From NCBI RefSeq assembly GCF_015751905.1, contig NZ_JADOUF010000001.1, positions 8,183,501 through 8,247,500 on the forward strand: a stretch of 64,000 bases of DNA, written 5' to 3'. This DNA is from Longispora fulva. GTDB lineage: Bacteria > Actinomycetota > Actinomycetes > Mycobacteriales > Micromonosporaceae. The notes below the pieces were generated by a model that was given only the letters and a program-made list of their open reading frames with translations, had not been told where the DNA came from and did no database searches. Position numbers and translations under genes: made by a program. Of this stretch, positions 1 to 64,000 are shown one piece after another; within the stretch, counting starts at the first letter, position 1, and each line of letters opens with the position of its first letter.

Positions 1-910
1 ACACCGGACCGTACTGCCGACACGGATGGCACCACGGCGCGTGGAAGTAGACCAGCGCCGGCCTGGGGTCGCCCAGCGCGCCGGCCAGGTCCGCGCCGAC
101 CACCGGGTCGAGGTCCGTGGCGGCCATCAGCTCCTCGACGATCAGCCCAGGGCACCGTTCCCGCAGCGCGGCCACAGCCGCCGGGCTCAGCGGGCTGCGT
201 TCGCCGTCGGGATCGGTGACCGTGAGATGCCGCAACGGGGGTACCAGCTGGGGAATCGACTCCAGCACCGAATCGTCCCAGGGCCCGATGAGGTACAGGA
301 TCCGCAGCGCCGGAGCGCCCACCAGCCCGTCGAGCGCCGCGGCCGTCAGGGCGCCGGAGGTGCCCAGCACGAGCCGGTCCAACCGGGGCAGGGTGGCCAG
401 CGCGGCCAACCCGCGACCCGTGATCCGGTCGCCCGACACGTTGACCGCCACGACCTGGTCCTCGCCGGCCATCGCCAGCAGAGTGTCGTCGGTGAGCAAC
501 CCCGCGGCCAGGGTCAGCTCCGCCGGCAGCGGACGGGCCAGCCTTGCCATCACCGCGTCGGTGAGGCCCTCGCTGTACAACGCGAGGGTCTCCAGGTCCG
601 GCACCACAGGCACCGCCCAGTCGGTGAACGTCCCGAACAGCATCAGCGAGCCGAGTCCGCGCAGGTCACCCAGGGTCGACAGATGCTCGTCCGTGACCTC
701 CCCCGCGACGAGCTCGTCGAGCGAACCGGCCGGGAGATCGACCAACGCCGCCAGGTACTCGCCATCTGTGTCGAGAGTGACCCGCCAGCCGGCCGGCACC
801 TCGACGACGCCCCTGGCGGGGGTCTCCCGCTGCTCGCCCTCGGGGGAGTCCAGGTAGAGGGTGCCCACGGGGCGGTCGGCGGGAAAGGTCAACCGACGAG
901 GATCAGCCAC
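1..910 (-). CDS. LRR-repeat protein with thioredoxin-like C-terminus (partial)
   Basis: The frame is open from a GTG at 910 to the window edge, so the C-terminus is missing after 303 residues. Residues about 70-250 show irregular leucine-rich strands (for example LRGLGSLMLFG, LPRLDRLVLG, APALRILYLIG), like the STM4015 type of LRR protein known from actinomycetes. The last visible residues read LVYFHAPWCHPCRQYGPV, which is the strand plus active-site loop of a thioredoxin fold, with Cys294 and Cys297 in a CHPC motif. No signal peptide is seen, so it is probably cytoplasmic. I infer a redox or protein-interaction role but no specific function. The start has no strong ribosome site, and an upstream start is possible. 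Confidence 0.7.
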   Translation of the reverse strand, partial: MADPRRLTFPADRPVGTLYLDSPEGEQRETPARGVVEVPAGWRVTLDTDGEYLAALVDLPAGSLDELVAGEVTDEHLSTLGDLRGLGSLMLFGTFTDWAVPVVPDLETLALYSEGLTDAVMARLARPLPAELTLAAGLLTDDTLLAMAGEDQVVAVNVSGDRITGRGLAALATLPRLDRLVLGTSGALTAAALDGLVGAPALRILYLIGPWDDSVLESIPQLVPPLRHLTVTDPDGERSPLSPAAVAALRERCPGLIVEELMAATDLDPVVGADLAGALGDPRPALVYFHAPWCHPCRQYGPV

Positions 911-1138
911 AGGATCATCGTGCCACGCGGGGTGGACGATCGTGGATGATCCGGGGGTGAGTGAGTACACGGGCGGACGGGGAGTGCCATGGGCGGGATC
1001 GGGCGGCGGGACGGGGTGGCGGCGACCTGGCGCCGGATGCCCTGCGGCGGGACCCCGGGGTAGCGGGATCGTCGGACGGTGCGGGGCCTGGGACGTCGGA
1101 CGCGTCGCCGGATCGCGCGGGGCGATGGGGCTCCGCCC

Positions 1139-1900
1139 GTGGGCTCCTTCGACCGTGCGGCCGACAACTACCGGCATGGCCGCCCCGACGACCCGCCCCG
1201 GGTGTACGAGCTGCACAGAGCACACGGCCTCGGCCCCGGATGCGGGACGTTGGAGGTCGGCACCGGCACCGGCCAGGCCACCCGTGAACGCCTCGCCCAC
1301 GGCGCCACCGTCACCGCGGTCGAACCAGGCCCCAGCCTGGCCGCTCTGCTCCGCGCCGACCTGGTCGGCCCGCGTTGCGGGTACTCGACGCTGCGATCGA
1401 GCACGTGGACCTGCCCGCCGAGGCCTTCGATCTCGCCGTGTGCGCCACCGCGTTCCACTGCCTGGATCCGGCCGTCGCCGTACCGGTGTTCGCGCGTGCG
1501 CTGCGCCCTGCGGCACCCTGGCGGTGTGATGGACCGTGTTCAGGGACCCCGAGCGGCCCACGGCGTTCCGCACGGACGTCGGCGCGCTGCACGACCGGTA
1601 CCTGCCCGGTTCGGTCGTGCCGACGGGGGAGACGCCACGGCCGCTGCGGATCCGGGAGCGGGTGGCCGAGCTGACCGCCAGCGGGGAGTTCGGGGCGGTG
1701 GACGTCGAGGTGATCCGCCGGGAGCACCCGTTGACGGCGGCGGGCACGGCGGCTGTTCGGCACGTTTCCGAACATCCGGGACTTGGCGGTGCGGCGGCGG
1801 GAGGAGTTCCTGGGCGCGATCGCGGGACTGGTGGAGAAGTCGGGTGGGGTGGTCGCCGAAGAATGGCGCTCCGGCCGCGTGCGGGGAGGACCCCGTCGGG
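1139..1900 (+). pseudogene. Decayed class I SAM-dependent methyltransferase
   Basis: A methyltransferase can be followed only by changing frame. From GTG 1139 it reads GSFDRAADNYRHGRPD, then the SAM-binding loop LEVGTGTGQATRERLA. Near 1370 the homology moves to another frame (LRVLDAAIEHVDLPAEAFDLAVCATAFHCLDP). It shifts again near 1510 (CGTLAV), meets an in-frame TGA at 1527-1529 where Trp is expected, and continues WTVFRDPERPTAFRTDVG. A third shift near 1752 gives LFGTFPNIRDLAVRRREEFLGAIAGLVEKSGGVV. Three frameshifts plus one nonsense codon make it non-functional unless the assembly is poor here. The neighbouring genes are intact, which favours true decay. The 3' limit is approximate. Confidence 0.75.
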
Positions 1901-1969
1901 GTATGAACGAGTCCGACGACGCGCCGGCCCCACAGCCCGGCACGTCCACCGTGGCGGAAGGTGCCCGAC

Positions 1970-2650
1970 ATGCCGAACACCTCGAACACCCCAGGTCCCG
2001 AACCGCGACGACGTCGGAGGGGCATGGCCGTCGCCGTCGTCGCGCTGGTCGCCATCGTGGCCGTCGTGGCCGCTACCAGCCTGTTCGGGCTGCTCCCCGG
2101 TTCGTTCAACCCGTTCGGAGAGCGGAGGACCGACCGGAGCCAGCCCGTCGTTCTGCGTTCGGTGCAGGACCTCAGCCGGTTCGTGGCCGCCGCCGGCAAC
2201 TATGAACTCGTCGTCGACCTCGAGACCGAGGCGAAGAACATCCCCTCCTTCCTGTACGGCGGCCGCACCCTCTTCGTCGCCGCCGGCACGGTGGACGCCT
2301 ATGTCGAGTTCGGTGGACTCCACGGGGACGCCGTCCGAGTGTCGGCCGACGGCAAGAGCGTCATCGTCACGCTGCCGCAGCCGGTGATGGGCAAGCCCAA
2401 CATCGACCACACCCGCAGCTACGTGTACGCCGAGCAGCGCGGCCTGGTCAACCGCCTCAAGGACTTCGGCAGCGGTGACGCGAACCGTACCCAACAGCTC
2501 TACCTCCTCGCGGAACAGAAGATCAGTGCGGTGGCCAACGACGGCACGCTGGCCGAGCGGGCCCGGACGAACGCCCGGTCCACGTTGACGGGGTTGTTGC
2601 GGTCGTTGGGTTTCGTGACGGTGACGGTGGAGTTCGTGCCGGCTTCGTGA
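1970..2650 (+). CDS. DUF4230 domain protein, single membrane anchor
   Basis: The 226-residue product begins with a short Pro/Arg-rich cytoplasmic tail and one membrane segment (residues about 20-42, AVAVVALVAIVAVVAATSLFGLL). A DUF4230 domain follows: VVLRSVQDLSRFVAAAGNYELVVDLETEAKNIPSFLYGGRTLFVAAGTVDAYVEFG is typical. The family is an extracytoplasmic membrane-attached domain without an assigned activity. ATG 1970 was chosen because the ribosome site ggaagg ends about nine bases before it; a GTG at 1961 in the same frame sits directly on that site. It stands alone, converging on the glycosidase gene. Confidence 0.85.
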   Translation: MPNTSNTPGPEPRRRRRGMAVAVVALVAIVAVVAATSLFGLLPGSFNPFGERRTDRSQPVVLRSVQDLSRFVAAAGNYELVVDLETEAKNIPSFLYGGRTLFVAAGTVDAYVEFGGLHGDAVRVSADGKSVIVTLPQPVMGKPNIDHTRSYVYAEQRGLVNRLKDFGSGDANRTQQLYLLAEQKISAVANDGTLAERARTNARSTLTGLLRSLGFVTVTVEFVPAS

Positions 2651-2737
2651 GGCCCGGGCTGGAGCGGGGTCCCGAGCCGCCCTCGGCCGCCGCAGCCCGG
2701 TCCGTTGAGGCCGCCGCCCAGGCCTTCCAGGCCGGTG

Positions 2738-4804
2738 TCAGGCGCGCACCAACCGGAGCAGCAGTGCCGCCGACCAGCTGAAGTTCGGGGCGTTGAGCCG
2801 GGCCCCGGTCAGCGGCTGGTAGTTCTCGTGGATCGGGGTGTCTCCGAGCAGCCCGTCGGCGTTGCGCAGCAGCTTGTCCCGGACGGCGGTGGCGTCGGCG
2901 GTGAAACCGGACCTCCGGAGACCCTCGATCGCGAAGTACGCCTGGTCGAGCCACACCGGGCCCCTCCAGTACGCCGCCGGGTCGAAGAACGGGCTGTCGG
3001 CCGCCACGGTCGGACACGGTACGTGGGTGCCGAACGCGCCGGGGTCGAGGAGGGTCGCCCGGACCGCGAGTGCCTGGGCGGGGGAGGCGATCCCGGCCCA
3101 CACCGGGATGACGCCCTCGATGCCCTTGCCCCGCTCGACGAGGAGCCGGCCGGTGTCGAGCGCCACGTCGTAGAACCAACCGGTGGCCGGGTCGAACATC
3201 CGGTCCCGGACATAGGCGCCGACGAGGGCCGACGTGTCCTGGTATGGCTCGCGGAGCACCTTGGCGATCTTCGCGAGGTACGTCTTCTCCGCGAACAGGT
3301 ACGCGTTGAGGTCCACCGACTCCTGGTCGATCGACCAGCCGGCCCCGCCGTTGGAGCGCACGGCCGCCGCGTCGAACCGGGGCGCGTTGTCCATCCCGGA
3401 CTCCCAGGCCGCGGCCTCGATCACCGCGCCGTCGGAGTCGTTGGCCGGGTCGATCGTCGCCCCGTACTCGCAGATGCCGTTGCCGTCGTGGTCCCGGGCC
3501 GTGTACCACCACTGGTGGTAGGCGACCAGGCGCGGGAAGAGGCGGCGGAGGAAGTCCTTGTCGCCACCAGCCGAGTACACCTCCCAGGCGGCCCAGGCCG
3601 CGAGCGGGGGCTTGGTGTTGCGCTCGTTCCAGTTGCCGCCGCCGTGCGCCGGGTCGTTGTAGAAGATGCAGTCGGGGATCATGCCGTCGGCGCGCTGGTA
3701 GTCGAACAGGGCCTCGATCACGGAGCCGGCGAGTGCGGGTGAGAAGGCCGCGACGCCGACGGCCTGCTTCCACGAGTCCCAGGACCACATGCCGTTGAAC
3801 CAGACGTAGGAGATCGACGGGGTGATCCCGCCGTGCCGGAGCGCGCCGGCCGCGCTGCGCCAGTTCGTCACGAGGGTCCCGATCGCCTTGACGGCGAGCC
3901 GGCGGTGTTCGGGGGCCACGCCCTCGAGTCCGCAGCGCAGGTAGGTGGCCCAGCGACGGTCGGTGGCCGCGGCGAGGCTGCCCGGCTTGCGCAGCGCCTC
4001 GGCGATCGTGCCGGCGTCCCGGTCGTCGGCCGTGAACGAGTAGGTCTCCGTCCAGGTCAGGGGCCGCTCGCCGTTCGGGGACACGCTCAGCGGCGTGGTC
4101 ATGGTCGTCCGGTAGGAGTCACCGTCGACGGTCGTGGTCACCGGCGCGGCGTGCCGGACCTCGAACCGCTGGGTCGGCGTGGACAGGAACTTCCACACCT
4201 CCCTCACCTCGGTGAACTCGACGGCCACCCCGGTGCCCGTCGCCCGGAGTCGCGGCGCGGACCGGATCGGCTCCGTCTCGTGCCGTAACAGGGTGCCCGA
4301 CCAGGACACGGCCACCCGGCGGACCTTCGCGCTCTCGTTGCGGACACTGGCCTGCACGAGTGCCGTGCGGCCGGAGACGAACCGCAGTTCCAGGGTGACG
4401 GTGAGCCCGTCGCCGGTGGAGGAGACCTGCCGGAGGAGGCCGGGCAGCGAGTCGGCGGAGACCAGCGTCAGTGGGACCGGCGCGCCGGTGGTGGTGTCGG
4501 TCAACGTGAGACGACTGAACACCTGGGACAGCCACCACGGGTACTCCTCGGCGATGTACAGCGGGCCGGAGAACCCGCCGGCGACCCCGAGGCCGTACCC
4601 GTGCCACGAGCCGCTGTCGGCGAACACGTTCAGCGGGTTGTCACCCGGTGGCCGGGCGGTGGTGGGCAGACCGCGCAGGTCGAGCACGTTGCGGAACTCG
4701 TCCGTGGGGGCTGATGTCGCCGTCGGGGTGGCCGACGCGACTCCGGGGAGGGCGACGGCGGCCGTGGTGGCCAGGCCCGCCGCGACGAAGGTTCTCCTGC
4801 GCAT
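2738..4804 (-). CDS. Exported GH63-like (alpha/alpha)6-barrel glycoside hydrolase
   Basis: The 688-residue protein starts MRRRTFVAAGLATTAAVALPGVASA, a twin-arginine-like signal peptide, so it is exported. An N-terminal beta-sandwich (about 40-290) is followed by an (alpha/alpha)6 toroid with the family signatures SYVWFNGMWSWDSWKQ, GNWNERNTKPPLAAWAAWE and PIHENYQPLTG. By analogy with YgjK and mannosylglycerate hydrolases of GH63, the Asp of WSWDSWKQ is the likely general acid and the Glu of HENY the likely base. The substrate is probably an alpha-glucoside or alpha-mannoside. ATG 4804 has a GGAG site; an in-frame ATG at 4828 has none. It is the last gene of the sugar operon, 44 bases after the GH42 gene. 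Confidence 0.8.
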   Translation of the reverse strand: MRRRTFVAAGLATTAAVALPGVASATPTATSAPTDEFRNVLDLRGLPTTARPPGDNPLNVFADSGSWHGYGLGVAGGFSGPLYIAEEYPWWLSQVFSRLTLTDTTTGAPVPLTLVSADSLPGLLRQVSSTGDGLTVTLELRFVSGRTALVQASVRNESAKVRRVAVSWSGTLLRHETEPIRSAPRLRATGTGVAVEFTEVREVWKFLSTPTQRFEVRHAAPVTTTVDGDSYRTTMTTPLSVSPNGERPLTWTETYSFTADDRDAGTIAEALRKPGSLAAATDRRWATYLRCGLEGVAPEHRRLAVKAIGTLVTNWRSAAGALRHGGITPSISYVWFNGMWSWDSWKQAVGVAAFSPALAGSVIEALFDYQRADGMIPDCIFYNDPAHGGGNWNERNTKPPLAAWAAWEVYSAGGDKDFLRRLFPRLVAYHQWWYTARDHDGNGICEYGATIDPANDSDGAVIEAAAWESGMDNAPRFDAAAVRSNGGAGWSIDQESVDLNAYLFAEKTYLAKIAKVLREPYQDTSALVGAYVRDRMFDPATGWFYDVALDTGRLLVERGKGIEGVIPVWAGIASPAQALAVRATLLDPGAFGTHVPCPTVAADSPFFDPAAYWRGPVWLDQAYFAIEGLRRSGFTADATAVRDKLLRNADGLLGDTPIHENYQPLTGARLNAPNFSWSAALLLRLVRA

Positions 4805-4848
4805 GAAAACTCCAGACTGGTCGACCATGCCGACGCGTTGAGGGGGGA

Positions 4849-6807
4849 TTACGGGGCGAGCACTGCGGCGTCCGAGCCGGCCAGGTGCAGGGTGCCGTCG
4901 ACGCGTCGATCGGTGAGCAGGTCGTGTCCGGTGACGTCGATGGTCACCGGGTCGGGGGTGTGGTTGAGGACGAAGAGGAAGTCGCCGCGCCGGCACAGCT
5001 CGACCCCGGGCGGGGCCGTGACCGGACCGTGGTCGGGGCCGACCAGGGGCACGGCGGCGGCCTCGAGTATCGGGCGGAACACGCTGTCGAGCCCGTCGGC
5101 CCCGAGGTGGGTGGAGATGTACCACGCGGTGCCCGCGCCGAACCGGTTCCGGGTGATCGCGGGCCGGCCCGCGAGCGGCGCGTCGAGGTAACTGGCCTCG
5201 ACCTGCGCCGTGGTGGTGCTGAGCCACTCCCGCCACAGGGTGACCGGGTAGCGGCCGTCGAGGCTCACGTCCGAGGACTCGCCGGCCGGCAGTGGCCAGA
5301 ACTCGTCGATGGCGACGCCCAGCAGTTCGCGGAGCGCACCGGGATACCCTCCGGGGTGCAGGTGGTCGTTGGCGTCGACCAGCCCGGAGAAGAACCCGAC
5401 CACGAGTCGACCGCCGCCGGCCACGTAGGACTCGAGGTTGGCGCGGGTCGTGTCGGTGACCAGGTAGAGGTTGGGCGCGAGCACCAGCTTGTACGACGCC
5501 AGGTCCGCGTCCACGGGCACGAAGTCGACGGCGATGTTCCTGTTCCACAGCGGCTCGTACCACGCCCGGACCAGCTCCCGCCAGCGCAGCAACTGGGAAG
5601 GGTGCTCGTCGAGCTCCAGGGCCCACCAGGAGTCCCAGTCGAGCACGATCGCGACGTGCGCCGTGCTCCTCGCGCCCACCACCGGGGCCAGGCGGGTCAG
5701 CTCGCGGCCGAACGCCACGGTCCGCTGGTACCCCCGGGACGTCTCCCCGCCGTGCGGGAGCATCGCGGAGTGCCACTTCTCCGCGCCGGCCACCGAGGCG
5801 CGCCACTGGAAGTGCAGCACCCCGTCGGCGCCCCGGGCGATGGCCTGCAGGCTCCCCAGCCGGTACTGCGCGTCGGTCTTGGGCATGTTCACCTCGCGCC
5901 AGCTCACCGCTGACGGGGCCTGTTCGAGGAGGAGCCACGGCTGGCCGCCGCGCAGGGAACGCATCAGGTCGTAGTTCATCGCTGCTGTGACGTGCGCGGC
6001 GGGGTCGGCCGGGTCCGGGTACGCGTCGTCGGAGACCACGTCCTCCTCGGCGGCCCACTTCCAGTAGTCGAGGTCGCGCATCATCGACATGAAGTTCGTG
6101 GTGACCGGCACGCCGGGCGGCAGGACGGCCCGCTCGGCCCGGTAACACTCCAGCAGCGCGTCCGAGCAGAACCGCCGCCAGTCCAGGCGCTGAGTCGGGT
6201 TCGTCGGTCCGGGTGCCGCCCGGGGCGCCTCGATCTCCTCGAACGCCGTGTACCGCTGGGCCCAGAAATCGGTGCCCCAGGCGTGGTTCAGCCGTTCCAA
6301 CGTGCCGTAGCGGGCGGTGAGCCACCGGCGGAAGTCCGCAGCCGAGGTGGGACAGAAGCACTCGGTGACATGGTCGCCGTACTCGTTGGAGATGTGCCAC
6401 ATCGCCAGCGCCGGGTGGTCGGCGAACCGCTCCGCCATCCGGGTCGCCAACGCGACCGTCGCGGTCCGGAACTCGGGGGACGACGGGCAGTAGTGCTGGC
6501 GGGAGCCGAATTCCAGCCGGATGCCCTCAGCGGTCACCGGCAGCGCCTGCGGGTACTTCCGGACGAACCACGCGGGCGGTGAGGCCGTGCCCGTGGCCAG
6601 GTCAACGCTGATCCCGTGCGACCACAACAGGTCGATGATCTCGGCCAACCAGTCCAGCTCGTAGACGCCTTCGGCAGGCTCCAGCCGGGCCCACGAGAAC
6701 ACCCCGAGCGTGATCATGTTGACCCCGGCCTGTCGCATCAGCCGGACGTCCTCGCGCCAGGTGTCGGGTCCCCACTGTTCGGGGTTCCAGTCGCCGCCGT
6801 ACCTCAT
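4849..6807 (-). CDS. GH42 family beta-galactosidase
   Basis: The 652-residue protein has the GH42 layout: a TIM barrel (residues about 1-380, MRYGGDWNPEQWGPDTWREDVRLMRQAGVNMITLGVFSWARLEP), a trimerisation domain and a C-terminal beta domain. The acid/base Glu is in ISNEYG and the nucleophile Glu in LLLEQAPS. Cys and His residues around HVTECFCP fit the zinc site seen in some members. It hydrolyses beta-galactosides. No signal peptide is seen, so it acts in the cytoplasm on sugars brought in by the ABC importer upstream. ATG 6807 lies six bases after a gaaggg site; the ATG at 6813 is too close to it. It follows the permease stop at 6810 without a gap. Confidence 0.92.
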   Translation of the reverse strand: MRYGGDWNPEQWGPDTWREDVRLMRQAGVNMITLGVFSWARLEPAEGVYELDWLAEIIDLLWSHGISVDLATGTASPPAWFVRKYPQALPVTAEGIRLEFGSRQHYCPSSPEFRTATVALATRMAERFADHPALAMWHISNEYGDHVTECFCPTSAADFRRWLTARYGTLERLNHAWGTDFWAQRYTAFEEIEAPRAAPGPTNPTQRLDWRRFCSDALLECYRAERAVLPPGVPVTTNFMSMMRDLDYWKWAAEEDVVSDDAYPDPADPAAHVTAAMNYDLMRSLRGGQPWLLLEQAPSAVSWREVNMPKTDAQYRLGSLQAIARGADGVLHFQWRASVAGAEKWHSAMLPHGGETSRGYQRTVAFGRELTRLAPVVGARSTAHVAIVLDWDSWWALELDEHPSQLLRWRELVRAWYEPLWNRNIAVDFVPVDADLASYKLVLAPNLYLVTDTTRANLESYVAGGGRLVVGFFSGLVDANDHLHPGGYPGALRELLGVAIDEFWPLPAGESSDVSLDGRYPVTLWREWLSTTTAQVEASYLDAPLAGRPAITRNRFGAGTAWYISTHLGADGLDSVFRPILEAAAVPLVGPDHGPVTAPPGVELCRRGDFLFVLNHTPDPVTIDVTGHDLLTDRRVDGTLHLAGSDAAVLAP

Positions 6808-6809
6808 CG

Positions 6810-7616
6810 TCATCCCTTCACCGAGCCGCCGAGCAGGCCGGACACGAACTGCTTCTGGAACGCCAGGAACACCGCCATGATCGGCAACGTCGCGATGAAC
6901 GCGCCGAGCATCAGACCGGAGTAGTCGACGTGTGACTGGCCGATCATCCGGGACAGGGCCACCGGGATCGTGTATTTCTCCTCGGAGTTGAGCATCAGCA
7001 ACGGCCAGATGAAGGCGCTCCATTGCGAGATGAACGTGAAGATCACGACGGCGGCGAGCTGGGGTCGGGCGGCCGGCAGCACGATCCGGTAGAAGATCCG
7101 CGCCTCGGAGCAGCCGTCCAGGCGGCCCGCCTCGATCAGCTCGTCGGGGAACTCCAGGAACGCCTGGCGCATCAGGAAGATGCCGAAGGAGTTGGCCAGG
7201 AAGGGCAGCAGCACCGCCTGGTACGTGTCGATCCAGCCCACGTTCGCCATCATCTGGAACAAGGGAACGAGCAGCACCTGGAACGGGATCATCATGGTCG
7301 CCAGCAGCACCGCGAGCAGCATCCCCCGGCCGCGGAACCGGAATTTCGCCAGCCCGTAACCGCACATGGCGCTGATCAGGCTCGACAGCGCCGTGTACAC
7401 CACCGTCAGGCCGACGGTGTTGACCGTGACCCGGGTGAAGCCGACCGTGTCCTCCAGGCGGCGCAGGTTCTCCCAGAGCTGGTCGCCCGGCAGGAACGGC
7501 GGCGGGGAGTGCAGCAGGTCCCGGGTGCGGTGGGTGGCAGCGACGATCATCCAGTAGAACGGGAACAGGCTGACCACCGCGCCGGCCGCCAGCGGCAGGT
7601 GCGCGAGCCGCTTCAC
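6810..7616 (-). CDS. Carbohydrate ABC transporter permease, MalG type
   Basis: The 268-residue membrane protein has about six transmembrane segments and the inner-membrane EAA loop (DELIEAGRLDGCSEARIFYRIVLPAARPQL) that contacts the ATPase subunit. The C-terminus FVSGLLGGSVKG is characteristic of MalG-type permeases. GTG 7616 overlaps the stop of the other permease by four bases, showing translational coupling. No ATPase gene is present in the cluster, so it probably uses a shared MsiK-type ATPase encoded elsewhere, as is common in actinomycetes. Confidence 0.92.
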   Translation of the reverse strand: MKRLAHLPLAAGAVVSLFPFYWMIVAATHRTRDLLHSPPPFLPGDQLWENLRRLEDTVGFTRVTVNTVGLTVVYTALSSLISAMCGYGLAKFRFRGRGMLLAVLLATMMIPFQVLLVPLFQMMANVGWIDTYQAVLLPFLANSFGIFLMRQAFLEFPDELIEAGRLDGCSEARIFYRIVLPAARPQLAAVVIFTFISQWSAFIWPLLMLNSEEKYTIPVALSRMIGQSHVDYSGLMLGAFIATLPIMAVFLAFQKQFVSGLLGGSVKG

Positions 7617-8452
7617 GACTTCGTCCGCAGCGCGCGGAACTGCACGAGGGAGAGCAGACCGGTCAGCGCGACGACGAGCCAGGCGATCGCCGCCGCGTAC
7701 CCGAAGTCGAGCTGTTGGAAGCCGTTCTCGTACAGGTAGAGCACCGGGGTCAGGGTCGCGTTGTCCGGCCCGCCCGAGGTGAGCACGAAACTCTCGTCGA
7801 ACAGCTGCAGCGTGCCGATCGTCGAGGTGATCAGGCAGAACAGCAGCACAGGGCGCAGTTGGGGCACGATGACGCTCAGATACGTGCGCAGGGAGCCGGC
7901 CCCGTCGATCGCCGCCGCCTCGTACTGCTCCTTGGGGATGGCCTGCAACCCGGCCAACAGGATCACCATGTTGTACCCGCTCCAGCGCCACGTGATCGAG
8001 CCGATCAGGGCGACCCGGGCCATCGTCGGGTCGTTCAGCCAGTCGATATGGGTGCCGAGCAGCTGGTTGAGCAGGCCGGGGTCGGTGTTGAGGAGCACCC
8101 GGAACACGACGGCGTAGGCGACGAGGGTGGTGACGGCCGGGAGGAAGTAGGCCACCCGGTAGCCGGAGCGGAACCGCAGCCAGCTCAGGTTCAGCACCTG
8201 GGCCAGGCCGAGGGCGATCACGAGCATCAGCGGCACCTGGACCGTGAGGATCAGCGCGATGTTGACCAGGGACCGTCCGACCAGCGGATCCTCGAACAGC
8301 CGGGTGTAGTTGTCGAGGCCCGCCCACACCGTCTCGCCGTCGGAGTCCGTCTGGAAGCTCTGCACGAGGCTGGCCACGAGCGGGTACCCGAAGAAGACCG
8401 CGAAGAGCGCGGCGGCGGGTGCCGTGAAGAACCAGCCGGCGCGCCCTCTCAC
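7613..8452 (-). CDS. Carbohydrate ABC transporter permease, MalF type
   Basis: The 279-residue protein has about six membrane segments. A single N-terminal anchor (WFFTAPAAALFAVFFGYPLVASLVQSF) is followed by the binding-protein-dependent transport core with the EAA-like loop EQYEAAAIDGAGSLRTYLSVIVPQLRPVL. It pairs with the downstream MalG-type permease to form the channel. GTG 8452 overlaps the stop of the binding-protein gene by four bases. Loop sequences such as FDESFVLTSGGPDNAT are typical of sugar importers. Confidence 0.92.
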   Translation of the reverse strand: MRGRAGWFFTAPAAALFAVFFGYPLVASLVQSFQTDSDGETVWAGLDNYTRLFEDPLVGRSLVNIALILTVQVPLMLVIALGLAQVLNLSWLRFRSGYRVAYFLPAVTTLVAYAVVFRVLLNTDPGLLNQLLGTHIDWLNDPTMARVALIGSITWRWSGYNMVILLAGLQAIPKEQYEAAAIDGAGSLRTYLSVIVPQLRPVLLFCLITSTIGTLQLFDESFVLTSGGPDNATLTPVLYLYENGFQQLDFGYAAAIAWLVVALTGLLSLVQFRALRTKS

Positions 8453-9762
8453 GCCAGCTTCCGCTTGGTCTGACCGGCGAGCTGGGCGGCCGCGCCCTTC
8501 AGCTCGGCCTTGGGATCCTTGCCCCGCAACAGCACGCCGGGCACCACCGAGTCCAGCAGGTCACCTGCCTTGGCGTAGTCGTCCGTGTAGGTGATCGTCG
8601 GGATCTTCGGGGTCTGCTCGCGGAACATCCGGTAGATCGTGGCGTCGCCGAAGTACTTCTGCGGGGCGTCGAAGAACGGGTCGCGCAGAGCCGGCAGATA
8701 GGCGGGGAACAGGCCCTCCGCCTTCATCATCGACACCTGGTTGCCGACATCGGCGAGACAGAACCTCACGAACGCCCATGCCGCGTCCGGGTTCTTCGAC
8801 TGGGACGGCACCGCCAGGGTGGAGCCGCCGTTGTTGGCGGTCCGGCCACCGCCGCCGGCCACCGCCGGCAGCGGCATCACGCCGAACTTGCCGGACAGCT
8901 CCGGCATCTCGGTGGCGAGCGTTCCGGCCCACCAGACTCCGGACGGGGCGCAGGCCACCTTGCCGTCCTTGTTGGCGCTGACCAGGGCGTCCCAGCCCTT
9001 GACGTTGAGGATCAGCCCGGCGTCGTTCAACCGCTTCACGATGTCGATCGCCGCGAGGGTCGCCGACGAGTCCAGGGTGATGTCGCCGGACGCGTTGAAG
9101 TAGCCGGCGCCCTGCTGCTGCATGATCATCGGCACCGGACCTGCGCCATTGGACACGTCGCTGACCAGCAGCTTCGCCCCGGTACGCGCCAGGATGGCCG
9201 TGCCGGCAGTGATCAGGTCGTCCCAGGTGGCGAGGGACCTCGGGTCGATCCCGGCGGTCGCGAACAGGTCCGTGCGGTAGAACAGCCCTGCCGTGCCCGA
9301 GTCCCACGGCAGGCTGAACAGCTTGCCGGTCCTGTCGCTCGACGCTGACCACTTCGAGGGGTCGAAATCGGCCTTCATGGAGCTGGCGACGCTGGTCAGG
9401 TCCAGGAACCCGGTCGGGAACTGGGCCGCATAGGTCTGCATGTGGTCGGTCTCGACCGTGAGCACGTCGGCCAGCCCGCTGCCCGACTTGAGGCCGATGG
9501 CCATCTTGTCGTAGGCGTTGTCGTAGCCGATGTCGGTGACCTCGATCGTGACCTTCGGGTGCAGGGCCGTGAACTGCGGTCCCAGGCGCTTGAGCGCGGT
9601 GGCCGCGACGTCCCACGCCCAGATCGTGACGGTGCCCGTCAGCTCCCTGCCCTCGGTGGCCTGCTTCGCGGACTTCTTGGGCGAGCCGGTGGCGCAACCG
9701 GCCGCCGCACCGAGAAGGCCGAGCGCGGTGAGGGACAGGGTGTGTCGTCGGGTGAGGGTCAC
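8449..9762 (-). CDS. Sugar ABC transporter substrate-binding lipoprotein
   Basis: The 437-residue extracellular-sugar-binding protein (SBP bacterial 1 family) starts MTLTRRHTLSLTALGLLGAAAGC. The lipobox ends at Cys23, which would be lipidated to anchor it outside the membrane. Typical family stretches are VTIWAWDVAATALKRLGPQFTALHPKVTIEVTDIGYDNAYDKMAIGLKSGSGLADVL and SKNPDAAWAFVRFCLADVGNQ. GTG 9762 was chosen because a ggagg site precedes it by five bases. It is the first gene of the operon that also encodes both permeases and two glycosidases, so the ligand is probably a galactoside-containing oligosaccharide. Confidence 0.92.
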   Translation of the reverse strand: MTLTRRHTLSLTALGLLGAAAGCATGSPKKSAKQATEGRELTGTVTIWAWDVAATALKRLGPQFTALHPKVTIEVTDIGYDNAYDKMAIGLKSGSGLADVLTVETDHMQTYAAQFPTGFLDLTSVASSMKADFDPSKWSASSDRTGKLFSLPWDSGTAGLFYRTDLFATAGIDPRSLATWDDLITAGTAILARTGAKLLVSDVSNGAGPVPMIMQQQGAGYFNASGDITLDSSATLAAIDIVKRLNDAGLILNVKGWDALVSANKDGKVACAPSGVWWAGTLATEMPELSGKFGVMPLPAVAGGGGRTANNGGSTLAVPSQSKNPDAAWAFVRFCLADVGNQVSMMKAEGLFPAYLPALRDPFFDAPQKYFGDATIYRMFREQTPKIPTITYTDDYAKAGDLLDSVVPGVLLRGKDPKAELKGAAAQLAGQTKRKLA

Positions 9763-9789
9763 GGCAGCCTCCGATGGCGTGGATCGATG

Positions 9790-9850
9790 CTTCGATAGTG
9801 AACACGATCCAACATCGAAGTCAAGTCTTTTGAATTTTGAATACAATGTG
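9790..9850. promoter_or_regulatory. Divergent promoter and dyad operator between sugar operon and gcvPA-like gene
   Basis: This AT-rich strip separates two divergent operons. On the minus strand TTGACT (9824-9819) and CACTAT (9800-9795) are spaced by 18 bases, a good promoter for the sugar operon. A 7-base inverted repeat CTTCGAT (9790-9796) / ATCGAAG (9814-9820) brackets that spacer and could bind a repressor. On the plus strand TACAAT (9842-9847) is a good -10 box about ten bases before the expected transcript start of the gcvPA-like gene. No regulator of the LacI or ROK type is present nearby. Confidence 0.55.
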
Positions 9851-9863
9851 CATACTGGTGGGC

Positions 9864-11162
9864 ATGGACCACGCCCACCCCTACATCCCGAACTCCGTTC
9901 CTGAGGTCAGGGCCGCGATGCTCGTCTCGGTCGGGGCGGTCGATGTCGAGGAGTTCTACGCCGACATCCCCGCCGACCTGCGCCTGCACCGACCGCTGCT
10001 GCTGCCGGAGCCGATGCGGAGCGAGGCGGAACTCGTCCGGCACGTCGGCGGCCTGCTCGACCGCAACGTCGACGGGCTGAGCTTCCTGGGCGGCGGCTGC
10101 TACCCGCACCACGTGCCCGCCGTCTGCGACGAGGTCAACGGCCGGGCGGAGTTTCTCACCGCCTACGCCGGCGAGCCGTATGAGGACCACGGTCGGTTCC
10201 AGGCCCTCTGGGAGTACCAGAGCCTGATGGGCGAGCTGCTCGAGCTCGACGTCGTCAACGTGCCGACATACGACGGCTACCAGGCGGCGGCGACCTCGAT
10301 CCGGATGGCCGGTCGGGTCACCGGTCGGTCGAAGGTGCTGCTCGGCGGGCCGGTGTCGCCCGACAAGCTGTCGAAGATCACCGACTACCTGCGCGGTGCC
10401 ATGACCTTCACCGATGCCCTCGACGAGGACACGGCCTGCGTCTTCCTGGAGTATCCGAACCACCACGGCGTGATCGACGTCGAAGCGCCGACGCTGGTGG
10501 CCGCAGCGCACGCCGCCGGGGCCCTCGCCGTCGTCAGCTGCAACCCGATGGCGCTCGGGGTGCTCGCCTCACCGGCGAGCTTCGGCGCCGACATCGTCTG
10601 CGGGGACATCCAGCCGCTCGGCATGCACATGCAGTACGGCGGGGGGCAGGCGGGTTTCATCGCCACCCGTGACGACGAGCGCCTGGTCATGGAGTTCCCC
10701 TCCCGCCTGTTCGGCCTGGTCCCGACCGTGGTCGACGGGGAGTACGGCTTCGGCGACGTCGCCTACGACCGCACCTCGTTCGGAGTCCGCGAGGAGGGCA
10801 AGGAGTGGGTCGGCACCGCCGCGGCGCTCTGGGGCATCACCGCAGGGGTCTACCTGTCGCTGATGGGGCCGACCGGCATGCGGGAGATCGGCTCGACCAT
10901 CATGGCCCGCACGGCCTACGCCATGCGCCTCCTGGGGGCGATTCCGGGCGTGACGCTCCCGAACGCAGACGATCCACACTTCTGTGAGTTCGTGGTGGAA
11001 TTTGTTCGACCCGTCGGGGAGATTCTCGACGCGCTTCGTGACCGCGGCATTTTCGCCGGGTTGCCCCTCGACGGGCACCGAGCCCTCGTCTGCGTGACCG
11101 AGGTGCACACCCAGGCCGACATCGAGCTCCTGGCCGCTTCCGTGAGAGAGGTGCTGGCATGA
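9864..11162 (+). CDS. gcvPA: Glycine dehydrogenase (decarboxylating) subunit 1-like, GcvPA family
   Basis: The 432-residue protein matches the alpha half of split P-protein: HPYIPNSVPEVRAAMLVSVGAVDVEEFYADIPADLRL near the N-terminus, FLGGGCYPHHVPAVCDEV, and YGGGQAGFIATRDDE. In the glycine cleavage system the P-protein decarboxylates glycine with PLP and passes the aminomethyl group to lipoyl-GcvH. Most actinomycetes have a single-chain GcvP, so a split pair is unusual here. No gcvH or gcvT is in the window and no glycine riboswitch precedes the gene. ATG 9864 follows a ggtggg site, and the -10 box at 9842 rules out the farther upstream start. It overlaps the subunit 2 gene by four bases. A related non-glycine substrate is possible. 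Confidence 0.82.
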   Translation: MDHAHPYIPNSVPEVRAAMLVSVGAVDVEEFYADIPADLRLHRPLLLPEPMRSEAELVRHVGGLLDRNVDGLSFLGGGCYPHHVPAVCDEVNGRAEFLTAYAGEPYEDHGRFQALWEYQSLMGELLELDVVNVPTYDGYQAAATSIRMAGRVTGRSKVLLGGPVSPDKLSKITDYLRGAMTFTDALDEDTACVFLEYPNHHGVIDVEAPTLVAAAHAAGALAVVSCNPMALGVLASPASFGADIVCGDIQPLGMHMQYGGGQAGFIATRDDERLVMEFPSRLFGLVPTVVDGEYGFGDVAYDRTSFGVREEGKEWVGTAAALWGITAGVYLSLMGPTGMREIGSTIMARTAYAMRLLGAIPGVTLPNADDPHFCEFVVEFVRPVGEILDALRDRGIFAGLPLDGHRALVCVTEVHTQADIELLAASVREVLA

Positions 11163-12754
11163 AGGCCACCAACACCGGTCCCGTCGACCCCTCCGCGGCC
11201 CTGATCGGGGGCAAGCCACCGCTGCGCCGGTTCCGGCAGGCCAGCTGGGACGAGCCGCTGGTCTTCGAACTGACCCAGCCAGGGGAGCGCGGCATCCTGC
11301 CCCCGCTCGCGGAGCCACAGGTCACGGCCCTCGTCGGGGACCCCGCCGCCGCGCTGCCCGACGGCATCCGGCGCGCGACCCCTCCCGCGCTGCCGGAGAT
11401 CTCGCAGAACCGGGTGCTGCGCCACTACCTGCGGTTGTCCCAGGAGACCCTGGGTGCCGACCTGAACGTCGATGTCGGCCAGGGCACCTGCACGATGAAA
11501 TACAGCCCCAAGGTCAACGACGTGTTGATCCGGCGGATCGCGGAGCTGCACCCCGCCCGTGACCCGGCCACCGTCCAGGGCGTGCTGGCCATCATCCACG
11601 GCCTGCAGGGCATGCTCGCCGAGGTGTCCGGCATGGACGCCGTCACGGTCCAGCCCGGGGCCGGATCGGCCGCGATCTGGACCAACGTCGCCATGATCCG
11701 CGCGTACCACGCCTCTCGGGGGGAGGCGGACCAGCGCGACGAGATCATCACGACGATCTTCTCGCACCCGTCCAACGCGGCCTGCGCGGCAACGGCTGGC
11801 TACAAGGTCGTCACGCTGTACCCGGACGCGGACGGCTACCCCGACATCGACGCCCTGAAGGCCGCCGTCTCCGAGCGCACCGCCGCGTTGCTGATCACCA
11901 ATCCCGAGGACACGGGCATCTTCAACCCGCGGATCGCGGAGTTCGTGGACATCGTGCACTCCGTCGGTGGTCTGGCCAGCTACGACCAGGCCAACGCCAA
12001 CGGGATCCTCGGCATCACCCGCGCCCGCGAGGCCGGCTTCGACCTGTGCCACTTCAACCTGCACAAGACGTTCTCCACCCCGCACGCGTGCGGCGGGCCG
12101 GCGGCTGGCGCGTGCGGGGTGACCGCGGAGCTGGCGCCGTTCCTGCCCGGACCATTGGTCACCTTCGACGGCGTACGCTACGACCTGACCGACCCCGGCC
12201 CGCTGTCCATCGGCAAGGTCCGGCCCTACCAGGGCGTGGCAGGCAACATCGTCCGTGCCTACTCCTGGATCATGGCCCTGGGTGCCGAGGGTCTGCGTGA
12301 GGTGGCCGAGATCGCCGTCCTGAACAACAACTACCTGCTCACCGAGATGCTGAAGATCCGGGGCGTGTCCGCGCCGTACGCGGACGGCAGACGTCGCATC
12401 GAGCAGGTGCGCTACTCGTGGGAGCAGTTGCACGCCGACACGGGGGTGCACTCCGAGGACCTCGGCCTGCGGGCAGCCGACTTCGGCGTGCACTACTGGA
12501 CGAGCCACCACCCGTACGTCGTCGCGGAGCCGGCCACCCTGGAGCCCACCGAGTCCTACTCGCGGACGGACCTGGACGAGTACATCGGGGTGATGCGCGA
12601 GGTCGCCAGGGAGGCGTACGAGTCCCCGGACACCGTCCGCACCGCGCCCCACAACTCCACGGTGCACCGCAACCGCGAGGACACCCTCGACGACCCGGGT
12701 ACCTGGGCTGTCACCTGGAGGGCCTACCGCCGGAAGATCGCCGATGCCCGCTGA
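11159..12754 (+). CDS. gcvPB: Glycine dehydrogenase (decarboxylating) subunit 2-like, GcvPB family
   Basis: The 531-residue PLP-binding half of the split P-protein is slightly longer than usual (about 480-500). It keeps YSPKVNDVLIRRIAELHP, the PLP-stacking region VQPGAGSAA and the Schiff-base Lys in HFNLHKTFSTPH. The glycine-rich loop after that lysine, normally PHGGGGPG, reads PHACGGPAAGACG, a clear departure at the active site. It starts on an ATG overlapping the stop of subunit 1, so the two are made together. It overlaps the next gene (kinase) by 11 bases. With no GcvH partner nearby and an altered loop, it may decarboxylate a different amino acid. Confidence 0.82.
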   Translation: MKATNTGPVDPSAALIGGKPPLRRFRQASWDEPLVFELTQPGERGILPPLAEPQVTALVGDPAAALPDGIRRATPPALPEISQNRVLRHYLRLSQETLGADLNVDVGQGTCTMKYSPKVNDVLIRRIAELHPARDPATVQGVLAIIHGLQGMLAEVSGMDAVTVQPGAGSAAIWTNVAMIRAYHASRGEADQRDEIITTIFSHPSNAACAATAGYKVVTLYPDADGYPDIDALKAAVSERTAALLITNPEDTGIFNPRIAEFVDIVHSVGGLASYDQANANGILGITRAREAGFDLCHFNLHKTFSTPHACGGPAAGACGVTAELAPFLPGPLVTFDGVRYDLTDPGPLSIGKVRPYQGVAGNIVRAYSWIMALGAEGLREVAEIAVLNNNYLLTEMLKIRGVSAPYADGRRRIEQVRYSWEQLHADTGVHSEDLGLRAADFGVHYWTSHHPYVVAEPATLEPTESYSRTDLDEYIGVMREVAREAYESPDTVRTAPHNSTVHRNREDTLDDPGTWAVTWRAYRRKIADAR

Positions 12755-14363
12755 CCCGACGAGGGTCGAGGTCTCCGCGGGGACGTCGATCCCCCCACAG
12801 GCCAAGCACGCCAAGCAGTCCGCAGCGGCCGCAGCGGCCATGGAGGCTGCCGCGGTCCAGGGAGAGACAGGGGCGTTTCCTGTGCCCCGGCCCCTCCCGG
12901 GCCGGCCACTCGTCGGGCTCGTCGTCAATCCTGTCGCCGGGCTCGGTGGTCCCGGCGCGCTGCACGGCAGTGACGCGCCGGACATCCGGAGCCTCGCGGC
13001 AGGAGTGGCCCCGCGATCTGCCGACCGGGCCGCGCTCGCGGTGGCCGCGCTCGTGGCGCACCGGCCCGATGTCCGGGTGCTGACGGTGGCCGGAGACATG
13101 GGGGAGACGGCTGCGGCCCTGGCCGGGGTGTCCGCCACCGTTGTCGTGGGCCGACCAGAGGTGACGTCGGGGGCTGACACCGCGCGAGCCGTGTTGGCGC
13201 TGCTCTCCGCCGGGGTCGAACTACTCCTGTTCGCGGGGGGCGACGGCACGGCCCGTGATGTGCTGGCTGCGGTGTCCGAGGGGTGCTCCCAGCCGGTGAA
13301 TAGGGCGGGGGTGGCGGTTCGGCTGACCGCTGGAGAGACCGGGACGGCACCGGGATCCGCGAGAAAACCGGAGGCAAGAGCCGTGTCGACGGCTGCGCCG
13401 ACCGGCATGGCGCCGGTTCGGGTGAGCATTGCGCCGCCGGGCACGCCTCGGGTTCAGACGGGCATCGTGTCGCCGGGCATGAGTCCGGCTCGGACGAGCG
13501 ATGCGTCGTCAGGGACGAGTCCGATTCGGGCGGGCGATGCGTCGCTGGGGGCGAGTCCGGCTCGGGCGGGCGATGCGTCGCCCGGTCCGACGGAGGCTTG
13601 GCCGAGCGCTGACGGTTCCGGGTGGTTTCCCCGGGAGCCGTTTCACGACGGGGTGCTGACAGAAGGGCGTCGTCCGGCCGTGCTCGGTATCCCCACCGGG
13701 GTCAAGGTGCACTCCGCCGTCTACGCCGTGGGGCCCCGCGCCGCCGGGGAAGTCGCGGCGGCGTACCTCGACGGTCGGGCGCCGGTCCGGGAGTGCGAGG
13801 TCGTCGACCGGTCCGACCCGGCCAGGGTGTCGGCCCGGCTGTACGGCCACCTGCCGGTCCCGGTGCTCGCCCGCCGGGTCCAGCACCGCAAGATCGGATC
13901 CACGGTCACCGAGGGGGAAGACCTCGCTGGCATCGCGGCGTCCGTCGACCTCGAGCCCGGTGTGCTGCACGTGTTCGGCCCCGGCACCACCACCCGGGCG
14001 ATCCTGCGCCGGCACGGGCTGCGCGCCCCCGTCACGGGAGTCACCGCCGTGCTCGACGACGAGGTCCACCCCGACATCGACGCGCGGACGGCGACGGCGC
14101 TCGCGGGCAGAGCCATCGCCGTGCGGCTGATCCTCTCGCCCGTCGGCGGTCAGGGTTTCCTGCTCGGCCGTGGCAACCAGCAACTCCTCGATCTCGTTCC
14201 GCGCGCGGAGCTGACCGTGGTGGCCACCGAGGCCAAACTCGCCGCGCTGGGTGGGCGGCCACTCCTGGTCGACACCGGGGACGAAGAACTCGACGCCAGA
14301 CTGCGTGGGCACCTGCCGGTGCTCACCGGTTGGCGGCGGCGCACGATGTACCGGCTGGTATGA
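12744..14363 (+). CDS. ATP-NAD kinase family protein (AcoX-like) with repeat insertion
   Basis: The conserved fold begins near residue 54 (RPLVGLVVNPVAGLGGPGALHGSD). It carries the diacylglycerol/NAD-kinase signature FAGGDGTARDVLAAV, followed by RPAVLGIPTGVKVHSAVYAVGPRAAGEVA and the C-terminal half GPGTTTRAILRRHGL. Between the GGDGT segment and the next conserved strand there are about 115 extra residues, absent from the family, that contain five 12-residue repeats. Another 50-residue Ala-rich stretch precedes the conserved fold, so ATG 12840 could be an alternative start. AcoX-like proteins are linked to catabolic operons but their reaction is not established. The start overlaps the gcvPB-like gene, so it is probably part of that operon. 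Confidence 0.78.
   Translation: MPADPTRVEVSAGTSIPPQAKHAKQSAAAAAAMEAAAVQGETGAFPVPRPLPGRPLVGLVVNPVAGLGGPGALHGSDAPDIRSLAAGVAPRSADRAALAVAALVAHRPDVRVLTVAGDMGETAAALAGVSATVVVGRPEVTSGADTARAVLALLSAGVELLLFAGGDGTARDVLAAVSEGCSQPVNRAGVAVRLTAGETGTAPGSARKPEARAVSTAAPTGMAPVRVSIAPPGTPRVQTGIVSPGMSPARTSDASSGTSPIRAGDASLGASPARAGDASPGPTEAWPSADGSGWFPREPFHDGVLTEGRRPAVLGIPTGVKVHSAVYAVGPRAAGEVAAAYLDGRAPVRECEVVDRSDPARVSARLYGHLPVPVLARRVQHRKIGSTVTEGEDLAGIAASVDLEPGVLHVFGPGTTTRAILRRHGLRAPVTGVTAVLDDEVHPDIDARTATALAGRAIAVRLILSPVGGQGFLLGRGNQQLLDLVPRAELTVVATEAKLAALGGRPLLVDTGDEELDARLRGHLPVLTGWRRRTMYRLV
13407..13586 (+). repeat. Coding minisatellite: five 36-bp tandem units
   Basis: Five tandem 36-base units begin at 13407, 13443, 13479, 13515 and 13551. 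They encode 12-residue units such as TSPIRAGDASLG and ASPARAGDASPG. The last three units are most alike; the first two are diverged, which suggests growth by duplication at the 3' end. The unit length is a multiple of three, so copy-number change keeps the kinase frame open. Confidence 0.88.
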
Positions 14364-14417
14364 CCCGCCGGGCGCACGGACGGCACCATGATGGAACGGA
14401 CCAGGGAGCGCAGAGAC

Positions 14418-15158
14418 ATGTTGCAGGGTAAGCGGGCCATCGTCACCGGAGCGGCGTCCGGCATCGGCCTGGCCACGGCCGAGCTGTTCGCGGAGTTGGG
14501 CGCCGGGGTCGTCCTCGCGGACGTGGACCTTGACCGGGCCCGGGAGCACGCTGACCGGATCGGCGGCGTCGCGGTGCGCTGCGACGTCTCGAAGGCCGCC
14601 GACTGCGAGGGGGCCGTCGCGGCGGCGGTCGCGGCGTTCGGCGGATTGGACACGGTGTTCAACAACGCCGGCATCATCCGGCGTTCGACGGTCGAGGACA
14701 TCACGGAAGATGACTGGGATCTCGTGATGGCGGTCAACATCAAGTCCATCATGCTGATGAGTCGGTACGCGGTTCCGCACCTTCGAGCGGCCGGCGGCGG
14801 GAGCATCATCAACACCGGCTCCGGCTGGGGCATGTCCGGCGGCGGCCGCGCGGTGTCCTACTGCGCTTCGAAGGGCGCCGTCGTGAACATGACCCGCGCG
14901 ATGGCCATCGACCACGGGCCGGACAATATCCGGGTCAACTGCGTGTGCCCCGGAGACACCGCTACGGGAATGCTCGCGGATGAGGCCGCCCAGCTGGGCG
15001 CGACGGTGGAGAGTTTCTACGTGGATGCCGCAGACCGGCCGTTGGGGCGGATCGGGCAGCCGCGCGAGATCGCCCAGGCGGTGGCGTACCTGGCGAGTGA
15101 CGCCGCCAGCTTCGTCTCGGGCGCTATCCTGCCGGTCGACGGCGGCGGTACCGCATAG
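14418..15158 (+). CDS. SDR family NAD(P)-dependent oxidoreductase
   Basis: The 246-residue classical short-chain dehydrogenase has the Rossmann loop TGAASGIG (residues about 9-16), NNAG, the active-site Ser in NTGSGWG and the catalytic YxxxK in YCASK. The Asp in LADVDLDRA after the second strand favours NAD(H) over NADP(H). The C-terminus ends in the common PVDGGGTA. ATG 14418 is preceded by an agggag site at nine bases; the ATG at 14388 has no site. It lies 54 bases after the kinase gene, in the same direction, and probably belongs to the same operon. The substrate alcohol or ketone is unknown. Confidence 0.9.
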   Translation: MLQGKRAIVTGAASGIGLATAELFAELGAGVVLADVDLDRAREHADRIGGVAVRCDVSKAADCEGAVAAAVAAFGGLDTVFNNAGIIRRSTVEDITEDDWDLVMAVNIKSIMLMSRYAVPHLRAAGGGSIINTGSGWGMSGGGRAVSYCASKGAVVNMTRAMAIDHGPDNIRVNCVCPGDTATGMLADEAAQLGATVESFYVDAADRPLGRIGQPREIAQAVAYLASDAASFVSGAILPVDGGGTA

Positions 15159-15200
15159 ATGGCCGCGAGAGCGCACACTGACGGGTGGGGGAGGCGGACC

Positions 15201-16001
15201 ATGGCGATCGAGCGACGCCCACTGCGGGACCAGATCAAGGCCGAAGTGCTGGCCAGGTCGAGGCGGGGCGACTTCCCGGCCGGGCACAACATCAACGAGG
15301 CCAGGCTCGCCGCCGAACTCGGGGTGAGCCGCACGCCCCTGCGGGAGGCCCTGATCGCCCTGGAGATCGAGGGGTTGATCGAGAGCTCACCGGGCAAGGG
15401 GTTCCGGTTCGCGCCGGTGACGCCCCGGGAGTACGAGGAGCTGTCCCCGGTCGTGGCGGCCCTCGAGGCTCTGGCACTGGAGTCGTCAGGCGCCGCGTAC
15501 CTGGAGCGGACCGCCCCGCGTCTCCTGGAGCTCGCCGAGGAGTTCGCCGCCTCCGAAGCCACCCAGGCCGAGGTCGAGCAGCGCGACGACGAGTGGCACG
15601 AACTGCTCCTCGGCGGCTGCCCCAACGAGCGGCTGATGGACCTGATCACGACGGTGAAAGCGAGCCTGCGGAGGTACGTGCACCTCAAGCTGGGCGACGA
15701 GACCCAGGTCAGCCGGTCAGCCGACGAGCATCGACTGATCGCCCAGCGGCTGATCGCCGGTGACCTGTCCGGTGCGGTGCTGGCGCTGAAGGCGAACTGG
15801 ACGTCGGGTACCGATCAGGTGCTGACCCGGATCGACTCGGCCTGGCCGAACGCGGGCGGTGGGCGCGGTGGCTTGGAGATCATCGTCGAGGGTGGCCGGC
15901 ATGCGGAGCCCGCAGCCGGCCAGAGCCGCGACGGTGTCCGCAGTCTTCGCGAGGAGCACCGGACCGGTGGGCCCGGTGGGGCGAGGTCCGGGGGCGCGTA
16001 G
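15201..16001 (+). CDS. GntR family transcriptional regulator (FadR/FCD type)
   Basis: The N-terminal winged helix (residues about 5-70: IKAEVLARSRRGDFPAGHNINEARLAAELGVSRTPLREALIALEIEGLIES) is a standard GntR domain, followed by an all-helical FCD effector domain. The homologous part ends near residue 220 (LKANWTSGTDQVLTRI). The last 45 residues are Gly/Arg-rich and look like read-through of non-coding sequence, so the original stop may have been lost. ATG 15201 follows a strong gggggagg site at seven bases. It sits at the end of the gcvP/kinase/SDR cluster and is its likely local regulator. Confidence 0.88.
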   Translation: MAIERRPLRDQIKAEVLARSRRGDFPAGHNINEARLAAELGVSRTPLREALIALEIEGLIESSPGKGFRFAPVTPREYEELSPVVAALEALALESSGAAYLERTAPRLLELAEEFAASEATQAEVEQRDDEWHELLLGGCPNERLMDLITTVKASLRRYVHLKLGDETQVSRSADEHRLIAQRLIAGDLSGAVLALKANWTSGTDQVLTRIDSAWPNAGGGRGGLEIIVEGGRHAEPAAGQSRDGVRSLREEHRTGGPGGARSGGA

Positions 16002-16160
16002 CCGGTGGACCGGGCGAAGGGCGAGGACCGGTCACGGCGAGGAGACGGCCGCGTGTCTGCGGACTCCGATCCCAGCGGGGGCGCTGTCCGACGTGCGGAG
16101 GCTGATGGACGACGGTGGGAGGATTGGCCGGTCCGGCGGGCGGTGGAGTTGACTGGCTGG

Positions 16161-16299
16161 TGAGCTGGTGAGCTGGTGAGCTGGTGAGCTGGTGAGCTGG
16201 GGCTGTGGAATCGGCGGGTGAGCCGATGTGACAGCTGGAACCGCAGTTGAGCCGGTGCGACAGAGCGGTGAGAGTGACGTCGAGTGAGCCCGTGCGACA
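16161..16299 (+). repeat. Short tandem repeat (TGAGCTGG)5 and diverged 15-bp repeats
   Basis: Positions 16161-16200 hold five perfect copies of the octamer TGAGCTGG. Just downstream three looser copies of TGAGCCGATGTGACA lie at 16219-16233, 16248-16262 and 16285-16299. The stretch 16002-16461 between the GntR and deaminase-like genes otherwise shows no convincing gene; it looks like decaying intergenic sequence. Confidence 0.85.
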
Positions 16300-16461
16300 T
16301 GGCCGGCGGCGGACAAGCCTGGCGGTTGATGGATCCGTCAGCAGATGAACGGGGCGGTTGATGTGGTGGATATCGGTGGAACCGGTGACCGGCGGACACC
16401 GGACCGCGGCTCCTGGGCCGGCCGATCGGGAGGGCCGGTTGGTTCCCGTCGGGCGGTTCCG

Positions 16462-17415
16462 GTGAGGGACCTGTACGCGCTGCCCAAGGCGCATCTCCAC
16501 CTGCACCTCACCGGCTCCATGCGTCCCGACACCCTCGCCGAGTGGGCCGCCCGCGACGGACTCCGGCTCCCGGCCCCGATGCCCGCGGACCAGGTGCACG
16601 GCTGGGCGGACTTCCAGGACAGGTACGACACCGCGCGGGCCGTGGTGCGCTCCGCCCCGGACATCGCCCGGCTGGTCCGCGAGGCGGCGGAGACCGACGC
16701 GGCGGACGGGGCCGGTTGGCTGGAGCTGCAGGTCGACCCGACGTCGTACGCTGCCCGGCTCGGTTCCGCCGAGGCGGTGCTCGAGGCGGTGCTCGCTGGC
16801 GTGTCCGAGGCCCCGATCCCGGTGGGAGTGGTGATCGCGGCCAGCTGGGGCGCGGACCCCGGGCACGCGGAGCGGTTGGCTCGACTCGCGGCGGCGACCC
16901 CGGGTGTGGTCGGATTCGGTCTGTCCAACGACGAGCGGCTCGGCAAAGTCGGGGACTTCGCCGCAGCCTGCCGGATCGCGGCTGATGCCGGACTTCGGAT
17001 CGTGCCGCACGCCGGATTCTACGAGCCGGCCGCGCATGTCCGCGACTGTGTCGAGGTGCTGGGCGCACACCGGGTGGGCCACGCTGTCACGGCTGCCACC
17101 TGCGCGGACACCCTCGCCGTGCTCGCCGAGCGACGGGTGGCCGTCGAGTTGTGTCCGACGTCGTATCCGCCCCTGGGCGTCGCCTGGGACCTGTTCGCGC
17201 TGCTCGACGCGGGAGTGCCGGTCGCGTTGGGCACGGATGATCCGTTGTTGTTCGAGGTGGGGCTGGCGGGGGAGTACCAGATCGCGCGTGATCTTGGATG
17301 TGACGACGTGACGCTCGCTCAGCTGGCTCGGGACTCGATCGTGCACTCGGCAGCTCCGGGAGAGGTGCGGCAGGTGCTGCTGGAGGGGGTGGACGCCTGG
17401 CTGTCGGAGGGCTGA
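16462..17415 (+). CDS. Adenosine deaminase-like protein lacking the catalytic Glu
   Basis: The 317-residue metal-dependent amidohydrolase has the adenosine deaminase layout: KAHLHLHLTGSMRPDTLAE (zinc HxH), VVGFGLSNDERLG, HRVGHAV, and CPTSYPPLG followed by ALGTDDPLLF (the DD pair). The motif that normally reads HAGE or HGGE, with the catalytic Glu, here reads VPHAGFYEP, so Phe replaces Glu. Loss of deaminase activity or a different reaction is therefore likely. GTG 16462 puts the start just before the conserved YALPKAHLHLH; the same frame is open upstream to 16345, but that stretch is Gly/Arg-rich. It follows the GntR gene in the same direction. Confidence 0.78.
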   Translation: MRDLYALPKAHLHLHLTGSMRPDTLAEWAARDGLRLPAPMPADQVHGWADFQDRYDTARAVVRSAPDIARLVREAAETDAADGAGWLELQVDPTSYAARLGSAEAVLEAVLAGVSEAPIPVGVVIAASWGADPGHAERLARLAAATPGVVGFGLSNDERLGKVGDFAAACRIAADAGLRIVPHAGFYEPAAHVRDCVEVLGAHRVGHAVTAATCADTLAVLAERRVAVELCPTSYPPLGVAWDLFALLDAGVPVALGTDDPLLFEVGLAGEYQIARDLGCDDVTLAQLARDSIVHSAAPGEVRQVLLEGVDAWLSEG

Positions 17416-17524
17416 GCGGAGCGAGTCGATTGGCGTTCGACATCGGCCAGCGTGTTCGCGACGCCCTTCCTCGGCCTTGCCCCAGACACCCGGACCTGGC
17501 CCCGGCCCCGGCCCGAACCTGGGC

Positions 17525-17570
17525 GCGGACTCGGACCCGGACCCGGACCCCGACCGGCACCCGGACCGTG
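17525..17570 (+). repeat. GGACCC-rich microsatellite
   Basis: The 157-base gap between the convergent deaminase-like and phosphotransferase genes contains a run of GGACCC and CGGACC hexamers followed by imperfect copies. No terminator with a T-run is visible. It is probably simple-sequence expansion. Confidence 0.6.
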
Positions 17571-17574
17571 CCCC

Positions 17575-18372
17575 TTACCCCAACCCCTGCTCCAACTCAC
17601 CTCGATGCCTCGCCGTCCACCCCCAGGCAGCCTGAACCTCCCCCACCACCCCGGCCTCCCGCAGCCTCCCCATCGCCACATCCCCACCGTCCGCGGCCCG
17701 CTCGATCCCCTGCCAACAGCGGTCCTGCCACCACAGCACCGTCCGGACCAGCCCGGCCCTGTCCTCCAACCCGTACGCGTCCGCGACCACCCGGATCAGT
17801 CGCCCCGCCAGCACGGGGTCGAGGACCTCCGCACCGAGCCCCGCGTACTGCCAACACACGTGTGCCACGTCCTGCACCCGCAGCCCCGGTGCCGCGGTGT
17901 CCCAGTCGATGAACGCGACAGGACTCCCGTCCCGGTAGATCGTGTTCCTCGGCGACAGGTCGTTGTGGCAGACCACCTCGTGATCACCAGCCAGGTCCGT
18001 GCCAGCAGTCAGGTCGTGGAACTCGCGGACCAGCGCGGCGACCCGGGCCAAGCTCTCCTCGCTGCGTAACCAGGCCGGCCTCGGGGGCTTCCACGGCACA
18101 TGTCCGGCGACGAAGGTGAGGATGTCGCGTCCCTGGTCGTCGGTGCCGAGATGGTTGGGCGCGCCGGCCCAGCCGTGCTGTTCGAGGTGGTGCAGCAGAT
18201 CGTGTGCGAATCCCGGCGCCGGCGGTCGGCGCACGGTGTCCCCGACGCGTACCACGGCGTTCACGAACCCGCCGGGCAGTGCACGTTCCTGCGACCGCTC
18301 GCCCGGGCCCGACGCCTGACTCTGTCCAGCGACGTCGTCGTCCACGAGTTCCATCCTGTCGTCTCGGAACAT
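17575..18372 (-). CDS. Aminoglycoside phosphotransferase (APH) family kinase
   Basis: The 265-residue small-molecule kinase of the APH/choline-kinase fold has the catalytic loop VCHNDLSPRNTIY (Asp base and Asn metal ligand) and the metal-binding Asp in VAFIDWDTAAPG. A likely nucleotide-binding strand is GRDILTFVAGHVPWKP. The usual first lobe is short, as in the phosphotransferase enzyme family of actinomycetes. ATG 18372 has a strong gggaaggg site; an internal ATG at 18354 is less likely. The gene is divergent from the aldo/keto reductase, with 210 bases of promoter space between them. Its substrate cannot be told; a resistance role is only one possibility. Confidence 0.85.
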   Translation of the reverse strand: MFRDDRMELVDDDVAGQSQASGPGERSQERALPGGFVNAVVRVGDTVRRPPAPGFAHDLLHHLEQHGWAGAPNHLGTDDQGRDILTFVAGHVPWKPPRPAWLRSEESLARVAALVREFHDLTAGTDLAGDHEVVCHNDLSPRNTIYRDGSPVAFIDWDTAAPGLRVQDVAHVCWQYAGLGAEVLDPVLAGRLIRVVADAYGLEDRAGLVRTVLWWQDRCWQGIERAADGGDVAMGRLREAGVVGEVQAAWGWTARHRGELEQGLG

Positions 18373-18582
18373 GAGCCCTTCCCTCGGGCAGCCCCGGTTC
18401 CACAGGGCCGACCTGACCCCACAGGCCACCAGGTCCCACCGGACATACATCCCACACCCAGATCGCCACGCCCGCTCGCCGGAAGCCGCGCGCGTGCGAC
18501 AGTTGATCGGCAGGCCCGGCGTGGCGCGGACACCGCGCCTCGCAGGCACCCCGGAGGAGAGCCGGCACCCAGAGGAGAGACA

Positions 18583-19599
18583 GTGTCCGACTACCGCGTC
18601 CTCGGCCGTACCGGCGTCCGGCTCAGCCCGCTGACCCTCGGCGCGATGAATTTCGGGCGGATCGGTAACGCTGACCACGCCGACGGCATCCGGATCATCC
18701 ACCGTGCCCTCGACGAGGGCATCACCGTCATCGACACCGCCGACGTCTACTCGCAGGGCGAGTCCGAGGAGGTCGTCGGCAAGGCGCTCGTCGACGGGCG
18801 GCGCGACGAGGTGTTCCTCGCGACCAAGTTCCACGGCCAGATGGGCGACAACCCCCACCATCGGGGCAACTCGCGGCGGTGGATCATGCGCGAGGTCGAG
18901 AACAGCCTGCGGCGGCTGCGGACCGACCATATCGACCTGTACCAGGTGCACCGCCCCGACCCGAGCGTCGACTTCGACGATACCCTCAGCGCGTTGAGTG
19001 ACCTGGTCCACCAAGGCAAGATCCACTATGTGGGTACGTCCACGTTCTCCGCCGCCCAGATCGTCGAGGGCCAGTGGACGGCCGAGCGGCGTGGTCGGGA
19101 GCGGGTCGTGGCCGAACAGCCGCCGTACTCGATCCTGGCCCGCGGCATCGAGCGCGACGTGCTCCCGGTCGCCCAGCGCTACGGTCTGGGCATCCTGCCG
19201 TGGAGCCCCCTGGCCGGCGGCTGGCTGTCCGGCTCGTACCTGAACGGCGGCTCCCGCCGGGTCGAGCGGTTCCCCGCGCGCTACGACGCGGCGCTGCCGG
19301 CCAACGCGCCGAAGATCGAGGCGGTGACGAAGCTGGCGGCGCTCGCCGACGAGGCAGGACTGTCCCTGATCCACCTGGCGATCGGGTTCGTGCTCGCGCA
19401 TCCGGCGGTCACGTCGGCGATCATCGGGCCCCGGACGCTGGAGCACCTGGAGTCGCAGCTGGGGGCCGCGACGGTGGTGCTGTCCGCCGACGTCCTCGAC
19501 CGAATCGACGAGATCGTGCCGCCCGGGGTGAACCTGAACCCGGCGGACGCCGGCTACGAGCCGCCGTCGATCACGGATTCCCGGCTGCGCCGCCGCTGA
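18583..19599 (+). CDS. Aldo/keto reductase
   Basis: The 338-residue NADPH-dependent aldo/keto reductase has the family pattern: DYRVLGRTGVRLSPLTLGAMNFG at the start, the catalytic Asp and Tyr in VIDTADVYSQGESEEVVG, the Lys in FLATKFHG and the His in LYQVHRPDP. The C-terminal NADPH-binding segment is SAIIGPRTLEHLESQLGA. The substrate is unknown. GTG 18583 lies four bases after a gaggaga site. The 198 bases to the end of the convergent acetyltransferase hold no gene, only the post-stop element described separately. Confidence 0.93.
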   Translation: MSDYRVLGRTGVRLSPLTLGAMNFGRIGNADHADGIRIIHRALDEGITVIDTADVYSQGESEEVVGKALVDGRRDEVFLATKFHGQMGDNPHHRGNSRRWIMREVENSLRRLRTDHIDLYQVHRPDPSVDFDDTLSALSDLVHQGKIHYVGTSTFSAAQIVEGQWTAERRGRERVVAEQPPYSILARGIERDVLPVAQRYGLGILPWSPLAGGWLSGSYLNGGSRRVERFPARYDAALPANAPKIEAVTKLAALADEAGLSLIHLAIGFVLAHPAVTSAIIGPRTLEHLESQLGAATVVLSADVLDRIDEIVPPGVNLNPADAGYEPPSITDSRLRRR

Positions 19600-19756
19600 G
19601 CTGTGCCACGCGGCAGGCGGGGAGGGGGAGGCTCGGCTCCTCGGCCCAGTGCACAGGAGGGACCAGAGACAAGTCCGTCCGGGCGGCTGTGGCACCCACC
19701 CCGCCGGGCTGGGCCGAGGCACGGGAGCCCGGTTTGACCCCGCTGGGCGGGGCCGG

Positions 19757-19800
19757 CGCGTGCCGGGTCGGGCCCCACCGTAACCGGATGATGGTTTTCA
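19757..19800 (-). repeat. Post-stop repeated element, copy A
   Basis: Reading on the minus strand, this 44-base stretch begins with the stop codon of the acetyltransferase gene and continues AAACCATCATCCGGTTACGG, then TGGGGCCCGACCCGGCACGCG. Near-identical sequence follows the stop codons at 24929 and 58526. The last bases can form a small CCGGC/GCCGG hairpin. Confidence 0.75.
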
Positions 19801-20469
19801 GTGCAGTGGGACGCCACCCGGGCGGTCCAGGGCACGCCACAGGGCCATCGCCTGGTCGTCGACCGCCACGTCGCCCTCGCAGTCGCGCTGGTAGATCTCG
19901 ATGTACTCGCGGAGCACGTCGGCGTTGATCGTGTCCGGCTCGGCCCCGGCGAACTCCGGGTCGGCGTGCAGTACGAGCAGCAGCAGGTCGGGCACCCTTT
20001 CACCCTCGGGGCCCAGCGCCGGCTGGAAGTAGGGCACGTCCAGGGCCCTCGCGCCGCGCCGCTGGTAGAACCGGAGCCGCGCGTCGGCGTACCCGTGCCG
20101 CTCGTTGCCCGTGTGGCATGTCGGGTCCTCCACCTCGGCGAGGATCAGGCACGGCTCGTAGGCGGTGCGCCACGCGTCCAGGGCCGCGTCGAGCAGCGGC
20201 CCGCCGACCCGGCCGCCGCGGTGCCCGGGTCGCACCGCCAGCCAGGACAGCAGCAGTACCCGGGGGCCGGGTTCCCAGTCGCCGATGGCGCCGGCCAGGA
20301 CCGTGCCCGCGTCGTCCGTGGCGATCCACACCGGACCCCGGCCGGAGCCGAGTGCGGCGCGGATCCCGCCGAGGGAGCTCAGCTCGGCGGGCGGGAACGA
20401 CGCGACCAGGATCTCCTCGTACAGCGCGTCGAGTTGGGGCCCCGGGGTGAGCAGTTCCGTGATCCGCAT
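19798..20469 (-). CDS. GNAT family N-acetyltransferase
   Basis: The 223-residue protein has the GNAT core: VWIATDDAGTVLAGAIGDW, then LLSWLAVRPGHRGGRVGGPLLDAAL, which carries the acetyl-CoA pyrophosphate loop (R/Q-x-x-G-x-G/A variant RPGHRGGRVGG), and ARLRFYQRRGARALDVPYF with the usual conserved Tyr. It transfers an acetyl group from acetyl-CoA to an unknown amine. The start is ATG 20469, without a strong ribosome site, 70 bases from the divergent membrane-protein gene. Its stop codon opens one copy of the repeated post-stop element. Confidence 0.85.
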   Translation of the reverse strand: MRITELLTPGPQLDALYEEILVASFPPAELSSLGGIRAALGSGRGPVWIATDDAGTVLAGAIGDWEPGPRVLLLSWLAVRPGHRGGRVGGPLLDAALDAWRTAYEPCLILAEVEDPTCHTGNERHGYADARLRFYQRRGARALDVPYFQPALGPEGERVPDLLLLVLHADPEFAGAEPDTINADVLREYIEIYQRDCEGDVAVDDQAMALWRALDRPGGVPLH

Positions 20470-20539
20470 GTCGCTCAGTGTACAGTTCAGCGCTCCCCGA
20501 ATCGCCTAGTCTGAATGTCTACATGCGACAGGAGGCACG

Positions 20540-20935
20540 GTGTCTGAGCAGCAGGGACTCTTCGGTGGGGTGCTCCGGCAGGTGGCCAGAGGGCTGGCGG
20601 GGGACCGGCCGCTGCTCCTCGGCCTGGCGGGGGTCGTGGTCGTGGGCGCGATCGGGTTGGCGACCCCGGGGGGCGCGCGGCTCGCGGTGTTCGCGGTCGC
20701 CGGGGTGGTGCTGGTGCTGTGTCTGGCGCGGATCGTGGTGACCGCCCGGGTGGAGGGCGCGCGGGCCCGGCGGCGGCGGGACAACGTGGCCCGGTTGGGC
20801 GCGGACGCGAAGCTCGGCAACGCCCGGCTGTCGGCCCCGGGCAGTAACGAGTTCGTGGCCGGTGACGGGTTGCAGATGAAGGATCTGACGATGACCGCCG
20901 GCGTGGAGCCGGACCACCGCCGGGACACCCGGTGA
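20540..20935 (+). CDS. Small two-helix membrane protein of a STAND cassette
   Basis: The 131-residue protein has two hydrophobic helices (residues about 26-43 and 47-68), a basic ARARRRRDNVARL segment and a C-terminal tail ending GSNEFVAGDGLQMKDLTMTAGVEP. The tail resembles the short Gly/Asn-rich tails found on membrane proteins next to actinomycete STAND ATPases. GTG 20540 follows AGGAGG. Its stop overlaps the STAND gene start by four bases, so the two are co-translated. I do not recognise a named family. The arrangement suggests a membrane effector or anchor for the ATPase. Confidence 0.75.
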   Translation: MSEQQGLFGGVLRQVARGLAGDRPLLLGLAGVVVVGAIGLATPGGARLAVFAVAGVVLVLCLARIVVTARVEGARARRRRDNVARLGADAKLGNARLSAPGSNEFVAGDGLQMKDLTMTAGVEPDHRRDTR

Positions 20936-23412
20936 CCGCCCCCGCCCGCTTCATCGGCCGCCGCGCCGAGATCGCCCGCGCCCTCGGCCTCCTCACCCCC
21001 GCCCCGCACGGCTCCGTGCTCGACGTCGTCGGCATGCACGGCATCGGCAAGACCTTCTTCCTCCAGGAGATGGTCTCCGAGGCCCGGGCCGCGGGTTCCC
21101 GGGTGTTCTACAAGGATCTGGCCGACGACCTCACAGGCCTGGGCTTCGACGAGCGGCACGGCACCGGCCCCGACGCCGGCCTCGCGGTCCTGGTGGAGAC
21201 CCTGGTGTTCGCCGGCAAGCTGGCCCGCTCGCTGCTGGAGGCGTTCGGCCGGTCGGGGCGGGAGCTGCGCGAGGTCGTGAAGCTGCACGCGCAGCTGCGG
21301 GCCCGGCTGGAGGAGGGATCGGGCAACACGGTCACCCTTGGTGCGCACAGCAGCGTGGAGAACATGAATCTGCGGGTCGTCGAGGACGTCGCCCGGGTGA
21401 TGGCCCTGCAGGCGGAGTTCGACGAGGCGTTCGTGGGGGCGTGGCCGGCGGCGACCGGTGGCCGGCCTGTGCTGCTGGCGATCGACTCGTTCGAGCGGGT
21501 GGTCGACGACGAGATCGGCCGGTGGCTGCTCAAGACGGTCACGTCGCTGCCGAACACGCTGACCCTGCTGGCCCGGACGCCGACCGGGCACTCGCTGGTG
21601 AGCGATTCCGCGCACGTGCACCGGGAGCCGCTGGCGCCGTTCGAGCCGGCTGAGGTCGCCGAGTACCTCCAGGAGCAGGTCGGGCCCGAGCTGGTCGACG
21701 GGGACATCGCCGAGATCGTCTACACGTTCACCCACGGCCACCCGGGCGGCGTGGACCTGGCCGGCCGGTACCTCCTGGAGCACGGTGCCGCCCGGCAGGG
21801 CCGGATGACGCCGGCGGAGCTGCGCCGCGAGTTCGCCCGGCTGCCCGAGCGCGAGGGCGACAGGTGGGGCGGGATGGTCGACCTGATCCTCGGGGTACTG
21901 CGCGGGGAGCGGCGGTCGTCGCTGACCCCGGCGGTGGAGTGCGCTGCGGTCGTGGGCCGGTTCGACGCGCCGATGATGGTGGACCTGCTGGGGCTCACCG
22001 ACACCGGGGAGGCCGACCGGGTGCTCAAGGGCCTGGAGGGGCTGCGGCTGGCGTGGAACGTGCCCGACGAGGTCGGCGAGCGCAGCGACTGGTACCGGCT
22101 GCACGAGTTCATCCGGATCTCCCTGGCCGAGCAGTTGCGCACCGGCAACCAGGACCGCTGGCTGCACCTGCACGACCTGGCGGCCCGGCACTGCTACGAC
22201 AGGCTGCTGAACTGGGAGGACGACCGGGGCGAGTACGGCACCTGGCACTGCTACGAGAACCCGCACTGGCAGGAGTACAAACAGGCGTGGCTGCACCACA
22301 CCGGACAGACGACGCCCGACCCGCGGCTGACGTTCGTCCGGTTCCTCGTGGTGTTCCTCGAGGCGTTCTGGTGGTGGGGCTGCTACCACCCGTTCCCGTT
22401 CAACCGGCAGCTGATCGACGACTGGGAGAGGTTCCTCGGCGCGTGGGGGACCAGGCCGACGTGGAACGCCCGCGGCGGCTCGCCGAAGGTGGCGGGTCAG
22501 CGGCTGTCCGACGCGCTGGTGTTCCTGATCGACCACTATCCGCACGGGCACGACAAGAGCCGCCCGTCGCAGCCGTGGGAGGCGATCCGGCGCAAGCTGC
22601 TCCAGGCGCAGGACATCTGCGGCCTGGCCCCGGGCGGCCGGCTGCGGGTGTCCGAGGAGGACACCGTGGCGGTCGCCCGGGCCCGGGGCCTGCTGGACAT
22701 CTTCCTGGCGCACACCCGCCGGTTCGCAGATCCGGCGGACCCGGGCGCTGTCCGGTACTACGACAGCGCGCTGACAGCCTTCGTCGACGACCACTGGGTC
22801 ACCGAGTGGCTGCTGTTCGAGCGGGCGGACCTGGATCTGGAGCGGGGCCTGCTCGACGAGGCCCTCGCGGGCGTCGACCGGGCGGCCCGGGCGGTGCTGG
22901 AGCTGGCGGACACCGACGACGAGTGGGACCACGAGCTGGCGGCCAACCTGCACCGGGTCCGCGCGGACGTGCTGTGGGCGCGCGGCGAACCCGACCGGGC
23001 CGCTGAGGCCTACCGACTGGCCCTGGTGGACGCGTACTGGTTCCAGGGCAGCCCGCACGAGCCGGACGCGTACTCCGCCCGGTTCTACAAGGAGATCACC
23101 TCGCGGGCGGTGGACCGGATCGTGTCCCTCGCGGCGACCGACCCCGACGCGGCCGTCCGGTTCGCGATGGCGGTGCGGCCGCTGGCGGAGGAGGCCGGCG
23201 GGGTGGCCGCCGACGGCGTGCGGGAGCTGATCCTGACCGGTTCGCCGGAGGCGCTGGCCGACCGCCTGCTGCCGCGCGGGCCGGCCGAGCACGAGCTGTC
23301 CGACCCGCAGAGCGAGTTCCTCGACGAGCTGCGCGACCGGCGCGAGTTCGCCCCGGAGCCCCGGGAGAACATCACGGTGCTGCTGAGGATTGAAGAGGAT
23401 TCGCCCGAATAG
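20932..23412 (+). CDS. STAND-type AAA ATPase (conflict-system-like NTPase)
   Basis: The 826-residue protein starts with an orphan ATP-binding domain: FIGRRAEIARAL, the Walker A loop VVGMHGIGKTFF (residues about 33-44) and the Walker B strand VLLAIDSFERVV, followed by LLARTPTG in sensor position. The region LAPFEPAEVAEYLQEQ is the typical STAND winged-helix linker. The C-terminal half (residues about 400-770) is helical and contains repeat-like segments (LDLERGLLDEALAGVDRAARAVLELAD, RADVLWARGEPDRAAEAYRLAL), probably TPR-type sensor repeats. Such proteins sense a trigger and oligomerise. It is sandwiched between two small proteins in an apparent three-gene cassette. Confidence 0.85.
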   Translation: MTAPARFIGRRAEIARALGLLTPAPHGSVLDVVGMHGIGKTFFLQEMVSEARAAGSRVFYKDLADDLTGLGFDERHGTGPDAGLAVLVETLVFAGKLARSLLEAFGRSGRELREVVKLHAQLRARLEEGSGNTVTLGAHSSVENMNLRVVEDVARVMALQAEFDEAFVGAWPAATGGRPVLLAIDSFERVVDDEIGRWLLKTVTSLPNTLTLLARTPTGHSLVSDSAHVHREPLAPFEPAEVAEYLQEQVGPELVDGDIAEIVYTFTHGHPGGVDLAGRYLLEHGAARQGRMTPAELRREFARLPEREGDRWGGMVDLILGVLRGERRSSLTPAVECAAVVGRFDAPMMVDLLGLTDTGEADRVLKGLEGLRLAWNVPDEVGERSDWYRLHEFIRISLAEQLRTGNQDRWLHLHDLAARHCYDRLLNWEDDRGEYGTWHCYENPHWQEYKQAWLHHTGQTTPDPRLTFVRFLVVFLEAFWWWGCYHPFPFNRQLIDDWERFLGAWGTRPTWNARGGSPKVAGQRLSDALVFLIDHYPHGHDKSRPSQPWEAIRRKLLQAQDICGLAPGGRLRVSEEDTVAVARARGLLDIFLAHTRRFADPADPGAVRYYDSALTAFVDDHWVTEWLLFERADLDLERGLLDEALAGVDRAARAVLELADTDDEWDHELAANLHRVRADVLWARGEPDRAAEAYRLALVDAYWFQGSPHEPDAYSARFYKEITSRAVDRIVSLAATDPDAAVRFAMAVRPLAEEAGGVAADGVRELILTGSPEALADRLLPRGPAEHELSDPQSEFLDELRDRREFAPEPRENITVLLRIEEDSPE

Positions 23413-23475
23413 TCCTTGGTGGCGGACTGTGAAAGCGACGAGCACTTCAGGTCACCGTGCCGCGAGACTAGGCGG

Positions 23476-23838
23476 ATGGTCGCTGAGTGGATCGTCGCGT
23501 TGGCAACGGCTGGTGGCTCCGAACTCGTCGGTGCGAGGGGCACCGCGGACTGGAAGGCGGTCCGGGCACGCTTCGCCCGGTTGCTCGCCCGGGGCGACGA
23601 GTCCCGGGTCGTCGGGGAGATCGAGCGGTTCGACGCCGAGGCCAGCAGCCTGGCCCGGGTGGACGCCGCGCTGCGCCCCCGGCTGGGGATGGCCGTGGAG
23701 TACACCTGGCAGGTCCGGCTCGTCGCGCTGCTGGAGGACCACCCGGACGCCGCCAGCGACCTGTGCACGCTTCTCCTCGCCGCGCACGACCCGGTGACCG
23801 TACGATCGGAGTCGATGCCGTTCGCCCCTTCGCCCTGA
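23476..23838 (+). CDS. Small helical protein accompanying the STAND ATPase
   Basis: The 120-residue protein begins MVAEWIVALATAGGSELVGARGTADWKAVRARFARLLARGDE. This pattern recurs in many short actinomycete proteins and N-terminal domains found beside STAND NTPases, and may be an effector-associated adaptor domain. The hydrophobic N-terminus could insert in the membrane. ATG 23476 was chosen because homology starts there; the frame is open back to 23416, three bases after the STAND stop. It precedes mscR by ten bases but is functionally unrelated to it. Confidence 0.65.
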   Translation: MVAEWIVALATAGGSELVGARGTADWKAVRARFARLLARGDESRVVGEIERFDAEASSLARVDAALRPRLGMAVEYTWQVRLVALLEDHPDAASDLCTLLLAAHDPVTVRSESMPFAPSP

Positions 23839-23848
23839 GGAGCCGTGA

Positions 23849-24931
23849 GTGCACGAGGTCCGCGGAGTCGTCGCCCGTTCCGCCCACGCTCCGGTGACCC
23901 TGGAGACGGTCCTGGTGCCCGACCCCGGCCCCGGCGAGGCGTTGGTCGCGGTGCGGGCGTGCGGGGTGTGCCACACGGACCTGCACTACCGCGAGGGCGG
24001 GATCAACGACGAGTTCCCGTTCCTGCTCGGCCACGAGGCGGCCGGGACCGTGGAGGCCGTCGGACCCGACGTCACAGGGCTCGCCCCGGGCGACTACGTG
24101 ATCCTCAACTGGCGCGCGGTGTGCGGCCGGTGCCGGGCGTGCCTGCGCGGTCGGCCGCAGTACTGCTTCGCCACCCACAACGCCCTCCAGAAGATGACCC
24201 TGGCCGACGGCACCCCGCTGTCCCCGGCCCTCGGGATCGGCGCGTTCGCCGACAAGACGCTCGTCGCCGCCGGCCAGTGCACGAAGGTCGACCCGGCAGC
24301 CGAGCCCGCCGTCGCCGGCCTGCTCGGCTGCGGCGTGATGGCCGGGCTCGGCGCGGCGCTGAACACCGGCGCTGTGTCGCGGGGCGACTCGGTGGCCGTG
24401 ATCGGCTGCGGCGGGGTCGGCAACGCGGCCATCGCCGGGGCCCGGCTGGCCGGCGCGGCCACGATCATCGGGGTCGACGTCGACGCCCGCAAGCTCGACT
24501 GGGCCCGGCAGCTCGGCGCGACGCACACCGTCCTGTCCGGAGCCACGGACGTGGTCGAGGCCATCCGGGAGCTGACCGGCGGCTTCGGCGCGGACGTGGT
24601 GATCGACGCCGTGGGCCGCCCGGAGACCTACACCCAGGCGTTCTACGCCCGTGACCTCGCCGGCACCGTCGTCCTCGTCGGTGTCCCCACCCCGGACATG
24701 CGCGTCGACCTGCCGCTCCTCGACGTCTTCGGCCGCGGAGGCGCCCTGAAGTCCTCCTGGTACGGCGACTGTCTGCCGTCCCGCGACTTCCCCACCCTGA
24801 TCGACCTGTACCTGCAGGGCCGCCTCGACCTCGGCGCGTTCGTCTCGGAGCGGATCGCCCCGGACGGCGTCGAGGAGGCGTTCGCCCGGATGTCCCGGGG
24901 CGAGGTCCTGCGCTCGGTCGTCGAGTTCTGA
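23849..24931 (+). CDS. mscR: S-(hydroxymethyl)mycothiol dehydrogenase
   Basis: The 360-residue zinc alcohol dehydrogenase matches mycobacterial MscR almost throughout: [83 protein letters not shown] and the C-terminal [29 protein letters not shown]. It oxidises S-hydroxymethylmycothiol, formed from formaldehyde and mycothiol, to the formyl thioester with NAD. Catalytic zinc ligands are in CGVCH and GHE; structural zinc Cys residues are in [18 protein letters not shown] 23849 follows AGGAG by six bases. The gene is good evidence that the host makes mycothiol. Copy B of the post-stop element begins at its stop codon. Confidence 0.95.
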
Positions 24932-24968
24932 AAGACCATCATTCGGTTACGGTGGGGCCCGACCCGGG
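24929..24968 (+). repeat. Post-stop repeated element, copy B
   Basis: The element starts with the mscR stop codon and runs AAGACCATCATTCGGTTACG then GTGGGGCCCGACCCGG on the plus strand. It differs at only a few positions from the copies ending at 19800 and 58526. The 150 bases to the next convergent gene contain no ORF. Confidence 0.75.
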
Positions 24969-25080
24969 TTCCGCCGGCCGAAGCCCAGCGGGCCGGCCCC
25001 TCGGAGCCCTGGGCGGGGTGACCGGGCCGCCCGGCGCTCTGCGCCGACCGGCCCGGCCCGGCCCGGTCGGCTCCCGCTCC

Positions 25081-25287
25081 CTACCGGCTCGCCGGCGTCA
25101 CGAACGGCCCCTCCGGCAGCCGCTCCACCGGCACCGGCCGGACGAACTCCGGATCGAACACCCCGAACAGCCACAGCACCAGCCAACAGGCGCCCGCCAG
25201 CAGGCAGATCCCGAACAGCACCCCGAACCAGTGGTCCCGCAGCCGCCACGGCCGCTGGACCGGGCTGTCCACCTCGACCTCGTCCAT
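25081..25287 (-). CDS. Small single-pass membrane protein
   Basis: This 68-residue protein has an acidic start (MDEVEVDSPVQRPWRLRDHW) and one membrane helix (residues about 21-42, FGVLFGICLLAGACWLVLWLFG), then a short Pro-rich tail. ATG 25287 shares one base with the stop of the lipoprotein gene upstream, so the two are translationally coupled. No family is recognised. It may assist the lipoprotein. Confidence 0.7.
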   Translation of the reverse strand: MDEVEVDSPVQRPWRLRDHWFGVLFGICLLAGACWLVLWLFGVFDPEFVRPVPVERLPEGPFVTPASR

Positions 25288-25859
25288 CACAGCCTCGCCC
25301 ACACGTTGTTGGCCACGGCCGCCGCGGCCTGGACCGCGAGCTTCTCCGTCGACGGCCACGCGTCGTACTGCACCGTGACCACGTCGCCGGCCACCTGGCT
25401 GATCAGGTGCACCGAGACGTGTCCCGTCCGCGGGTCGGTGATCGCTGTCGCGCACGACCGTTCGCCTACCGAGACCCTGACCTCGGCGCCCTGGGTCTCC
25501 GGGTTGAGCCGCCAATGGTCGCAGACAGGTTCGTACGCCCGGTCCGCCTCGATCCGGCGGGTGTTGCACGCGGTTCCGCCGTCGGAGGGGAAACACGGGC
25601 TGAGCCGGGACAGTGCGACATGCAGCGACCCGAACCGGGGCTCACCGCCAGGGGTCGTGGCCGTGCAGTCCACGTCGTTGGATTCGCTGTAGTTGCCCCT
25701 CGTCACCGTGGGAGTGCCAGCGCGAGGCGCGAGCTGCTCGATCAGCGCGCCGCCGACCAGGGAACACAGGTCGCGCGGGGCCGGGTCGGCCGAACACCCG
25801 GCCAGCAGCGGGAACAGCACCACCACCGCCAGGCCCCACCCGATGGATCTCCTCCTCAT
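25287..25859 (-). CDS. Putative lipoprotein, DUF3558-like
   Basis: The 190-residue protein has a lipoprotein signal (MRRRSIGWGLAVVVLFPLLAGC, lipobox LAGC, Cys22). The mature part has four further Cys residues and a layout like small secreted actinomycete lipoproteins of the DUF3558 type: DLCSLVGGALIEQL, ESNDVDCTAT, HWRLNPETQGAEVRVSVGE and VQAAAAVANNVWARL. Assignment to that family is tentative. It would be anchored on the outer face of the membrane. Function is unknown. Confidence 0.75.
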   Translation of the reverse strand: MRRRSIGWGLAVVVLFPLLAGCSADPAPRDLCSLVGGALIEQLAPRAGTPTVTRGNYSESNDVDCTATTPGGEPRFGSLHVALSRLSPCFPSDGGTACNTRRIEADRAYEPVCDHWRLNPETQGAEVRVSVGERSCATAITDPRTGHVSVHLISQVAGDVVTVQYDAWPSTEKLAVQAAAAVANNVWARL

Positions 25860-25962
25860 GGCCGCGAATCTACCCCGGCGGCGCTACCAGGGCCCGCCGG
25901 CGCGGACCGCGATGCCGTCCCGGCGCACGCCCCGCCGACGACTGTCCACACCCGGCGGATGG

Positions 25963-27258
25963 TCACTCCACCCGGAGGCGGTAGCCGCGTTTGATCACGG
26001 TCTGGACGTAGCGGGCCGAACCCAGGCCGCCCCGCAGTCGGGCCACCGCCATCTCCACGGCGTGCCCGTCCATTCCCCGGGGCAGGGCCGCCAGCAGTTC
26101 GGTGCGGGACACCACCCGGCCGGGGTGCGCGGCGAGTACCCGCAGGACGGACATCGGGGCCGGCGCGAGAGGGTGCGGGTGGCCGTCGAGGAGGACGGCG
26201 TGGCCGCGGAGTTCGAGGGTCCCGCCGCCCACGGTGAGCCGACGCGCCCGGCGGGGGAGCTCGTCGGTCACGGCCCGGACCAGGGAACCGAGCCGGGCCC
26301 GGTCGGGGAGCAGTGTCGGGGCACCGGCGGCGTGCAGCAGTCCGGCGGTGACCGGGCCGACGCACGCGGCGAGCACGGCCGGCCACCCGTGAACCCCGGG
26401 ATCCCCGGGGACGTGCCCGTGACCGGGCCCGGCGGCTACCGCGCCGGGCGCACCCACATCCCCGGCACCATCCGAGCCGCCAGAGCCGCCAGAGCCGGAC
26501 GGAGTGCCCAAGCCGTCAGCGCCGGCCGCGGTGCCCAAGCCGTCAGCGCCGGACGGGGTGCCCGAGCCGTCACAGCCGCCCGAGCCGGCGCGTCCGCCGA
26601 ACGCCGCCAGCACGCCCGGCGCGTCCGACCCGGCGACCTGGAGCAGGGCGGCCACCGCCGGGGCGCTCGTGAACGTGACGGCGTCGACCTGGCCGGCGAG
26701 CACCAGGTCGACCAGGCGACGGACCGGGGCGGTGTCGTCGGGGAGTTCCCACCGGTACACCGGAATGATCACGACCTCGGCCCCGGCGGCCCGCAGCGCG
26801 GCCACGAACGCCTCCTGCGGCTCCCCGTGCAGCTGGACGGCGATCCGCAGGCCGGCGATCCCCTGGGCCAGCAGGTGGTCCTGCACCTCCTCGCAGCACT
26901 CCGACTCGGCGTGCCACCAGTCGACGAGCCCGGCGGCCCGGATCGCGCCCCGGGCCTTGGGGCCGCGCGCGATCAGCCGGGCCTTGCCGAGTACCGGCAG
27001 CAACGGCAGCCCCCAGCCCTCCGCGGCCTCCAGCCAGCCCCGGAACCCGATCCCGGTCGTGCACACCACGAGGTCGGGCGGGTTGTCCACGCAGTCGGCC
27101 GTGGCCGCGTGCAGCGCCGTGTCATCGGCGAGCGGCAGGATCGTGATCGCCGGCGCGCTGATCACCCGGGCGCCCCGGCGTTCGAGGAGGGCGGCGAGTT
27201 CGCCGCGCCGCCGGTCGGCCGTGACGGCGACGGTGAATCCTTCCAACGGCGCGGTCAC
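25963..27258 (-). CDS. hemD: Uroporphyrinogen-III synthase fused to winged-helix DNA-binding domain
   Basis: The 431-residue protein has a HemD domain at residues about 1-330 (LEGFTVAVTADRRRGELAALLERRGARVISAPAITILPL, then AGLRIAVQLHGEPQEAFVAALRAAGAEVVIIPVYRW and DAVTFTSAPAVAALLQVAG). The C-terminus is an OmpR-type winged helix (residues about 345-431, MSVLRVLAAHPGRVVSRTELLAALPRGMDGHAVEMAVARLRGGLG, then VQTVIKRGYRL). It closes hydroxymethylbilane to uroporphyrinogen III, the siroheme precursor needed by NirB, and may also bind DNA. A Gly/Ser/Ala-rich repeat insertion near residues 225-280 interrupts the synthase fold. GTG 27258 has AGGAGG at seven bases and overlaps the stop of the small ORF upstream. 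Confidence 0.9.
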   Translation of the reverse strand: MTAPLEGFTVAVTADRRRGELAALLERRGARVISAPAITILPLADDTALHAATADCVDNPPDLVVCTTGIGFRGWLEAAEGWGLPLLPVLGKARLIARGPKARGAIRAAGLVDWWHAESECCEEVQDHLLAQGIAGLRIAVQLHGEPQEAFVAALRAAGAEVVIIPVYRWELPDDTAPVRRLVDLVLAGQVDAVTFTSAPAVAALLQVAGSDAPGVLAAFGGRAGSGGCDGSGTPSGADGLGTAAGADGLGTPSGSGGSGGSDGAGDVGAPGAVAAGPGHGHVPGDPGVHGWPAVLAACVGPVTAGLLHAAGAPTLLPDRARLGSLVRAVTDELPRRARRLTVGGGTLELRGHAVLLDGHPHPLAPAPMSVLRVLAAHPGRVVSRTELLAALPRGMDGHAVEMAVARLRGGLGSARYVQTVIKRGYRLRVE

Positions 27259-27473
27259 GGCCCGGCCTCCTGACCTGGGAGCGCGGCGGTCTGATCCTGC
27301 CGGCCGGTGCGACCGAGCCAGGGGTCCCAGGTCGCGCCAGGGTCCTCGTGCGACCCGGGTCCGGCGGCCGGCGTCGCCGAACCAGGGGCCACGGTGCCCG
27401 GGGCGCGCCCCGGCACGGTCCCACGAGCGGCGGTCGCGGACCCGGGGACCCACGGTGGCACGCGGAGCGTCAC
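27255..27473 (-). CDS. Small Pro/Gly/Ala-rich ORF coupled between nirD and hemD
   Basis: A 72-codon frame starts on a GTG overlapping the nirD stop by four bases (GTGA) and ends with a TGA overlapping the hemD GTG by four bases. Finding both junctions in the standard coupling form is unlikely by chance and suggests a translated frame. The product (VTLRVPPWVPGSATAARGTV at the start) is of low complexity, with no recognisable domain. A 16-base palindrome CCGGGGCGCGCCCCGG at 27398-27413 lies within it and could instead be a processing or attenuation hairpin. It may serve to carry ribosomes from nirD to hemD. Confidence 0.5.
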   Translation of the reverse strand: MTLRVPPWVPGSATAARGTVPGRAPGTVAPGSATPAAGPGSHEDPGATWDPWLGRTGRQDQTAALPGQEAGP

Positions 27474-27793
27474 GGGACCGCCACCTCGATCAGCCCGTCG
27501 CGGCACCGCGCCGGATACACGGGCACGGTCACGCCTGGCACGTCCAGGCACGCCCCGGTCCGCAGGTCGAAGGCCTGCTTGTGCATGGGGGACAGCACGA
27601 CGGGCACGTCGCCCCGGGTGCCGACGATGCCCCGGGACAGCACCTGCGCGCCGCTGAGCGGGTCGCCGTTGCCGATGGCGTACAGCTGGTTGTCGTGCAG
27701 CCGGAACACGGCCACCTGGGTGTCGCCGAGCAGCGCCGCGGCCCCCCGTTCGGGCAGCAGGTGGTCGAGTTGGCAGATCGCGGTCCAGGTCAC
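27470..27793 (-). CDS. nirD: Nitrite reductase (NADH) small subunit
   Basis: The 107-residue Rieske-like protein has the NirD fold: WTAICQLDHLLPERGAAALLGDTQVAVFRLHDNQLYAIGNGDPLSGAQVLSRGIVG and LSPMHKQAFDLRTGACLD. It lacks Rieske cluster Cys/His pairs, as is normal for NirD. It joins NirB in the cytoplasmic assimilatory nitrite reductase. GTG 27793 follows ggggtgag. It lies 64 bases after nirB, in the same operon. Confidence 0.93.
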   Translation of the reverse strand: MTWTAICQLDHLLPERGAAALLGDTQVAVFRLHDNQLYAIGNGDPLSGAQVLSRGIVGTRGDVPVVLSPMHKQAFDLRTGACLDVPGVTVPVYPARCRDGLIEVAVP

Positions 27794-27857
27794 GGTCTCA
27801 CCCCTAGGCTGTTCGGGCAGGTCACGGCTGACGGGCGGGTCACGGCGGGTGCCCGGG

Positions 27858-30248
27858 TCACGGTCGGGTCCCGATGCTGATCGGGACGGGCTGACCCCGT
27901 TCGACGGTGAACGAGATCGTGGGGTCCGGCGTGTCCGGCGCGTTGACGAAGGACACGAACCGGCGCAGCTTGGCCGGGTCGTCGAGGACGGCGCGCCACT
28001 CGTCCACGTACCCGTCGACGTGCCGGGCCATCGCGGCGTCGAGGTCCTCGGCGACCCCCAGGGTGTCCTCGACGATCACGTCGCGCAGGTAGTCCAGACC
28101 GAGGTTCTCCACCCACACGGAGGTGCGCTGGAGCCGGTCGGCGGTGCGGACGTAGAACATCAGGAACCGGTCGACGTAGCGGACCAGGTCGGCCGTCGAC
28201 AGGTCCGACAGCAGCAGGTCGGCGTGCCGGGGGCGGAAGCCGCCGTTGCCGCCGACGTAGAGGTTCCAGCCGTTCTCGGTGGCGATGACGCCGAAGTCCT
28301 TGCCCCGCGCCTCGGCGCACTCCCGGGCGCAGCCGGACACCGCCGCCTTGATCTTGTGCGGGGCGCGCAGGCCCCGGTAGCGCAGCTCGAGGGCGACGGC
28401 GAGCCCGACGGAGTCCTGCACGCCGTACCGGCACCACGTGTCGCCCACGCAGGATTTCACGGTCCGCAGCGCCTTGCCGTACGCGTGCCCCGACTCGAAC
28501 CCCGCGTCCACGAGCCGCCGCCAGATCGCCGGCAGCTGCTCGACCCGCGCGCCGAACAGGTCGACCCGCTGCCCCCCGGTGATCTTCGTGTACAGGCCGA
28601 AGTCACGGGCCACCTCCCCGATCACGATCAGCTTCTCCGGGGTGATCTCGCCGGCCGGTACCCGGGGGACCACCGAGTAGGTGCCGTCCTTCTGCAGGTT
28701 GGCGAGGAAGTGGTCGTTGGTGTCCTGGAGCGCGGCCTGCTCGCCGTCGAGGATGTGCCCGCCACCCAGCGAGGCGAGGATGGAGGCGACGGCGGGTTTG
28801 CACAGGTCGCAGCCCCGGCCGGTGCCGACGGCCGTGACGAGTTCGGAGAAGGTGCCGATGCCCCGGACCCGGACGATGTCGAACAGTTCCTGGCGGGAGT
28901 ACGCGAAGTGTTCGCACAGGTGGGTGGACTGGACGATGCCGGCTTCGGCGAGCAGCGACTTGAGGAGCGGCACGCAGGACCCGCAGCCGGTACCGGCCTT
29001 GGTGCACGCCTTGATCGCCGGCAGGTCCACGCACCCGTCGGCGACGGCGTCGAGGAAGGACCCCTTGGTCACGGCGTGGCACGAGCAGACCTGGGCCGAG
29101 TCGGGCAGCCCGACCGGGGCGGCCCCGGAGGCCATCAGGTCCGCGAGCGTGCCCGGCAGCGGACCGCCGACGCTGGCCCGCAGCGCCGGATAGGCCGACG
29201 CGTCGCCGACGAGGATCCCGCCGAGCAGGGTCTGGGCGTCGTCGGTGAGGACGAGTTTGGCGTACACGCCGGTGGCCGGGTCGTTGTACACCACGTCGAG
29301 GGGGCCGGTCGTGGCGCCGAAGCTGGCCACGTCCACGCCGAGAAGCTTCAATTTTGTTGACATATCCGGCGTGTCCAGGGTGGAGGAGCCGCCAGTGAGC
29401 CGGTCGGCGACCACCTCGGCCATCGCGTAGCCCGGTGCGACGAGGCCGTAGGTCACCCCGTCGACCGCCGCGCACTCGCCGATGGCCCACACGGCCGGGT
29501 CGGACGTCAGGCAGGTGGGGTCCACCAGGAAGCCGCCCCGCTCGCCGCGCGCGAGGCCGGCGGAGGCCAGCTCGTCGCGGGCCCGGATCCCGGCGGCGAA
29601 CACCACGACGTCGGCGTCGAGGTCGGCCACGTCCCGGACCCCCTCGCCGCAGTCCACGGCGATGTCGAGGGCCTGCACCCGGCGGCGGAGCAGTGCCCCG
29701 CCGGCCAGGTCGACCTGTAACGGCATCAGGTGCGGGGCGTGTTCGACGATCCGGACGGACAGCCCCAGCAGCCGCAGCGCGTTGGCGGCCTCCAGCCCGA
29801 GCAGCCCGCCGCCGACCACCACCCCGGTCCGTTTGCCGGCGGCGTGCGCGCGGATCGCGTCGAGGTCGTCGAGGGTGCGGTAGACGAAGCAGTGCGGGGC
29901 GTCGGCGTTCGCGACCGGGGGCACGAAGGCCCGCGAGCCGGTGGCCAGGACCAGGGCGTCGTAGCCGAACGACTGGGCCTCGGTGCGCACCGTCCTCGAT
30001 GCCAGGTCCACCGACACCGCCGGCTCGCCCAGCACGAAGTCCGCCCCGGCCGGCACCCCGGGCGGGGCCAGGGTCAGCTCCTCGGCGGTGACGCCCTCGA
30101 AGTAGGCGGACAGCCGGACCCGGTCGTAGGCCCGCCTGTTCTCCTCGGCGAGTACGGTCACCGCCCAGTTCCGGTCCACGTCGCGGGCCGCGAGGGCCTC
30201 GACGAACCGCTGGCCGACCATGCCGTTGCCGATCACGACGAGTCTCAC
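27858..30248 (-). CDS. nirB: Nitrite reductase (NADH) large subunit
   Basis: The 796-residue protein has an FAD/NAD(P) domain (RLVVIGNGMVGQRFVEAL, then TGVVVGGGLLGLEAANALRLLG), a BFD-type [2Fe-2S] domain (CSCHAVTKG...CTKAGTGCGSC), a ferredoxin-like half domain and the siroheme/[4Fe-4S] site (CVGDTWCRYG and SGCARECAEARGKDFGV). It reduces nitrite to ammonium with NADH. GTG 30248 has a GGAGGT site seven bases upstream and lies two bases after the stop of the preceding gene. The siroheme it needs depends on HemD, encoded two genes downstream. Confidence 0.95.
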   Translation of the reverse strand: MRLVVIGNGMVGQRFVEALAARDVDRNWAVTVLAEENRRAYDRVRLSAYFEGVTAEELTLAPPGVPAGADFVLGEPAVSVDLASRTVRTEAQSFGYDALVLATGSRAFVPPVANADAPHCFVYRTLDDLDAIRAHAAGKRTGVVVGGGLLGLEAANALRLLGLSVRIVEHAPHLMPLQVDLAGGALLRRRVQALDIAVDCGEGVRDVADLDADVVVFAAGIRARDELASAGLARGERGGFLVDPTCLTSDPAVWAIGECAAVDGVTYGLVAPGYAMAEVVADRLTGGSSTLDTPDMSTKLKLLGVDVASFGATTGPLDVVYNDPATGVYAKLVLTDDAQTLLGGILVGDASAYPALRASVGGPLPGTLADLMASGAAPVGLPDSAQVCSCHAVTKGSFLDAVADGCVDLPAIKACTKAGTGCGSCVPLLKSLLAEAGIVQSTHLCEHFAYSRQELFDIVRVRGIGTFSELVTAVGTGRGCDLCKPAVASILASLGGGHILDGEQAALQDTNDHFLANLQKDGTYSVVPRVPAGEITPEKLIVIGEVARDFGLYTKITGGQRVDLFGARVEQLPAIWRRLVDAGFESGHAYGKALRTVKSCVGDTWCRYGVQDSVGLAVALELRYRGLRAPHKIKAAVSGCARECAEARGKDFGVIATENGWNLYVGGNGGFRPRHADLLLSDLSTADLVRYVDRFLMFYVRTADRLQRTSVWVENLGLDYLRDVIVEDTLGVAEDLDAAMARHVDGYVDEWRAVLDDPAKLRRFVSFVNAPDTPDPTISFTVERGQPVPISIGTRP

Positions 30249-30250
30249 GG

Positions 30251-31648
30251 TCACACCTCCTCCATCACGGGGTCCACTGTGGAAAGCCAGTCGGCGATGC
30301 CGCGCACCGCGTCGGTGCAGCCGCCGCAGCCGGTGGTCGCGTTGGTCCGCTCCGCGATCTGCGGCACGGTCCGGCCGCCGCACCGGACGATGTCGCCCTT
30401 GGTGACGGTGTTGCACCGGCACACCACGGCGGCGTCGGGCATCAGGGCCGGGGTCTCGGCGGGCGCGGCCGCCGCCGAGATCCGGCCGAGGAGCAGGGAG
30501 CGCCGGTCGGCCGGGACCGGGGTGCGGCGGTCGAAGAGCTGGGTGATGGTGCCGACGGTGGGGTTGTCGCCGATCAGGATCGCGCCGCGCAGCCGGCCGT
30601 CGGTGATGGCCAGCCGGGCGTAGGTGCCCCGGGACGGGTCGGTGAAGCTGAGGTTCTCCTCGCCGTCGAGGTGGCCCATGGCGGCGAGGTCGATGCCGGC
30701 GGCCTTGAGCCGGGTGACGAGCCGCGACCCGGTGTACCGCACCGACGAGCCGTCCCCGGGCCGCGCCCCCGACGATCGGGCCGCCGCGACCTCGCCCAGC
30801 ACACCCGCCAGTACCGCCGCCTGCTCCCACGCGGGCGCGACCAGGCCGTACACGGTGTTGCGGTGTTCGGCGCAGTCGCCGATGGCGTAGATGTCCGGGT
30901 CGCTGGCCCGCAGCTCGTCGTCGACGAGCACGCCCCGGCCGACGGCCAACCCGATCGACTCCGCGAGGGTGGTCTCGGCCCGGACCCCGCAGGACACGAC
31001 GAGCGGGTCGGCGGGCAGTTCGGTGCCGTCCGCGAGCCGGAGCACCCCGTCGGCGTAGGCCACGGCCTGCGCGTCGACCCGGACCGTGATGCCCATCGCC
31101 GCCAGGGTGTCGGCGAGCACCGCCCCACCGGCCGGGTCGAGTTGGCGTTCGAGGAGGTGCGGCGCGCCGTGCACCAGGGTGACCGGGCCCCGGCCGGCCA
31201 GGCCCCGGGCCGCCTCGACCCCGAGCAGGCCGCCGCCGAGCACCACCGGATGCGACCCGGTCGCGGAGAGGATCCGCCGGCAGTCCTCCAGGGTGCGAAA
31301 TGCCGCCACGTTCGGGTGCAGGTCCCCGTCGTCGCAGGTCAGACCCTTGATCGGCGGGATGATGGCGCGGGAGCCGGTGGCCAGCACCAGCGCGTCGTAG
31401 GGTTCGCCGTCGACGGTGCGCGCGACCCGGTCCACGTCGATCGCGGTGACGCCGAGCCGCAGGTCCACGTTCGACGCGGGCAGGGCGAGATCCGTTTCCT
31501 GGTACGCCCCGGCGAGCAGCCCCGACAACAGGATCCGGTTGTACGCGGCGTGCGGCTCGGCCCCGTACACCGTGACGTCGTGTTCGCGGGCCAGGAGCGT
31601 CGCGAGCCGCGCGCCGGCCATCCCGTACCCGATGATGGTGATCCTCAT
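30251..31648 (-). CDS. nasB: FAD-dependent electron-transfer subunit of assimilatory nitrate reductase (NasB-like)
   Basis: The 465-residue protein has an FAD/NAD(P)-binding oxidoreductase core (MRITIIGYGMAGARLATLLA, then VVLGGGLLGVEAARGLAGRG and IYAIGDCAEH). It ends in a BFD-like [2Fe-2S] domain with CRC...TGCGGC (residues about 410-455). It lacks the siroheme part of NirB. This form usually carries electrons from NAD(P)H to the molybdoenzyme NasA. ATG 31648 overlaps the nasA stop by four bases. The nasB name is inferred from domains and position. Confidence 0.85.
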   Translation of the reverse strand: MRITIIGYGMAGARLATLLAREHDVTVYGAEPHAAYNRILLSGLLAGAYQETDLALPASNVDLRLGVTAIDVDRVARTVDGEPYDALVLATGSRAIIPPIKGLTCDDGDLHPNVAAFRTLEDCRRILSATGSHPVVLGGGLLGVEAARGLAGRGPVTLVHGAPHLLERQLDPAGGAVLADTLAAMGITVRVDAQAVAYADGVLRLADGTELPADPLVVSCGVRAETTLAESIGLAVGRGVLVDDELRASDPDIYAIGDCAEHRNTVYGLVAPAWEQAAVLAGVLGEVAAARSSGARPGDGSSVRYTGSRLVTRLKAAGIDLAAMGHLDGEENLSFTDPSRGTYARLAITDGRLRGAILIGDNPTVGTITQLFDRRTPVPADRRSLLLGRISAAAAPAETPALMPDAAVVCRCNTVTKGDIVRCGGRTVPQIAERTNATTGCGGCTDAVRGIADWLSTVDPVMEEV

Positions 31649-33675
31649 GGCTTTTCCACCCGCACGGCGCACACCTTGAACTCCGGCATCCGCGATGTCG
31701 GGTCCAGGGCCGGGTTGACCAGCGCGTTGACCCCGGCCCAGTGGAACGGCAGGAACACGGTGTCGGCCCGGATCGTCTCCGAGACCCTGGCCGGCGCGGT
31801 GACGGACCCGCGCCGGCTGCTCACGGTGACCGGCTCGCCCGCGGCGACGCCGAGCCGGGCGGCCAGGTCGGGGTGCAGCTCCACGAACAGCTCGCCGGGC
31901 AGCCGCCCGACCCGCCGGGTCTGCGCCCCGGACTGGTACTGGGTCAGCACCCGCCCGGTGGTCAGGTAGACCGGGTACTCCTCGCACACGTCCTCGGCTG
32001 GCGGCCGGTGCTCGACGGCGACGAACCGGGCGAGCCCGTCGGGGGTGGCGAAGTTCTCCTCGAACATCCGGGGGGTGCCCGGGTGGCCGGGGTCGGGGCA
32101 GGGCCAGAACACGCCCGTCTCGGCGTCGATCCGGTCGTAGGTGATGCCGGCGTAGTCGGCGGCCCCGCCGGAGCTGGCGAGCCCGAGTTCGGCGAACACC
32201 GCCTCGGGCTCTGCCAGCACCGCGACCCCTAGCCGGTCGCCGAGAGCGGCAAGGATGTCGAGGTCCGTTCGCACGCCCTCGGGAGGGTCCATGAGTTTGC
32301 GCCGGCGGATGACCCGGCCTTCGAGGTTGGTCATGGTGCCGTCCTCCTCGGCCCACTGCGCGGTGGGCAGCACGACGTCGGCGATCGCCGCGGTCTCCGA
32401 CATCACCAGATCGGCGACGACGAGCAGGTCGAGGGCCCGCAGCCGGTCCGTGACATGGCGCGCCCGGGGCGCGGACACCACGGGGTTGGACCCGAACACC
32501 AGCAACGCCCTCGTCGCGGTGCCCAGCCCGTCGAGGAGTTCGTAGGCGGACGGTCCGGGGCCGGGCAGGTCCTCGGCCCGCACGCCCCAGATCCCGGCGA
32601 TCCGTTCCCGGGCCGCCGGGTCGTCGATCCTGCGGTAGCCGGGCAGCTGGTCGGCCTTCTGGCCGTGTTCCCGCCCGCCCTGGCCGTTGCCCTGCCCGGT
32701 GACGCAGCCGTAGCCGCCCCTGTTGCCGGGCAGGCCGAGCGCGAGCGCCAGGTTGATGAACGCCGACACCGTGTCGGTGCCCTTCGCGTGCTGCTCGGCC
32801 CCGCGTGCCGTGAGGATGTAGGCCCTGCCTGCGCCGCCGAGCATCCGGACGGCCCGGACCATGTCCTCGATCGGCACCCCGGTGATCCGTTCCACCCTCG
32901 CCGGCCAGTAGCTTGCCACCGTCGCCCGGACCGGCTCGAAGCCGGTGGTCCTGGCGGCGATGTAGTCGGAGTCCAGCAGGCCCTCGGCGACGGCCAGGTG
33001 CAGCAGCCCGTTCGCGAGGGCCAGGTCGGTGCCGGGGGTGTTCTGCAGGTGCAGGGTGGCCCGGGCGGCCGTCGCGGTGACCCGGGGGTCGATGACGATC
33101 AGGTTCCCGGCGGCGAAGTGCCGCAGGATCGGCGGCATCGTCTCGGCCAGGTTCCCCCCGGCGAGCAGGATCGCGTCGGCCGTGCCCAGGTCGGCGAGGG
33201 GGAACGGCAGCCCCCGGTCGAGGCCGAAGGCGCGCATCCCGGCGGCGGCGGCCGAGGACATGCAGAACCGTCCGTTGTAGTCGATCGTCGACGTGCGCAG
33301 GACGATCCGGGCGAACTTGCCGAGCGTGTAGGCCTTCTCGTTCGTCAGCCCGCCGCCCCCGAACACGCCGACCGCGTCGCGGCCGTGCTCCTGTTGGGTC
33401 CTCGTGATCCCGGCCGCGACGAAGTCCAGGGCCTCGTCCCAGCTCACCGGCCGGCCGTGCAGCAGCGGGCCGGTGAGCCGTTCCGGGTGGTCCAGCAGAT
33501 CCGCCGACGTCCACCCTTTCTGGCAGAGACCGCCCCGGTTCGTCGGGAACTCCCGGGGCTCGACCGTGACCGCGCCGTCGACCCGGCGGAGGGTCATCGC
33601 GCACTGCAACGCGCAGTACGGGCAGTGGGTCGCGGCCGTTGTCATGCTGGTCAGAGTGGTGGACGTCGGTTTCAC
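31645..33675 (-). CDS. nasA: Assimilatory nitrate reductase, molybdopterin catalytic subunit
   Basis: The 676-residue molybdopterin oxidoreductase starts with the [4Fe-4S] Cys set in THCPYCALQCAM and GLCQKGW, followed by the Mo-bis-MGD domains (DYNGRFCMSSAAAAGMRAFGLDRGLPF, NPVVSAPRARHV, VLPTAQWAEEDGTMTNLEGRV) and the C-terminal dinucleotide-binding domain (LTTGRVLTQYQSGAQTRRV). The Cys of GRFCMSSA is the probable molybdenum ligand. It reduces nitrate to nitrite in the cytoplasm. There is no Tat signal, as expected for an assimilatory enzyme. GTG 33675 follows gggaggt by eight bases. Confidence 0.95.
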   Translation of the reverse strand: MKPTSTTLTSMTTAATHCPYCALQCAMTLRRVDGAVTVEPREFPTNRGGLCQKGWTSADLLDHPERLTGPLLHGRPVSWDEALDFVAAGITRTQQEHGRDAVGVFGGGGLTNEKAYTLGKFARIVLRTSTIDYNGRFCMSSAAAAGMRAFGLDRGLPFPLADLGTADAILLAGGNLAETMPPILRHFAAGNLIVIDPRVTATAARATLHLQNTPGTDLALANGLLHLAVAEGLLDSDYIAARTTGFEPVRATVASYWPARVERITGVPIEDMVRAVRMLGGAGRAYILTARGAEQHAKGTDTVSAFINLALALGLPGNRGGYGCVTGQGNGQGGREHGQKADQLPGYRRIDDPAARERIAGIWGVRAEDLPGPGPSAYELLDGLGTATRALLVFGSNPVVSAPRARHVTDRLRALDLLVVADLVMSETAAIADVVLPTAQWAEEDGTMTNLEGRVIRRRKLMDPPEGVRTDLDILAALGDRLGVAVLAEPEAVFAELGLASSGGAADYAGITYDRIDAETGVFWPCPDPGHPGTPRMFEENFATPDGLARFVAVEHRPPAEDVCEEYPVYLTTGRVLTQYQSGAQTRRVGRLPGELFVELHPDLAARLGVAAGEPVTVSSRRGSVTAPARVSETIRADTVFLPFHWAGVNALVNPALDPTSRMPEFKVCAVRVEKP

Positions 33676-33724
33676 TGGGGGTACCTCCCGTGTTTCCGGG
33701 GTGCTACAAGACGCGCACTTCGTG

Positions 33725-35038
33725 TTACACGCGGGCGTGGGCCAGGTTGGGCACCCGGGTCACCAGGACCTTGCGCAGGTAGAACCACCAGGTGGCGACC
33801 CCGCACACGGCGTAGCTGGCGAGGAAGACGTACAGGGCGGTGCGGATCGAGCCGGTGTTCGTGATCGAGATCGCGAAGCCGCGCGGGATCAGGAAACCGC
33901 CGAGCGCGCCGATCGCCGAGGCCAGCCCGATCACGGCGGCGGCCGTGCGCTTGCCCTCCAGCTCGGTGCGACCGGCATCCGCCGCCTCGGTGCGGAAGAT
34001 CGCCGGGATCATCCGGTACGTCGACCCGTTGCCGACCCCGCTGGTCACGAACAGCAGCCCGAACGAGGCCAGGAACAGCCCGAAAGCATGCGAGGACAGC
34101 CCGGCGAGCACCCCGGTGACCCCGACGGCCATCACGGCGAACACGCCGAGGGTGACCCGCGCCCCGCCGACCCTGTCCGACAGCCAGCCGCCGACCGGGC
34201 GGGACACGGAGCCGACCAGGGGGCCGAGCGCCGCCCAGTACGGCCAGGCGACCTCCGCGAACTGGCCCTTGATCAAGAGGGGCAGGGCCGCGGAGTACCC
34301 GATGAAGCTGCCGAACGTGCCGATGTACAGGAACGACATGACCCAGGTGTGCCGGCTGCGCAGGGCCGTGAGCTGCTCGGACATCTTCGCCCGGGCCACG
34401 GTCAGGTTGTCCATGAACGCCCAGGCGCACGCGACGGCGACCAGCACCGGCAGCAGCCAGAGCAGCGGCGCGTTGACCAGGTGCGGAGCGGCGGCGGTCA
34501 CCACGACCGCCGGCACCGCGAACTGCACGACGGCCACCCCGATGTTCCCGCCGGCGGCGTTGAGGCCGAGCGCGAAGCCCTTGCGCGCCTCCGGGTAGAA
34601 GTAGGAGATGTTGGCCATGCTGGAGGCGAAGTTGCCGCCGCCCAGGCCGGCCGTGGCGGCCGCGAACAGGAACATCGAGTACTGCGTGCCGGGCGTGCTC
34701 ACGCAGTACGCCATCAGGCTCAGCGGGATCAGCAGCAGCGCGGCGGACACCGTGGTCCAGTTCCGGCCGCCGAACCGGGCGACGGCCGCGGTGTAGGGCA
34801 GCCGCATGAACGCGCCGACCAGGTTGGGCAGCGCCACGAGCCAGAACAGCTGGTCGACGGAGAACCTGAAGCCGGCCGCCGGCAGGCTGACCGCCACGAC
34901 GCTCCACAGCAGCCAGATCGAGAAGCCGAAGTGCTCGGCGAGGATCGAGAACACCAGGTTGCGTCGGGCGACCTTCTGTCCGGTCGCCGCCCAGAACTCC
35001 GGTTCCTCGGGAGTCCACTGTGTGATCCACCGGCCCAT
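33725..35038 (-). CDS. narK: Nitrate/nitrite transporter (MFS, NarK type)
   Basis: The 437-residue protein has 12 predicted membrane segments and the nitrate signatures of NarK/NasA transporters, with two Gly-rich loops (AGLGGGNFASSMANISYFYPEARKGFALGLNAAGGNIG and TSGVGNGSTYRMIPAIF). It imports nitrate or exchanges nitrite. ATG 35038 has gaggaggg eight bases upstream. It is the promoter-proximal gene of the nitrate cluster. TTGACA (35105-35100, minus strand) is a candidate -35 box; a GlnR-like set of half-sites near 35146-35173 is weak. The 216 bases to the divergent OLD-like gene hold the promoters of both. Confidence 0.93.
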   Translation of the reverse strand: MGRWITQWTPEEPEFWAATGQKVARRNLVFSILAEHFGFSIWLLWSVVAVSLPAAGFRFSVDQLFWLVALPNLVGAFMRLPYTAAVARFGGRNWTTVSAALLLIPLSLMAYCVSTPGTQYSMFLFAAATAGLGGGNFASSMANISYFYPEARKGFALGLNAAGGNIGVAVVQFAVPAVVVTAAAPHLVNAPLLWLLPVLVAVACAWAFMDNLTVARAKMSEQLTALRSRHTWVMSFLYIGTFGSFIGYSAALPLLIKGQFAEVAWPYWAALGPLVGSVSRPVGGWLSDRVGGARVTLGVFAVMAVGVTGVLAGLSSHAFGLFLASFGLLFVTSGVGNGSTYRMIPAIFRTEAADAGRTELEGKRTAAAVIGLASAIGALGGFLIPRGFAISITNTGSIRTALYVFLASYAVCGVATWWFYLRKVLVTRVPNLAHARV

Positions 35039-35254
35039 GGTTCGCCCTCCTCGACAGCCCGTCCGGCACGGGTGTGCCGGATCGAAGCATGGAGAAGTCT
35101 GTCAAGGCCCTGTTGCGCTGTCGTATCGGCCATGTTGCCGAGGTTGTGAAATCGATCGCACAAAGCCCGTGACCTGCCGGTGAGCTTCCCCGTGTCGCGG
35201 CCCCGACCGGGGGATTATCATTTTGTCCCTAATTGTCGTGATCAGGAGAATTCG

Positions 35255-37132
35255 GTGCGGCTCATCAACGCTCGTATCACCAGCTACCGGTCGGTGGAGG
35301 ACTCCGAGGAGTTCACCGTCGAACCGAACGTCACCTGCCTCGTCGGCAAGAACGAGTCCGGCAAGACCACCATCCTGCAGGCCCTGCACCGGCTCAACCC
35401 GGCCGAACCCGCCGAACCCTTCGACGAGGTCGTCGACTACCCGGCCCGGCTCACCCGGCAGCGCAAGCAGTGGGCGCAGGCCGACCGGATCCCGGTGGTC
35501 GTGGCGACCTTCGAGTACGACGACCTGGAGGTCAAGCAGATCGAGGAGGAGCTGGGGTTCGGTGCGCTGACCAGCCCGGAGGTCACCGTCACCATCGGGT
35601 ACCGCGACGACTCGCGCACCGTCGCGCACGCCGTCGACGAGCCGACCGTCGTCGGCAACCTCGTCGCCGGGCTCGGCCTGCCGCCCGTGGGGACCGTGGC
35701 CGAGCTGCGCGCGATGCTGGAGGGCCGCGAGGAGCAGACGGAGGAGACCGGGGCCGTCCTCGACCGGATCCGGGCCTGGCGGGACGGCGACGTCGCCCAC
35801 CACCTCGCCGACGCGTACGCCGCGCCCCGGCTGCCGGCCCTGATGTACTTCTCCGACTACGACATCATGCCCGGCAAGGTGTCGGTGCCCGACCTGATCC
35901 TCCGCCGCGACGCCGACGAGCTGGAGCCCGGCGAGCGTTCCCTGCTCAGCCTGCTGCGGATGGCCGGGGTGGCCCCGGAGGACTTCCTGGAGCCCGGCCG
36001 GCACGAGCAGCTGATCCGGGAGCTGGAGAACGCCAGCAACATCATCTCCGACGAGGTGTTCGACTACTGGTCGCAGAACGACGAGCTGGAGGTCCGCCTG
36101 GAGGTGCTCCCGGCCGCCGACGGCCCGCTGCTCCAGATCCGGGTGCACAACCGCCGCCACCGCGCGTCCGTGCCCTTCGACAACCGGTCGCGCGGCTTCG
36201 TCTGGTTCTTCTCCTTCCTGGCGTACTTCTCCGAGCTCGACGCCGGCGACCGTGACGTCATCGTGCTGCTCGACGAGCCGGGCCTGTCCCTGCACGGCCG
36301 GGCCCAGGAGGACCTGCTCCGGCTGATCGACGAACGGCTCGCCCCCACCCACCAGGTGCTCTACACCACCCACTCGCCGTTCATGATCTCCCCGGACCAC
36401 CTGCACCGGGTCCGGACCGTGATCGACCACGACCGGGCCGGCACCAAGGTCAGCGCCGACCTGGCCGCCGCCGACAGCGACACCGCGTTCCCGCTGCTCG
36501 CGGGGATGGGGATCGGGATGACCGGCAGCCTGTTCGTGGGGGAGCACACCCTGCTCCTGGAGGGCCCGAGCGACCTGATCTACGTGGACGTGCTCAGCGA
36601 CACCCTCGACAGCCACCGCCGCGACGGGCTCGACCCGCGCTGGACCAAGGCCCCGACCGGGGGCGCCGGTGCCCTGGCCACCTTCGCCGCCCTGCTCGGC
36701 GCGAACCGGCTGCACGTGGCCGTGATCGTCGACGCCCAGACCCGCAACTCCCGGGCCGTCCGGCGGCTGCGGGACAACGGCCAGCTCGGCAAGGGCGGCC
36801 TGATCGACATCGGCGAGTTCACCGGCACCCCGGACGCGGACATCGAGGACCTGTTCGAGGCGGACTTCTACCTCGACCTGGTCAACCTCGCCTACGCCAA
36901 GGAGCTGCCCGCCCCGCTCGGCGTGGCCGACCTGCCGGCGGTCCGGACCCGGATCGTGGACCAGGTCCGCGCGCACTTCGCCCAGCACGACCTCGCCGGG
37001 GGCCGGTTCAACCACTTCCGGCCGGCGGCGGCGCTGCTCAAGCACCAGGCGACCCTCGTACCCAAGATCAGTGTCGGCACCCTCAACCGGGCGTCGCGGC
37101 TGTTCGGGCGGCTGAACCGGCAGCTTCCCTAG
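35255..37132 (+). CDS. OLD-family-like ATP-dependent nuclease (AAA/SMC-type ATPase plus TOPRIM-like domain)
   Basis: The 625-residue protein starts with an SMC/RecF-like ATPase: RLINARITSYRSVEDSEEFTVEPNVTCLVGKNESGKTTILQAL holds Walker A at residues about 29-37. The signature and Walker B follow (DVIVLLDEPGLSLHGRAQEDLLRLID), then YTTHSPFM in switch position. The C-terminal part has a TOPRIM-like start LLLEGPSDLIYVDVL (metal Glu), but the usual DxD appears as VIVDAQTRNS with only one Asp. GTG 35255 has CAGGAGAA five bases upstream. OLD proteins are anti-phage or repair nucleases. This one is alone, without the UvrD-like partner of Gabija. Confidence 0.85.
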   Translation: MRLINARITSYRSVEDSEEFTVEPNVTCLVGKNESGKTTILQALHRLNPAEPAEPFDEVVDYPARLTRQRKQWAQADRIPVVVATFEYDDLEVKQIEEELGFGALTSPEVTVTIGYRDDSRTVAHAVDEPTVVGNLVAGLGLPPVGTVAELRAMLEGREEQTEETGAVLDRIRAWRDGDVAHHLADAYAAPRLPALMYFSDYDIMPGKVSVPDLILRRDADELEPGERSLLSLLRMAGVAPEDFLEPGRHEQLIRELENASNIISDEVFDYWSQNDELEVRLEVLPAADGPLLQIRVHNRRHRASVPFDNRSRGFVWFFSFLAYFSELDAGDRDVIVLLDEPGLSLHGRAQEDLLRLIDERLAPTHQVLYTTHSPFMISPDHLHRVRTVIDHDRAGTKVSADLAAADSDTAFPLLAGMGIGMTGSLFVGEHTLLLEGPSDLIYVDVLSDTLDSHRRDGLDPRWTKAPTGGAGALATFAALLGANRLHVAVIVDAQTRNSRAVRRLRDNGQLGKGGLIDIGEFTGTPDADIEDLFEADFYLDLVNLAYAKELPAPLGVADLPAVRTRIVDQVRAHFAQHDLAGGRFNHFRPAAALLKHQATLVPKISVGTLNRASRLFGRLNRQLP

Positions 37133-37139
37133 GCTCCCA

Positions 37140-37162
37140 GGGGCCGCCGGCCCGGCGGCCCC
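37140..37162 (+). terminator. GC-rich hairpin after the OLD-like gene
   Basis: GGGGCCGCCGG (37140-37150) and CCGGCGGCCCC (37152-37162) form a perfect inverted repeat eight bases after the stop codon. There is no T-run, as is common for actinomycete terminators. Confidence 0.65.
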
Positions 37163-37364
37163 TCCGGACAAAACGGTCAATGGCGCAGGCTCCCGCGTGT
37201 GACCAAGCACCCATCCGGGTAGGTCCCGATGGCCCCTGTCCCGAGCATGGTCGAACCTATGATGTGGCTGGCTGGCTGCACACACCGCCGACCTCACCGT
37301 TCCCGCTCGGGGCTCTCCGCAGGGGACGTACGCTGTGCCTGGACCACGAAGGAGCGAGAGCGGG

Positions 37365-38663
<1,299 letters not shown>

Positions 38664-38672
38664 CCATCGCGC

Positions 38673-38707
38673 GAAACGGGCCCCGGCACACCGCCGGGGC
38701 CCGTTTC
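38673..38707. terminator. Bidirectional terminator between gltA and the LysR pair
   Basis: GAAACGGGCCCCGGC (38673-38687) and GCCGGGGCCCGTTTC (38693-38707) form a perfect 15-bp stem with loop acacc. The TTTC side follows gltA, and the GAAA side gives a T-run in the other direction. It abuts the stop codon of the minus-strand HTH gene at 38708, so it serves both convergent transcripts. Confidence 0.88.
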
Positions 38708-38956
38708 TCATCCGCCCAGATCCTCCAGTGCGTCGAGGATGCCCCGGGCGCAGCCGATCACGTACCGGCCGGCGGGCGTCGGCTCCAGGTACTGGCCGCC
38801 GTGCGCGAACAGCGCCCCGCCGAACGCCGCCTCGATCCGGGCCAGCCGCTCCAACAGGCTCTGCTGGGTGAGTTGGAGCTGGTGCGCCGCCGCGCGCACG
38901 TCCTCGGCGTCGGCGACGGCCACCACGAGCCGCAGGTGCCCCACCTCGAGGTTCAC
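38708..38956 (-). CDS. Stand-alone LysR-type HTH domain protein
   Basis: The 82-residue protein consists only of a LysR winged helix-turn-helix (VGHLRLVVAVADAEDVRAAAHQLQLTQQSLLERLARIEAAFGGALFAHGGQYLEPTPAGRYVIG) plus part of the linker helix. The effector-binding domain is absent. GTG 38956 overlaps the stop of the full-length LysR gene by four bases, so it is translated right after it. It could heterodimerise with that regulator, or be the C-terminal DNA-binding part of an ancestral fusion. Confidence 0.78.
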   Translation of the reverse strand: MNLEVGHLRLVVAVADAEDVRAAAHQLQLTQQSLLERLARIEAAFGGALFAHGGQYLEPTPAGRYVIGCARGILDALEDLGG

Positions 38957-39918
38957 GACGGCAGGCCCGGCGACGCGTGGGAGGCGTGCCGGGCCCACCA
39001 GGCGCGGTACGCCGGCCGCCGGTGCACGATGGCCGCGTAGCTGCGGAACAGGTGCGCCATGAACTCCTCCGTCCGGCCGTCCACGAACGAGTCGCGCCGC
39101 CACGCGAGAAGCACCCGTCGGCGCAGCGGGGCCCCGGTCAGCGGCAGGGCCCGGATTCCGGGCTGCACGAACGTCGTCGGGTACAGCCCGCACACCGCCC
39201 CGGCCTCCAGCAGCGGCGCGACGGACGCCGAGTCCCCGGTCCAGTGCCGGACCCTGGCGGTGAACCCGGCGTCGGCGCAAGCCCGGTGGAAGCTGGCGTG
39301 CAGGCCGCCGTCGTCGGCGCGGGGCAGGGCCCAGTCCCGGGGCGCGAGGTCGGCGAGGTCGAGTTCCGGCCGCTGCGCGAGCGGGTGGTTCTCGTCGAGC
39401 CCGACGAAGATCGGCTCGGTGATCAGGTGCCGGGTGGCCAACGACGGCGGCAGCCGCAGCGTGAAGCCGGGGAACTCGTGCAGCACCGCCGCGTCGAGCT
39501 GACCGGCGGCGAGCGCGTCCACCAGCCGGCTGACGCTCGGGTCGCCGTGGCTGGTCACGGGCGCGTCGCCGACAGCCTCCGAGGCGGGCACCAGGGCGTC
39601 GGTGAACGCGCCGAGCACGCCGCCGACCCGGGCCGGGGGCGAGGCGAGCTGGCCGAGGATCTCCGCGGCACCGGTCCACATCCGGTCCACGTCCGCCAGT
39701 ACCCGTCTGGCCCTGGTCAGGATCTCGAGGCCCGCCGGGGTGGGCAGCACACCGTGCGGGGTGCGGTCGAACACCGCGCCGCCGAGCGCCGCCTCGATCC
39801 GGTGCAGTTGCCGGGTGAGGGACGGCTGTGCCAGGCGCAGCCGGGTGGCCGAGCCCCGGATGCTGCCGGCGTCGGCGACAGCGACGAGGATCTGCAGGTG
39901 CCTGAGGTCAATGTTCAT
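38953..39918 (-). CDS. LysR family transcriptional regulator
   Basis: The 321-residue regulator has an N-terminal HTH (MNIDLRHLQILVAVADAGSIRGSATRLRLAQPSLTRQLHRIEAALGGAVFDRTPHGVLPT) and a periplasmic-binding-like effector domain (residues about 95-300, AVLHEFPGFTLRLP, GLDENHPLAQRP). The ATG at 39918 lies in a short promoter gap facing the protease terminator. The target genes are unknown; the downstream HTH-only gene is the immediate operon partner. Confidence 0.9.
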   Translation of the reverse strand: MNIDLRHLQILVAVADAGSIRGSATRLRLAQPSLTRQLHRIEAALGGAVFDRTPHGVLPTPAGLEILTRARRVLADVDRMWTGAAEILGQLASPPARVGGVLGAFTDALVPASEAVGDAPVTSHGDPSVSRLVDALAAGQLDAAVLHEFPGFTLRLPPSLATRHLITEPIFVGLDENHPLAQRPELDLADLAPRDWALPRADDGGLHASFHRACADAGFTARVRHWTGDSASVAPLLEAGAVCGLYPTTFVQPGIRALPLTGAPLRRRVLLAWRRDSFVDGRTEEFMAHLFRSYAAIVHRRPAYRAWWARHASHASPGLPS

Positions 39919-40014
39919 GGCGGCCTTCCGGTACGCGTCCCCGGGTTGCTCAGGGTACGTCCGGATGTACGGGCCGGGTCAAGACTATTAACTCAACGTT
40001 ATGGATATCGGGCA

Positions 40015-40041
40015 CGGCCCCCGGGGTGCTCCCGGGGGCCG
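40015..40041 (-). terminator. Hairpin terminator of the protease gene
   Basis: CGGCCCCCGGG (40015-40025) and CCCGGGGGCCG (40031-40041) form an 11-bp perfect stem with a five-base loop, 12 bases beyond the stop codon of the minus-strand protease gene. It has no T-run. Confidence 0.7.
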
Positions 40042-40052
40042 CGGAGTGGTGC

Positions 40053-40790
40053 CTAGATCCCGGTGGTCGACCGGATCCAGCTGTTCACGGCGGTCGCGTC
40101 GCCGTAGATGGAGTTCGTCTTGCCGCAGGTGTCCGCGCCGGGGCCGTCCGCGCCGCGGCTGGTGACGCCGACGAGCTTGCCGGCGGCGATGGCCGGGCCG
40201 CCCGAGTCGCCGTAGCAGTCGGTGGCGCTGGTGGAGGTGTCGAAGCACAGCTCGACCGGGCCGCTGATCCCGCCGCAGTTGGCGTCGGAGGTGACCGTGG
40301 TGCCGACCGACTTGAGCACCGAGCTCATGTCGCCGCAGCCGTACGGGGCGCAGGTCTGGCCGAAGCCGTACAGCGTGATCGCCGAGCCGACCGCCGGGGA
40401 CACCGTGCCGAGGGAGACCGGGGCCTGGCTGACGGGGCTGCTGAGCTTGTAGAGCCGGAAGTCGTACGCGCCACCGTTGTAGTTCGGGTGCTTGACCGAC
40501 CTGGACACCGTGGCCAGCGTGCCGCCACTGTTCAGGTTCTTCGAACCGATCCGGATCCGGGTCGCGCCGGAACAGTGCCCGGCGGTGAGCACCCACTGTG
40601 GTGCGACGAGGGTGCCGCTGCACCACATGCCGCTGCTGTCGCCGACGGCCGCGGCCCACGACGGGGCGGTGCCGACCGCGCCACCGCCGACGATGCCCTG
40701 GGCGGGCGGGGCGGCCGACGCCGGGGCGGAGGCGGCCGCGACGGCCAGCGCCGCTCCGGCGACCACTACTGCGAATCTGAGGAACTTCAT
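40053..40790 (-). CDS. Secreted trypsin-like serine protease (S1)
   Basis: The 245-residue product has a Sec signal peptide (MKFLRFAVVVAGAALAVAAASAPASA, cleavage near residue 26), a short propeptide and the mature start IVGGGAVGT. The catalytic triad is visible as His in VLTAGHC, Asp in YDFRLYKL and Ser in CYGDSGGPA. Paired cysteines fit disulfides. The protein is exported and probably processed at the Gly-Ile bond before IVGG. The 122 bases upstream carry its promoter, and a GC-rich hairpin follows the gene. Confidence 0.93.
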   Translation of the reverse strand: MKFLRFAVVVAGAALAVAAASAPASAAPPAQGIVGGGAVGTAPSWAAAVGDSSGMWCSGTLVAPQWVLTAGHCSGATRIRIGSKNLNSGGTLATVSRSVKHPNYNGGAYDFRLYKLSSPVSQAPVSLGTVSPAVGSAITLYGFGQTCAPYGCGDMSSVLKSVGTTVTSDANCGGISGPVELCFDTSTSATDCYGDSGGPAIAAGKLVGVTSRGADGPGADTCGKTNSIYGDATAVNSWIRSTTGI

Positions 40791-40912
40791 TGAGGGGCCT
40801 CCCTGTTGTGACGCCGGCCCGGGAACGCGTCGCGCGCGGCCCGGCCCGGGACGCCGATGGCTGCCGCTGCGTATGCGGCACCAATGACGGTCAATGTAGG
40901 GCAGGTCGGTCC

Positions 40913-41611
40913 TCAGTGGCCAGATGTCAGGGGGCGATGCTCTGGCGTCCGCAGCATCCGCAGCGCCAGGTCCGCGTACAGCGCGCCGATGTCCTCCGGC
41001 CCCAGCCGGCCGGTGGAGCGGTACCACCTGGCCACGTCGATACTGAGGCTGAGCAGGGCGAGCGCTGTCCCCGGCACGTCGGGCACGTCGAACGCCCCGC
41101 GCGCCACCCCGTAGTCGAGGGTCTCGCGGACCACCCGGTCGATCTGCCGGCGCAGGGCCGCGATCTCGGCGTGGTGGGCCTCGCTGAGCGCCCCGAGCTC
41201 GTACTGGATCACCCGGGCCGTGGTGTGGTGCCGGGCGTGCCAGGCGGCGAAGTCGCTGACCACGGCGCGCATCCTGGCCACCGGGTCGGCGTCGCTGCCG
41301 GCCGCGTCGGTGATGGTCCGCAGGGTGCGTTGGTGGCCGATCAGGCTGATCCGGTAGAGGAGTTCCTCCTTGGAGCGGAAGTAGCCGTAGACCCCGGCGG
41401 GGGAGCGGCCGACCCGGCTGGCGATGTCGCGGGTGGTGGTCGCGTGGTAGCCCCGGGTGGCGAACGCCTCGACGGCGGCGATCAGGATCTGCCGGGCCGC
41501 CGGGGGCTGGACCTCCGACCAGTTCTCGTCGAGGGCCCGGGCCTCGGCCTCGTCCAGGCCGCCCTCGACGGGCGTTCGGGGGTCGTTGACATCGTGGTAC
41601 ATGACCAGCAT
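40913..41611 (-). CDS. TetR family repressor of the adjacent lipid-catabolism operon
   Basis: The 232-residue regulator has an N-terminal HTH at residues about 40-90 (AARQILIAAVEAFATRGYHATTTRDIASRVGRSPAGVYGYFRSKEELLYRI) and a TetR C-terminal ligand domain with many Arg and Leu residues, as in acyl-CoA-sensing members. ATG 41611 or 41602 could start it; neither has a ribosome site and the mRNA may be leaderless. The start abuts a palindrome CAAGCGCTTG, the likely operator shared with the divergent nine-gene operon. The ligand is probably an acyl-CoA. Confidence 0.87.
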   Translation of the reverse strand: MLVMYHDVNDPRTPVEGGLDEAEARALDENWSEVQPPAARQILIAAVEAFATRGYHATTTRDIASRVGRSPAGVYGYFRSKEELLYRISLIGHQRTLRTITDAAGSDADPVARMRAVVSDFAAWHARHHTTARVIQYELGALSEAHHAEIAALRRQIDRVVRETLDYGVARGAFDVPDVPGTALALLSLSIDVARWYRSTGRLGPEDIGALYADLALRMLRTPEHRPLTSGH

Positions 41612-41631
41612 TCTAAGCAAGCGCTTGATTA
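41612..41631. promoter_or_regulatory. TetR operator candidate
   Basis: CAAGCGCTTG (41618-41627) is a perfect 10-base palindrome with partly symmetric flanks (AAG / ATT). It lies between the divergent TetR start (41611) and the operon start (41672), where a repressor would block both promoters. The CAAGCGCTTG core is of the type bound by TetR/FadR-like regulators of lipid genes. Confidence 0.65.
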
Positions 41632-41671
41632 CTTCCGGGTAGCCCTGTGAAATCAGGAGGAAAGTCCGAAT

Positions 41672-42409
41672 ATGGGGAACCTCAGCTACGACTTCTCTGG
41701 CAGAACGGTCATCGTCACGGGCGCGGCCCGCGGCATCGGCCTCGCACTCGGCGGGTTCTTCCAACAGGCCGGCGCGACCGTCTTCCTGGTCGACTTCGAC
41801 GCCGAGGAGCTGGCGAAGGCCGCAGGCAGCGTCGGCGCCACCGGCATCGCCGCCGACGTGAGCAGCACCGCGGACGTCGAGCGGGTCGTGACCGCAGCCG
41901 TCGAGGCCACCGGCCGGGTCGACATTCTGGTCAACAACGCCGGCATCCTCCGCGACAACGTGCTGTGGAAGATCTCCGACGAGGACTGGGACGCCGTGCT
42001 CGCGGTGCACGCCGGCGGCACCTTCCGGTTCACCCGGGCCTGCGTGCCGCACTTCCGGGCCCAGGGCTCCGGCCGGGTCGTCAACGTCACCTCCTACACC
42101 GGGCTGCACGGCAACACCGGCCAGGCCAACTACGCCGCGGCCAAGGCCGGCATCATCGGCTTCACGAAGACGGCGGCCAAGGAACTGGCCCACTTCGGGG
42201 TGACGGTCAACGCGATCTCCCCGAACGCGGAGACCCGCATGATCGCGTCCATCCCGGACGCCAAGCGCGCGGAGCTCACCGCGCACATCCCGATGGGCAG
42301 GTTCGCCGACCCGACGGAGATGTGCGCGGCGGTGGGCTTCCTGGCCTCCGACGAGGCCGGGTACATCACCGGGGCGGTCCTCCCGGTCGACGGCGGGATA
42401 AGCATGTGA
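41672..42409 (+). CDS. SDR family oxidoreductase, FabG-like
   Basis: This is the first gene of the operon. The 245-residue classical SDR has TGAARGIG at the cofactor site, NNAG, the catalytic Ser in NVTSYTG, YAAAK and a C-terminal PVDGGISM. Its architecture is that of 3-oxoacyl-ACP/CoA reductases. AGGAGG lies ten bases before ATG 41672. It overlaps the second SDR by four bases. In the operon it probably oxidises a 3-hydroxyacyl-CoA or another hydroxyacyl intermediate. Confidence 0.9.
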   Translation: MGNLSYDFSGRTVIVTGAARGIGLALGGFFQQAGATVFLVDFDAEELAKAAGSVGATGIAADVSSTADVERVVTAAVEATGRVDILVNNAGILRDNVLWKISDEDWDAVLAVHAGGTFRFTRACVPHFRAQGSGRVVNVTSYTGLHGNTGQANYAAAKAGIIGFTKTAAKELAHFGVTVNAISPNAETRMIASIPDAKRAELTAHIPMGRFADPTEMCAAVGFLASDEAGYITGAVLPVDGGISM

Positions 42410-43158
42410 CGCGCTTCGACGGGCAGGTCGCCCTCATCACCGGATCCAGCCGGGGCATCGGCTTCGGCATCGCCGAACGGCTCGTCGCCGAGGGGGCCAG
42501 GGTCTGCCTGACCGCCCGCAAGCCCGATGCCCTCGACGAGGCGGTCAAGGCCCTCGGCCCCGACCGCGCGATGGCCGTCGCGGGGAAGGCCGACGATCCC
42601 GAGCACCAGGCCGACACGGTCGCCCGGGTGCTCGACACCTTCGGCCGGCTCGACGTGCTGGTCAACAACACCGGGATCAATCCGGTGTACGGGCCGATGG
42701 TCGACGCGGACCCGGCGGCCGTCCGCAAGGTCTTCGAGGTCAACGTGTTCGCCGCGCTCGGCTGGGTCGGGCACGCGCACCGGGCCTGGTTCGCCGAACA
42801 CGGCGGTGCGGTCGTCAACGTGGCGTCCGTGGCGGGACTGCGGCCGGCCGCCGGGATCGGGATCTACGGCGCGAGCAAGGCGGCCCTGATCCACCTGACG
42901 ATGCAGCTCGCCGCAGAGCTGGGGCCGGACGTCCGGGTCAACGCCGTGGCCCCGGCGATCGTGAAGACGGTGTTCGCCGCGGCGCTGTACGAGGGACGCG
43001 AGCAGCGGGTGACCGACACGTACCCGTTGAAGCGGTTGGGGATTCCCGAGGACGTGGCCGGGGCGGTGGCGTTCCTGGCCTCGGCGGACGCGGGGTGGAT
43101 GACCGGGCAGACGGTGGTCGTGGACGGCGGGCTGACCCTGTCGGGCGGCCTGGGATGA
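42406..43158 (+). CDS. SDR family oxidoreductase
   Basis: The 250-residue classical SDR starts at GTG 42406, overlapping the previous stop (GTGA). It has TGSSRGIG, the variant NNTG in place of NNAG, Ser in NVASVAG and YGASK. The Arg and Lys in LTARKPD after the second strand suggest NADP. It is about as long as FabG. Its role beside the other two SDRs is probably a separate oxidation step on a chain or ring substrate. Confidence 0.88.
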   Translation: MTRFDGQVALITGSSRGIGFGIAERLVAEGARVCLTARKPDALDEAVKALGPDRAMAVAGKADDPEHQADTVARVLDTFGRLDVLVNNTGINPVYGPMVDADPAAVRKVFEVNVFAALGWVGHAHRAWFAEHGGAVVNVASVAGLRPAAGIGIYGASKAALIHLTMQLAAELGPDVRVNAVAPAIVKTVFAAALYEGREQRVTDTYPLKRLGIPEDVAGAVAFLASADAGWMTGQTVVVDGGLTLSGGLG

Positions 43159-43631
43159 CGGCCGGGCCCGCGCGGCGGTTCGGTTCCCTCGACGAGCTGC
43201 GCGCCGCGGCACCGGTCGACCTCGGCCACAGCGACTGGGTCGTCGTCGACCAGGAACGGATCGACCGGTTCGCGGCGGCCACCGGCGACGACCAGTGGAT
43301 CCACGTCGACCCGGTCCGGGCGGCCGACGGCCCCTTCGGGTCGACGATCGCGCACGGCTTCCTCGTGCTGTCCCTGCTGCCGGTGATCACCCTGGACCGG
43401 CTGCTCGTGGACCGGGTCCGGATGGCCGTCAACTACGGGCTGAACAAGGTCCGGTTCCCGGCGCCGGTGCCCGTCGACTCCCGGTTGCGCGGCCGGGTGC
43501 GGGTCACCGAGGTGACGGAGGTCGCCGGCGGCACCCAGGTGACGTGTCTCGTGACGGTCGAGCGCGAGGGCGGCGACCGGCCGGTCTGCGTCGCGGAGTC
43601 CGTGGCCCGCTTCTACGGGGAGGCCCCGTGA
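43155..43631 (+). CDS. MaoC family (R)-specific enoyl-CoA hydratase
   Basis: The 158-residue hotdog-fold protein matches MaoC dehydratases, with the catalytic pair in FAAATGDDQWIHVDPVRA (Asp and His) and GSTIAHGFLVLSLLP. It adds water to trans-2-enoyl-CoA. ATG 43155 overlaps the upstream stop (ATGA). It fits a beta-oxidation-type pathway with the neighbouring dehydrogenases. Confidence 0.92.
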   Translation: MTAGPARRFGSLDELRAAAPVDLGHSDWVVVDQERIDRFAAATGDDQWIHVDPVRAADGPFGSTIAHGFLVLSLLPVITLDRLLVDRVRMAVNYGLNKVRFPAPVPVDSRLRGRVRVTEVTEVAGGTQVTCLVTVEREGGDRPVCVAESVARFYGEAP

Positions 43632-44464
43632 CCACCCTCGCCGGTGCCGGCGTCGTGATCACCGGCGGCGGCTCGGGGATCGGGGCGGCCCTCGCCCGCC
43701 GGTTCGCCGCCGAGGGCGCCCGGATCGTGGTCAACGACCTCGACGCGACCGCCGCCGCCCGGATCGCCGCCGAGGTCGACGGCTGGGCCGCACCCGGCGA
43801 CGCGTCCACTCCGGACGGTGCCGCCGCTCTGGTCGGCACGGCGGTCGACCACCTGGGCGCGGTCGACCTGTTCTGCGCCAACGCCGGCGTCGGCACGGCC
43901 GGCGGCCCCGAGGCCCCCGACTCCGACTGGGACCTGGCCTGGCAGGTCAACGTGATGGCCCACGTCCGGGCCGCCCGGGCGCTGCTGCCGGGCTGGCTGG
44001 ACCGCGGCCGGGGCCACTTCCTGTCGACGGTGTCGGCGGCCGGGCTCCTGACCATGCTCGGCTCCGCGCCCTACTCGGTGACCAAGCACGGCGCGCTGGC
44101 GTTCGCCGAGTGGCTGGCGGCCACGTACGCCGACCGGGGGATCACCGTGCAGGCGCTGTGCCCGCAGGGGGTGCGCACCCCGATGCTGGAGGCCTCCGGG
44201 CGGGCCGGCCGGCTGATGCTCGACGAGACGGCGCTGACCCCGGAGCAGGTCGCCGACGCCGTGGTCGAGGCGCTGGCCGACGGCCGGTTCCTGATCCTGC
44301 CGCACCCGGAGGTCGCCGGGTACCACGCGGCGAAGGCCGCCGACCCGGAACGCTGGCTGACGGCGATGCGCCGGCTCCAGTCCCACCTGGACACCCCGGG
44401 GAGCGGCTCCACCCCGGCACGCCGGGACCGCGCGACCCACGACGACACGGAGGAGACCCGATGA
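43628..44464 (+). CDS. SDR family oxidoreductase with C-terminal extension
   Basis: The 278-residue SDR has TGGGSGIG, CANAG, Ser in STVSAAG and the catalytic YSVTK. Its C-terminus does not end in the usual DGG motif but carries an extra FLILPHPEVAGYHAAKAADPERWLTAMRRLQ, as in some cis-diol or long-chain alcohol dehydrogenases. GTG 43628 overlaps the MaoC stop and its own stop overlaps the next start, so it is coupled on both sides. Confidence 0.88.
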   Translation: MTTLAGAGVVITGGGSGIGAALARRFAAEGARIVVNDLDATAAARIAAEVDGWAAPGDASTPDGAAALVGTAVDHLGAVDLFCANAGVGTAGGPEAPDSDWDLAWQVNVMAHVRAARALLPGWLDRGRGHFLSTVSAAGLLTMLGSAPYSVTKHGALAFAEWLAATYADRGITVQALCPQGVRTPMLEASGRAGRLMLDETALTPEQVADAVVEALADGRFLILPHPEVAGYHAAKAADPERWLTAMRRLQSHLDTPGSGSTPARRDRATHDDTEETR

Positions 44465-45435
44465 GGGCCTGGCAGGTGACGCGGCTCGGGGAGCCGGTCG
44501 ACGTGATGGAACTGGCCGACGTCCCCACGCCCGCCCCCGGCCCGGGACAGATCCTCGTCCGGGTGCTGGCCGTGGCGCTGAACTTCCCGGACGCGCTGAT
44601 GTGCCGGGGCCAGTACCAGGTGCGGCCGCCGCTGCCGTTCACGCCCGGGGTGGAGCTGTGCGGCGAGGTGGTGACGGCGGGCGACGGCTTCGCGGTCGGG
44701 CAGCGGGTGATCGGCACGCCGGCCGCCACCTCCGGCGCGTTGGCCGACTACGCGCTGATGGACACGGCGGACACCTTCCCCGCGCCGGACGTTCTCGACG
44801 ACGCGCGGGCGGCGGCGTTCCACATCGGCTACCAGACGGCGTGGTTCGCCCTGCACCGCCGGGCCGGCCTGCGCGCGGGGGAGACCCTGCTCGTGCACGC
44901 GGCGAGCGGCGGGGTCGGCAGTGCCGCCGTCGAGCTCGGCCTCGCGGCGGGGGCGTACGTCATCGGCGTCGTGGGTGGCCCGGACAAGGTGCGGGTGGCT
45001 CATGACCTGGGCGTCGACCTGGTCATCGACCGGCATGCCGGGGACTTCGTGTTCCAGGTCAAGGAGGCCACCGGCGGCCGGGGCGCGGATGTCGTCTTCG
45101 ACCCGGTGGGCGGGTCGGCGTTCGAGCGGTCCACGAAGTGCGTCGCGTTCGAAGGGCGGATCGTGGTGGTCGGATTCGCCAGCGGCGTGATCCCTTCGCA
45201 GGCCATGAGCCACGTGCTGATCAAGAACTACTCGGTACTGGGCCTGCACTGGGGCCTCTACCGCCAGCAGGACCCCGACGCCGTCCGCGAGGCGCACCGC
45301 GAGCTGACGAAACTCGCCGAGGCCGAACTGGCCCGCCCGCTGATCGGCGAGCGGATCTCGTTCGACCAGGCCGCCGAGGGCATCGCCCGGCTCGCCGCCG
45401 GGGACACGGTCGGCCGGGTGGTGGTGACGCCGTGA
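44461..45435 (+). CDS. NADPH:quinone oxidoreductase family (zinc-free MDR) protein
   Basis: The 324-residue medium-chain reductase lacks zinc ligands. It starts MRAWQVTRLGEPVDVMELADVP, has the NADPH-binding ETLLVHAASGGVGSAAVELGLAAGAYVIGVVG and ends GRVVVTP. Members reduce quinones or 2-enoyl-CoAs. In this operon an enoyl-CoA reductase role is plausible but unproven. ATG 44461 overlaps the previous stop. Confidence 0.9.
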   Translation: MRAWQVTRLGEPVDVMELADVPTPAPGPGQILVRVLAVALNFPDALMCRGQYQVRPPLPFTPGVELCGEVVTAGDGFAVGQRVIGTPAATSGALADYALMDTADTFPAPDVLDDARAAAFHIGYQTAWFALHRRAGLRAGETLLVHAASGGVGSAAVELGLAAGAYVIGVVGGPDKVRVAHDLGVDLVIDRHAGDFVFQVKEATGGRGADVVFDPVGGSAFERSTKCVAFEGRIVVVGFASGVIPSQAMSHVLIKNYSVLGLHWGLYRQQDPDAVREAHRELTKLAEAELARPLIGERISFDQAAEGIARLAAGDTVGRVVVTP

Positions 45436-46466
45436 GCACGGCGGAACCGCGGCGCGGCGTGGACCTCGCGGCCCTGCGCGGCTGGCTCGACGCGTCCCAC
45501 CCGGGCCTCGTCACCGGGGACCTGACCGCCGAACGGATCGTGGGCGGCAAGTCGAACCTGACCTACGTGCTCGGCGACGGCACGCACCGCTGGGTGCTGC
45601 GCCGGCCCCCGATCGGGCACGTGCTGGCGACGGCGCACGACATGGGCCGGGAGTACACGGTGCTCGGCGCCCTGCGAGCCACGGCGGTGCCCGTGCCGGG
45701 GACCGTGGCGCACTGCCCGGACCCGGCGGTGCTGGGCGCGCCGTTCTACCTGATGTCCTACGTGGACGGCACGGTGTACCGCTCGGCGGCCCAGACGGCG
45801 GTGCTGGACCCGGCGCGGGCGAGGACCGTGGCGCACGCGCTGATGGACACCCTCGCCGACCTGCACGACGTGGAACCGGGCGCCGTCGGGCTCGAAGGCT
45901 TCGGCCGCCCAGACGGGTTCCTCGGACGCCAGCTGCGCCGGTGGAAAACCCAGCTCGACGCGTCCAGGGGGCGGGAGATACCGGGCATCGACGAGCTGCA
46001 CGCCGCCCTGGCCGCCGACGTGCCCGACAGCGGCCGGCCGGCGATCGTGCACGGCGACTACCGGCTCGACAACGTGCTGGTCGCCGCCGACGACACCATC
46101 GCGGCCGTCCTGGACTGGGAGATGGCCACCCTGGGCGACCCCCTCACGGACCTGGGCGTCTTCCTCGTCTACTGGACCGGCCTGGCGCACCTGCCCGCCA
46201 ACGCGGTGTCCGACGCCGTCACGGACAACTTCCCGGGCGGCCCCGAGCTGATCGAACGGTACGCGGCCCGGCGCGCGGTGGACCTGTCGCGGCTGCACTG
46301 GTACACGGCGTTCGGGTTCTTCAAGCTCGCGGTGATCGCCGAGGGCATCCACCACCGGTACACGGCGGGTCAGACCGTCGGCGGGGGCTTCGACAGGATC
46401 GGCGAGGTGGTCGCGCCGCTCGTCGGGCTGGGGCACGCCGCGCTGGCCGAGGACAAGGGGCACTGA
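45432..46466 (+). CDS. APH-fold kinase, ACAD10/11 N-terminal-domain type
   Basis: The 344-residue phosphotransferase resembles the kinase domain of human ACAD10/ACAD11 and of LvaA-type 4-hydroxyacyl kinases: IVGGKSNLTYVLGDGTHRWVLRRPPIGHVLATAHDMGREYTVLGAL, catalytic IVHGDYRLDNVLVA and metal-binding AVLDWEMATLGDPLTDLG. In ACAD10/11 this domain phosphorylates the 4-hydroxyl of a 4-hydroxyacyl-CoA before phosphate elimination by the dehydrogenase domain. The ACAD11-like gene follows with no gap (stop 46466, start 46467). GTG 45432 overlaps the upstream stop. Confidence 0.9.
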   Translation: MSTAEPRRGVDLAALRGWLDASHPGLVTGDLTAERIVGGKSNLTYVLGDGTHRWVLRRPPIGHVLATAHDMGREYTVLGALRATAVPVPGTVAHCPDPAVLGAPFYLMSYVDGTVYRSAAQTAVLDPARARTVAHALMDTLADLHDVEPGAVGLEGFGRPDGFLGRQLRRWKTQLDASRGREIPGIDELHAALAADVPDSGRPAIVHGDYRLDNVLVAADDTIAAVLDWEMATLGDPLTDLGVFLVYWTGLAHLPANAVSDAVTDNFPGGPELIERYAARRAVDLSRLHWYTAFGFFKLAVIAEGIHHRYTAGQTVGGGFDRIGEVVAPLVGLGHAALAEDKGH

Positions 46467-47648
46467 ATGGACTTCTCGTACGACGCGGAGACCGAGGAGC
46501 TGCGCGGGAGGCTGCTCGCGTTCATGGACTCGCACGTGTACCCGGCAGAGCCGGTGTTCGCCGAACAGGTCGCGGCCGGCGAGCGCTGGACCACCCCGCC
46601 GGTCATCGAGGACCTGAAGGCCGAGGCCCGCAGGCGCGGACTTTGGAACCTGTTCCTCCTGTCCAACCAGACGTACGCGCCCCTCGCCGAGATCACCGGC
46701 CGCAGCCCCTACCTGGCCCCCGAGGCGCTGAACTGCTCGGCACCGGACACCGGGAACATGGAAGTGCTGCACATGTTCGGCACCGGGGCGCAGAAGGAAC
46801 GCTGGCTGACGCCCTTGATGGCCGGCGAGATCCGGTCCGCGATCTGCATGACTGAGCCCGACGTGGCCTCCTCCGACGCCACGAACATCGCGACCAGCAT
46901 CGTCCGCGACGGCGACGACTACGTCATCAACGGCCGCAAGTGGTGGTCCTCCGGCGCGATGAACCCGCGCTGCGAACTCCTGGTCGTGATGGGCCGCACC
47001 GGTGGCGAGGACCGGCACCGCCAACAGAGCATGATCCTGGTACCCCGCGACACTCCCGGCGTCGACGTCCGGCGCGGCCTGCACGTGTTCGGCTTCGACG
47101 ACGGGCCGCACGGCGGGCACGCCGAGATCGCGTTCACCGACGTCCGGGTGCCGGCGGCGAACCTGGTCGCGGGCGAGGGCGAGGGGTTCGCGATCGCGCA
47201 GGCCCGCCTGGGGCCCGGCCGGATCCACCACTGCATGCGCCTGATCGGGATGGCCGAACGCGGCCTGGAACTGATGTGCCGCCGGGCTCAGGAGCGCACC
47301 ACCTTCGGGAAACCGATCGCCCAGCACGGCGTCGTCGCCGACTGGATCGCCGAGGCCAGGGTCCGGATCGAGCAGGCCAGACTCCTGGTCCTCAAGACGG
47401 CGTGGCTGATGGACACCGTCGGCAACAAGGGCGCGCACACCGAGATCCAGGCCATCAAGATCGTGACGCCGCGGATGGCCGAATGGGTGCTGGACAAGGC
47501 GATCCAGACCCACGGCGGCGGCGGGGTCAGCCAGGACTTCCCCCTCGCCGGGCTGTGGGCGGCGGCACGTTCGCTGCGGCTGGCCGACGGGCCCGACGAG
47601 GTGCACCGGATGTCGCTGGCCCGGCGGGAGCTGCGGCGGTACCCATGA
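46467..47648 (+). CDS. Acyl-CoA dehydrogenase, ACAD11-like
   Basis: The 393-residue protein follows the dehydrogenase domain of human ACAD11 closely: [105 protein letters not shown] and FGKPIAQHG. It binds FAD. The domain family converts 4-phospho-acyl-CoA to an enoyl-CoA by loss of phosphate. It sits directly after the APH-kinase gene and overlaps the HAD gene, the same three parts as ACAD10. Confidence 0.93.
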
Positions 47649-48292
47649 GAAAGGGTCTGCTGATCGACTGGGGCGGGGTGCTGACCTCCGACGTCTTCGC
47701 GTCCTTCGCCGGGTTCTGCGCCCGCGAGGGGCTGCCGGCGGACCGGGTGGCCACCCTGTTGCGAACCGAGGCCCACCCGCTCCTCGCCGGCCTGGAACTC
47801 GGCACACTGCCGGTGAACACCTTCGAAACCCGTTTCGCGGTACTCCTCGGCGTGCCCGCCGCCGGCCTCGTCCCCCGCCTGATGGCCGACCTGCGCCCCG
47901 ACCCGGCGATGCGCGCGGCCGTGCGCCGGGCCCGGGCGCTCGGCGTCCGCACCGGCCTGGTCTCCAACTCCTGGGGCCCCGACGGCTACACCGACCTGGC
48001 GGCGCTCTTCGACGGGGTGGTCCTCTCCGGCACGGTCGGCGTCCGCAAGCCCGACCCGGCGATCTACGAACTCGGCGCGGCGGCCATCGGCCTGACCCCG
48101 GCGGAGTGCGTGTTCGTCGACGACCTCGCCGGGAACCTGAGGCCGGCCCGAGCGCTGGGCATGGCGACCGTGCACCACAGCGACGCGGCCGACACGATCC
48201 GCGCCCTCGACACCCTGCTCGACCTCGACCTGTCCGGCCGCGACCGTGCCGGCACCGACCTTGCCAGCCTCGACCCGGGGGAGCCCCGATGA
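47645..48292 (+). CDS. HAD-family hydrolase
   Basis: The 215-residue HAD superfamily protein has motif [13 protein letters not shown], where the usual second Asp (DxD) is Gly; motif [10 protein letters not shown]; motif III Lys in GVRKPDP; and motif [11 protein letters not shown]. The same fold forms the N-terminal domain of ACAD10. The missing second Asp may change phosphatase activity. It overlaps both neighbours by four bases. Confidence 0.87.
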
Positions 48293-50076
48293 GCCACTAC
48301 CGCGCCAACCTCCGTGACCTGCGGTTCAACCTGTTCGAGGTGTTCGACCTGGATCTGGGCCGCTACCCGGACCTCGACCCCGACACCGTCGGCGACATCC
48401 TCGCCGAGGTCGAGCGGCTGGCCACCGGTCCGGTCGCCGAGTCCTTCGTGGAGTCCGACCGCACCCCGCCGGTCTACGACCCGGCCACCCACTCGGTGAC
48501 GATGCCCGAGGGCTTCCGCCGCTCGTACCGCGCGTACATGGACGCCGAGTGGTGGCGCCTCGACCTGCCCGTCGGCCTCGGCGGCACGGCGGCGCCCCGG
48601 ATGCTGTGGTGGGCCCTCGTCGAGATGGTCCAGGGTGCCCAGGCCCCCGTCTTCATGTACGGCGGCGGCCCGGCCTTCGCCGGCCTGCTCTACAACCTCG
48701 GCACCCCGGAGCAGCGCCGGATGGGCGAGGTGATGCTGGAGAAGCGCTGGGCCGGCACGATGGTGCTCACCGAACCCGACGCGGGCTCCGACGTCGGCGC
48801 GGGCCGGACCAGGGCCCTCCCGCAGCCCGACGGCACCTGGCACGTCGAGGGCGTCAAACGGTTCATCACCTCCGGCGAACACGACCTGGAGGACAACATC
48901 GTGCACTTCGTCCTGGCCCGCCCGGACGGGGCCGGCCCGGGCACGAAGGGCCTCTCCCTGTTCGTGGTGCCGAAGTTCCGCTTCGACCCGGCCACGGGCG
49001 AACTCGGCGAGCGCAACGGCGTGTACGCGACGAACGTCGAGAAGAAGATGGGAATCCGGGTGTCCACGACCTGCGAGCTGCGGTTCGGCGAGCACGAACC
49101 GGCCGTGGGCTGGCTGCTCGGCGAGGTGCACGAGGGCATCGCCCAGATGTTCAAGGTGATCGAGTCCGCCCGCATGCAGGTCGGCGTGAAGGCCATCGCG
49201 ACCCTGTCGACCGGCTACCTCAACGCCCTGGACTACGCCCGTTCCCGGGTGCAGGGGCCGGACCTGACCCGGGCGGCCGACAAGTCCGCGCCCCGGGTGA
49301 CGATCGACCGGCACCCGGACGTGCGCCGGATGCTGATGCTGCAGAAGGCGTACGCCGAGGGGCTGCGCGCCGTCTACCTCTACACGGCCGGCTGGCTGGA
49401 CCGGCCCGGCGACCCCGAACTCGCGGCCGGCCTGAACGACCTGCTGCTGCCGGTCGTGAAGGGCGTCGGCTCCGAGCGGTCCTACGAGATGCTGGCCCTG
49501 TCGTTGCAGACCCTCGGCGGCTCGGGGTTCCTCCAGGACTACCCGATCGAACAGTACGTCCGCGACACGAAGATCGACTCGCTGTACGAGGGCACCACCG
49601 GCATCCAGGGCCAGGACTTCTTCTTCCGCAAGATAGCCCGCGACAGCGGCGAGGCGTTCGCCGTGCTCACCGGGGAGATCGAGGAGTTCCTGGCAGGGCT
49701 CACGGGGTTCCCGACGGAGCGCGACGCGCTGGCCGCGGCGCTGGCGGACGTGCGCGGCATGGTGGACACGATGCTCGGCTGGCGGGACAAGGCCGGCGGC
49801 GACGCGAGCGAGGTGTACCGGATCGGCCAGAACACCACCCGACTCCTGATCAGCGTGGGGGACCTGGTGATCGGGTGGCTGCTGATCCGGCAGGCCCAGG
49901 TGGCGTCGGCGGCGCTGGCCACCGGGTCGGGGCAGGCCGACGCCGACTTCTATGCCGGCAAGCTGGCCGTCGCCCGGTTCTTCGCGACGACGGTCCTCCC
50001 GGAGCTGGGCGTCCGCCGCGCGGTGCTGGACGGCACGGACAACGCCCTGATGGACATCCCGGACGGCGCGTTCTGA
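48289..50076 (+). CDS. Large acyl-CoA dehydrogenase (about 600 residues)
   Basis: The 595-residue FAD enzyme begins with the helical N-terminal domain [15 protein letters not shown] and continues with the ACAD core: [63 protein letters not shown] and the C-terminal helices [39 protein letters not shown]. This long FadE type oxidises medium- or long-chain acyl-CoAs. It is the last gene of the operon, followed by a 15-bp hairpin. ATG 48289 overlaps the HAD stop. Confidence 0.93.
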
Positions 50077-50080
50077 GCAT

Positions 50081-50113
50081 CCTGGCCGGCGCGGCGGGGC
50101 CGCGCCGGCCAGG
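50081..50113 (+). terminator. Terminator of the lipid operon
   Basis: CCTGGCCGGCGCGGC (50081-50095) and GCCGCGCCGGCCAGG (50099-50113) form a perfect 15-bp stem with a GGG loop, four bases after the last stop of the operon. Confidence 0.85.
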
Positions 50114-50227
50114 TGGCTCCCTGGAGGTGCCGGAATCCTTCCCGGTGGGCGGAAAGTGGCTCCTTCCGGGCCGGTCCCGATGCGCAGACTCGTGGGCACC
50201 ACTTCCCCTCGAGTGTTCGGAGCTGCC

Positions 50228-51178
50228 ATGAGACGTCACAGGATCCTCGCGGTGGGCCTGGCCGCCCTGCTCCTCGGCGCGCTGTCCGGCGCCGGCCAGG
50301 CCGAGGCCACCCCGGTGGCCACCCAAGCCGCGCCCCAGGCCGGCGCACTGGCCGCGCCCGGTGGCGGCGCGCCCTACATCTACCCGGTCCTCGGCGGCAA
50401 GGACCCCGTGACCGTGATGCACCAGACCGGGGTGAAGGCGTTCACGCTCGCGTTCATCCTGGCGAGCAACGGGTGCAACCCGGTGTGGGACCAGGCCGGC
50501 GCGCTGTCCAACTCCGCGGTGAAGAACCGGATCGCCGCGATCCGGGGCGCGGGCGGCGACGTGGTCATCTCCTTCGGCGGCTACTCGGGCAACAAGCTCG
50601 GCAACGCGTGTTCGAGCGCGTCGGCGCTGGCGGGGGCGTACCAGAAGGTGATCGACGCCTACCAGCTCAAGACCATCGACATCGACCTGGAGGCCGGCGA
50701 GGTGTCCCAGGCGGCGAAGGTGCTCGGCGCACTGAAGATCACCAAACAGAAGAACCCGAACATCCAGATCGTCATGACCCTGGGTACCGGCGTCAACGGC
50801 CTCGAAGGCGCCGAGGCGAAGATCCCCGGCCAGGCGGTGTCCCTCGGCGCGACGGTGCACGTGTGGACGATCATGCCGTTCGACTTCGGCGGCCAGAGCG
50901 GCAGCGACATGGGCAAGCTCAGCCTGCAGGCCAGTGAGGGTCTGCACAGGCAGCTCAAGGCGGCCTACAAGACGAAGAGCGACGCGGAGATCTACGCCAT
51001 GCAGGGCATCTCCTCGATGAACGGCAAGACCGACGAGGGCGAGACCGTGACCGTGGCCAACTTCCGCACGATGCTCGGGTACGCCAACTCCCACCACCTC
51101 GCCCGCTACACCTTCTGGGAGCTCAACCGGGACGGCAAGCTCGACTACACGAAGGTGATCGCCCAGTTCACCGGCTGA
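50228..51178 (+). CDS. Secreted GH18 chitinase-like protein
   Basis: The 316-residue product starts with a Sec signal peptide (MRRHRILAVGLAALLLGALSGAGQAEA). The GH18 barrel follows, with the strand VVISFGGYSG and the catalytic motif TIDIDLEAGE, where the Glu of DLE is the proton donor, then FDFGGQSG in place of the usual YD substrate loop. It resembles single-domain streptomycete chitinase C-like proteins without a chitin-binding domain. It may act on chitin or another GlcNAc polymer. ATG 50228 has GGAG five bases upstream. It is a single gene followed by a hairpin. Confidence 0.88.
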   Translation: MRRHRILAVGLAALLLGALSGAGQAEATPVATQAAPQAGALAAPGGGAPYIYPVLGGKDPVTVMHQTGVKAFTLAFILASNGCNPVWDQAGALSNSAVKNRIAAIRGAGGDVVISFGGYSGNKLGNACSSASALAGAYQKVIDAYQLKTIDIDLEAGEVSQAAKVLGALKITKQKNPNIQIVMTLGTGVNGLEGAEAKIPGQAVSLGATVHVWTIMPFDFGGQSGSDMGKLSLQASEGLHRQLKAAYKTKSDAEIYAMQGISSMNGKTDEGETVTVANFRTMLGYANSHHLARYTFWELNRDGKLDYTKVIAQFTG

Positions 51179-51183
51179 CCGAG

Positions 51184-51216
51184 GCCCTGGCCGGGACCAG
51201 AGGCCCCGGCCAGGGC
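51184..51216 (+). terminator. Terminator after the GH18 gene
   Basis: GCCCTGGCCGGG (51184-51195) and CCCGGCCAGGGC (51205-51216) form a 12-bp stem with a nine-base loop, six bases after the stop. Confidence 0.8.
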
Positions 51217-51334
51217 TCCTGGTCCCGGCCCCGGCTCGGCCCCGGCGGACCCGTCCCGGGCCCCGAGGAGTCGGTGCCCCCGTGCCCTCGCGGCCCTGTC
51301 CGGCACCGTGATCGACTCGCTATGATTCCGGATC

Positions 51335-51760
51335 ATGTTCGACGATTTCGGGCCGCTGGCCGACCGCGACCACGGGCTGGGTTGGATGGGCGAGGACCCG
51401 GCCGGGGCCGTCCGGACCGCGATCGGCACCATGCTGGCCAGCCAGAACGAGACCGCCGCGCTGATGTGGCTCCGCCTGGTCGGCGAGCCGTACCTGCTGA
51501 CCGGTGGCCGGCGGGTGCCCGAGGACCCCGACCGGGTGGTGCCGACCCGCGCGGGCCTGGCGGTGGGCTTCGAACTGTGCGTGGCGAGCGCCGACGCGGT
51601 GGGCGAGCTGCGCGGCGTGTTCTCCTGGGTGGCGACGGGCCTGGACGACGGCCTCGGTGGCGCGCCGCGCCGGGACCGCACCTACCTGGACCTCGACGAG
51701 GAACTGCCCCGCGCGTCCGAACTCCTCGAGGAACGCGTCTACGAGCTGGACGACGAGTAG
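51335..51760 (+). CDS. Hypothetical protein
   Basis: The 141-residue acidic protein begins MFDDFGPLADRDHGLGWMGEDPAGAVRTAIGTMLASQNETAALMWLRLVGEPYLLTGGRRVPEDPDRV. There is no signal, membrane helix or known motif. Third codon positions are strongly G/C, as in neighbouring genes, which supports coding. ATG 51335 lacks a clear ribosome site. It converges on the sugE gene with only 58 bases between. Confidence 0.6.
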   Translation: MFDDFGPLADRDHGLGWMGEDPAGAVRTAIGTMLASQNETAALMWLRLVGEPYLLTGGRRVPEDPDRVVPTRAGLAVGFELCVASADAVGELRGVFSWVATGLDDGLGGAPRRDRTYLDLDEELPRASELLEERVYELDDE

Positions 51761-51818
51761 CCCCGCCTGTCGCGCTACCGGCCCTCGGCCCTCGGTGCGC
51801 GGCGGTGGTCGGCGGTGC

Positions 51819-52139
51819 TCAGGTCTCCGAGGTGACCCGGGCCAGGACCACGCCCCCGACGATCAGGGACAGCGCCGCGAGCCGGGCGGCGCTCACCGGA
51901 TCGCGGTGCACCACGATGCCGAGCACGATCGTGCCGACCGCGCCGATCCCGGTGAACACCGCGTACGCCGTCCCCACCGGCAGCCCGTTCATCGCCCGCG
52001 ACAGCAGGTACACCGACGCCGCGCCCAGGACGAAGCACACCAGGGTCGGCCACGGCCGGCTGAAGTTCTCCGTCGGCTTGACGCTCTGCGCCCACACCAC
52101 CTCCACGAGGCCGGCGAGGACGAGGACCACCCAGCTCAC
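51819..52139 (-). CDS. sugE: SMR family efflux protein, SugE/Gdx type
   Basis: The 106-residue four-helix membrane protein has the SugE/Gdx pattern: VSWVVLVLAGLVEVVWAQSVKPTENFSRPWPTLV with the membrane-embedded Glu in GLVEVVW, then LPVGTAYAVFTGIGAVGTIVLGIVV. Proteins of this subtype export guanidinium or small cations. GTG 52139 overlaps the azoR stop by four bases, so the two are co-translated under the divergent TetR. The lack of a guanidine riboswitch upstream points to another inducer. Confidence 0.87.
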   Translation of the reverse strand: MSWVVLVLAGLVEVVWAQSVKPTENFSRPWPTLVCFVLGAASVYLLSRAMNGLPVGTAYAVFTGIGAVGTIVLGIVVHRDPVSAARLAALSLIVGGVVLARVTSET

Positions 52140-52795
52140 GGCGCGGACGTGAACCGGGCGACCAGTTCGTCCACCTGAGCCAGGGCGGCGGCGTGCGAGG
52201 CCTCCTGATCCGGGCGGAGGTCGGCGAGCACGGGGTCGACGAGGGCGTTGGTCAGCTCCGTGGTCACGAACGTGACGTCGGTGACCGCGTAGTGCCCGGC
52301 GAAGAAGTCGCGCAGGTAGCGCTCCTGGTGGTCGAACGGCGCCCGCGGCGCCCCGGGCTGGTACGACCCGCCCCGCGCGCTCGCCACCACGAACGACCGC
52401 CCGGACAGGTCCATCCGGGGGAACGTCACCTGGTCGAGCCACGCCTTGAGCGCCGCGGGGACCGAGTAGTTGTACATCGGCGCGCCGATCAGGACCACGT
52501 CGGCGGCGACCAGCTCGTCGAGCAGCGGGGCGACGGTGGCCCACGCCGCGCGGCGGGCGGGGGTGGTGACGGCTTCGGCGTACCGGTCGATGTCCGTGAT
52601 CCGGTGGGTGAGGAGGTGGTCGCAGATCTCGGTCCAGGCCTCGCCGATCGGGGGCACGGGGCTGGCGACGAGGTCGCGGTGGGTGTAGGTCGACGCGGGG
52701 TTGGCGGCGCGCCAGGCAGTGGCGAACAGGCCGGTCAGGGTGCGCGAGAACGACCGGCTCCTGGCGCTGGAGTCGAGGTGCAGCAGGTGGGTCAT
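52136..52795 (-). CDS. azoR: FMN-dependent NADH-azoreductase
   Basis: The 219-residue flavodoxin-like NAD(P)H oxidoreductase starts MTHLLHLDSSARSRSFSRTLTGLFA (FMN phosphate loop) and has IGAPMYNYSVPAALKAWLDQV and SARGGSY (FMN ring contacts). It reduces azo compounds and quinones. ATG 52795 is preceded by GGAGG at six bases. It is the first gene of an azoR-sugE pair divergent from a TetR gene, which looks like a quinone or toxic-compound response unit. Confidence 0.9.
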   Translation of the reverse strand: MTHLLHLDSSARSRSFSRTLTGLFATAWRAANPASTYTHRDLVASPVPPIGEAWTEICDHLLTHRITDIDRYAEAVTTPARRAAWATVAPLLDELVAADVVLIGAPMYNYSVPAALKAWLDQVTFPRMDLSGRSFVVASARGGSYQPGAPRAPFDHQERYLRDFFAGHYAVTDVTFVTTELTNALVDPVLADLRPDQEASHAAALAQVDELVARFTSAP

Positions 52796-52810
52796 CGGAA
52801 GCCTCCGGGG

Positions 52811-52870
52811 TAAGTGGACACCGTGTCCGGTTATCACCGTAGCCATAAGTGGACGGGGCGTCCAGTTGTA
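52811..52870. promoter_or_regulatory. Two TetR operators between azoR-sugE and tetR
   Basis: TAAGTGGACACCGTGTCCGG starts at 52811 and contains the dyad GGACAC-C-GTGTCC (52816-52828). A second site TAAGTGGACGGGGCGTCCAG starts at 52846 and contains TGGACG-GGG-CGTCCA (52850-52864). The two sites share the TAAGTGGAC half and lie 35 bases apart in the divergent promoter gap, as expected for the TetR repressor encoded alongside. Confidence 0.8.
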
Positions 52871-52878
52871 GTAGGGTG

Positions 52879-53475
52879 ATGCGCGTGACCACCGACGTGC
52901 CCGGTCGGCCGGAGCCAGCCAGAGAGCGGGCCGACGCCGCCCGCAACCGCGCCCGGGTGCTCGCCGCCGCCGAGGAGCTGTTCGCCACGAAGGGCCCGGC
53001 GGCGGTCACGATGGAGGACATCGCCCGCGCGGCCGGCGTCGGCCGCGGCACCCTCTACCGGCGCTACCCCGACCGGGCCGCGATCGCCGTCGCGCTCCTC
53101 GACGAGCACGAGCGCGCCCTCCAGGAGCTCCTGCTGGGCGGCGAACCCCCGCTCGGCCCCGGCGCGCCCCCGGCGGCCCGACTCGCGGCCTTCTACGCCG
53201 CCATGACCGCCCTGCTGGAACGGCACCACCACCTGGTGCTCGGCGCGGAGACCGGCCACTCCCGCTTCGCCACCGGGGCGTACGGCTTCTGGCGCGCCCA
53301 CGTCCGTTCCCTGGTGGCGGCGGCCGGGGTCGCCGGTCCCGACGCGCTCACGGACGCGCTGCTGGCGCCCCTGGCTCCGGAGGTGTTCGACTACCAGCGC
53401 GCACGGGGCATCGGGGTCGCGGAGATCACGGCGGCTCTGACCCGTCTGGCGCACGGGGTCCTCACGGAACCGTGA
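52879..53475 (+). CDS. TetR family repressor of azoR-sugE
   Basis: The 198-residue protein has a TetR HTH at residues about 18-65 (ADAARNRARVLAAAEELFATKGPAAVTMEDIARAAGVGRGTLYRRYPDRAAIAVALLDEH) and a helical ligand domain with the typical SBP-like ETGHSRFATGAYGFWRAHV. ATG 52879 or GTG 52885 may be the start; the GTG has the better spacing from aggg. Two operator dyads lie directly upstream and probably let it repress itself and azoR-sugE. Confidence 0.9.
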   Translation: MRVTTDVPGRPEPARERADAARNRARVLAAAEELFATKGPAAVTMEDIARAAGVGRGTLYRRYPDRAAIAVALLDEHERALQELLLGGEPPLGPGAPPAARLAAFYAAMTALLERHHHLVLGAETGHSRFATGAYGFWRAHVRSLVAAAGVAGPDALTDALLAPLAPEVFDYQRARGIGVAEITAALTRLAHGVLTEP

Positions 53476-53528
53476 CGCCCGGGGGGAATTCGTTCGGCGG
53501 CCGGACGGGTGCCGCGTAGCCTGTCGGC

Positions 53529-53576
53529 ATGAACCTGTCGCGCCCCGTCATGATGCCCCGCTCCCGGGGCCGCTGA
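53529..53576 (+). CDS. Leader peptide with Met-Met upstream of metG
   Basis: A 15-codon frame encodes MNLSRPVMMPRSRGR and ends at TGA 53574-53576, 69 bases before metG. A -10 box TAGCCT (53517-53522) and TTCGGC (53493-53498, 18-base spacer) would place the transcript start at the A of the ATG, so it would be a leaderless reading frame, common in actinomycetes. Three of fifteen residues are Met. The frame is followed by hairpins that can switch partners, the layout of a ribosome-mediated attenuator. Confidence 0.55.
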   Translation: MNLSRPVMMPRSRGR

Positions 53577-53587
53577 CGCGCGCGCGA

Positions 53588-53624
53588 GGCCCTGGTTTCC
53601 CAGGGCCGCGTCCGGAGCCCTGGG
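53588..53624 (+). promoter_or_regulatory. Mutually exclusive hairpins in the metG leader
   Basis: Segment 1 GGCCCTGG (53588-53595) pairs with segment 2 CCAGGGCC (53600-53607) across a TTTC loop. Segment 2 (CCCAGGGC, 53599-53606) can instead pair with segment 3 GCCCTGGG (53617-53624), just before the ribosome site CGGAGG (53634-53639). A further small hairpin GCCCCG/CGGGGC lies inside the leader frame (53555-53570). A ribosome at the leader stop would cover segment 1 and favour the 2-3 stem. Confidence 0.6.
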
Positions 53625-53645
53625 CCGTCGTCCCGGAGGTTACCG

Positions 53646-55214
53646 ATGACCACGATCTTCCTCACCACGACCATCCCCTACGTCAACGCCGCCCCGCACC
53701 TCGGCTTCGCCCTCGAGGCGGTGCAGGCCGACGTCCTCGCCCGGCACCACCGCCGCCGGGGCGACGACGTCCGGCTGCTCACCGGCACCGACGACAACTC
53801 ACTGAAGAACGTGCTCGCCGCCGAGGCTTCGGGGGTACCGGTCCGCCAGCTCGTCGACCGCAACGCCGCGGCGTTCGAGGCGTTGCGTACCCCGCTGGAC
53901 CTGTCCTTCGACGACTTCCTCCGCACGAGCGCCGACCCCCGGCACCCGGCCGGCGTCGAGCGGCTGTGGCGGGACTGCGCCCACGACCTGTACCGCTCCC
54001 GCTACGAGGGCCTGTACTGCGTCGGCTGCGAACACTACGTCGTCGACAGCTGCCCGGAGCACCCCGATCCGCCCCAGCTGATCGCCGAGGACAACTGGTT
54101 CTTCCGCCTGTCCCGGTACGCCGACCCGGTCCGCGACGCCATCACCTCCGGCCGGCTGCGGATCGAACCCGCCGCGCGCCGCAACGAGGTGCTCGCCTTC
54201 CTCGACGGTGGACTGCGCGACCTGTCCGTCTCCCGTTCCACAGACCGGGCCCGGGGCTGGGGGATCCCGGTCCCCGGCGACCCCGACCAGGTCGTCTACG
54301 TCTGGTGGGACGCGCTCGGCAACTACGTTTCCAGTCTCGACTACGGCACGGGCGGCGCGGCGTACGAGCGGTGGTGGGCCGGCGCGGACCGAAGGGTACA
54401 CCTGGTGGGCAAGGGCGTGCTGCGGTTCCACGCCGTCTACTGGCCGGCGTTGCTGTTGTCGGCGGGGCTCCCGCTGCCCACCGAGATCCTCGTGCACGAC
54501 TACCTGACGGTCGACGGCCACAAGATCAGCAAGTCGTCGGGCGTGGGGGTCGACCCGGTGGCCCTCGCGTCCCGGTACGGCACGGACGCCGTGCGCTGGT
54601 GGCTGCTGCGCGAGGTGCCCCGGGTCGGCGACGCGGACTTCACCGAGGCCCGCCTCATCGCCCGCGCGAACGGCGACCTGGCCGGCGGCGTCGGCAACCT
54701 CGTCCACCGCGTCACCACCCTGGCCCGCCGCCACGGCCTGACCTGGCCCGGGGCAGCGGGCCCGGGCCCGTCCGACGCCGGTGGGGTCGGGGCGGGCGCG
54801 CCGGACCCGGGTGCGTCGGGGGCCGGTGGGCTCGGGGTCGGCGCGGCGGGTCCGGGCGGGTCGGTGCCCGATGGGGTCGGGGATCCGGCCGCGCTGCTCC
54901 GCGCTTGTCGGGACGCGCCGGGCCTGGTCGACGCCGCGTTGGGGCTGGCGGACTTCCGCCGGGCCGTCGGGGCGGTGTGGACGATCGTCGAGGAGGCCAA
55001 CCGCTACCTGGAGCAGACCAGACCCTGGGAGCTGGCCCGGGCCGGGGTCCCGGTCGGCGGCATCCTCGCGGTGCTCCTGGACGCGTGCCGGGTACTCGGC
55101 GCGGAGCTGGCCCCCTTCGTGCCGGCGACGGCCGCCCGGGTCCTGGAGAGCTGCGCGCCCGTCGACGGCCGGCTCCCGGCCCCGCGCCCGGTGTACCCCC
55201 GACTCGAGCCCTGA
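53646..55214 (+). CDS. metG: Methionyl-tRNA synthetase (second type, with Gly-rich insertion)
   Basis: The 522-residue class I synthetase has the HIGH-type motif PYVNAAPHLGFALEAVQAD, a Cys-containing knuckle region (LYCVGCEHYVVDSCPEHP), VYVWWDALGNYVSS and the KMSKS motif as DGHKISKSSG, followed by the anticodon-binding helices. It charges tRNA-Met. Between the catalytic and anticodon domains lies a Gly/Ala-rich insertion of about 43 residues (positions near 376-420), which is not normal. It is probably a second MetRS paralog, because its sequence departs from the usual housekeeping type. Its ATG follows CGGAGG and the leader described above. Confidence 0.9.
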   Translation: MTTIFLTTTIPYVNAAPHLGFALEAVQADVLARHHRRRGDDVRLLTGTDDNSLKNVLAAEASGVPVRQLVDRNAAAFEALRTPLDLSFDDFLRTSADPRHPAGVERLWRDCAHDLYRSRYEGLYCVGCEHYVVDSCPEHPDPPQLIAEDNWFFRLSRYADPVRDAITSGRLRIEPAARRNEVLAFLDGGLRDLSVSRSTDRARGWGIPVPGDPDQVVYVWWDALGNYVSSLDYGTGGAAYERWWAGADRRVHLVGKGVLRFHAVYWPALLLSAGLPLPTEILVHDYLTVDGHKISKSSGVGVDPVALASRYGTDAVRWWLLREVPRVGDADFTEARLIARANGDLAGGVGNLVHRVTTLARRHGLTWPGAAGPGPSDAGGVGAGAPDPGASGAGGLGVGAAGPGGSVPDGVGDPAALLRACRDAPGLVDAALGLADFRRAVGAVWTIVEEANRYLEQTRPWELARAGVPVGGILAVLLDACRVLGAELAPFVPATAARVLESCAPVDGRLPAPRPVYPRLEP

Positions 55215-55244
55215 CCGGCCGCCCGCGGTGCCGGCCGGCGGCCC

Positions 55245-55325
55245 CGTGCCTCCCGCCCAGCGTCGTGGCGTGCGACTCGTGCCTCCCGTCCGGCGCCGTG
55301 GCGCTCGGAGCCGTGCCGCCCGCCC
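55245..55325 (+). repeat. Diverged 33-bp tandem repeat before the marR gene
   Basis: Units beginning CGTGCCTCCCG start at 55245 and 55278, with a partial third unit at 55312 (CGTGCCGCCCG). The second half of units 1 and 2 also matches (GCGTCGTGGCG / GCGCCGTGGCG). The rest of the 130-base gap between metG and the MarR gene shows nothing else. Confidence 0.65.
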
Positions 55326-55344
55326 GATCGCGGCCCCGGCAGGG

Positions 55345-55851
55345 ATGATGGACCCCGTGACGGACGACGCGGACATCTCGACGGCGGAGCAGGCGGCCAA
55401 CGACGCCAGGGTGCTGGGCTTCGGCCGTTTGCTCGGCGCGGCCAACCGGCTGGAGTACATCCTCGGCCGGGCCATCGAGGAGGAGTGCGGGATCAGCCAC
55501 CTGATGTTCGAGGTGCTGCTGATCCTGGGCCGGGCCGGCGCCCCGGGCATGACGATGCGGGCCGTCGCCCAGGAGCAGGTGCTCACCACGGGCGGCGCGA
55601 CCCGGTTGGTGGACCGGATGGTCGACGCCGGGCTCGTGGTGCGGGCCGCCGACCCGGGCGACCGCCGCGTGCAGGTCGTCCGGCTGACCCCGCTGGGCGA
55701 GGAGACGACGGTGCGCGCGGCCCGGTCGCACGTGGAGAACATCCGGCGGTACTTCCTCGAGCCGTTGCCGGCCGACCACCGCGACCAGTTCGTCGAGGAC
55801 CTGCGGATCCTCAGTTTCGCCGCGCGCGACGCGCTGCCCCGCCTACGCTGA
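55345..55851 (+). CDS. MarR family transcriptional regulator
   Basis: The 168-residue winged-helix protein has the MarR core: GRLLGAANRLEYILGRAIEEECGISHLMFEVLLILGRAG, the recognition part MTMRAVAQEQVLTTGGATRLVDRMVDAGLVVRAADPGDRRVQVVRLTPLGEE, and dimer helices at both ends. The Asp and Arg in DPGDRR are the conserved wing residues. Several start codons are close together (ATG 55345, ATG 55348, GTG 55357). It likely controls the downstream DsbA-MBL-SnoaL genes through the palindrome at 55901-55933. Confidence 0.9.
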   Translation: MMDPVTDDADISTAEQAANDARVLGFGRLLGAANRLEYILGRAIEEECGISHLMFEVLLILGRAGAPGMTMRAVAQEQVLTTGGATRLVDRMVDAGLVVRAADPGDRRVQVVRLTPLGEETTVRAARSHVENIRRYFLEPLPADHRDQFVEDLRILSFAARDALPRLR

Positions 55852-55900
55852 GTCCGCCCCCGGGGGACGCCCTGCGGGGCGGTGTGCGTCACATCCGGAA

Positions 55901-55933
55901 TGCCTGACGCGTCAGATACTGTTGTGTCAGGCA
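55901..55933. promoter_or_regulatory. MarR operator candidate upstream of the DsbA-family gene
   Basis: The 12-base palindrome CTGACGCGTCAG (55904-55915) sits inside a wider inverted repeat TGCCTGAC (55901-55908) / GTCAGGCA (55926-55933). It lies 35-70 bases before the start of the next gene, in promoter position. Confidence 0.7.
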
Positions 55934-55968
55934 GACCGCTCCGGATTCAGCACCGAAAGGCACGTCCC

Positions 55969-56571
55969 ATGAAGCTCGTGTACGTCTTCGACGCCTACTG
56001 CGGCTGGTCGTACGGGTTCGCGCCCACCATGGCCGAGGTCACCCGACGCCACCCGGGACTCCCGGTCGAGGTCGTGTCCGGTGGCCTGTTCACCGGCGCG
56101 CGGCGGGTGCCCATCCGCCAGTTCGGCTATGTCCAGGAGGCGAACGCGAAGATCGGCGACCTGACCGGCGTACCCTTCGGAAAAGGGTATGAAAGCCTCA
56201 TCGCCGACGGAAGTTTCGTGATGGACTCCGAGGCGGCGGCCCGTGGCATGGCCGCCCTCCGCGCGCTCGCCCTGGACCGGGCCGTCGAACTCGCCGACGC
56301 CCTGCAGACCGCCTTCTACGTCGACGGCCTCAGCCTCTCCGACCCCGGGACCTACCGGGTGCTCGCCGCCCGGCACGGCCTGGACGCCGACGCGCTCGTC
56401 GCCGCCTTCGAGGGCCCGGCGGCCCGGGCCGCCGCGGCCACCGACTTCCGCCGCTCCCGGGAACTGGGGGTCGAGGGCTTCCCGACCCTGCTCGCCGTCG
56501 ACGGCGACCGCGCCACGGTCCTCGCGGTCGGGCACGCCGACGCCGACGCCGTCGACCGCCGCCTCCGATGA
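55969..56571 (+). CDS. DsbA family protein (thioredoxin-fold isomerase/dithiol oxidase-like)
   Basis: The 200-residue protein starts MKLVYVFDAYCGWSYGFAPTMAEV. The active-site position has a single Cys (YCGWS) instead of CxxC, as in FrnE-like and other DsbA-family proteins with altered chemistry. Later signatures are VVSGGLFTGARR and the cis-Pro loop GVEGFPTLLAVDG. No signal peptide is present, so it is cytoplasmic. ATG 55969 has gaaagg eight bases upstream. It heads a small operon with the MBL and SnoaL genes, probably under the MarR protein. Confidence 0.9.
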   Translation: MKLVYVFDAYCGWSYGFAPTMAEVTRRHPGLPVEVVSGGLFTGARRVPIRQFGYVQEANAKIGDLTGVPFGKGYESLIADGSFVMDSEAAARGMAALRALALDRAVELADALQTAFYVDGLSLSDPGTYRVLAARHGLDADALVAAFEGPAARAAAATDFRRSRELGVEGFPTLLAVDGDRATVLAVGHADADAVDRRLR

Positions 56572-56623
56572 CCACCCGGACCGACGGCGCGGCCTCCGAC
56601 CACCACGACAGACAGGACACACC

Positions 56624-57430
56624 ATGGCACCGCTGACCTTCACCGTGATCGACCTGGACTTCCCGGTCGCCAGTTTGAACAAGACCGCGACCCTCGTCAC
56701 CGGCGAGCACGAAGCCATGCTGGTCGACGCCGGTTTCACCCGCGCGGACGGCCACCGCCTGGTCGCCGCGATCCTCGACTCCGGCAAGACCCTGACCACG
56801 GTGTTCGTCAGCCACGGCGACCCCGACTACTACTGGGGCCTGGAGGTCGTCGCCGACGCGTTCCCCGACGCGCGGATCCTCGCCACCCCGCTGGTCATCG
56901 AGCACATCACCGCCAGCTACGAGGCCAAGCTCGCCGCCTGGGAGCCGGTCGGCGTCAACCGACCGACCCGGCTGGTCGTGCTGGCCCCGCTGACCACGGA
57001 CATCGTGTTCGAGGGGTACACGTTCGCGCTGCGCGGCGGGCACCCCACCCTGCCGGACCGGCACTACCTGTGGCAGGCCGAGCACCGCGCGATCATCGGC
57101 GGGGTGCTGGTGTTCCAGGCCGAGCACGTCTGGGTCGCCGACACCGCGAAACCGGAGCAGCGCGCGGCGTGGATCGCGCTCCTGGACGAGATGGCGGCCC
57201 TCGACCCGGCGCTGGTCGTCCCGGGACACCGCCTTCCGGGTACCGCCACCGACGTCACCGCCCTGGCCCACACCAAGGGGTACCTGGAGGCGTTCGACGA
57301 CGAGCTGTCGGTGGCCGGGACGGGGGCCGAGCTGACGGCGGCGATGGTCCGGCGGTACCCGCACGCCGGGATGCTGATCGCCGCGCAGATCGGCGCGAAG
57401 GTCGCCAAGGGGGAGATGACATGGGGCTGA
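56624..57430 (+). CDS. MBL-fold hydrolase
   Basis: The 268-residue metallo-beta-lactamase fold protein has NKTATLVTGEHEAMLVDAGFTRADGHRLVAAI at the N-terminus. The metal motif is altered: SHGDPDYYWGLEV takes the place of HxHxDH. Later positions are GHP, VWVADTA and VPGHRLPG. This altered form is found in a redox or detoxification branch of the family. ATG 56624 has a weak agga site. It overlaps the SnoaL-like gene by ten bases and follows the DsbA-family gene by 52 bases. Confidence 0.85.
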   Translation: MAPLTFTVIDLDFPVASLNKTATLVTGEHEAMLVDAGFTRADGHRLVAAILDSGKTLTTVFVSHGDPDYYWGLEVVADAFPDARILATPLVIEHITASYEAKLAAWEPVGVNRPTRLVVLAPLTTDIVFEGYTFALRGGHPTLPDRHYLWQAEHRAIIGGVLVFQAEHVWVADTAKPEQRAAWIALLDEMAALDPALVVPGHRLPGTATDVTALAHTKGYLEAFDDELSVAGTGAELTAAMVRRYPHAGMLIAAQIGAKVAKGEMTWG

Positions 57431-57825
57431 CCCCGGAGTCCCCGGCCGACGTCGTGCGGCGGCAGTACCTGGCGTCGGCGGCCGGGGACCTCGACGCGCT
57501 GCGGGCCACGCTCGCCCCGGACGTCGAGTGGACCGAGATGGCCGGCTTCCCGCTCGCCGGGACGTACCGCACCCCGGTCGGTGTCACCACCCACGTGATG
57601 GAGGCGCTCGGCGCGGACTGGGACGACTGGGCGGCCCACGACGACACGTACGTCGTCGACGGGGAGAACGTGGTGGTCCTCGCGCGCTACACGGCGAAGA
57701 ACAGGGTGACCGGCAAGGCGCTCGCGGCGCGGGTGGCGCACCACTTCGTCGTCCGGGGCGGGCTGATCGTGCGCTTCGAACAGTTCGTGGACACGGCACT
57801 CGTCCGCGACGCGATGACCCCGTGA
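57421..57825 (+). CDS. SnoaL-like / NTF2-fold protein
   Basis: The 134-residue cone-shaped alpha+beta barrel protein (PADVVRRQYLASAAGDLDALRATLAPDVEWTEMAGFPLAGTYRTPVGV, then VVLARYTAKNRVTGKALAARVAHHFVVRGGLIVRFEQFVDTALV) fits the ketosteroid-isomerase-like SnoaL family. Such proteins bind small hydrophobic ligands and some catalyse isomerisations. The ATG overlaps the end of the MBL gene by ten bases. Its role in the MarR-controlled group is unknown. Confidence 0.87.
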   Translation: MGLTPESPADVVRRQYLASAAGDLDALRATLAPDVEWTEMAGFPLAGTYRTPVGVTTHVMEALGADWDDWAAHDDTYVVDGENVVVLARYTAKNRVTGKALAARVAHHFVVRGGLIVRFEQFVDTALVRDAMTP

Positions 57826-57920
57826 CCCGGTTCGGCCTCGCGAGGCGATGACTCCCGGGCCGGGTTGCGCGTCGGGAGGCGATGACCGGGCGGCGGGTCG
57901 GCCGGGGCTATCCTGCGTCG

Positions 57921-58448
57921 GTGACGGAACAGGTCGTGGACATCTACACCGACGGCGCGTGCGTGCCCAACCCGGGGCCGGGCGGCTGGGGCGCGCTGCT
58001 CCGGTACGGGGGGCACGAGAAGGAGCTGTGCGGCGGCGAGGCCACGGAGACCACCAACAACCGGATGGAGCTGATGGCCCCGATCCGCGCGTTGGAGAGC
58101 CTGAGGCGGCCGGTGACGGTCCGACTGTTCACGGACAGCACGTACGTGCGCAACGGGATCACCGGCTGGGTGGCGAAGTGGAAGCGCAACGGCTGGCAGA
58201 CCAGCGCCCGCCAGCCGGTGAAGAACGTCGACCTGTGGCAGCGCCTGGACGCCGCCGTGGCCGTGCACCAGGTGGAGTGGCACTGGGTCAAGGGCCACGC
58301 CGGGCACCCGGAGAACGAGCGCGCCGACCGGCTCGCCAACCAGGGGCTGGAGGAGACGCTGCGCGCGGCGGGCATCGACCCGCACTCGGCGGCGGTCCGG
58401 ATCCGCCGCCCGGCGGCCCCGGTGACCGGGCCCCCGGCCCTGTTCTGA
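57921..58448 (+). CDS. rnhA: Ribonuclease HI
   Basis: The 175-residue RNase HI has the four acidic active-site residues: Asp in [18 protein letters not shown], Glu in [15 protein letters not shown], Asp in [12 protein letters not shown], and Asp in [10 protein letters not shown] after the His of [14 protein letters not shown]. It cuts RNA in RNA-DNA hybrids. The C-terminal 30 residues form a short basic Pro-rich tail. GTG 57921 was chosen for length; the frame is open upstream to 57882. It converges on the exonuclease gene. Confidence 0.95.
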
Positions 58449-58475
58449 CAGAACCGGGCGGCACGCCGCCGCCGA

Positions 58476-58526
58476 CGCGTGCCGGGTCGGCCCCTCCGTA
58501 ACCGGCTGATGGGTTTCCGCTCTTCA
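58476..58526 (-). repeat. Post-stop repeated element, copy C
   Basis: On the minus strand the exonuclease stop codon is followed by AGAGCGGAAACCCATCAGCC, then GGTTACGGAGGGGCCGACCC and GGCACGCG. This aligns with copies A and B over about 35 bases; it has an extra eight bases between the stop and the conserved part and one base fewer in the GGGGCC run. Confidence 0.75.
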
Positions 58527-59162
58527 GCGGATGGTCGTGATCCGGTCCAGGAAGTGCGAGGTGGCGCCGCGCCGCACGGGGCGGGCGGACCGGCGGGGCA
58601 GGATGGGCCAGCGGGCCGCGGCGGCGGTGGCGAGGTGGCCGTTCCAGTCCAGGGCCGTGGAGCGGTGCAGGTAGTGCCGCAGCAGCCCTGCGGCGGCGCG
58701 GGCGTCGTCGAGCGCGCGGTGCTGGTCGGTCAGGAGCACCCCGGCGGCGGCGCAGCAGCCGGCCAGCGACCGCGACGACGTGGCGAGGAACTGCCCGGCC
58801 AGCTCCATCGTGCACAGGCCCGGGGCCTCGTCGAACGGCAGCCGGATGCCGAGCCGGTCGAACTCGGCCCGCACGAAAGCGCGGTCGTAGGGCAGGCTGT
58901 GCGCGACGAACACCCGGCCGGCCAGCAGCTCGGCGACCCTGGGCGCCAGGTCGCGGAACGTCGGCGCGTACTGCACGTCCGACGCCCTGATCCCGTGGAT
59001 CTCCTGGGTGCCGAGGTCGCGTTCGGGGTTGACCAGGCTGTCCCACTCGTCGACGATCTGGCCGCCGGGGCCGACGTGCACGACCGCGATCTCGGTGATC
59101 CGGTCCTGGCGGCCGGGGAGCGGTCCGGTGGTCTCGACGTCCACCACGGCAAAGCCGGTCAC
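58524..59162 (-). CDS. DEDDh 3'-5' exonuclease (DnaQ epsilon-like)
   Basis: The 212-residue exonuclease has motif I AVVDVETTGPLPGRQDRITEIAVVHV, motif II VFVAHSLPYDRAFVRAEFDRLG and motif III QHRALDDARAAAGLLRHYL (His and Asp of DEDDh). The type is the stand-alone epsilon-like or PolC-type exonuclease of actinomycetes. GTG 59162 has GGAGG four bases upstream; the frame continues to GTG 59189 with no site. Copy C of the post-stop element begins at its stop codon. Confidence 0.88.
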   Translation of the reverse strand: MTGFAVVDVETTGPLPGRQDRITEIAVVHVGPGGQIVDEWDSLVNPERDLGTQEIHGIRASDVQYAPTFRDLAPRVAELLAGRVFVAHSLPYDRAFVRAEFDRLGIRLPFDEAPGLCTMELAGQFLATSSRSLAGCCAAAGVLLTDQHRALDDARAAAGLLRHYLHRSTALDWNGHLATAAAARWPILPRRSARPVRRGATSHFLDRITTIR

Positions 59163-59264
59163 GACACCTCCAACGGGGTTTGACTCCACCGTAGGAGTTC
59201 GGGGGGTGACCGCGCCCTCCCCCGAAGTGTTGACGCGGTGTCACCGTTCGGACACTGTGGACGG

Positions 59265-61331
59265 CTATCGGCGGTCCGGGAACTCGGTGCCGACCAGGCG
59301 GAGCAGGGGGGCCGCCTTGACCGCCGTCTCCTCGAACTCCTCCTCCGGATCCGACAGCGCGACGATCGCGCCGCCCACGCCGTACCGGGTCCGGTCGCCG
59401 CGGACGACAGCGGTGCGGATCGCGATGCTCAGGTCGGCGGCCCCGGTCAGCGACAGGTACCCGATGGCCCCGGCGTACACCCCGCGCGGCCCGCCCTCCA
59501 GGGCGTCGATGATCCGCATCGTCCGCTCCTTGGGCGCGCCGGTCATCGACCCGCCGGGAAACGCCGCCCGGACACAGTCCACGGCGGACGCGTCGGCCCT
59601 GCGGCGGGCCACGATCGTGCTGACCAACTGGTGCACCGTCGCGTAGCTCTCCACGTCGAACAGTTTCGGCACCCGGACCGACCCGACGACGGCGCACCGG
59701 CCGAGGTCGTTGCGGACCAGGTCGACGATCATCAGGTTCTCGGAGCGGTCCTTCTCGCTGGTGGCGAGGTCCTTGCGGAGCAGCTCGTCCTCCTCGGCGG
59801 ACGCGCCCCGGGGCCGGGTGCCCTTGATCGGGCGGGACTCCAGGGACCCGTCGGCGCCGATCCGGAGGAACCGTTCCGGGGAGGTGCTCAGCACGGACAG
59901 GTCCCCGAAGTCGAGGAGCGCGCCGAACGGGGCCGGGCTGAACCGGCGCATCAGCCGGTAGCCGAGCCACGGGTCGACCGGCACCCGGGCCTCGACCATC
60001 GTGGTCAGGCACACCTCGTAGGTCTCCCCGGCGGCGATGTCGGCCTGGCAGCTGGCGATCAGGTCGAGGTACTCGTCCCGGTTGTGCCGGGGGTACACGA
60101 GCTGCGGGAACGGCGGGTCGGGGGTGAGCGGGTGCCAGCCGGCGAGGCCAGCCAGCCGGTCGGCCGTGGCCCGCAGCCAGTCGCGGGCCGGCTCCTCGTC
60201 GTCGGCCGCGAGGGCCAGCAGGTAGGTGACCTGTTCGACGTGGTCGAAGACCAGCGCCCGGTCGGCGAACACCATGGCGGCGTCGGGGTACGGCGAGCGG
60301 TGCGCGCGGTCGCCGCCGGACTGGGCCTTGAGCTCGTAGCCCAGGTAGCCGACCCAGCCCAGCGCGAAGTCGAACGGCAGCGCCGGCACGTCGACCGCGA
60401 GCCCCGCGAGGTCCCGGTCGAGCCAGTCCCAGAAACCAACCCCCACTTTCCGGGTACCCGCGGAGCCGGTCACGGTCACCGTCCCGTCCCACACGTCGGC
60501 CGTCACGACCCGGGCGAGCGGCCCGGTGGCGTCGCCCATCACCGAGAACCGGCCGGTGCCGTCGCCCGGCCGGCTCGCGTCCAGCCAGAAGGAGTGTCCG
60601 GCGGCCCGGAACAGCTGGTCGTAGACGACCTCGTCGTTCCACCGGGTCGGACACGCCTCGACCAGGACCTTCAGCTTCGTGGTCGGCGCGGGGCGGGGCG
60701 TCCCGAGCCGATCACGCCGGGCGGCCCGGCCCGGCGTGACGTCGTGGGCGCGCTGCCACTCGGCCGTCAGCCGGGTGAAGTTCGCCAGCAGCTGGTGGCC
60801 GTGCTCCGTGCAGATCGACTCGGGGTGGAACTGCACGCCCCACTGGGGGCGGGTCCGGTGCCGCAGGCCCATCAGTACCCCGTCACGGGTGTGCGCCGTG
60901 GCCACCAACGACGCCGGCAGGTCGGTGACCGCCAGGGAGTGGTAGCGGACGGCTTCGAAGGGGTTGGGCAGGCCGGCGAACAGGCCGGCGCCGTCGTGCA
61001 GCACCTCCGACACCCGGCCGTGCCGCGGCTCCGGGGCCCGGTCCACGCACGCGCCGGACAGGTGCGCGATGGCCTGGTGGCCGAGGCACACGCCGAGCAG
61101 TGGGATGTCGCAGTGTTCGACCAGGTCCCGGGACAGGCCGAGGTCCGCGGCGCGCCGGGGCGTGCCCGGGCCGGGGGAGATCACCACGTTGTCGAACCCG
61201 CGGAGCCGCTCGGGTCGCCAGTGGGGATCGTCGTTGCGGACGACCTCCGGCTCGTGCCCGGTGACCTCGGCCAGGTGGTGGAAGAGGTTGTAGGTGAACG
61301 AGTCGTGGTTGTCGACCAGCAGGGTGCGCAT
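59265..61331 (-). CDS. pabAB: Aminodeoxychorismate synthase, fused PabA-PabB
   Basis: The 688-residue protein has an N-terminal glutamine amidotransferase (MRTLLVDNHDSFTYNLFHHLAE, nucleophile Cys in LLGVCLGHQAIAHLSG, HPES) joined near residue 220 to a chorismate-binding PabB domain. The PabB part holds SPERFLRIGADGSLESRPIKGTRPRG; the Lys of PIKGT marks aminodeoxychorismate synthase rather than anthranilate synthase. ENLMIVDLVRNDLGR and FPGGSMTGAPKERTMRIID follow. It makes 4-amino-4-deoxychorismate from chorismate and glutamine. Fused enzymes of this kind accompany p-aminobenzoate-using antibiotic clusters. ATG 61331 has AGGAGG five bases upstream and is divergent from the acyl-ligase genes. 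Confidence 0.94.
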   Translation of the reverse strand: MRTLLVDNHDSFTYNLFHHLAEVTGHEPEVVRNDDPHWRPERLRGFDNVVISPGPGTPRRAADLGLSRDLVEHCDIPLLGVCLGHQAIAHLSGACVDRAPEPRHGRVSEVLHDGAGLFAGLPNPFEAVRYHSLAVTDLPASLVATAHTRDGVLMGLRHRTRPQWGVQFHPESICTEHGHQLLANFTRLTAEWQRAHDVTPGRAARRDRLGTPRPAPTTKLKVLVEACPTRWNDEVVYDQLFRAAGHSFWLDASRPGDGTGRFSVMGDATGPLARVVTADVWDGTVTVTGSAGTRKVGVGFWDWLDRDLAGLAVDVPALPFDFALGWVGYLGYELKAQSGGDRAHRSPYPDAAMVFADRALVFDHVEQVTYLLALAADDEEPARDWLRATADRLAGLAGWHPLTPDPPFPQLVYPRHNRDEYLDLIASCQADIAAGETYEVCLTTMVEARVPVDPWLGYRLMRRFSPAPFGALLDFGDLSVLSTSPERFLRIGADGSLESRPIKGTRPRGASAEEDELLRKDLATSEKDRSENLMIVDLVRNDLGRCAVVGSVRVPKLFDVESYATVHQLVSTIVARRRADASAVDCVRAAFPGGSMTGAPKERTMRIIDALEGGPRGVYAGAIGYLSLTGAADLSIAIRTAVVRGDRTRYGVGGAIVALSDPEEEFEETAVKAAPLLRLVGTEFPDRR

Positions 61332-61368
61332 CGGTCCTCCTGGGTACGGGAACGGGCGACGGCGACGA

Positions 61369-61555
61369 CTATATGCGAACGGCCCTGGAGAATGCTCCGT
61401 CGCGAAAGGGTGCGAGGGAACTCTGCATTGCATGAAATCCGGTTCGCATATAGAGCAGCTATATTCTCAATATCGGGCTATGAGGCCTTTGAACTGCGAA
61501 AACATCGGTCGGTAATGGGATGGTGGACCGTCGCATTTGCTGTGATGCGCATCAC
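61369..61555. promoter_or_regulatory. AT-rich divergent control region of a biosynthetic cluster
   Basis: The 320 bases between pabAB and the acyl ligase are strikingly AT-rich. A perfect 12-base inverted repeat CTATATGCGAAC (61369-61380) / GTTCGCATATAG (61442-61453) is separated by 61 bases, and a perfect 14-base palindrome GTGATGCGCATCAC lies at 61542-61555. Candidate -10 boxes (TATATT near 61460) are present. No gene is seen in this stretch. Confidence 0.7.
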
Positions 61556-61651
61556 TTTCACAATTCCTGATTGTCACTTGTGGAGGCCGTCGGGAGCTTA
61601 TAGCTTTCAGGGCCAGTAGAGCGCGCTCCCTATTTCGGAGGCGAGAATCCC

Positions 61652-63010
61652 ATGACTCCCGACTGGGTCGACCATGCCCTCCTCGCCGGTCCCGACGACG
61701 AGGTGTGCCTGTGGTTCGCCGGTCCCGTCCGGCGGTCGGCGCTGCGCGCGGCCGTCGCCGAACGGCACGCGGCACTCTCCGCCGCGGGCCTGCGCCCCGG
61801 GGGCACCCTGGCGCTCCGGCTGCCCCCCTCACCGGCCTATGTGGAATGCCTGTTGGCCGCCTGGCGAGTCGGCGCGCAGGTGCTGCTCCTCGACCACCGG
61901 CTCACGCCGCACGAGGTCGACGACGCGCTCGCCCGGCTGGAGCCGCAACTGCTGGTCAGGCCCCTGGTCGAACCGGACCGGGCACTGCGCGGCCACCACG
62001 ACGCCGTCGCGGTGGCCGAGACCCTCGCGGGTCGGCCGACGGCATCGGAACACGCGCTCGTGCAGCTCAGCTCCGGGTCGACCGGCCCGTCGAAGGTGAT
62101 CGGCCGCTCCGCTGTCGACCTGGTCGCCGAGCTCGAGCGGTACGCCGCGATCGACGGCATGCCCGCGCGCGGCGATCGGATCGTGGTGCTCAACTCGCTC
62201 GCGCACACGTTCGGGCTGGTCGGGGCGCTGCTGCACGGCCTGCACGTCGGCGCCCGGGTGGTGGTCCCGGAGCGGACGACCGTGGACGGCATCCTCGACA
62301 CCCTGGCCGCCGGGTCCGAGCCCACGACCCTGTTCTGCGTGCCGTTCCACCTCGAACTCCTGGCCCGGGTCGCCGCGCCGCCCGTCCTGCCGCTGGTCCG
62401 GGCGATCACCGGTGGCGAGCTGATCCGGCCGGGCCTGGCCGAGGCGTTCACGTCCGCGTACGGCGTGCCGCTCGGCGAGTGCTACGGCATGACCGAGCTG
62501 GGCGTGATCGCGATGGACACCGCCGGCACGCTGCGGCCCTCGGTCGGGCCGCCCGCGCCCGGGGTCGAGGTCCGGGTGGACGACGGGGAACTGCTGGTCC
62601 GGGCACCGGCGAACCCCTACCTGGGACCGGCGGACCCGGAGCGGTGGTCCGCCGGCTGGCTGCGCACCCGCGACGCGGCGACCGTGGTGGACGGCCGGGT
62701 GACCGTGCTCGGCCGGCTCGACTCGCAGGTGTCCGTCGGCGGCCTGAAGGTCGACCTGTCCGAGGTGGAGCACACCGTGGCAGCCCTGCCGGGCGTCACC
62801 GAGGCAGTCGTCGTGCACGACCGGGGGATCGAGGCGTTCGTGGCCCTCGCCGAGGGGGTGCCGGCCGGAGACGTCGAACGCGACCTGGCGGCCCGGCTCG
62901 CCCCGTTCAAGCGGCCCCGGCGGGTGCACGTGCTGGCGGCGTTGCCCCGGACCTCCAGCGGCAAGTGCAGCCGGGACCCGGCCGCGCTGCGGGCCGCGAC
63001 ACAGCGATGA
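61652..63010 (+). CDS. Class I adenylate-forming enzyme (acyl/aryl-CoA or -ACP ligase)
   Basis: The 452-residue ANL superfamily enzyme has the P-loop LVQLSSGSTGPSKVIGRS, the aromatic-substrate motif region LAHTFGLVGALLHG, CYGMTELGVIAMD (A5), WLRTRDAATVVDGRVTVLGRLDSQVSVGGLKVDLSEVE (A7-A8) and the catalytic Lys in LPRTSSGKCSRD. It is short, as for aryl ligases that load carrier proteins. Next to pabAB and two ACPs, it probably activates p-aminobenzoate or a related starter for transfer to an ACP. ATG 61652 follows a weak aggcgag site. Confidence 0.88.
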   Translation: MTPDWVDHALLAGPDDEVCLWFAGPVRRSALRAAVAERHAALSAAGLRPGGTLALRLPPSPAYVECLLAAWRVGAQVLLLDHRLTPHEVDDALARLEPQLLVRPLVEPDRALRGHHDAVAVAETLAGRPTASEHALVQLSSGSTGPSKVIGRSAVDLVAELERYAAIDGMPARGDRIVVLNSLAHTFGLVGALLHGLHVGARVVVPERTTVDGILDTLAAGSEPTTLFCVPFHLELLARVAAPPVLPLVRAITGGELIRPGLAEAFTSAYGVPLGECYGMTELGVIAMDTAGTLRPSVGPPAPGVEVRVDDGELLVRAPANPYLGPADPERWSAGWLRTRDAATVVDGRVTVLGRLDSQVSVGGLKVDLSEVEHTVAALPGVTEAVVVHDRGIEAFVALAEGVPAGDVERDLAARLAPFKRPRRVHVLAALPRTSSGKCSRDPAALRAATQR

Positions 63011-63048
63011 CCCGGCAACCCGGCCGGACAGAACCGAAGGAGTCACCG

Positions 63049-63321
63049 ATGATCGACGAACTGCGCGCGTTCTCGCTGAACGCGATGACGATGATGAACT
63101 ACGACGTCAGCGACGTCACCGACGACACCCCGCTCGGCCCGGCCGGCATCGACCTGGAGTCCCTGGGGATCGCGGAGCTCGGCCTGCGGCTCCAGGACCA
63201 GTACGGCGTGGTCCTCGCCGACGAGGAGCTGGAGAAGATGGCGTACCTGACCTTCGGCGACTTCCTCGCCGACGTCGCCGTCCGGGTCGAGCTGGCCCGC
63301 GCGGGCGGTCAGGCGGCGTGA
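63049..63321 (+). CDS. Acyl carrier protein
   Basis: The 90-residue carrier protein has the phosphopantetheine Ser in GIDLESLGIAELGLRLQDQYGV. A four-helix layout is typical. ATG 63049 has GAAGGAG six bases upstream. It overlaps the second carrier protein gene by four bases. It is probably loaded by the adenylating enzyme just upstream. Confidence 0.9.
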   Translation: MIDELRAFSLNAMTMMNYDVSDVTDDTPLGPAGIDLESLGIAELGLRLQDQYGVVLADEELEKMAYLTFGDFLADVAVRVELARAGGQAA

Positions 63322-63560
63322 TGCTCGACCGCGACGCCGTCCTGGCCATGCTCGCCAGCTACGGGGAACGCCCCCTCGACACCGTGGACGACCGGATCGA
63401 CTCCCTCGACCTGGCGTGGCTGCTGTACGAGATCGAGCGGCGGTTCGCCGTCCCGGTCCGGCTCGGCGACGCCGACCTGGCCAGGATCGCGACCGTGGAC
63501 GACGCGGTGACGGTCCTCGGCCCGGTGGTCGGCGGGGCGGCGGCGGTGACCGGTGGTTGA
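63318..63560 (+). CDS. Acyl carrier protein (second)
   Basis: The 80-residue protein is a short carrier protein with the attachment Ser in DRIDSLDLAWLLYEIERRFAV. GTG 63318 or ATG 63321 starts it. Two adjacent ACPs suggest separate starter and chain-extension carriers. It overlaps the ketosynthase gene that follows by eight bases. Confidence 0.88.
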   Translation: MMLDRDAVLAMLASYGERPLDTVDDRIDSLDLAWLLYEIERRFAVPVRLGDADLARIATVDDAVTVLGPVVGGAAAVTGG

Positions 63561-64000
63561 CGACACCCCCGGCGGGACGGCCGCGCGGGCCGCCGGGCAG
63601 GGGGACCGGGCGGCGGCATCGGGCCTCGCGCACCTCGAGCGCCGTGTCCTCGGCCCGGGCGGCCGGCTGGCCACGACGGGGGCGGCCGGCCGCCAGGGGA
63701 CCCGGACCGTCGGGATCACCGGGCTCGCCGTCGCCTCCGCCTTCGGGCGGGGGATGACGGCCCTCGCCGACGGCGTGTTCGCCGGGGTGCCGGCGTTCGC
63801 ACCGGTCACCCGGTTCGGCGTGGACAAGTACCGGATCGGGGTCGCCGCCCAGCTGCCGGGGGCCGGCCCGCTGCTCGACGAGCTGGTCGCGGTCATCGAC
63901 GACGCGTGCGCGGAGGCTGGCGTTGACCGGGCCGGCACCCCGTTGCTCGTCGGCCTGCACCGCGAACCCGGCCTGGCCCGGTTGCCCCGCTGGGGGCGAC
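63553..64000 (+). CDS. Beta-ketoacyl synthase-like protein, N-terminal part (partial)
   Basis: The frame starts at GTG 63553 and runs off the window after 149 residues. A Gly/Ala-rich tail of about 50 residues is followed by the ketosynthase start RTVGITGLAVASAFGRGMTALADGVFAGVPAFAPVTRFGVDKYRIGVAAQLPG. The active-site Cys lies beyond the window, so it cannot be told whether it is a catalytic KS or a chain-length factor. It is encoded next to two ACPs, as in type II polyketide clusters. Confidence 0.82.
   Translation, partial: MVDDTPGGTAARAAGQGDRAAASGLAHLERRVLGPGGRLATTGAAGRQGTRTVGITGLAVASAFGRGMTALADGVFAGVPAFAPVTRFGVDKYRIGVAAQLPGAGPLLDELVAVIDDACAEAGVDRAGTPLLVGLHREPGLARLPRWGR

Follow-up and report, generated by a model that had tools for sequence, protein, structure and literature searches.

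A nine-gene operon of Longispora fulva with separate genes for an ACAD11-type kinase, an ACAD10/11-LvaC-type dehydrogenase and a HAD phosphatase-like protein

ACAD10 prepares 4-hydroxy fatty acids for breakdown, and its three parts, judged by sequence, occur as neighbouring genes in a 64,000-nt stretch of the Longispora fulva genome (NCBI RefSeq GCF_015751905.1, contig NZ_JADOUF010000001.1, positions 8,183,501-8,247,500 of the forward strand; hereafter the window). The genes encode an APH-fold kinase, an acyl-CoA dehydrogenase (ACAD) and a HAD protein. We consider it probable that the kinase and dehydrogenase form a route from 4-hydroxyacyl-CoA through 4-phosphoacyl-CoA to 2-enoyl-CoA, continued by MaoC and short-chain dehydrogenase (SDR) enzymes, with the HAD protein as a dedicated partner. 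LvaA/LvaC and Burkholderia proteins already provide examples of a kinase and a dehydrogenase encoded by separate genes (PMC11342911, section 7; PMC12440821). The free-standing HAD gene is the less expected part of the arrangement, and a limited search of the open-access literature found no report of such a partner or of a bacterial relative.

Operon layout and gene content

The nine genes at 41672-50076 (window coordinates) form one tightly coupled operon, in which seven of the eight junctions are 4-bp ATGA/GTGA overlaps (Table 1). The sequence-only reading of this DNA had described the kinase, dehydrogenase and HAD genes as consecutive and coupled, which was borne out: all three genes begin at the positions it gave, the kinase/ACAD gap is 0 and the ACAD/HAD overlap is 4 bp. 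Its list of further members (three SDRs, a MaoC protein, a quinone oxidoreductase-like protein and a second ACAD) also agrees with the Pfam matches.

Table 1 Features of the operon and its upstream region (window coordinates)
Feature	Position	Strand	Evidence or remark
TetR-family regulator	40913..41611	-	PF00440 + PF17932; divergent from operon
Candidate operator AGCAAGCGCTTGAT	41616..41629	.	between TetR and SDR1; putative function
SDR1, FabG-like, candidate 3-hydroxyacyl-CoA dehydrogenase	41672..42409	+	PF13561 E 1e-57
SDR2, short-chain dehydrogenase	42406..43158	+	NF005559 subfamily, 308 bits (cut-off 215)
MaoC-like hydratase, candidate enoyl-CoA hydratase	43155..43631	+	PF01575 E 4e-24
SDR3, short-chain dehydrogenase	43628..44464	+	PF00106 E 2e-38
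Quinone oxidoreductase / enone reductase-like MDR protein (QOR)	44461..45435	+	PF00107, PF08240
APH-fold kinase, predicted 4-hydroxyacyl-CoA kinase (LvaA/ACAD11-kinase type)	45432..46466	+	PF01636 E 9e-52
ACAD10/11-LvaC-type dehydrogenase, predicted 4-phosphoacyl-CoA to 2-enoyl-CoA	46467..47648	+	Acyl-CoA_dh families
HAD phosphatase-like protein, predicted kinase/ACAD partner	47645..48292	+	PF00702 E 6e-11
FadE5-like acyl-CoA dehydrogenase, C-terminal PF12806	48289..50076	+	6ksb E 1.3e-238

The top-scoring models for SDR1 are of the FabG type, the best one still below its cut-off, and the best model for the QOR-like protein, TIGR02824, scores 214.6 bits against a cut-off of 296.8. The second ACAD matches mycobacterial FadE5 over its full length (entry named FadE5, 6kse, E 1.6e-231), lacks the Arg/His/Arg set discussed below and has Glu at the base position, and is by these residues an ordinary dehydrogenase. 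A close relative of it (884 bits) lies in an Allorhizocola cluster. A Pfam scan of the nine operon genes and the TetR gene detected no acyl-CoA ligase, thiolase, lactonase or transporter. The earlier proposal that the operon could be a full route is thus not supported, CoA ligase and thiolase both being absent.

Kinase and dehydrogenase carry the diagnostic residues

Against the kinase domain of ACAD11 the window kinase scores E 1.5e-50, against 9o56 E 4.5e-58 and against 3dxp E 3e-45. Its D209, N214 and R166 align with D220, N225 and R176 of mouse ACAD11 and are invariant in 16 aligned kinases, the window's included, so that the catalytic residues and the conserved CoA-side arginine are intact at the level of the alignment. 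At the position matching the second published arginine (R86), by our numbering of the ACAD11 alignment, the kinase has no Arg; an Arg beside a conserved Glu (R73-E74) is invariant in the same number of aligned kinases.

Among ACADs of known structure, the dehydrogenase at 46467-47648 scores highest with ACAD11 (465 bits, E 1e-138) and 4hr3 (446 bits), and the next-best structure, an ordinary ACAD, reaches 157 bits (E 8e-45); by sequence it is nearer ACAD11 than any other ACAD of known structure. Alignment places its R247, R252, H255, R258 and D374 at R626, R631, H634, R637 and D753 of mouse ACAD11, and its P85 at human Pro463 when the position is counted along the ACAD11 alignment. All six are invariant in 18 aligned ACADs, the window's included. 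Residues handling 4-phosphoacyl-CoA are named in section 7 of PMC12440821 and section 7 of PMC11342911; those diagnostic of the type are an Arg, a His-Cys-Met-Arg set, the Asp base and an extra Pro. As a set, Arg/His/Arg/Asp is missing from seven further ACADs encoded in the genome (the FadE5-like protein plus six more matches), five of which have Glu at the base position. Sequence thus assigns the enzyme to the ACAD10/11-LvaC type with the 4-phosphoacyl-CoA residues, the Asp base included. An ACAD of this type was found at E <= 1e-100 in 263 of 298 genomes examined from the order, a sign that entry of 4-hydroxy acids by such a route may be widespread among actinobacteria.

Most operon genes are of ordinary beta-oxidation types, and the APH fold is shared by many diverse kinases, this genome alone having 47 matches to PF01636. 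It is nevertheless improbable that the operon serves general or branched-chain beta-oxidation with a kinase acting on something other than 4-hydroxyacyl-CoA, as the kinase is the genome's top PF01636 match, is close to the ACAD11 kinase domain and abuts a dehydrogenase with phosphate-handling residues.

Comparison with known systems

The sequence-only reading had equated the three genes with the three ACAD10 domains and the first two with ACAD11, and both correspondences hold on sequence. Like human and mouse ACAD10, here compared by its description, the operon has the same three parts, including a HAD whose DxD motif retains its first Asp alone, as sections 8 and 10 of PMC11342911 describe for ACAD10. 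The parts are fused in ACAD10 in the order HAD-kinase-ACAD, whereas the window has separate genes in the order kinase-ACAD-HAD. Mouse and human ACAD11 are matched by the window kinase and ACAD over nearly the full length with the key residues kept, but ACAD11 is a fusion and has no HAD.

The likeness to the Pseudomonas putida lva operon, in which LvaA and LvaC were compared by description, lies in the separate kinase, ACAD and SDR genes with the same predicted reactions. The lva operon, as the corresponding parts of PMC6692424 describe it, has LvaB, LvaE and a sigma54-type regulator, whereas the window has the HAD, MaoC, QOR-like and FadE5-like proteins and a TetR regulator. Of the parallel drawn earlier with lva, the kinase and ACAD of the lva kind stand; the Pfam scan of the ten genes detected neither an LvaE-type CoA synthetase nor a sigma54-type LvaR. 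These findings bear on the possibility that the operon is an actinobacterial lva for levulinate or other 4-oxo acids, in which an SDR would first reduce 4-oxoacyl-CoA to 4-hydroxyacyl-CoA. Its kinase, ACAD and SDR genes are LvaA, LvaC and LvaD in kind (pathway from PMC6692424, in part), and three SDRs would leave one free for the 4-oxo reduction. We regard this reading as unlikely: the nine genes hold no LvaE, TetR stands where lva has LvaR, and the sequence of an SDR does not reveal its substrate. None of the three SDRs can be equated with LvaD by model matches, and no evidence was found for the particular substrates named earlier (levulinate, 4-hydroxyvalerate or branched acids).

The HAD protein and its association with the dehydrogenase

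Motif I of the HAD protein reads DWGG, the second Asp of DxD being replaced by Gly, and D8, S107, K135, D159 and D160 are invariant in 16 aligned members. Its best model is TIGR02247 (epoxide hydrolase N-terminal-like) at 88.3 bits, below the curated cut-off of 125.4. The predicted structure (pLDDT 90.5) resembles most closely the N-terminal phosphatase domain of sEH (5mwa, TM 0.77/0.79), followed by E. coli YihX (8pne, TM 0.72/0.77), although identity to these is about 22% and the gene context differs. The sEH phosphatase domain acts on phosphorylated hydroxy lipids. DxD is seen in four further HADs encoded by this genome, which also has a paralogue with DxGG located away from the kinase/ACAD pair.

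Across 140 ACAD loci, a strong HAD match was present in 20, every one within 2.6 kb of the ACAD gene and all 20 with DxGG. Fifteen of these are rows of the HAD model, which were selected for resembling the window HAD wherever they lay in their stretch, and five lie outside the model. Because the model was built from ACAD-linked rows, the genome-wide count of 34 strong matches was split into 16 model rows and 18 others; 11 of the 18 lie within 4 kb of an ACAD and seven lie away from one, three of these in genomes where no ACAD match reached 1e-100. The absence of a linked HAD from 120 of the 140 loci indicates that the HAD is optional, and the seven unlinked proteins indicate that it may have additional work. 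The ACAD10 domain order, HAD-kinase-ACAD, occurs as a gene order in 11 of the 140 loci. On a quick ACAD tree the HAD-ACAD link changed state 14 times, at least six of the changes being forced by well-supported branches, and the linked HAD takes at least three layouts (upstream, downstream and divergent).

In 72 mostly Pseudomonadota ACAD loci the HAD gave no match. A whole-genome search of Pseudomonadota returned weak HAD matches (109-116 bits) in seven of 299 genomes; all seven have DxGG and come from ACAD-containing genomes, but neither a kinase nor an ACAD lies in the 1.5 kb to each side of them. A histidine phosphatase of unrelated fold stands beside the kinase and ACAD in five of the 72 loci, belonging to some Pseudomonadota and an Acidobacteriota genome; this count leaves out three loci with weak matches (24-26 bits). 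The levulinate cluster of P. citronellolis likewise has a phosphatase-type gene alongside kinase and ACAD, and this is a histidine phosphatase, with a fold unlike that of HAD, in the description given in PMC6692424. No bacterial fusion was seen: across the 200 distinct loci that make up the sets of 140 and 72 (12 belong to both), no open frame combined any two of HAD, kinase and ACAD. One frame in the 140 loci carried two SDR matches.

Conservation of the neighbourhood

Of 60 stretches, each about 20 kb long, the 54 that have the ACAD at their centre were used to evaluate the neighbourhood, counting matches near (<4 kb; nominally 497 kb) and far (>6 kb; nominally 362 kb). Near/far counts were 39/1 for the kinase, 15/0 for the HAD, 21/0 for MaoC, 25/3, 15/3 and 24/2 for SDR1, SDR2 and SDR3, and 11/2 for QOR. 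Co-location of these genes with the ACAD exceeds chance. TetR (2/3) and the FadE5-like gene (0/0) showed no enrichment, and conserved membership of both is therefore not established. The kinase lies immediately upstream of the ACAD on the same strand in 86 of the 140 loci, and 38 have an ACAD without any kinase in the stretch examined; in the mostly Pseudomonadota set a kinase lies within 4 kb of the ACAD in 40 of 72. A kinase-MaoC-SDR block faces the ACAD in eight of 60 Pseudomonadota loci (L311-L318). The recurrence of MaoC and SDR genes beside the pair fits the steps that would follow an enoyl-CoA product.

The HAD could be a bystander, or a housekeeping phosphatase travelling in fatty-acid operons beside a pair that works as predicted. 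The loci with an ACAD but no linked HAD, the strong matches away from any ACAD and the unlinked DxGG paralogue point that way. We hold this to be a minority possibility, somewhat unlikely given the confinement of all strong matches in the 140 loci to the vicinity of the ACAD, the near/far count, the repeated changes of the link in several layouts and the fusion of the same three parts in ACAD10.

Proposed pathway and role of the HAD protein

In the preferred kinase/ACAD route, the kinase would phosphorylate the 4-hydroxyl of 4-hydroxyacyl-CoA and the ACAD10/11-type dehydrogenase, with FAD as a rebound cofactor, would eliminate the phosphate to give 2-enoyl-CoA. MaoC would then hydrate the product and an SDR would oxidise it to 3-ketoacyl-CoA. 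Genes outside the operon would have to supply CoA activation and thiolysis, the FadE5-like enzyme may serve later rounds, and the remaining SDRs and QOR-like enzyme may act upstream in 4-oxo or enone reduction.

The HAD would act as a phosphatase-like partner and hold the phosphorylated intermediate in check, either by dephosphorylating 4-phosphoacyl-CoA or by restraining the kinase as the HAD domain of ACAD10 does; a curb on the intermediate or on the kinase is its most likely role. Section 8 of PMC11342911 describes negligible phosphatase activity of the ACAD10 HAD on 4-P-OH-C6-CoA and a restraining effect on the kinase, and the former speaks against a simple phosphatase. A separable bacterial HAD gene with the same motif change makes the role of the domain testable, and natural relatives with the HAD, without it or with an unrelated phosphatase beside the pair can help in such a test.

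More tentatively, and with rather less than even confidence, we propose that the kinase/ACAD pair requires some check on the phosphorylated CoA intermediate, and that on at least two occasions unrelated phosphatase folds have taken up this function: a DxGG HAD, free-standing in actinobacteria and fused in ACAD10, and a histidine phosphatase in the other lineages noted above. If so, the HAD of ACAD10 would descend from, or parallel, a functioning partner enzyme, and the activity of that enzyme should be measurable in the free-standing bacterial HAD, which keeps the other catalytic motifs.

Regulator and candidate operator

The TetR gene is open from ATG 41611, its start being ATG 41611 or 41602. 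The candidate operator resembles the KstR2 motif. The best solved relative of the protein is 3him (E 6e-41, 143.8 bits), and KstR2 structures score about 6e-12 (49 bits); as 3him is far closer, an identification as KstR2 was rejected and the regulator is named TetR-family only. The exact site ANCAAGNNCTTGNT occurs once in the 8.68-Mb genome, fewer times than the backwards control pattern (6 sites), and the operator site was found in only four other loci of 328 examined. Use of the site as regulon evidence was accordingly rejected, and the palindrome is kept as a candidate local operator only. With up to one mismatch, the pattern has one match in the window against 0.20 expected. TetR control of the operon is plausible from the divergent gene and the palindrome.

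Organization of the operon and its control region

The operon is part of an 8.68 Mb genome assembled as a single contig, within which the window occupies positions 8183501-8247500. Seven of its eight gene junctions are 4-bp overlaps (ATGA or GTGA), and at the remaining junction the start of the ACAD10/11-type dehydrogenase (ACAD) gene directly follows the stop of the kinase gene. A whole-genome pattern search for the exact motif ANCAAGNNCTTGNT, which resembles the KstR2 motif, returned the candidate operator as its one site. The backwards control pattern of this motif returned six sites; the motif is therefore not enriched, and the case for the candidate operator rests on its position rather than on enrichment. 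KstR2 was rejected as the regulator, as the window TetR protein is not particularly close to KstR2 in a structure-relative comparison. Four exact ANCAAGNNCTTGNT sites (at 4069, 6586, 10575 and 11399) were seen within L077, a 20 kb locus of genome G049. One of them is approximately 43 bp upstream of that locus's ACAD10/11-type gene, and the set suggests a local regulon with the same kind of operator.

Features of the operon, its control region and the adjoining genes (window coordinates)
Feature	Position	Strand	Remarks
Nine-gene operon	41672-50076	+	order SDR1, SDR2, MaoC, SDR3, QOR-like, kinase, ACAD, HAD, FadE5-like (SDR, short-chain dehydrogenase; QOR, quinone oxidoreductase)
TetR gene	start 41611 or 41602		divergent from operon
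Candidate operator AGCAAGCGCTTGAT	41616-41629		between TetR gene and SDR1
Trypsin-family serine protease	40053-40790	-	PF00089; adjoins TetR gene
Secreted-looking protein	50156-51178	+	340 aa; directly after operon; no Pfam match at 0.001; likened by eye to a chitinase-type (GH18) barrel
Flavodoxin-fold quinone/FMN reductase	52136-52846	-	divergent pair with the following gene
TetR regulator	52849-53475	+	divergent pair with the preceding gene
Methionyl-tRNA-synthetase-like protein	53646-55214	+	522 aa; PF09334

The kinase and the dehydrogenase

Comparison of the window kinase with solved structures returned 9o56 at 4.5e-58, the kinase domain of ACAD11 at 1.5e-50 and 3dxp at 3e-45, with the remaining kinases of known structure appearing from 1e-12 only. 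Kinase residues D209, N214 and R166 correspond in the alignment to ACAD11 D220, N225 and R176, and none of the three varies among 16 aligned kinases, that of the window included. By our numbering, the window kinase has no arginine at the position of the published second arginine, R86.

The solved structures closest to the window ACAD are ACAD11 (1e-138) and 4hr3 (1e-132), the next acyl-CoA dehydrogenase following at 8e-45. Mouse ACAD11 residues R626, H634, R637 and D753 have been tied to 4-phosphoacyl-CoA (Rashan et al., PMC12440821), and a proline (human Pro463) was added to that residue set by Paquay et al. (PMC11342911). Alignment places the window counterparts at R247, H255, R258 and D374, with P85 as the extra proline by count along the alignment, and all five are unchanged across 18 aligned ACADs, the window included. 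The set was not found in seven other acyl-CoA dehydrogenases of the genome (the FadE5-like protein and six further matches); one of these, L014, has the arginine of the R258 position alone, and the base position holds glutamate in five and P and G in the remaining two. At E <= 1e-20 the window ACAD is the sole member of its type in the genome, the next match being 34% identical. Its sister row in a quick tree belongs to Allorhizocola rhizosphaerae (Micromonosporaceae), at a support of 89, under the tree's 95 mark, and the genome therefore probably belongs to the Micromonosporaceae.

Most likely, the kinase and ACAD would convert a 4-hydroxyacyl-CoA through a 4-phospho intermediate to a 2-enoyl-CoA, from which MaoC and an SDR could form the 3-ketoacyl-CoA; CoA activation and thiolysis would have to be supplied from outside the operon. 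Separate bacterial kinase and ACAD genes are already known from the lva operon and from Burkholderia, whose proteins took the place of parts of ACAD10 (PMC11342911). The make-up of ACAD10 from hydrolase, kinase and ACAD domains was noted in 2008, as was the existence of "similar proteins" in bacteria (PMC2223070). No earlier description of a free-standing HAD partner was found in the open-access literature searched.

Conservation of the neighborhood

ACAD was detected at E <= 1e-100 in 263 of 298 genomes of the order. From these genomes 60 stretches were taken and combined with 80 named loci (the best 80 of 594 confirmed). Of the resulting 140 loci, 102 contain the kinase gene, which in 86 immediately precedes ACAD in the same orientation, and SDR2, SDR3, QOR, SDR1, MaoC, kinase and ACAD recur with their order shuffled. 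Across 54 of the 60 stretches, matches to the operon genes were more numerous near the ACAD than far from it, with the exceptions of TetR and the FadE5-like gene. A further comparison covered 72 loci that fall outside the actinobacterial set or are distant from it (60 from Pseudomonadota plus 12 of the best 80 of 594, the latter also within the 140). The kinase gene is at most 4 kb from ACAD in 40 of these 72 and on the same strand in 26, and the pair is looser here than in the actinobacterial set. Eight of the 60 from Pseudomonadota (L311-L318) have a kinase-MaoC-SDR block facing the ACAD gene.

The HAD protein and its linkage to the pair

The phosphatase-like HAD matches PF00702, and its top NCBIfam model is TIGR02247, with a score under the cut-off. 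Its motif I reads D8-W-G-G, with glycine in place of the second aspartate of DxD. For the HAD of ACAD10, Paquay et al. (PMC11342911) report that it likewise retains just one aspartate of DxD, shows negligible phosphatase activity and holds back the kinase. Across 16 aligned members D8, S107, K135 and D159/D160 do not vary, and the window HAD therefore does not resemble an inactivated enzyme. Its AlphaFold model (pLDDT 90.5) is nearest in fold to soluble epoxide hydrolase, then to 3cnh and YihX; the phosphatase domain of soluble epoxide hydrolase alone (5mwa) gave TM 0.77/0.79. Six other HAD matches in the genome comprise four with DxD, one with DxGG and one in which motif I was not located. 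The 16 kb examined at the DxGG paralogue (L229, G000:C1:8138954-8139535, outside the window) contain neither a kinase nor an ACAD of this type.

HAD matches of at least 244 bits occur in 20 of the 140 loci (the best 80 of 594 included), all separated from ACAD by at most 2.6 kb between gene edges (3.2 kb between gene starts), and the single weak match among these 140 loci (103 bits) is 6.1 kb away. Rows of the HAD profile, A2, were chosen by similarity to the window HAD anywhere in 20 kb stretches; 15 of the 20 linked HADs are such rows and five are independent of it. DxGG is present in all 20 (19 by pattern and one, L175, by reading), and 11 of the 20 loci carry HAD, kinase and ACAD on one strand in the domain order of ACAD10. 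Examples of this order are L120 in Longimycelium tulufanense and L153 in Nocardioides terrae.

When searched against the 298 genomes, A2 gave 34 matches scoring at least 208 bits, 16 of which are its own rows, window included, and linked by choice. The other 18 divide into 11 within 4 kb of ACAD, with places compared by eye, and seven elsewhere: three in genomes without ACAD at 1e-100 and four without ACAD in the stretch examined, one of these a 4.5 kb contig. There were also 38 weaker matches. Three of the six examined adjoin ACAD, two have neither kinase nor ACAD, and the sixth has both approximately 4-5 kb away; among the 32 others one (in genome G110) adjoins ACAD by listed places. A quick tree built from 201 ACADs requires 14 changes of the linked label, at least six of them forced by well-supported branches, versus a shuffled mean of 20.3, and the HAD-ACAD link was therefore apparently gained or lost repeatedly.

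A histidine phosphatase beside the pair

The HAD is absent from all 72 outside or distant loci (12 of them from the best 80 of 594). Weak DxGG relatives were noticed in seven Pseudomonadota genomes (L329-L335), all of which also have an ACAD10/11-type gene, not adjacent to the HAD relative within the flanking stretch examined. In an Acidobacteriota locus, L185, a histidine phosphatase (PF00300) gene lies between kinase and ACAD. Including L185, a strong histidine phosphatase is found on the ACAD strand within 4 kb, with the kinase also present, in five of the 72 loci (again with 12 from the best 80 of 594), and all five proteins contain the RHG motif. The histidine phosphatase, which is unrelated to the HAD, may stand in for it. 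Since two unrelated phosphatase folds adjoin the pair and ACAD10 fuses the same trio, we favor, with modest confidence, a role of the HAD in limiting the phosphorylated intermediate or curbing the kinase. The levulinate cluster of P. citronellolis also contains a histidine phosphatase-type gene (PMC6692424); that paper, citing Rand et al. 2017, has the small P. putida protein LvaB working together with LvaA.
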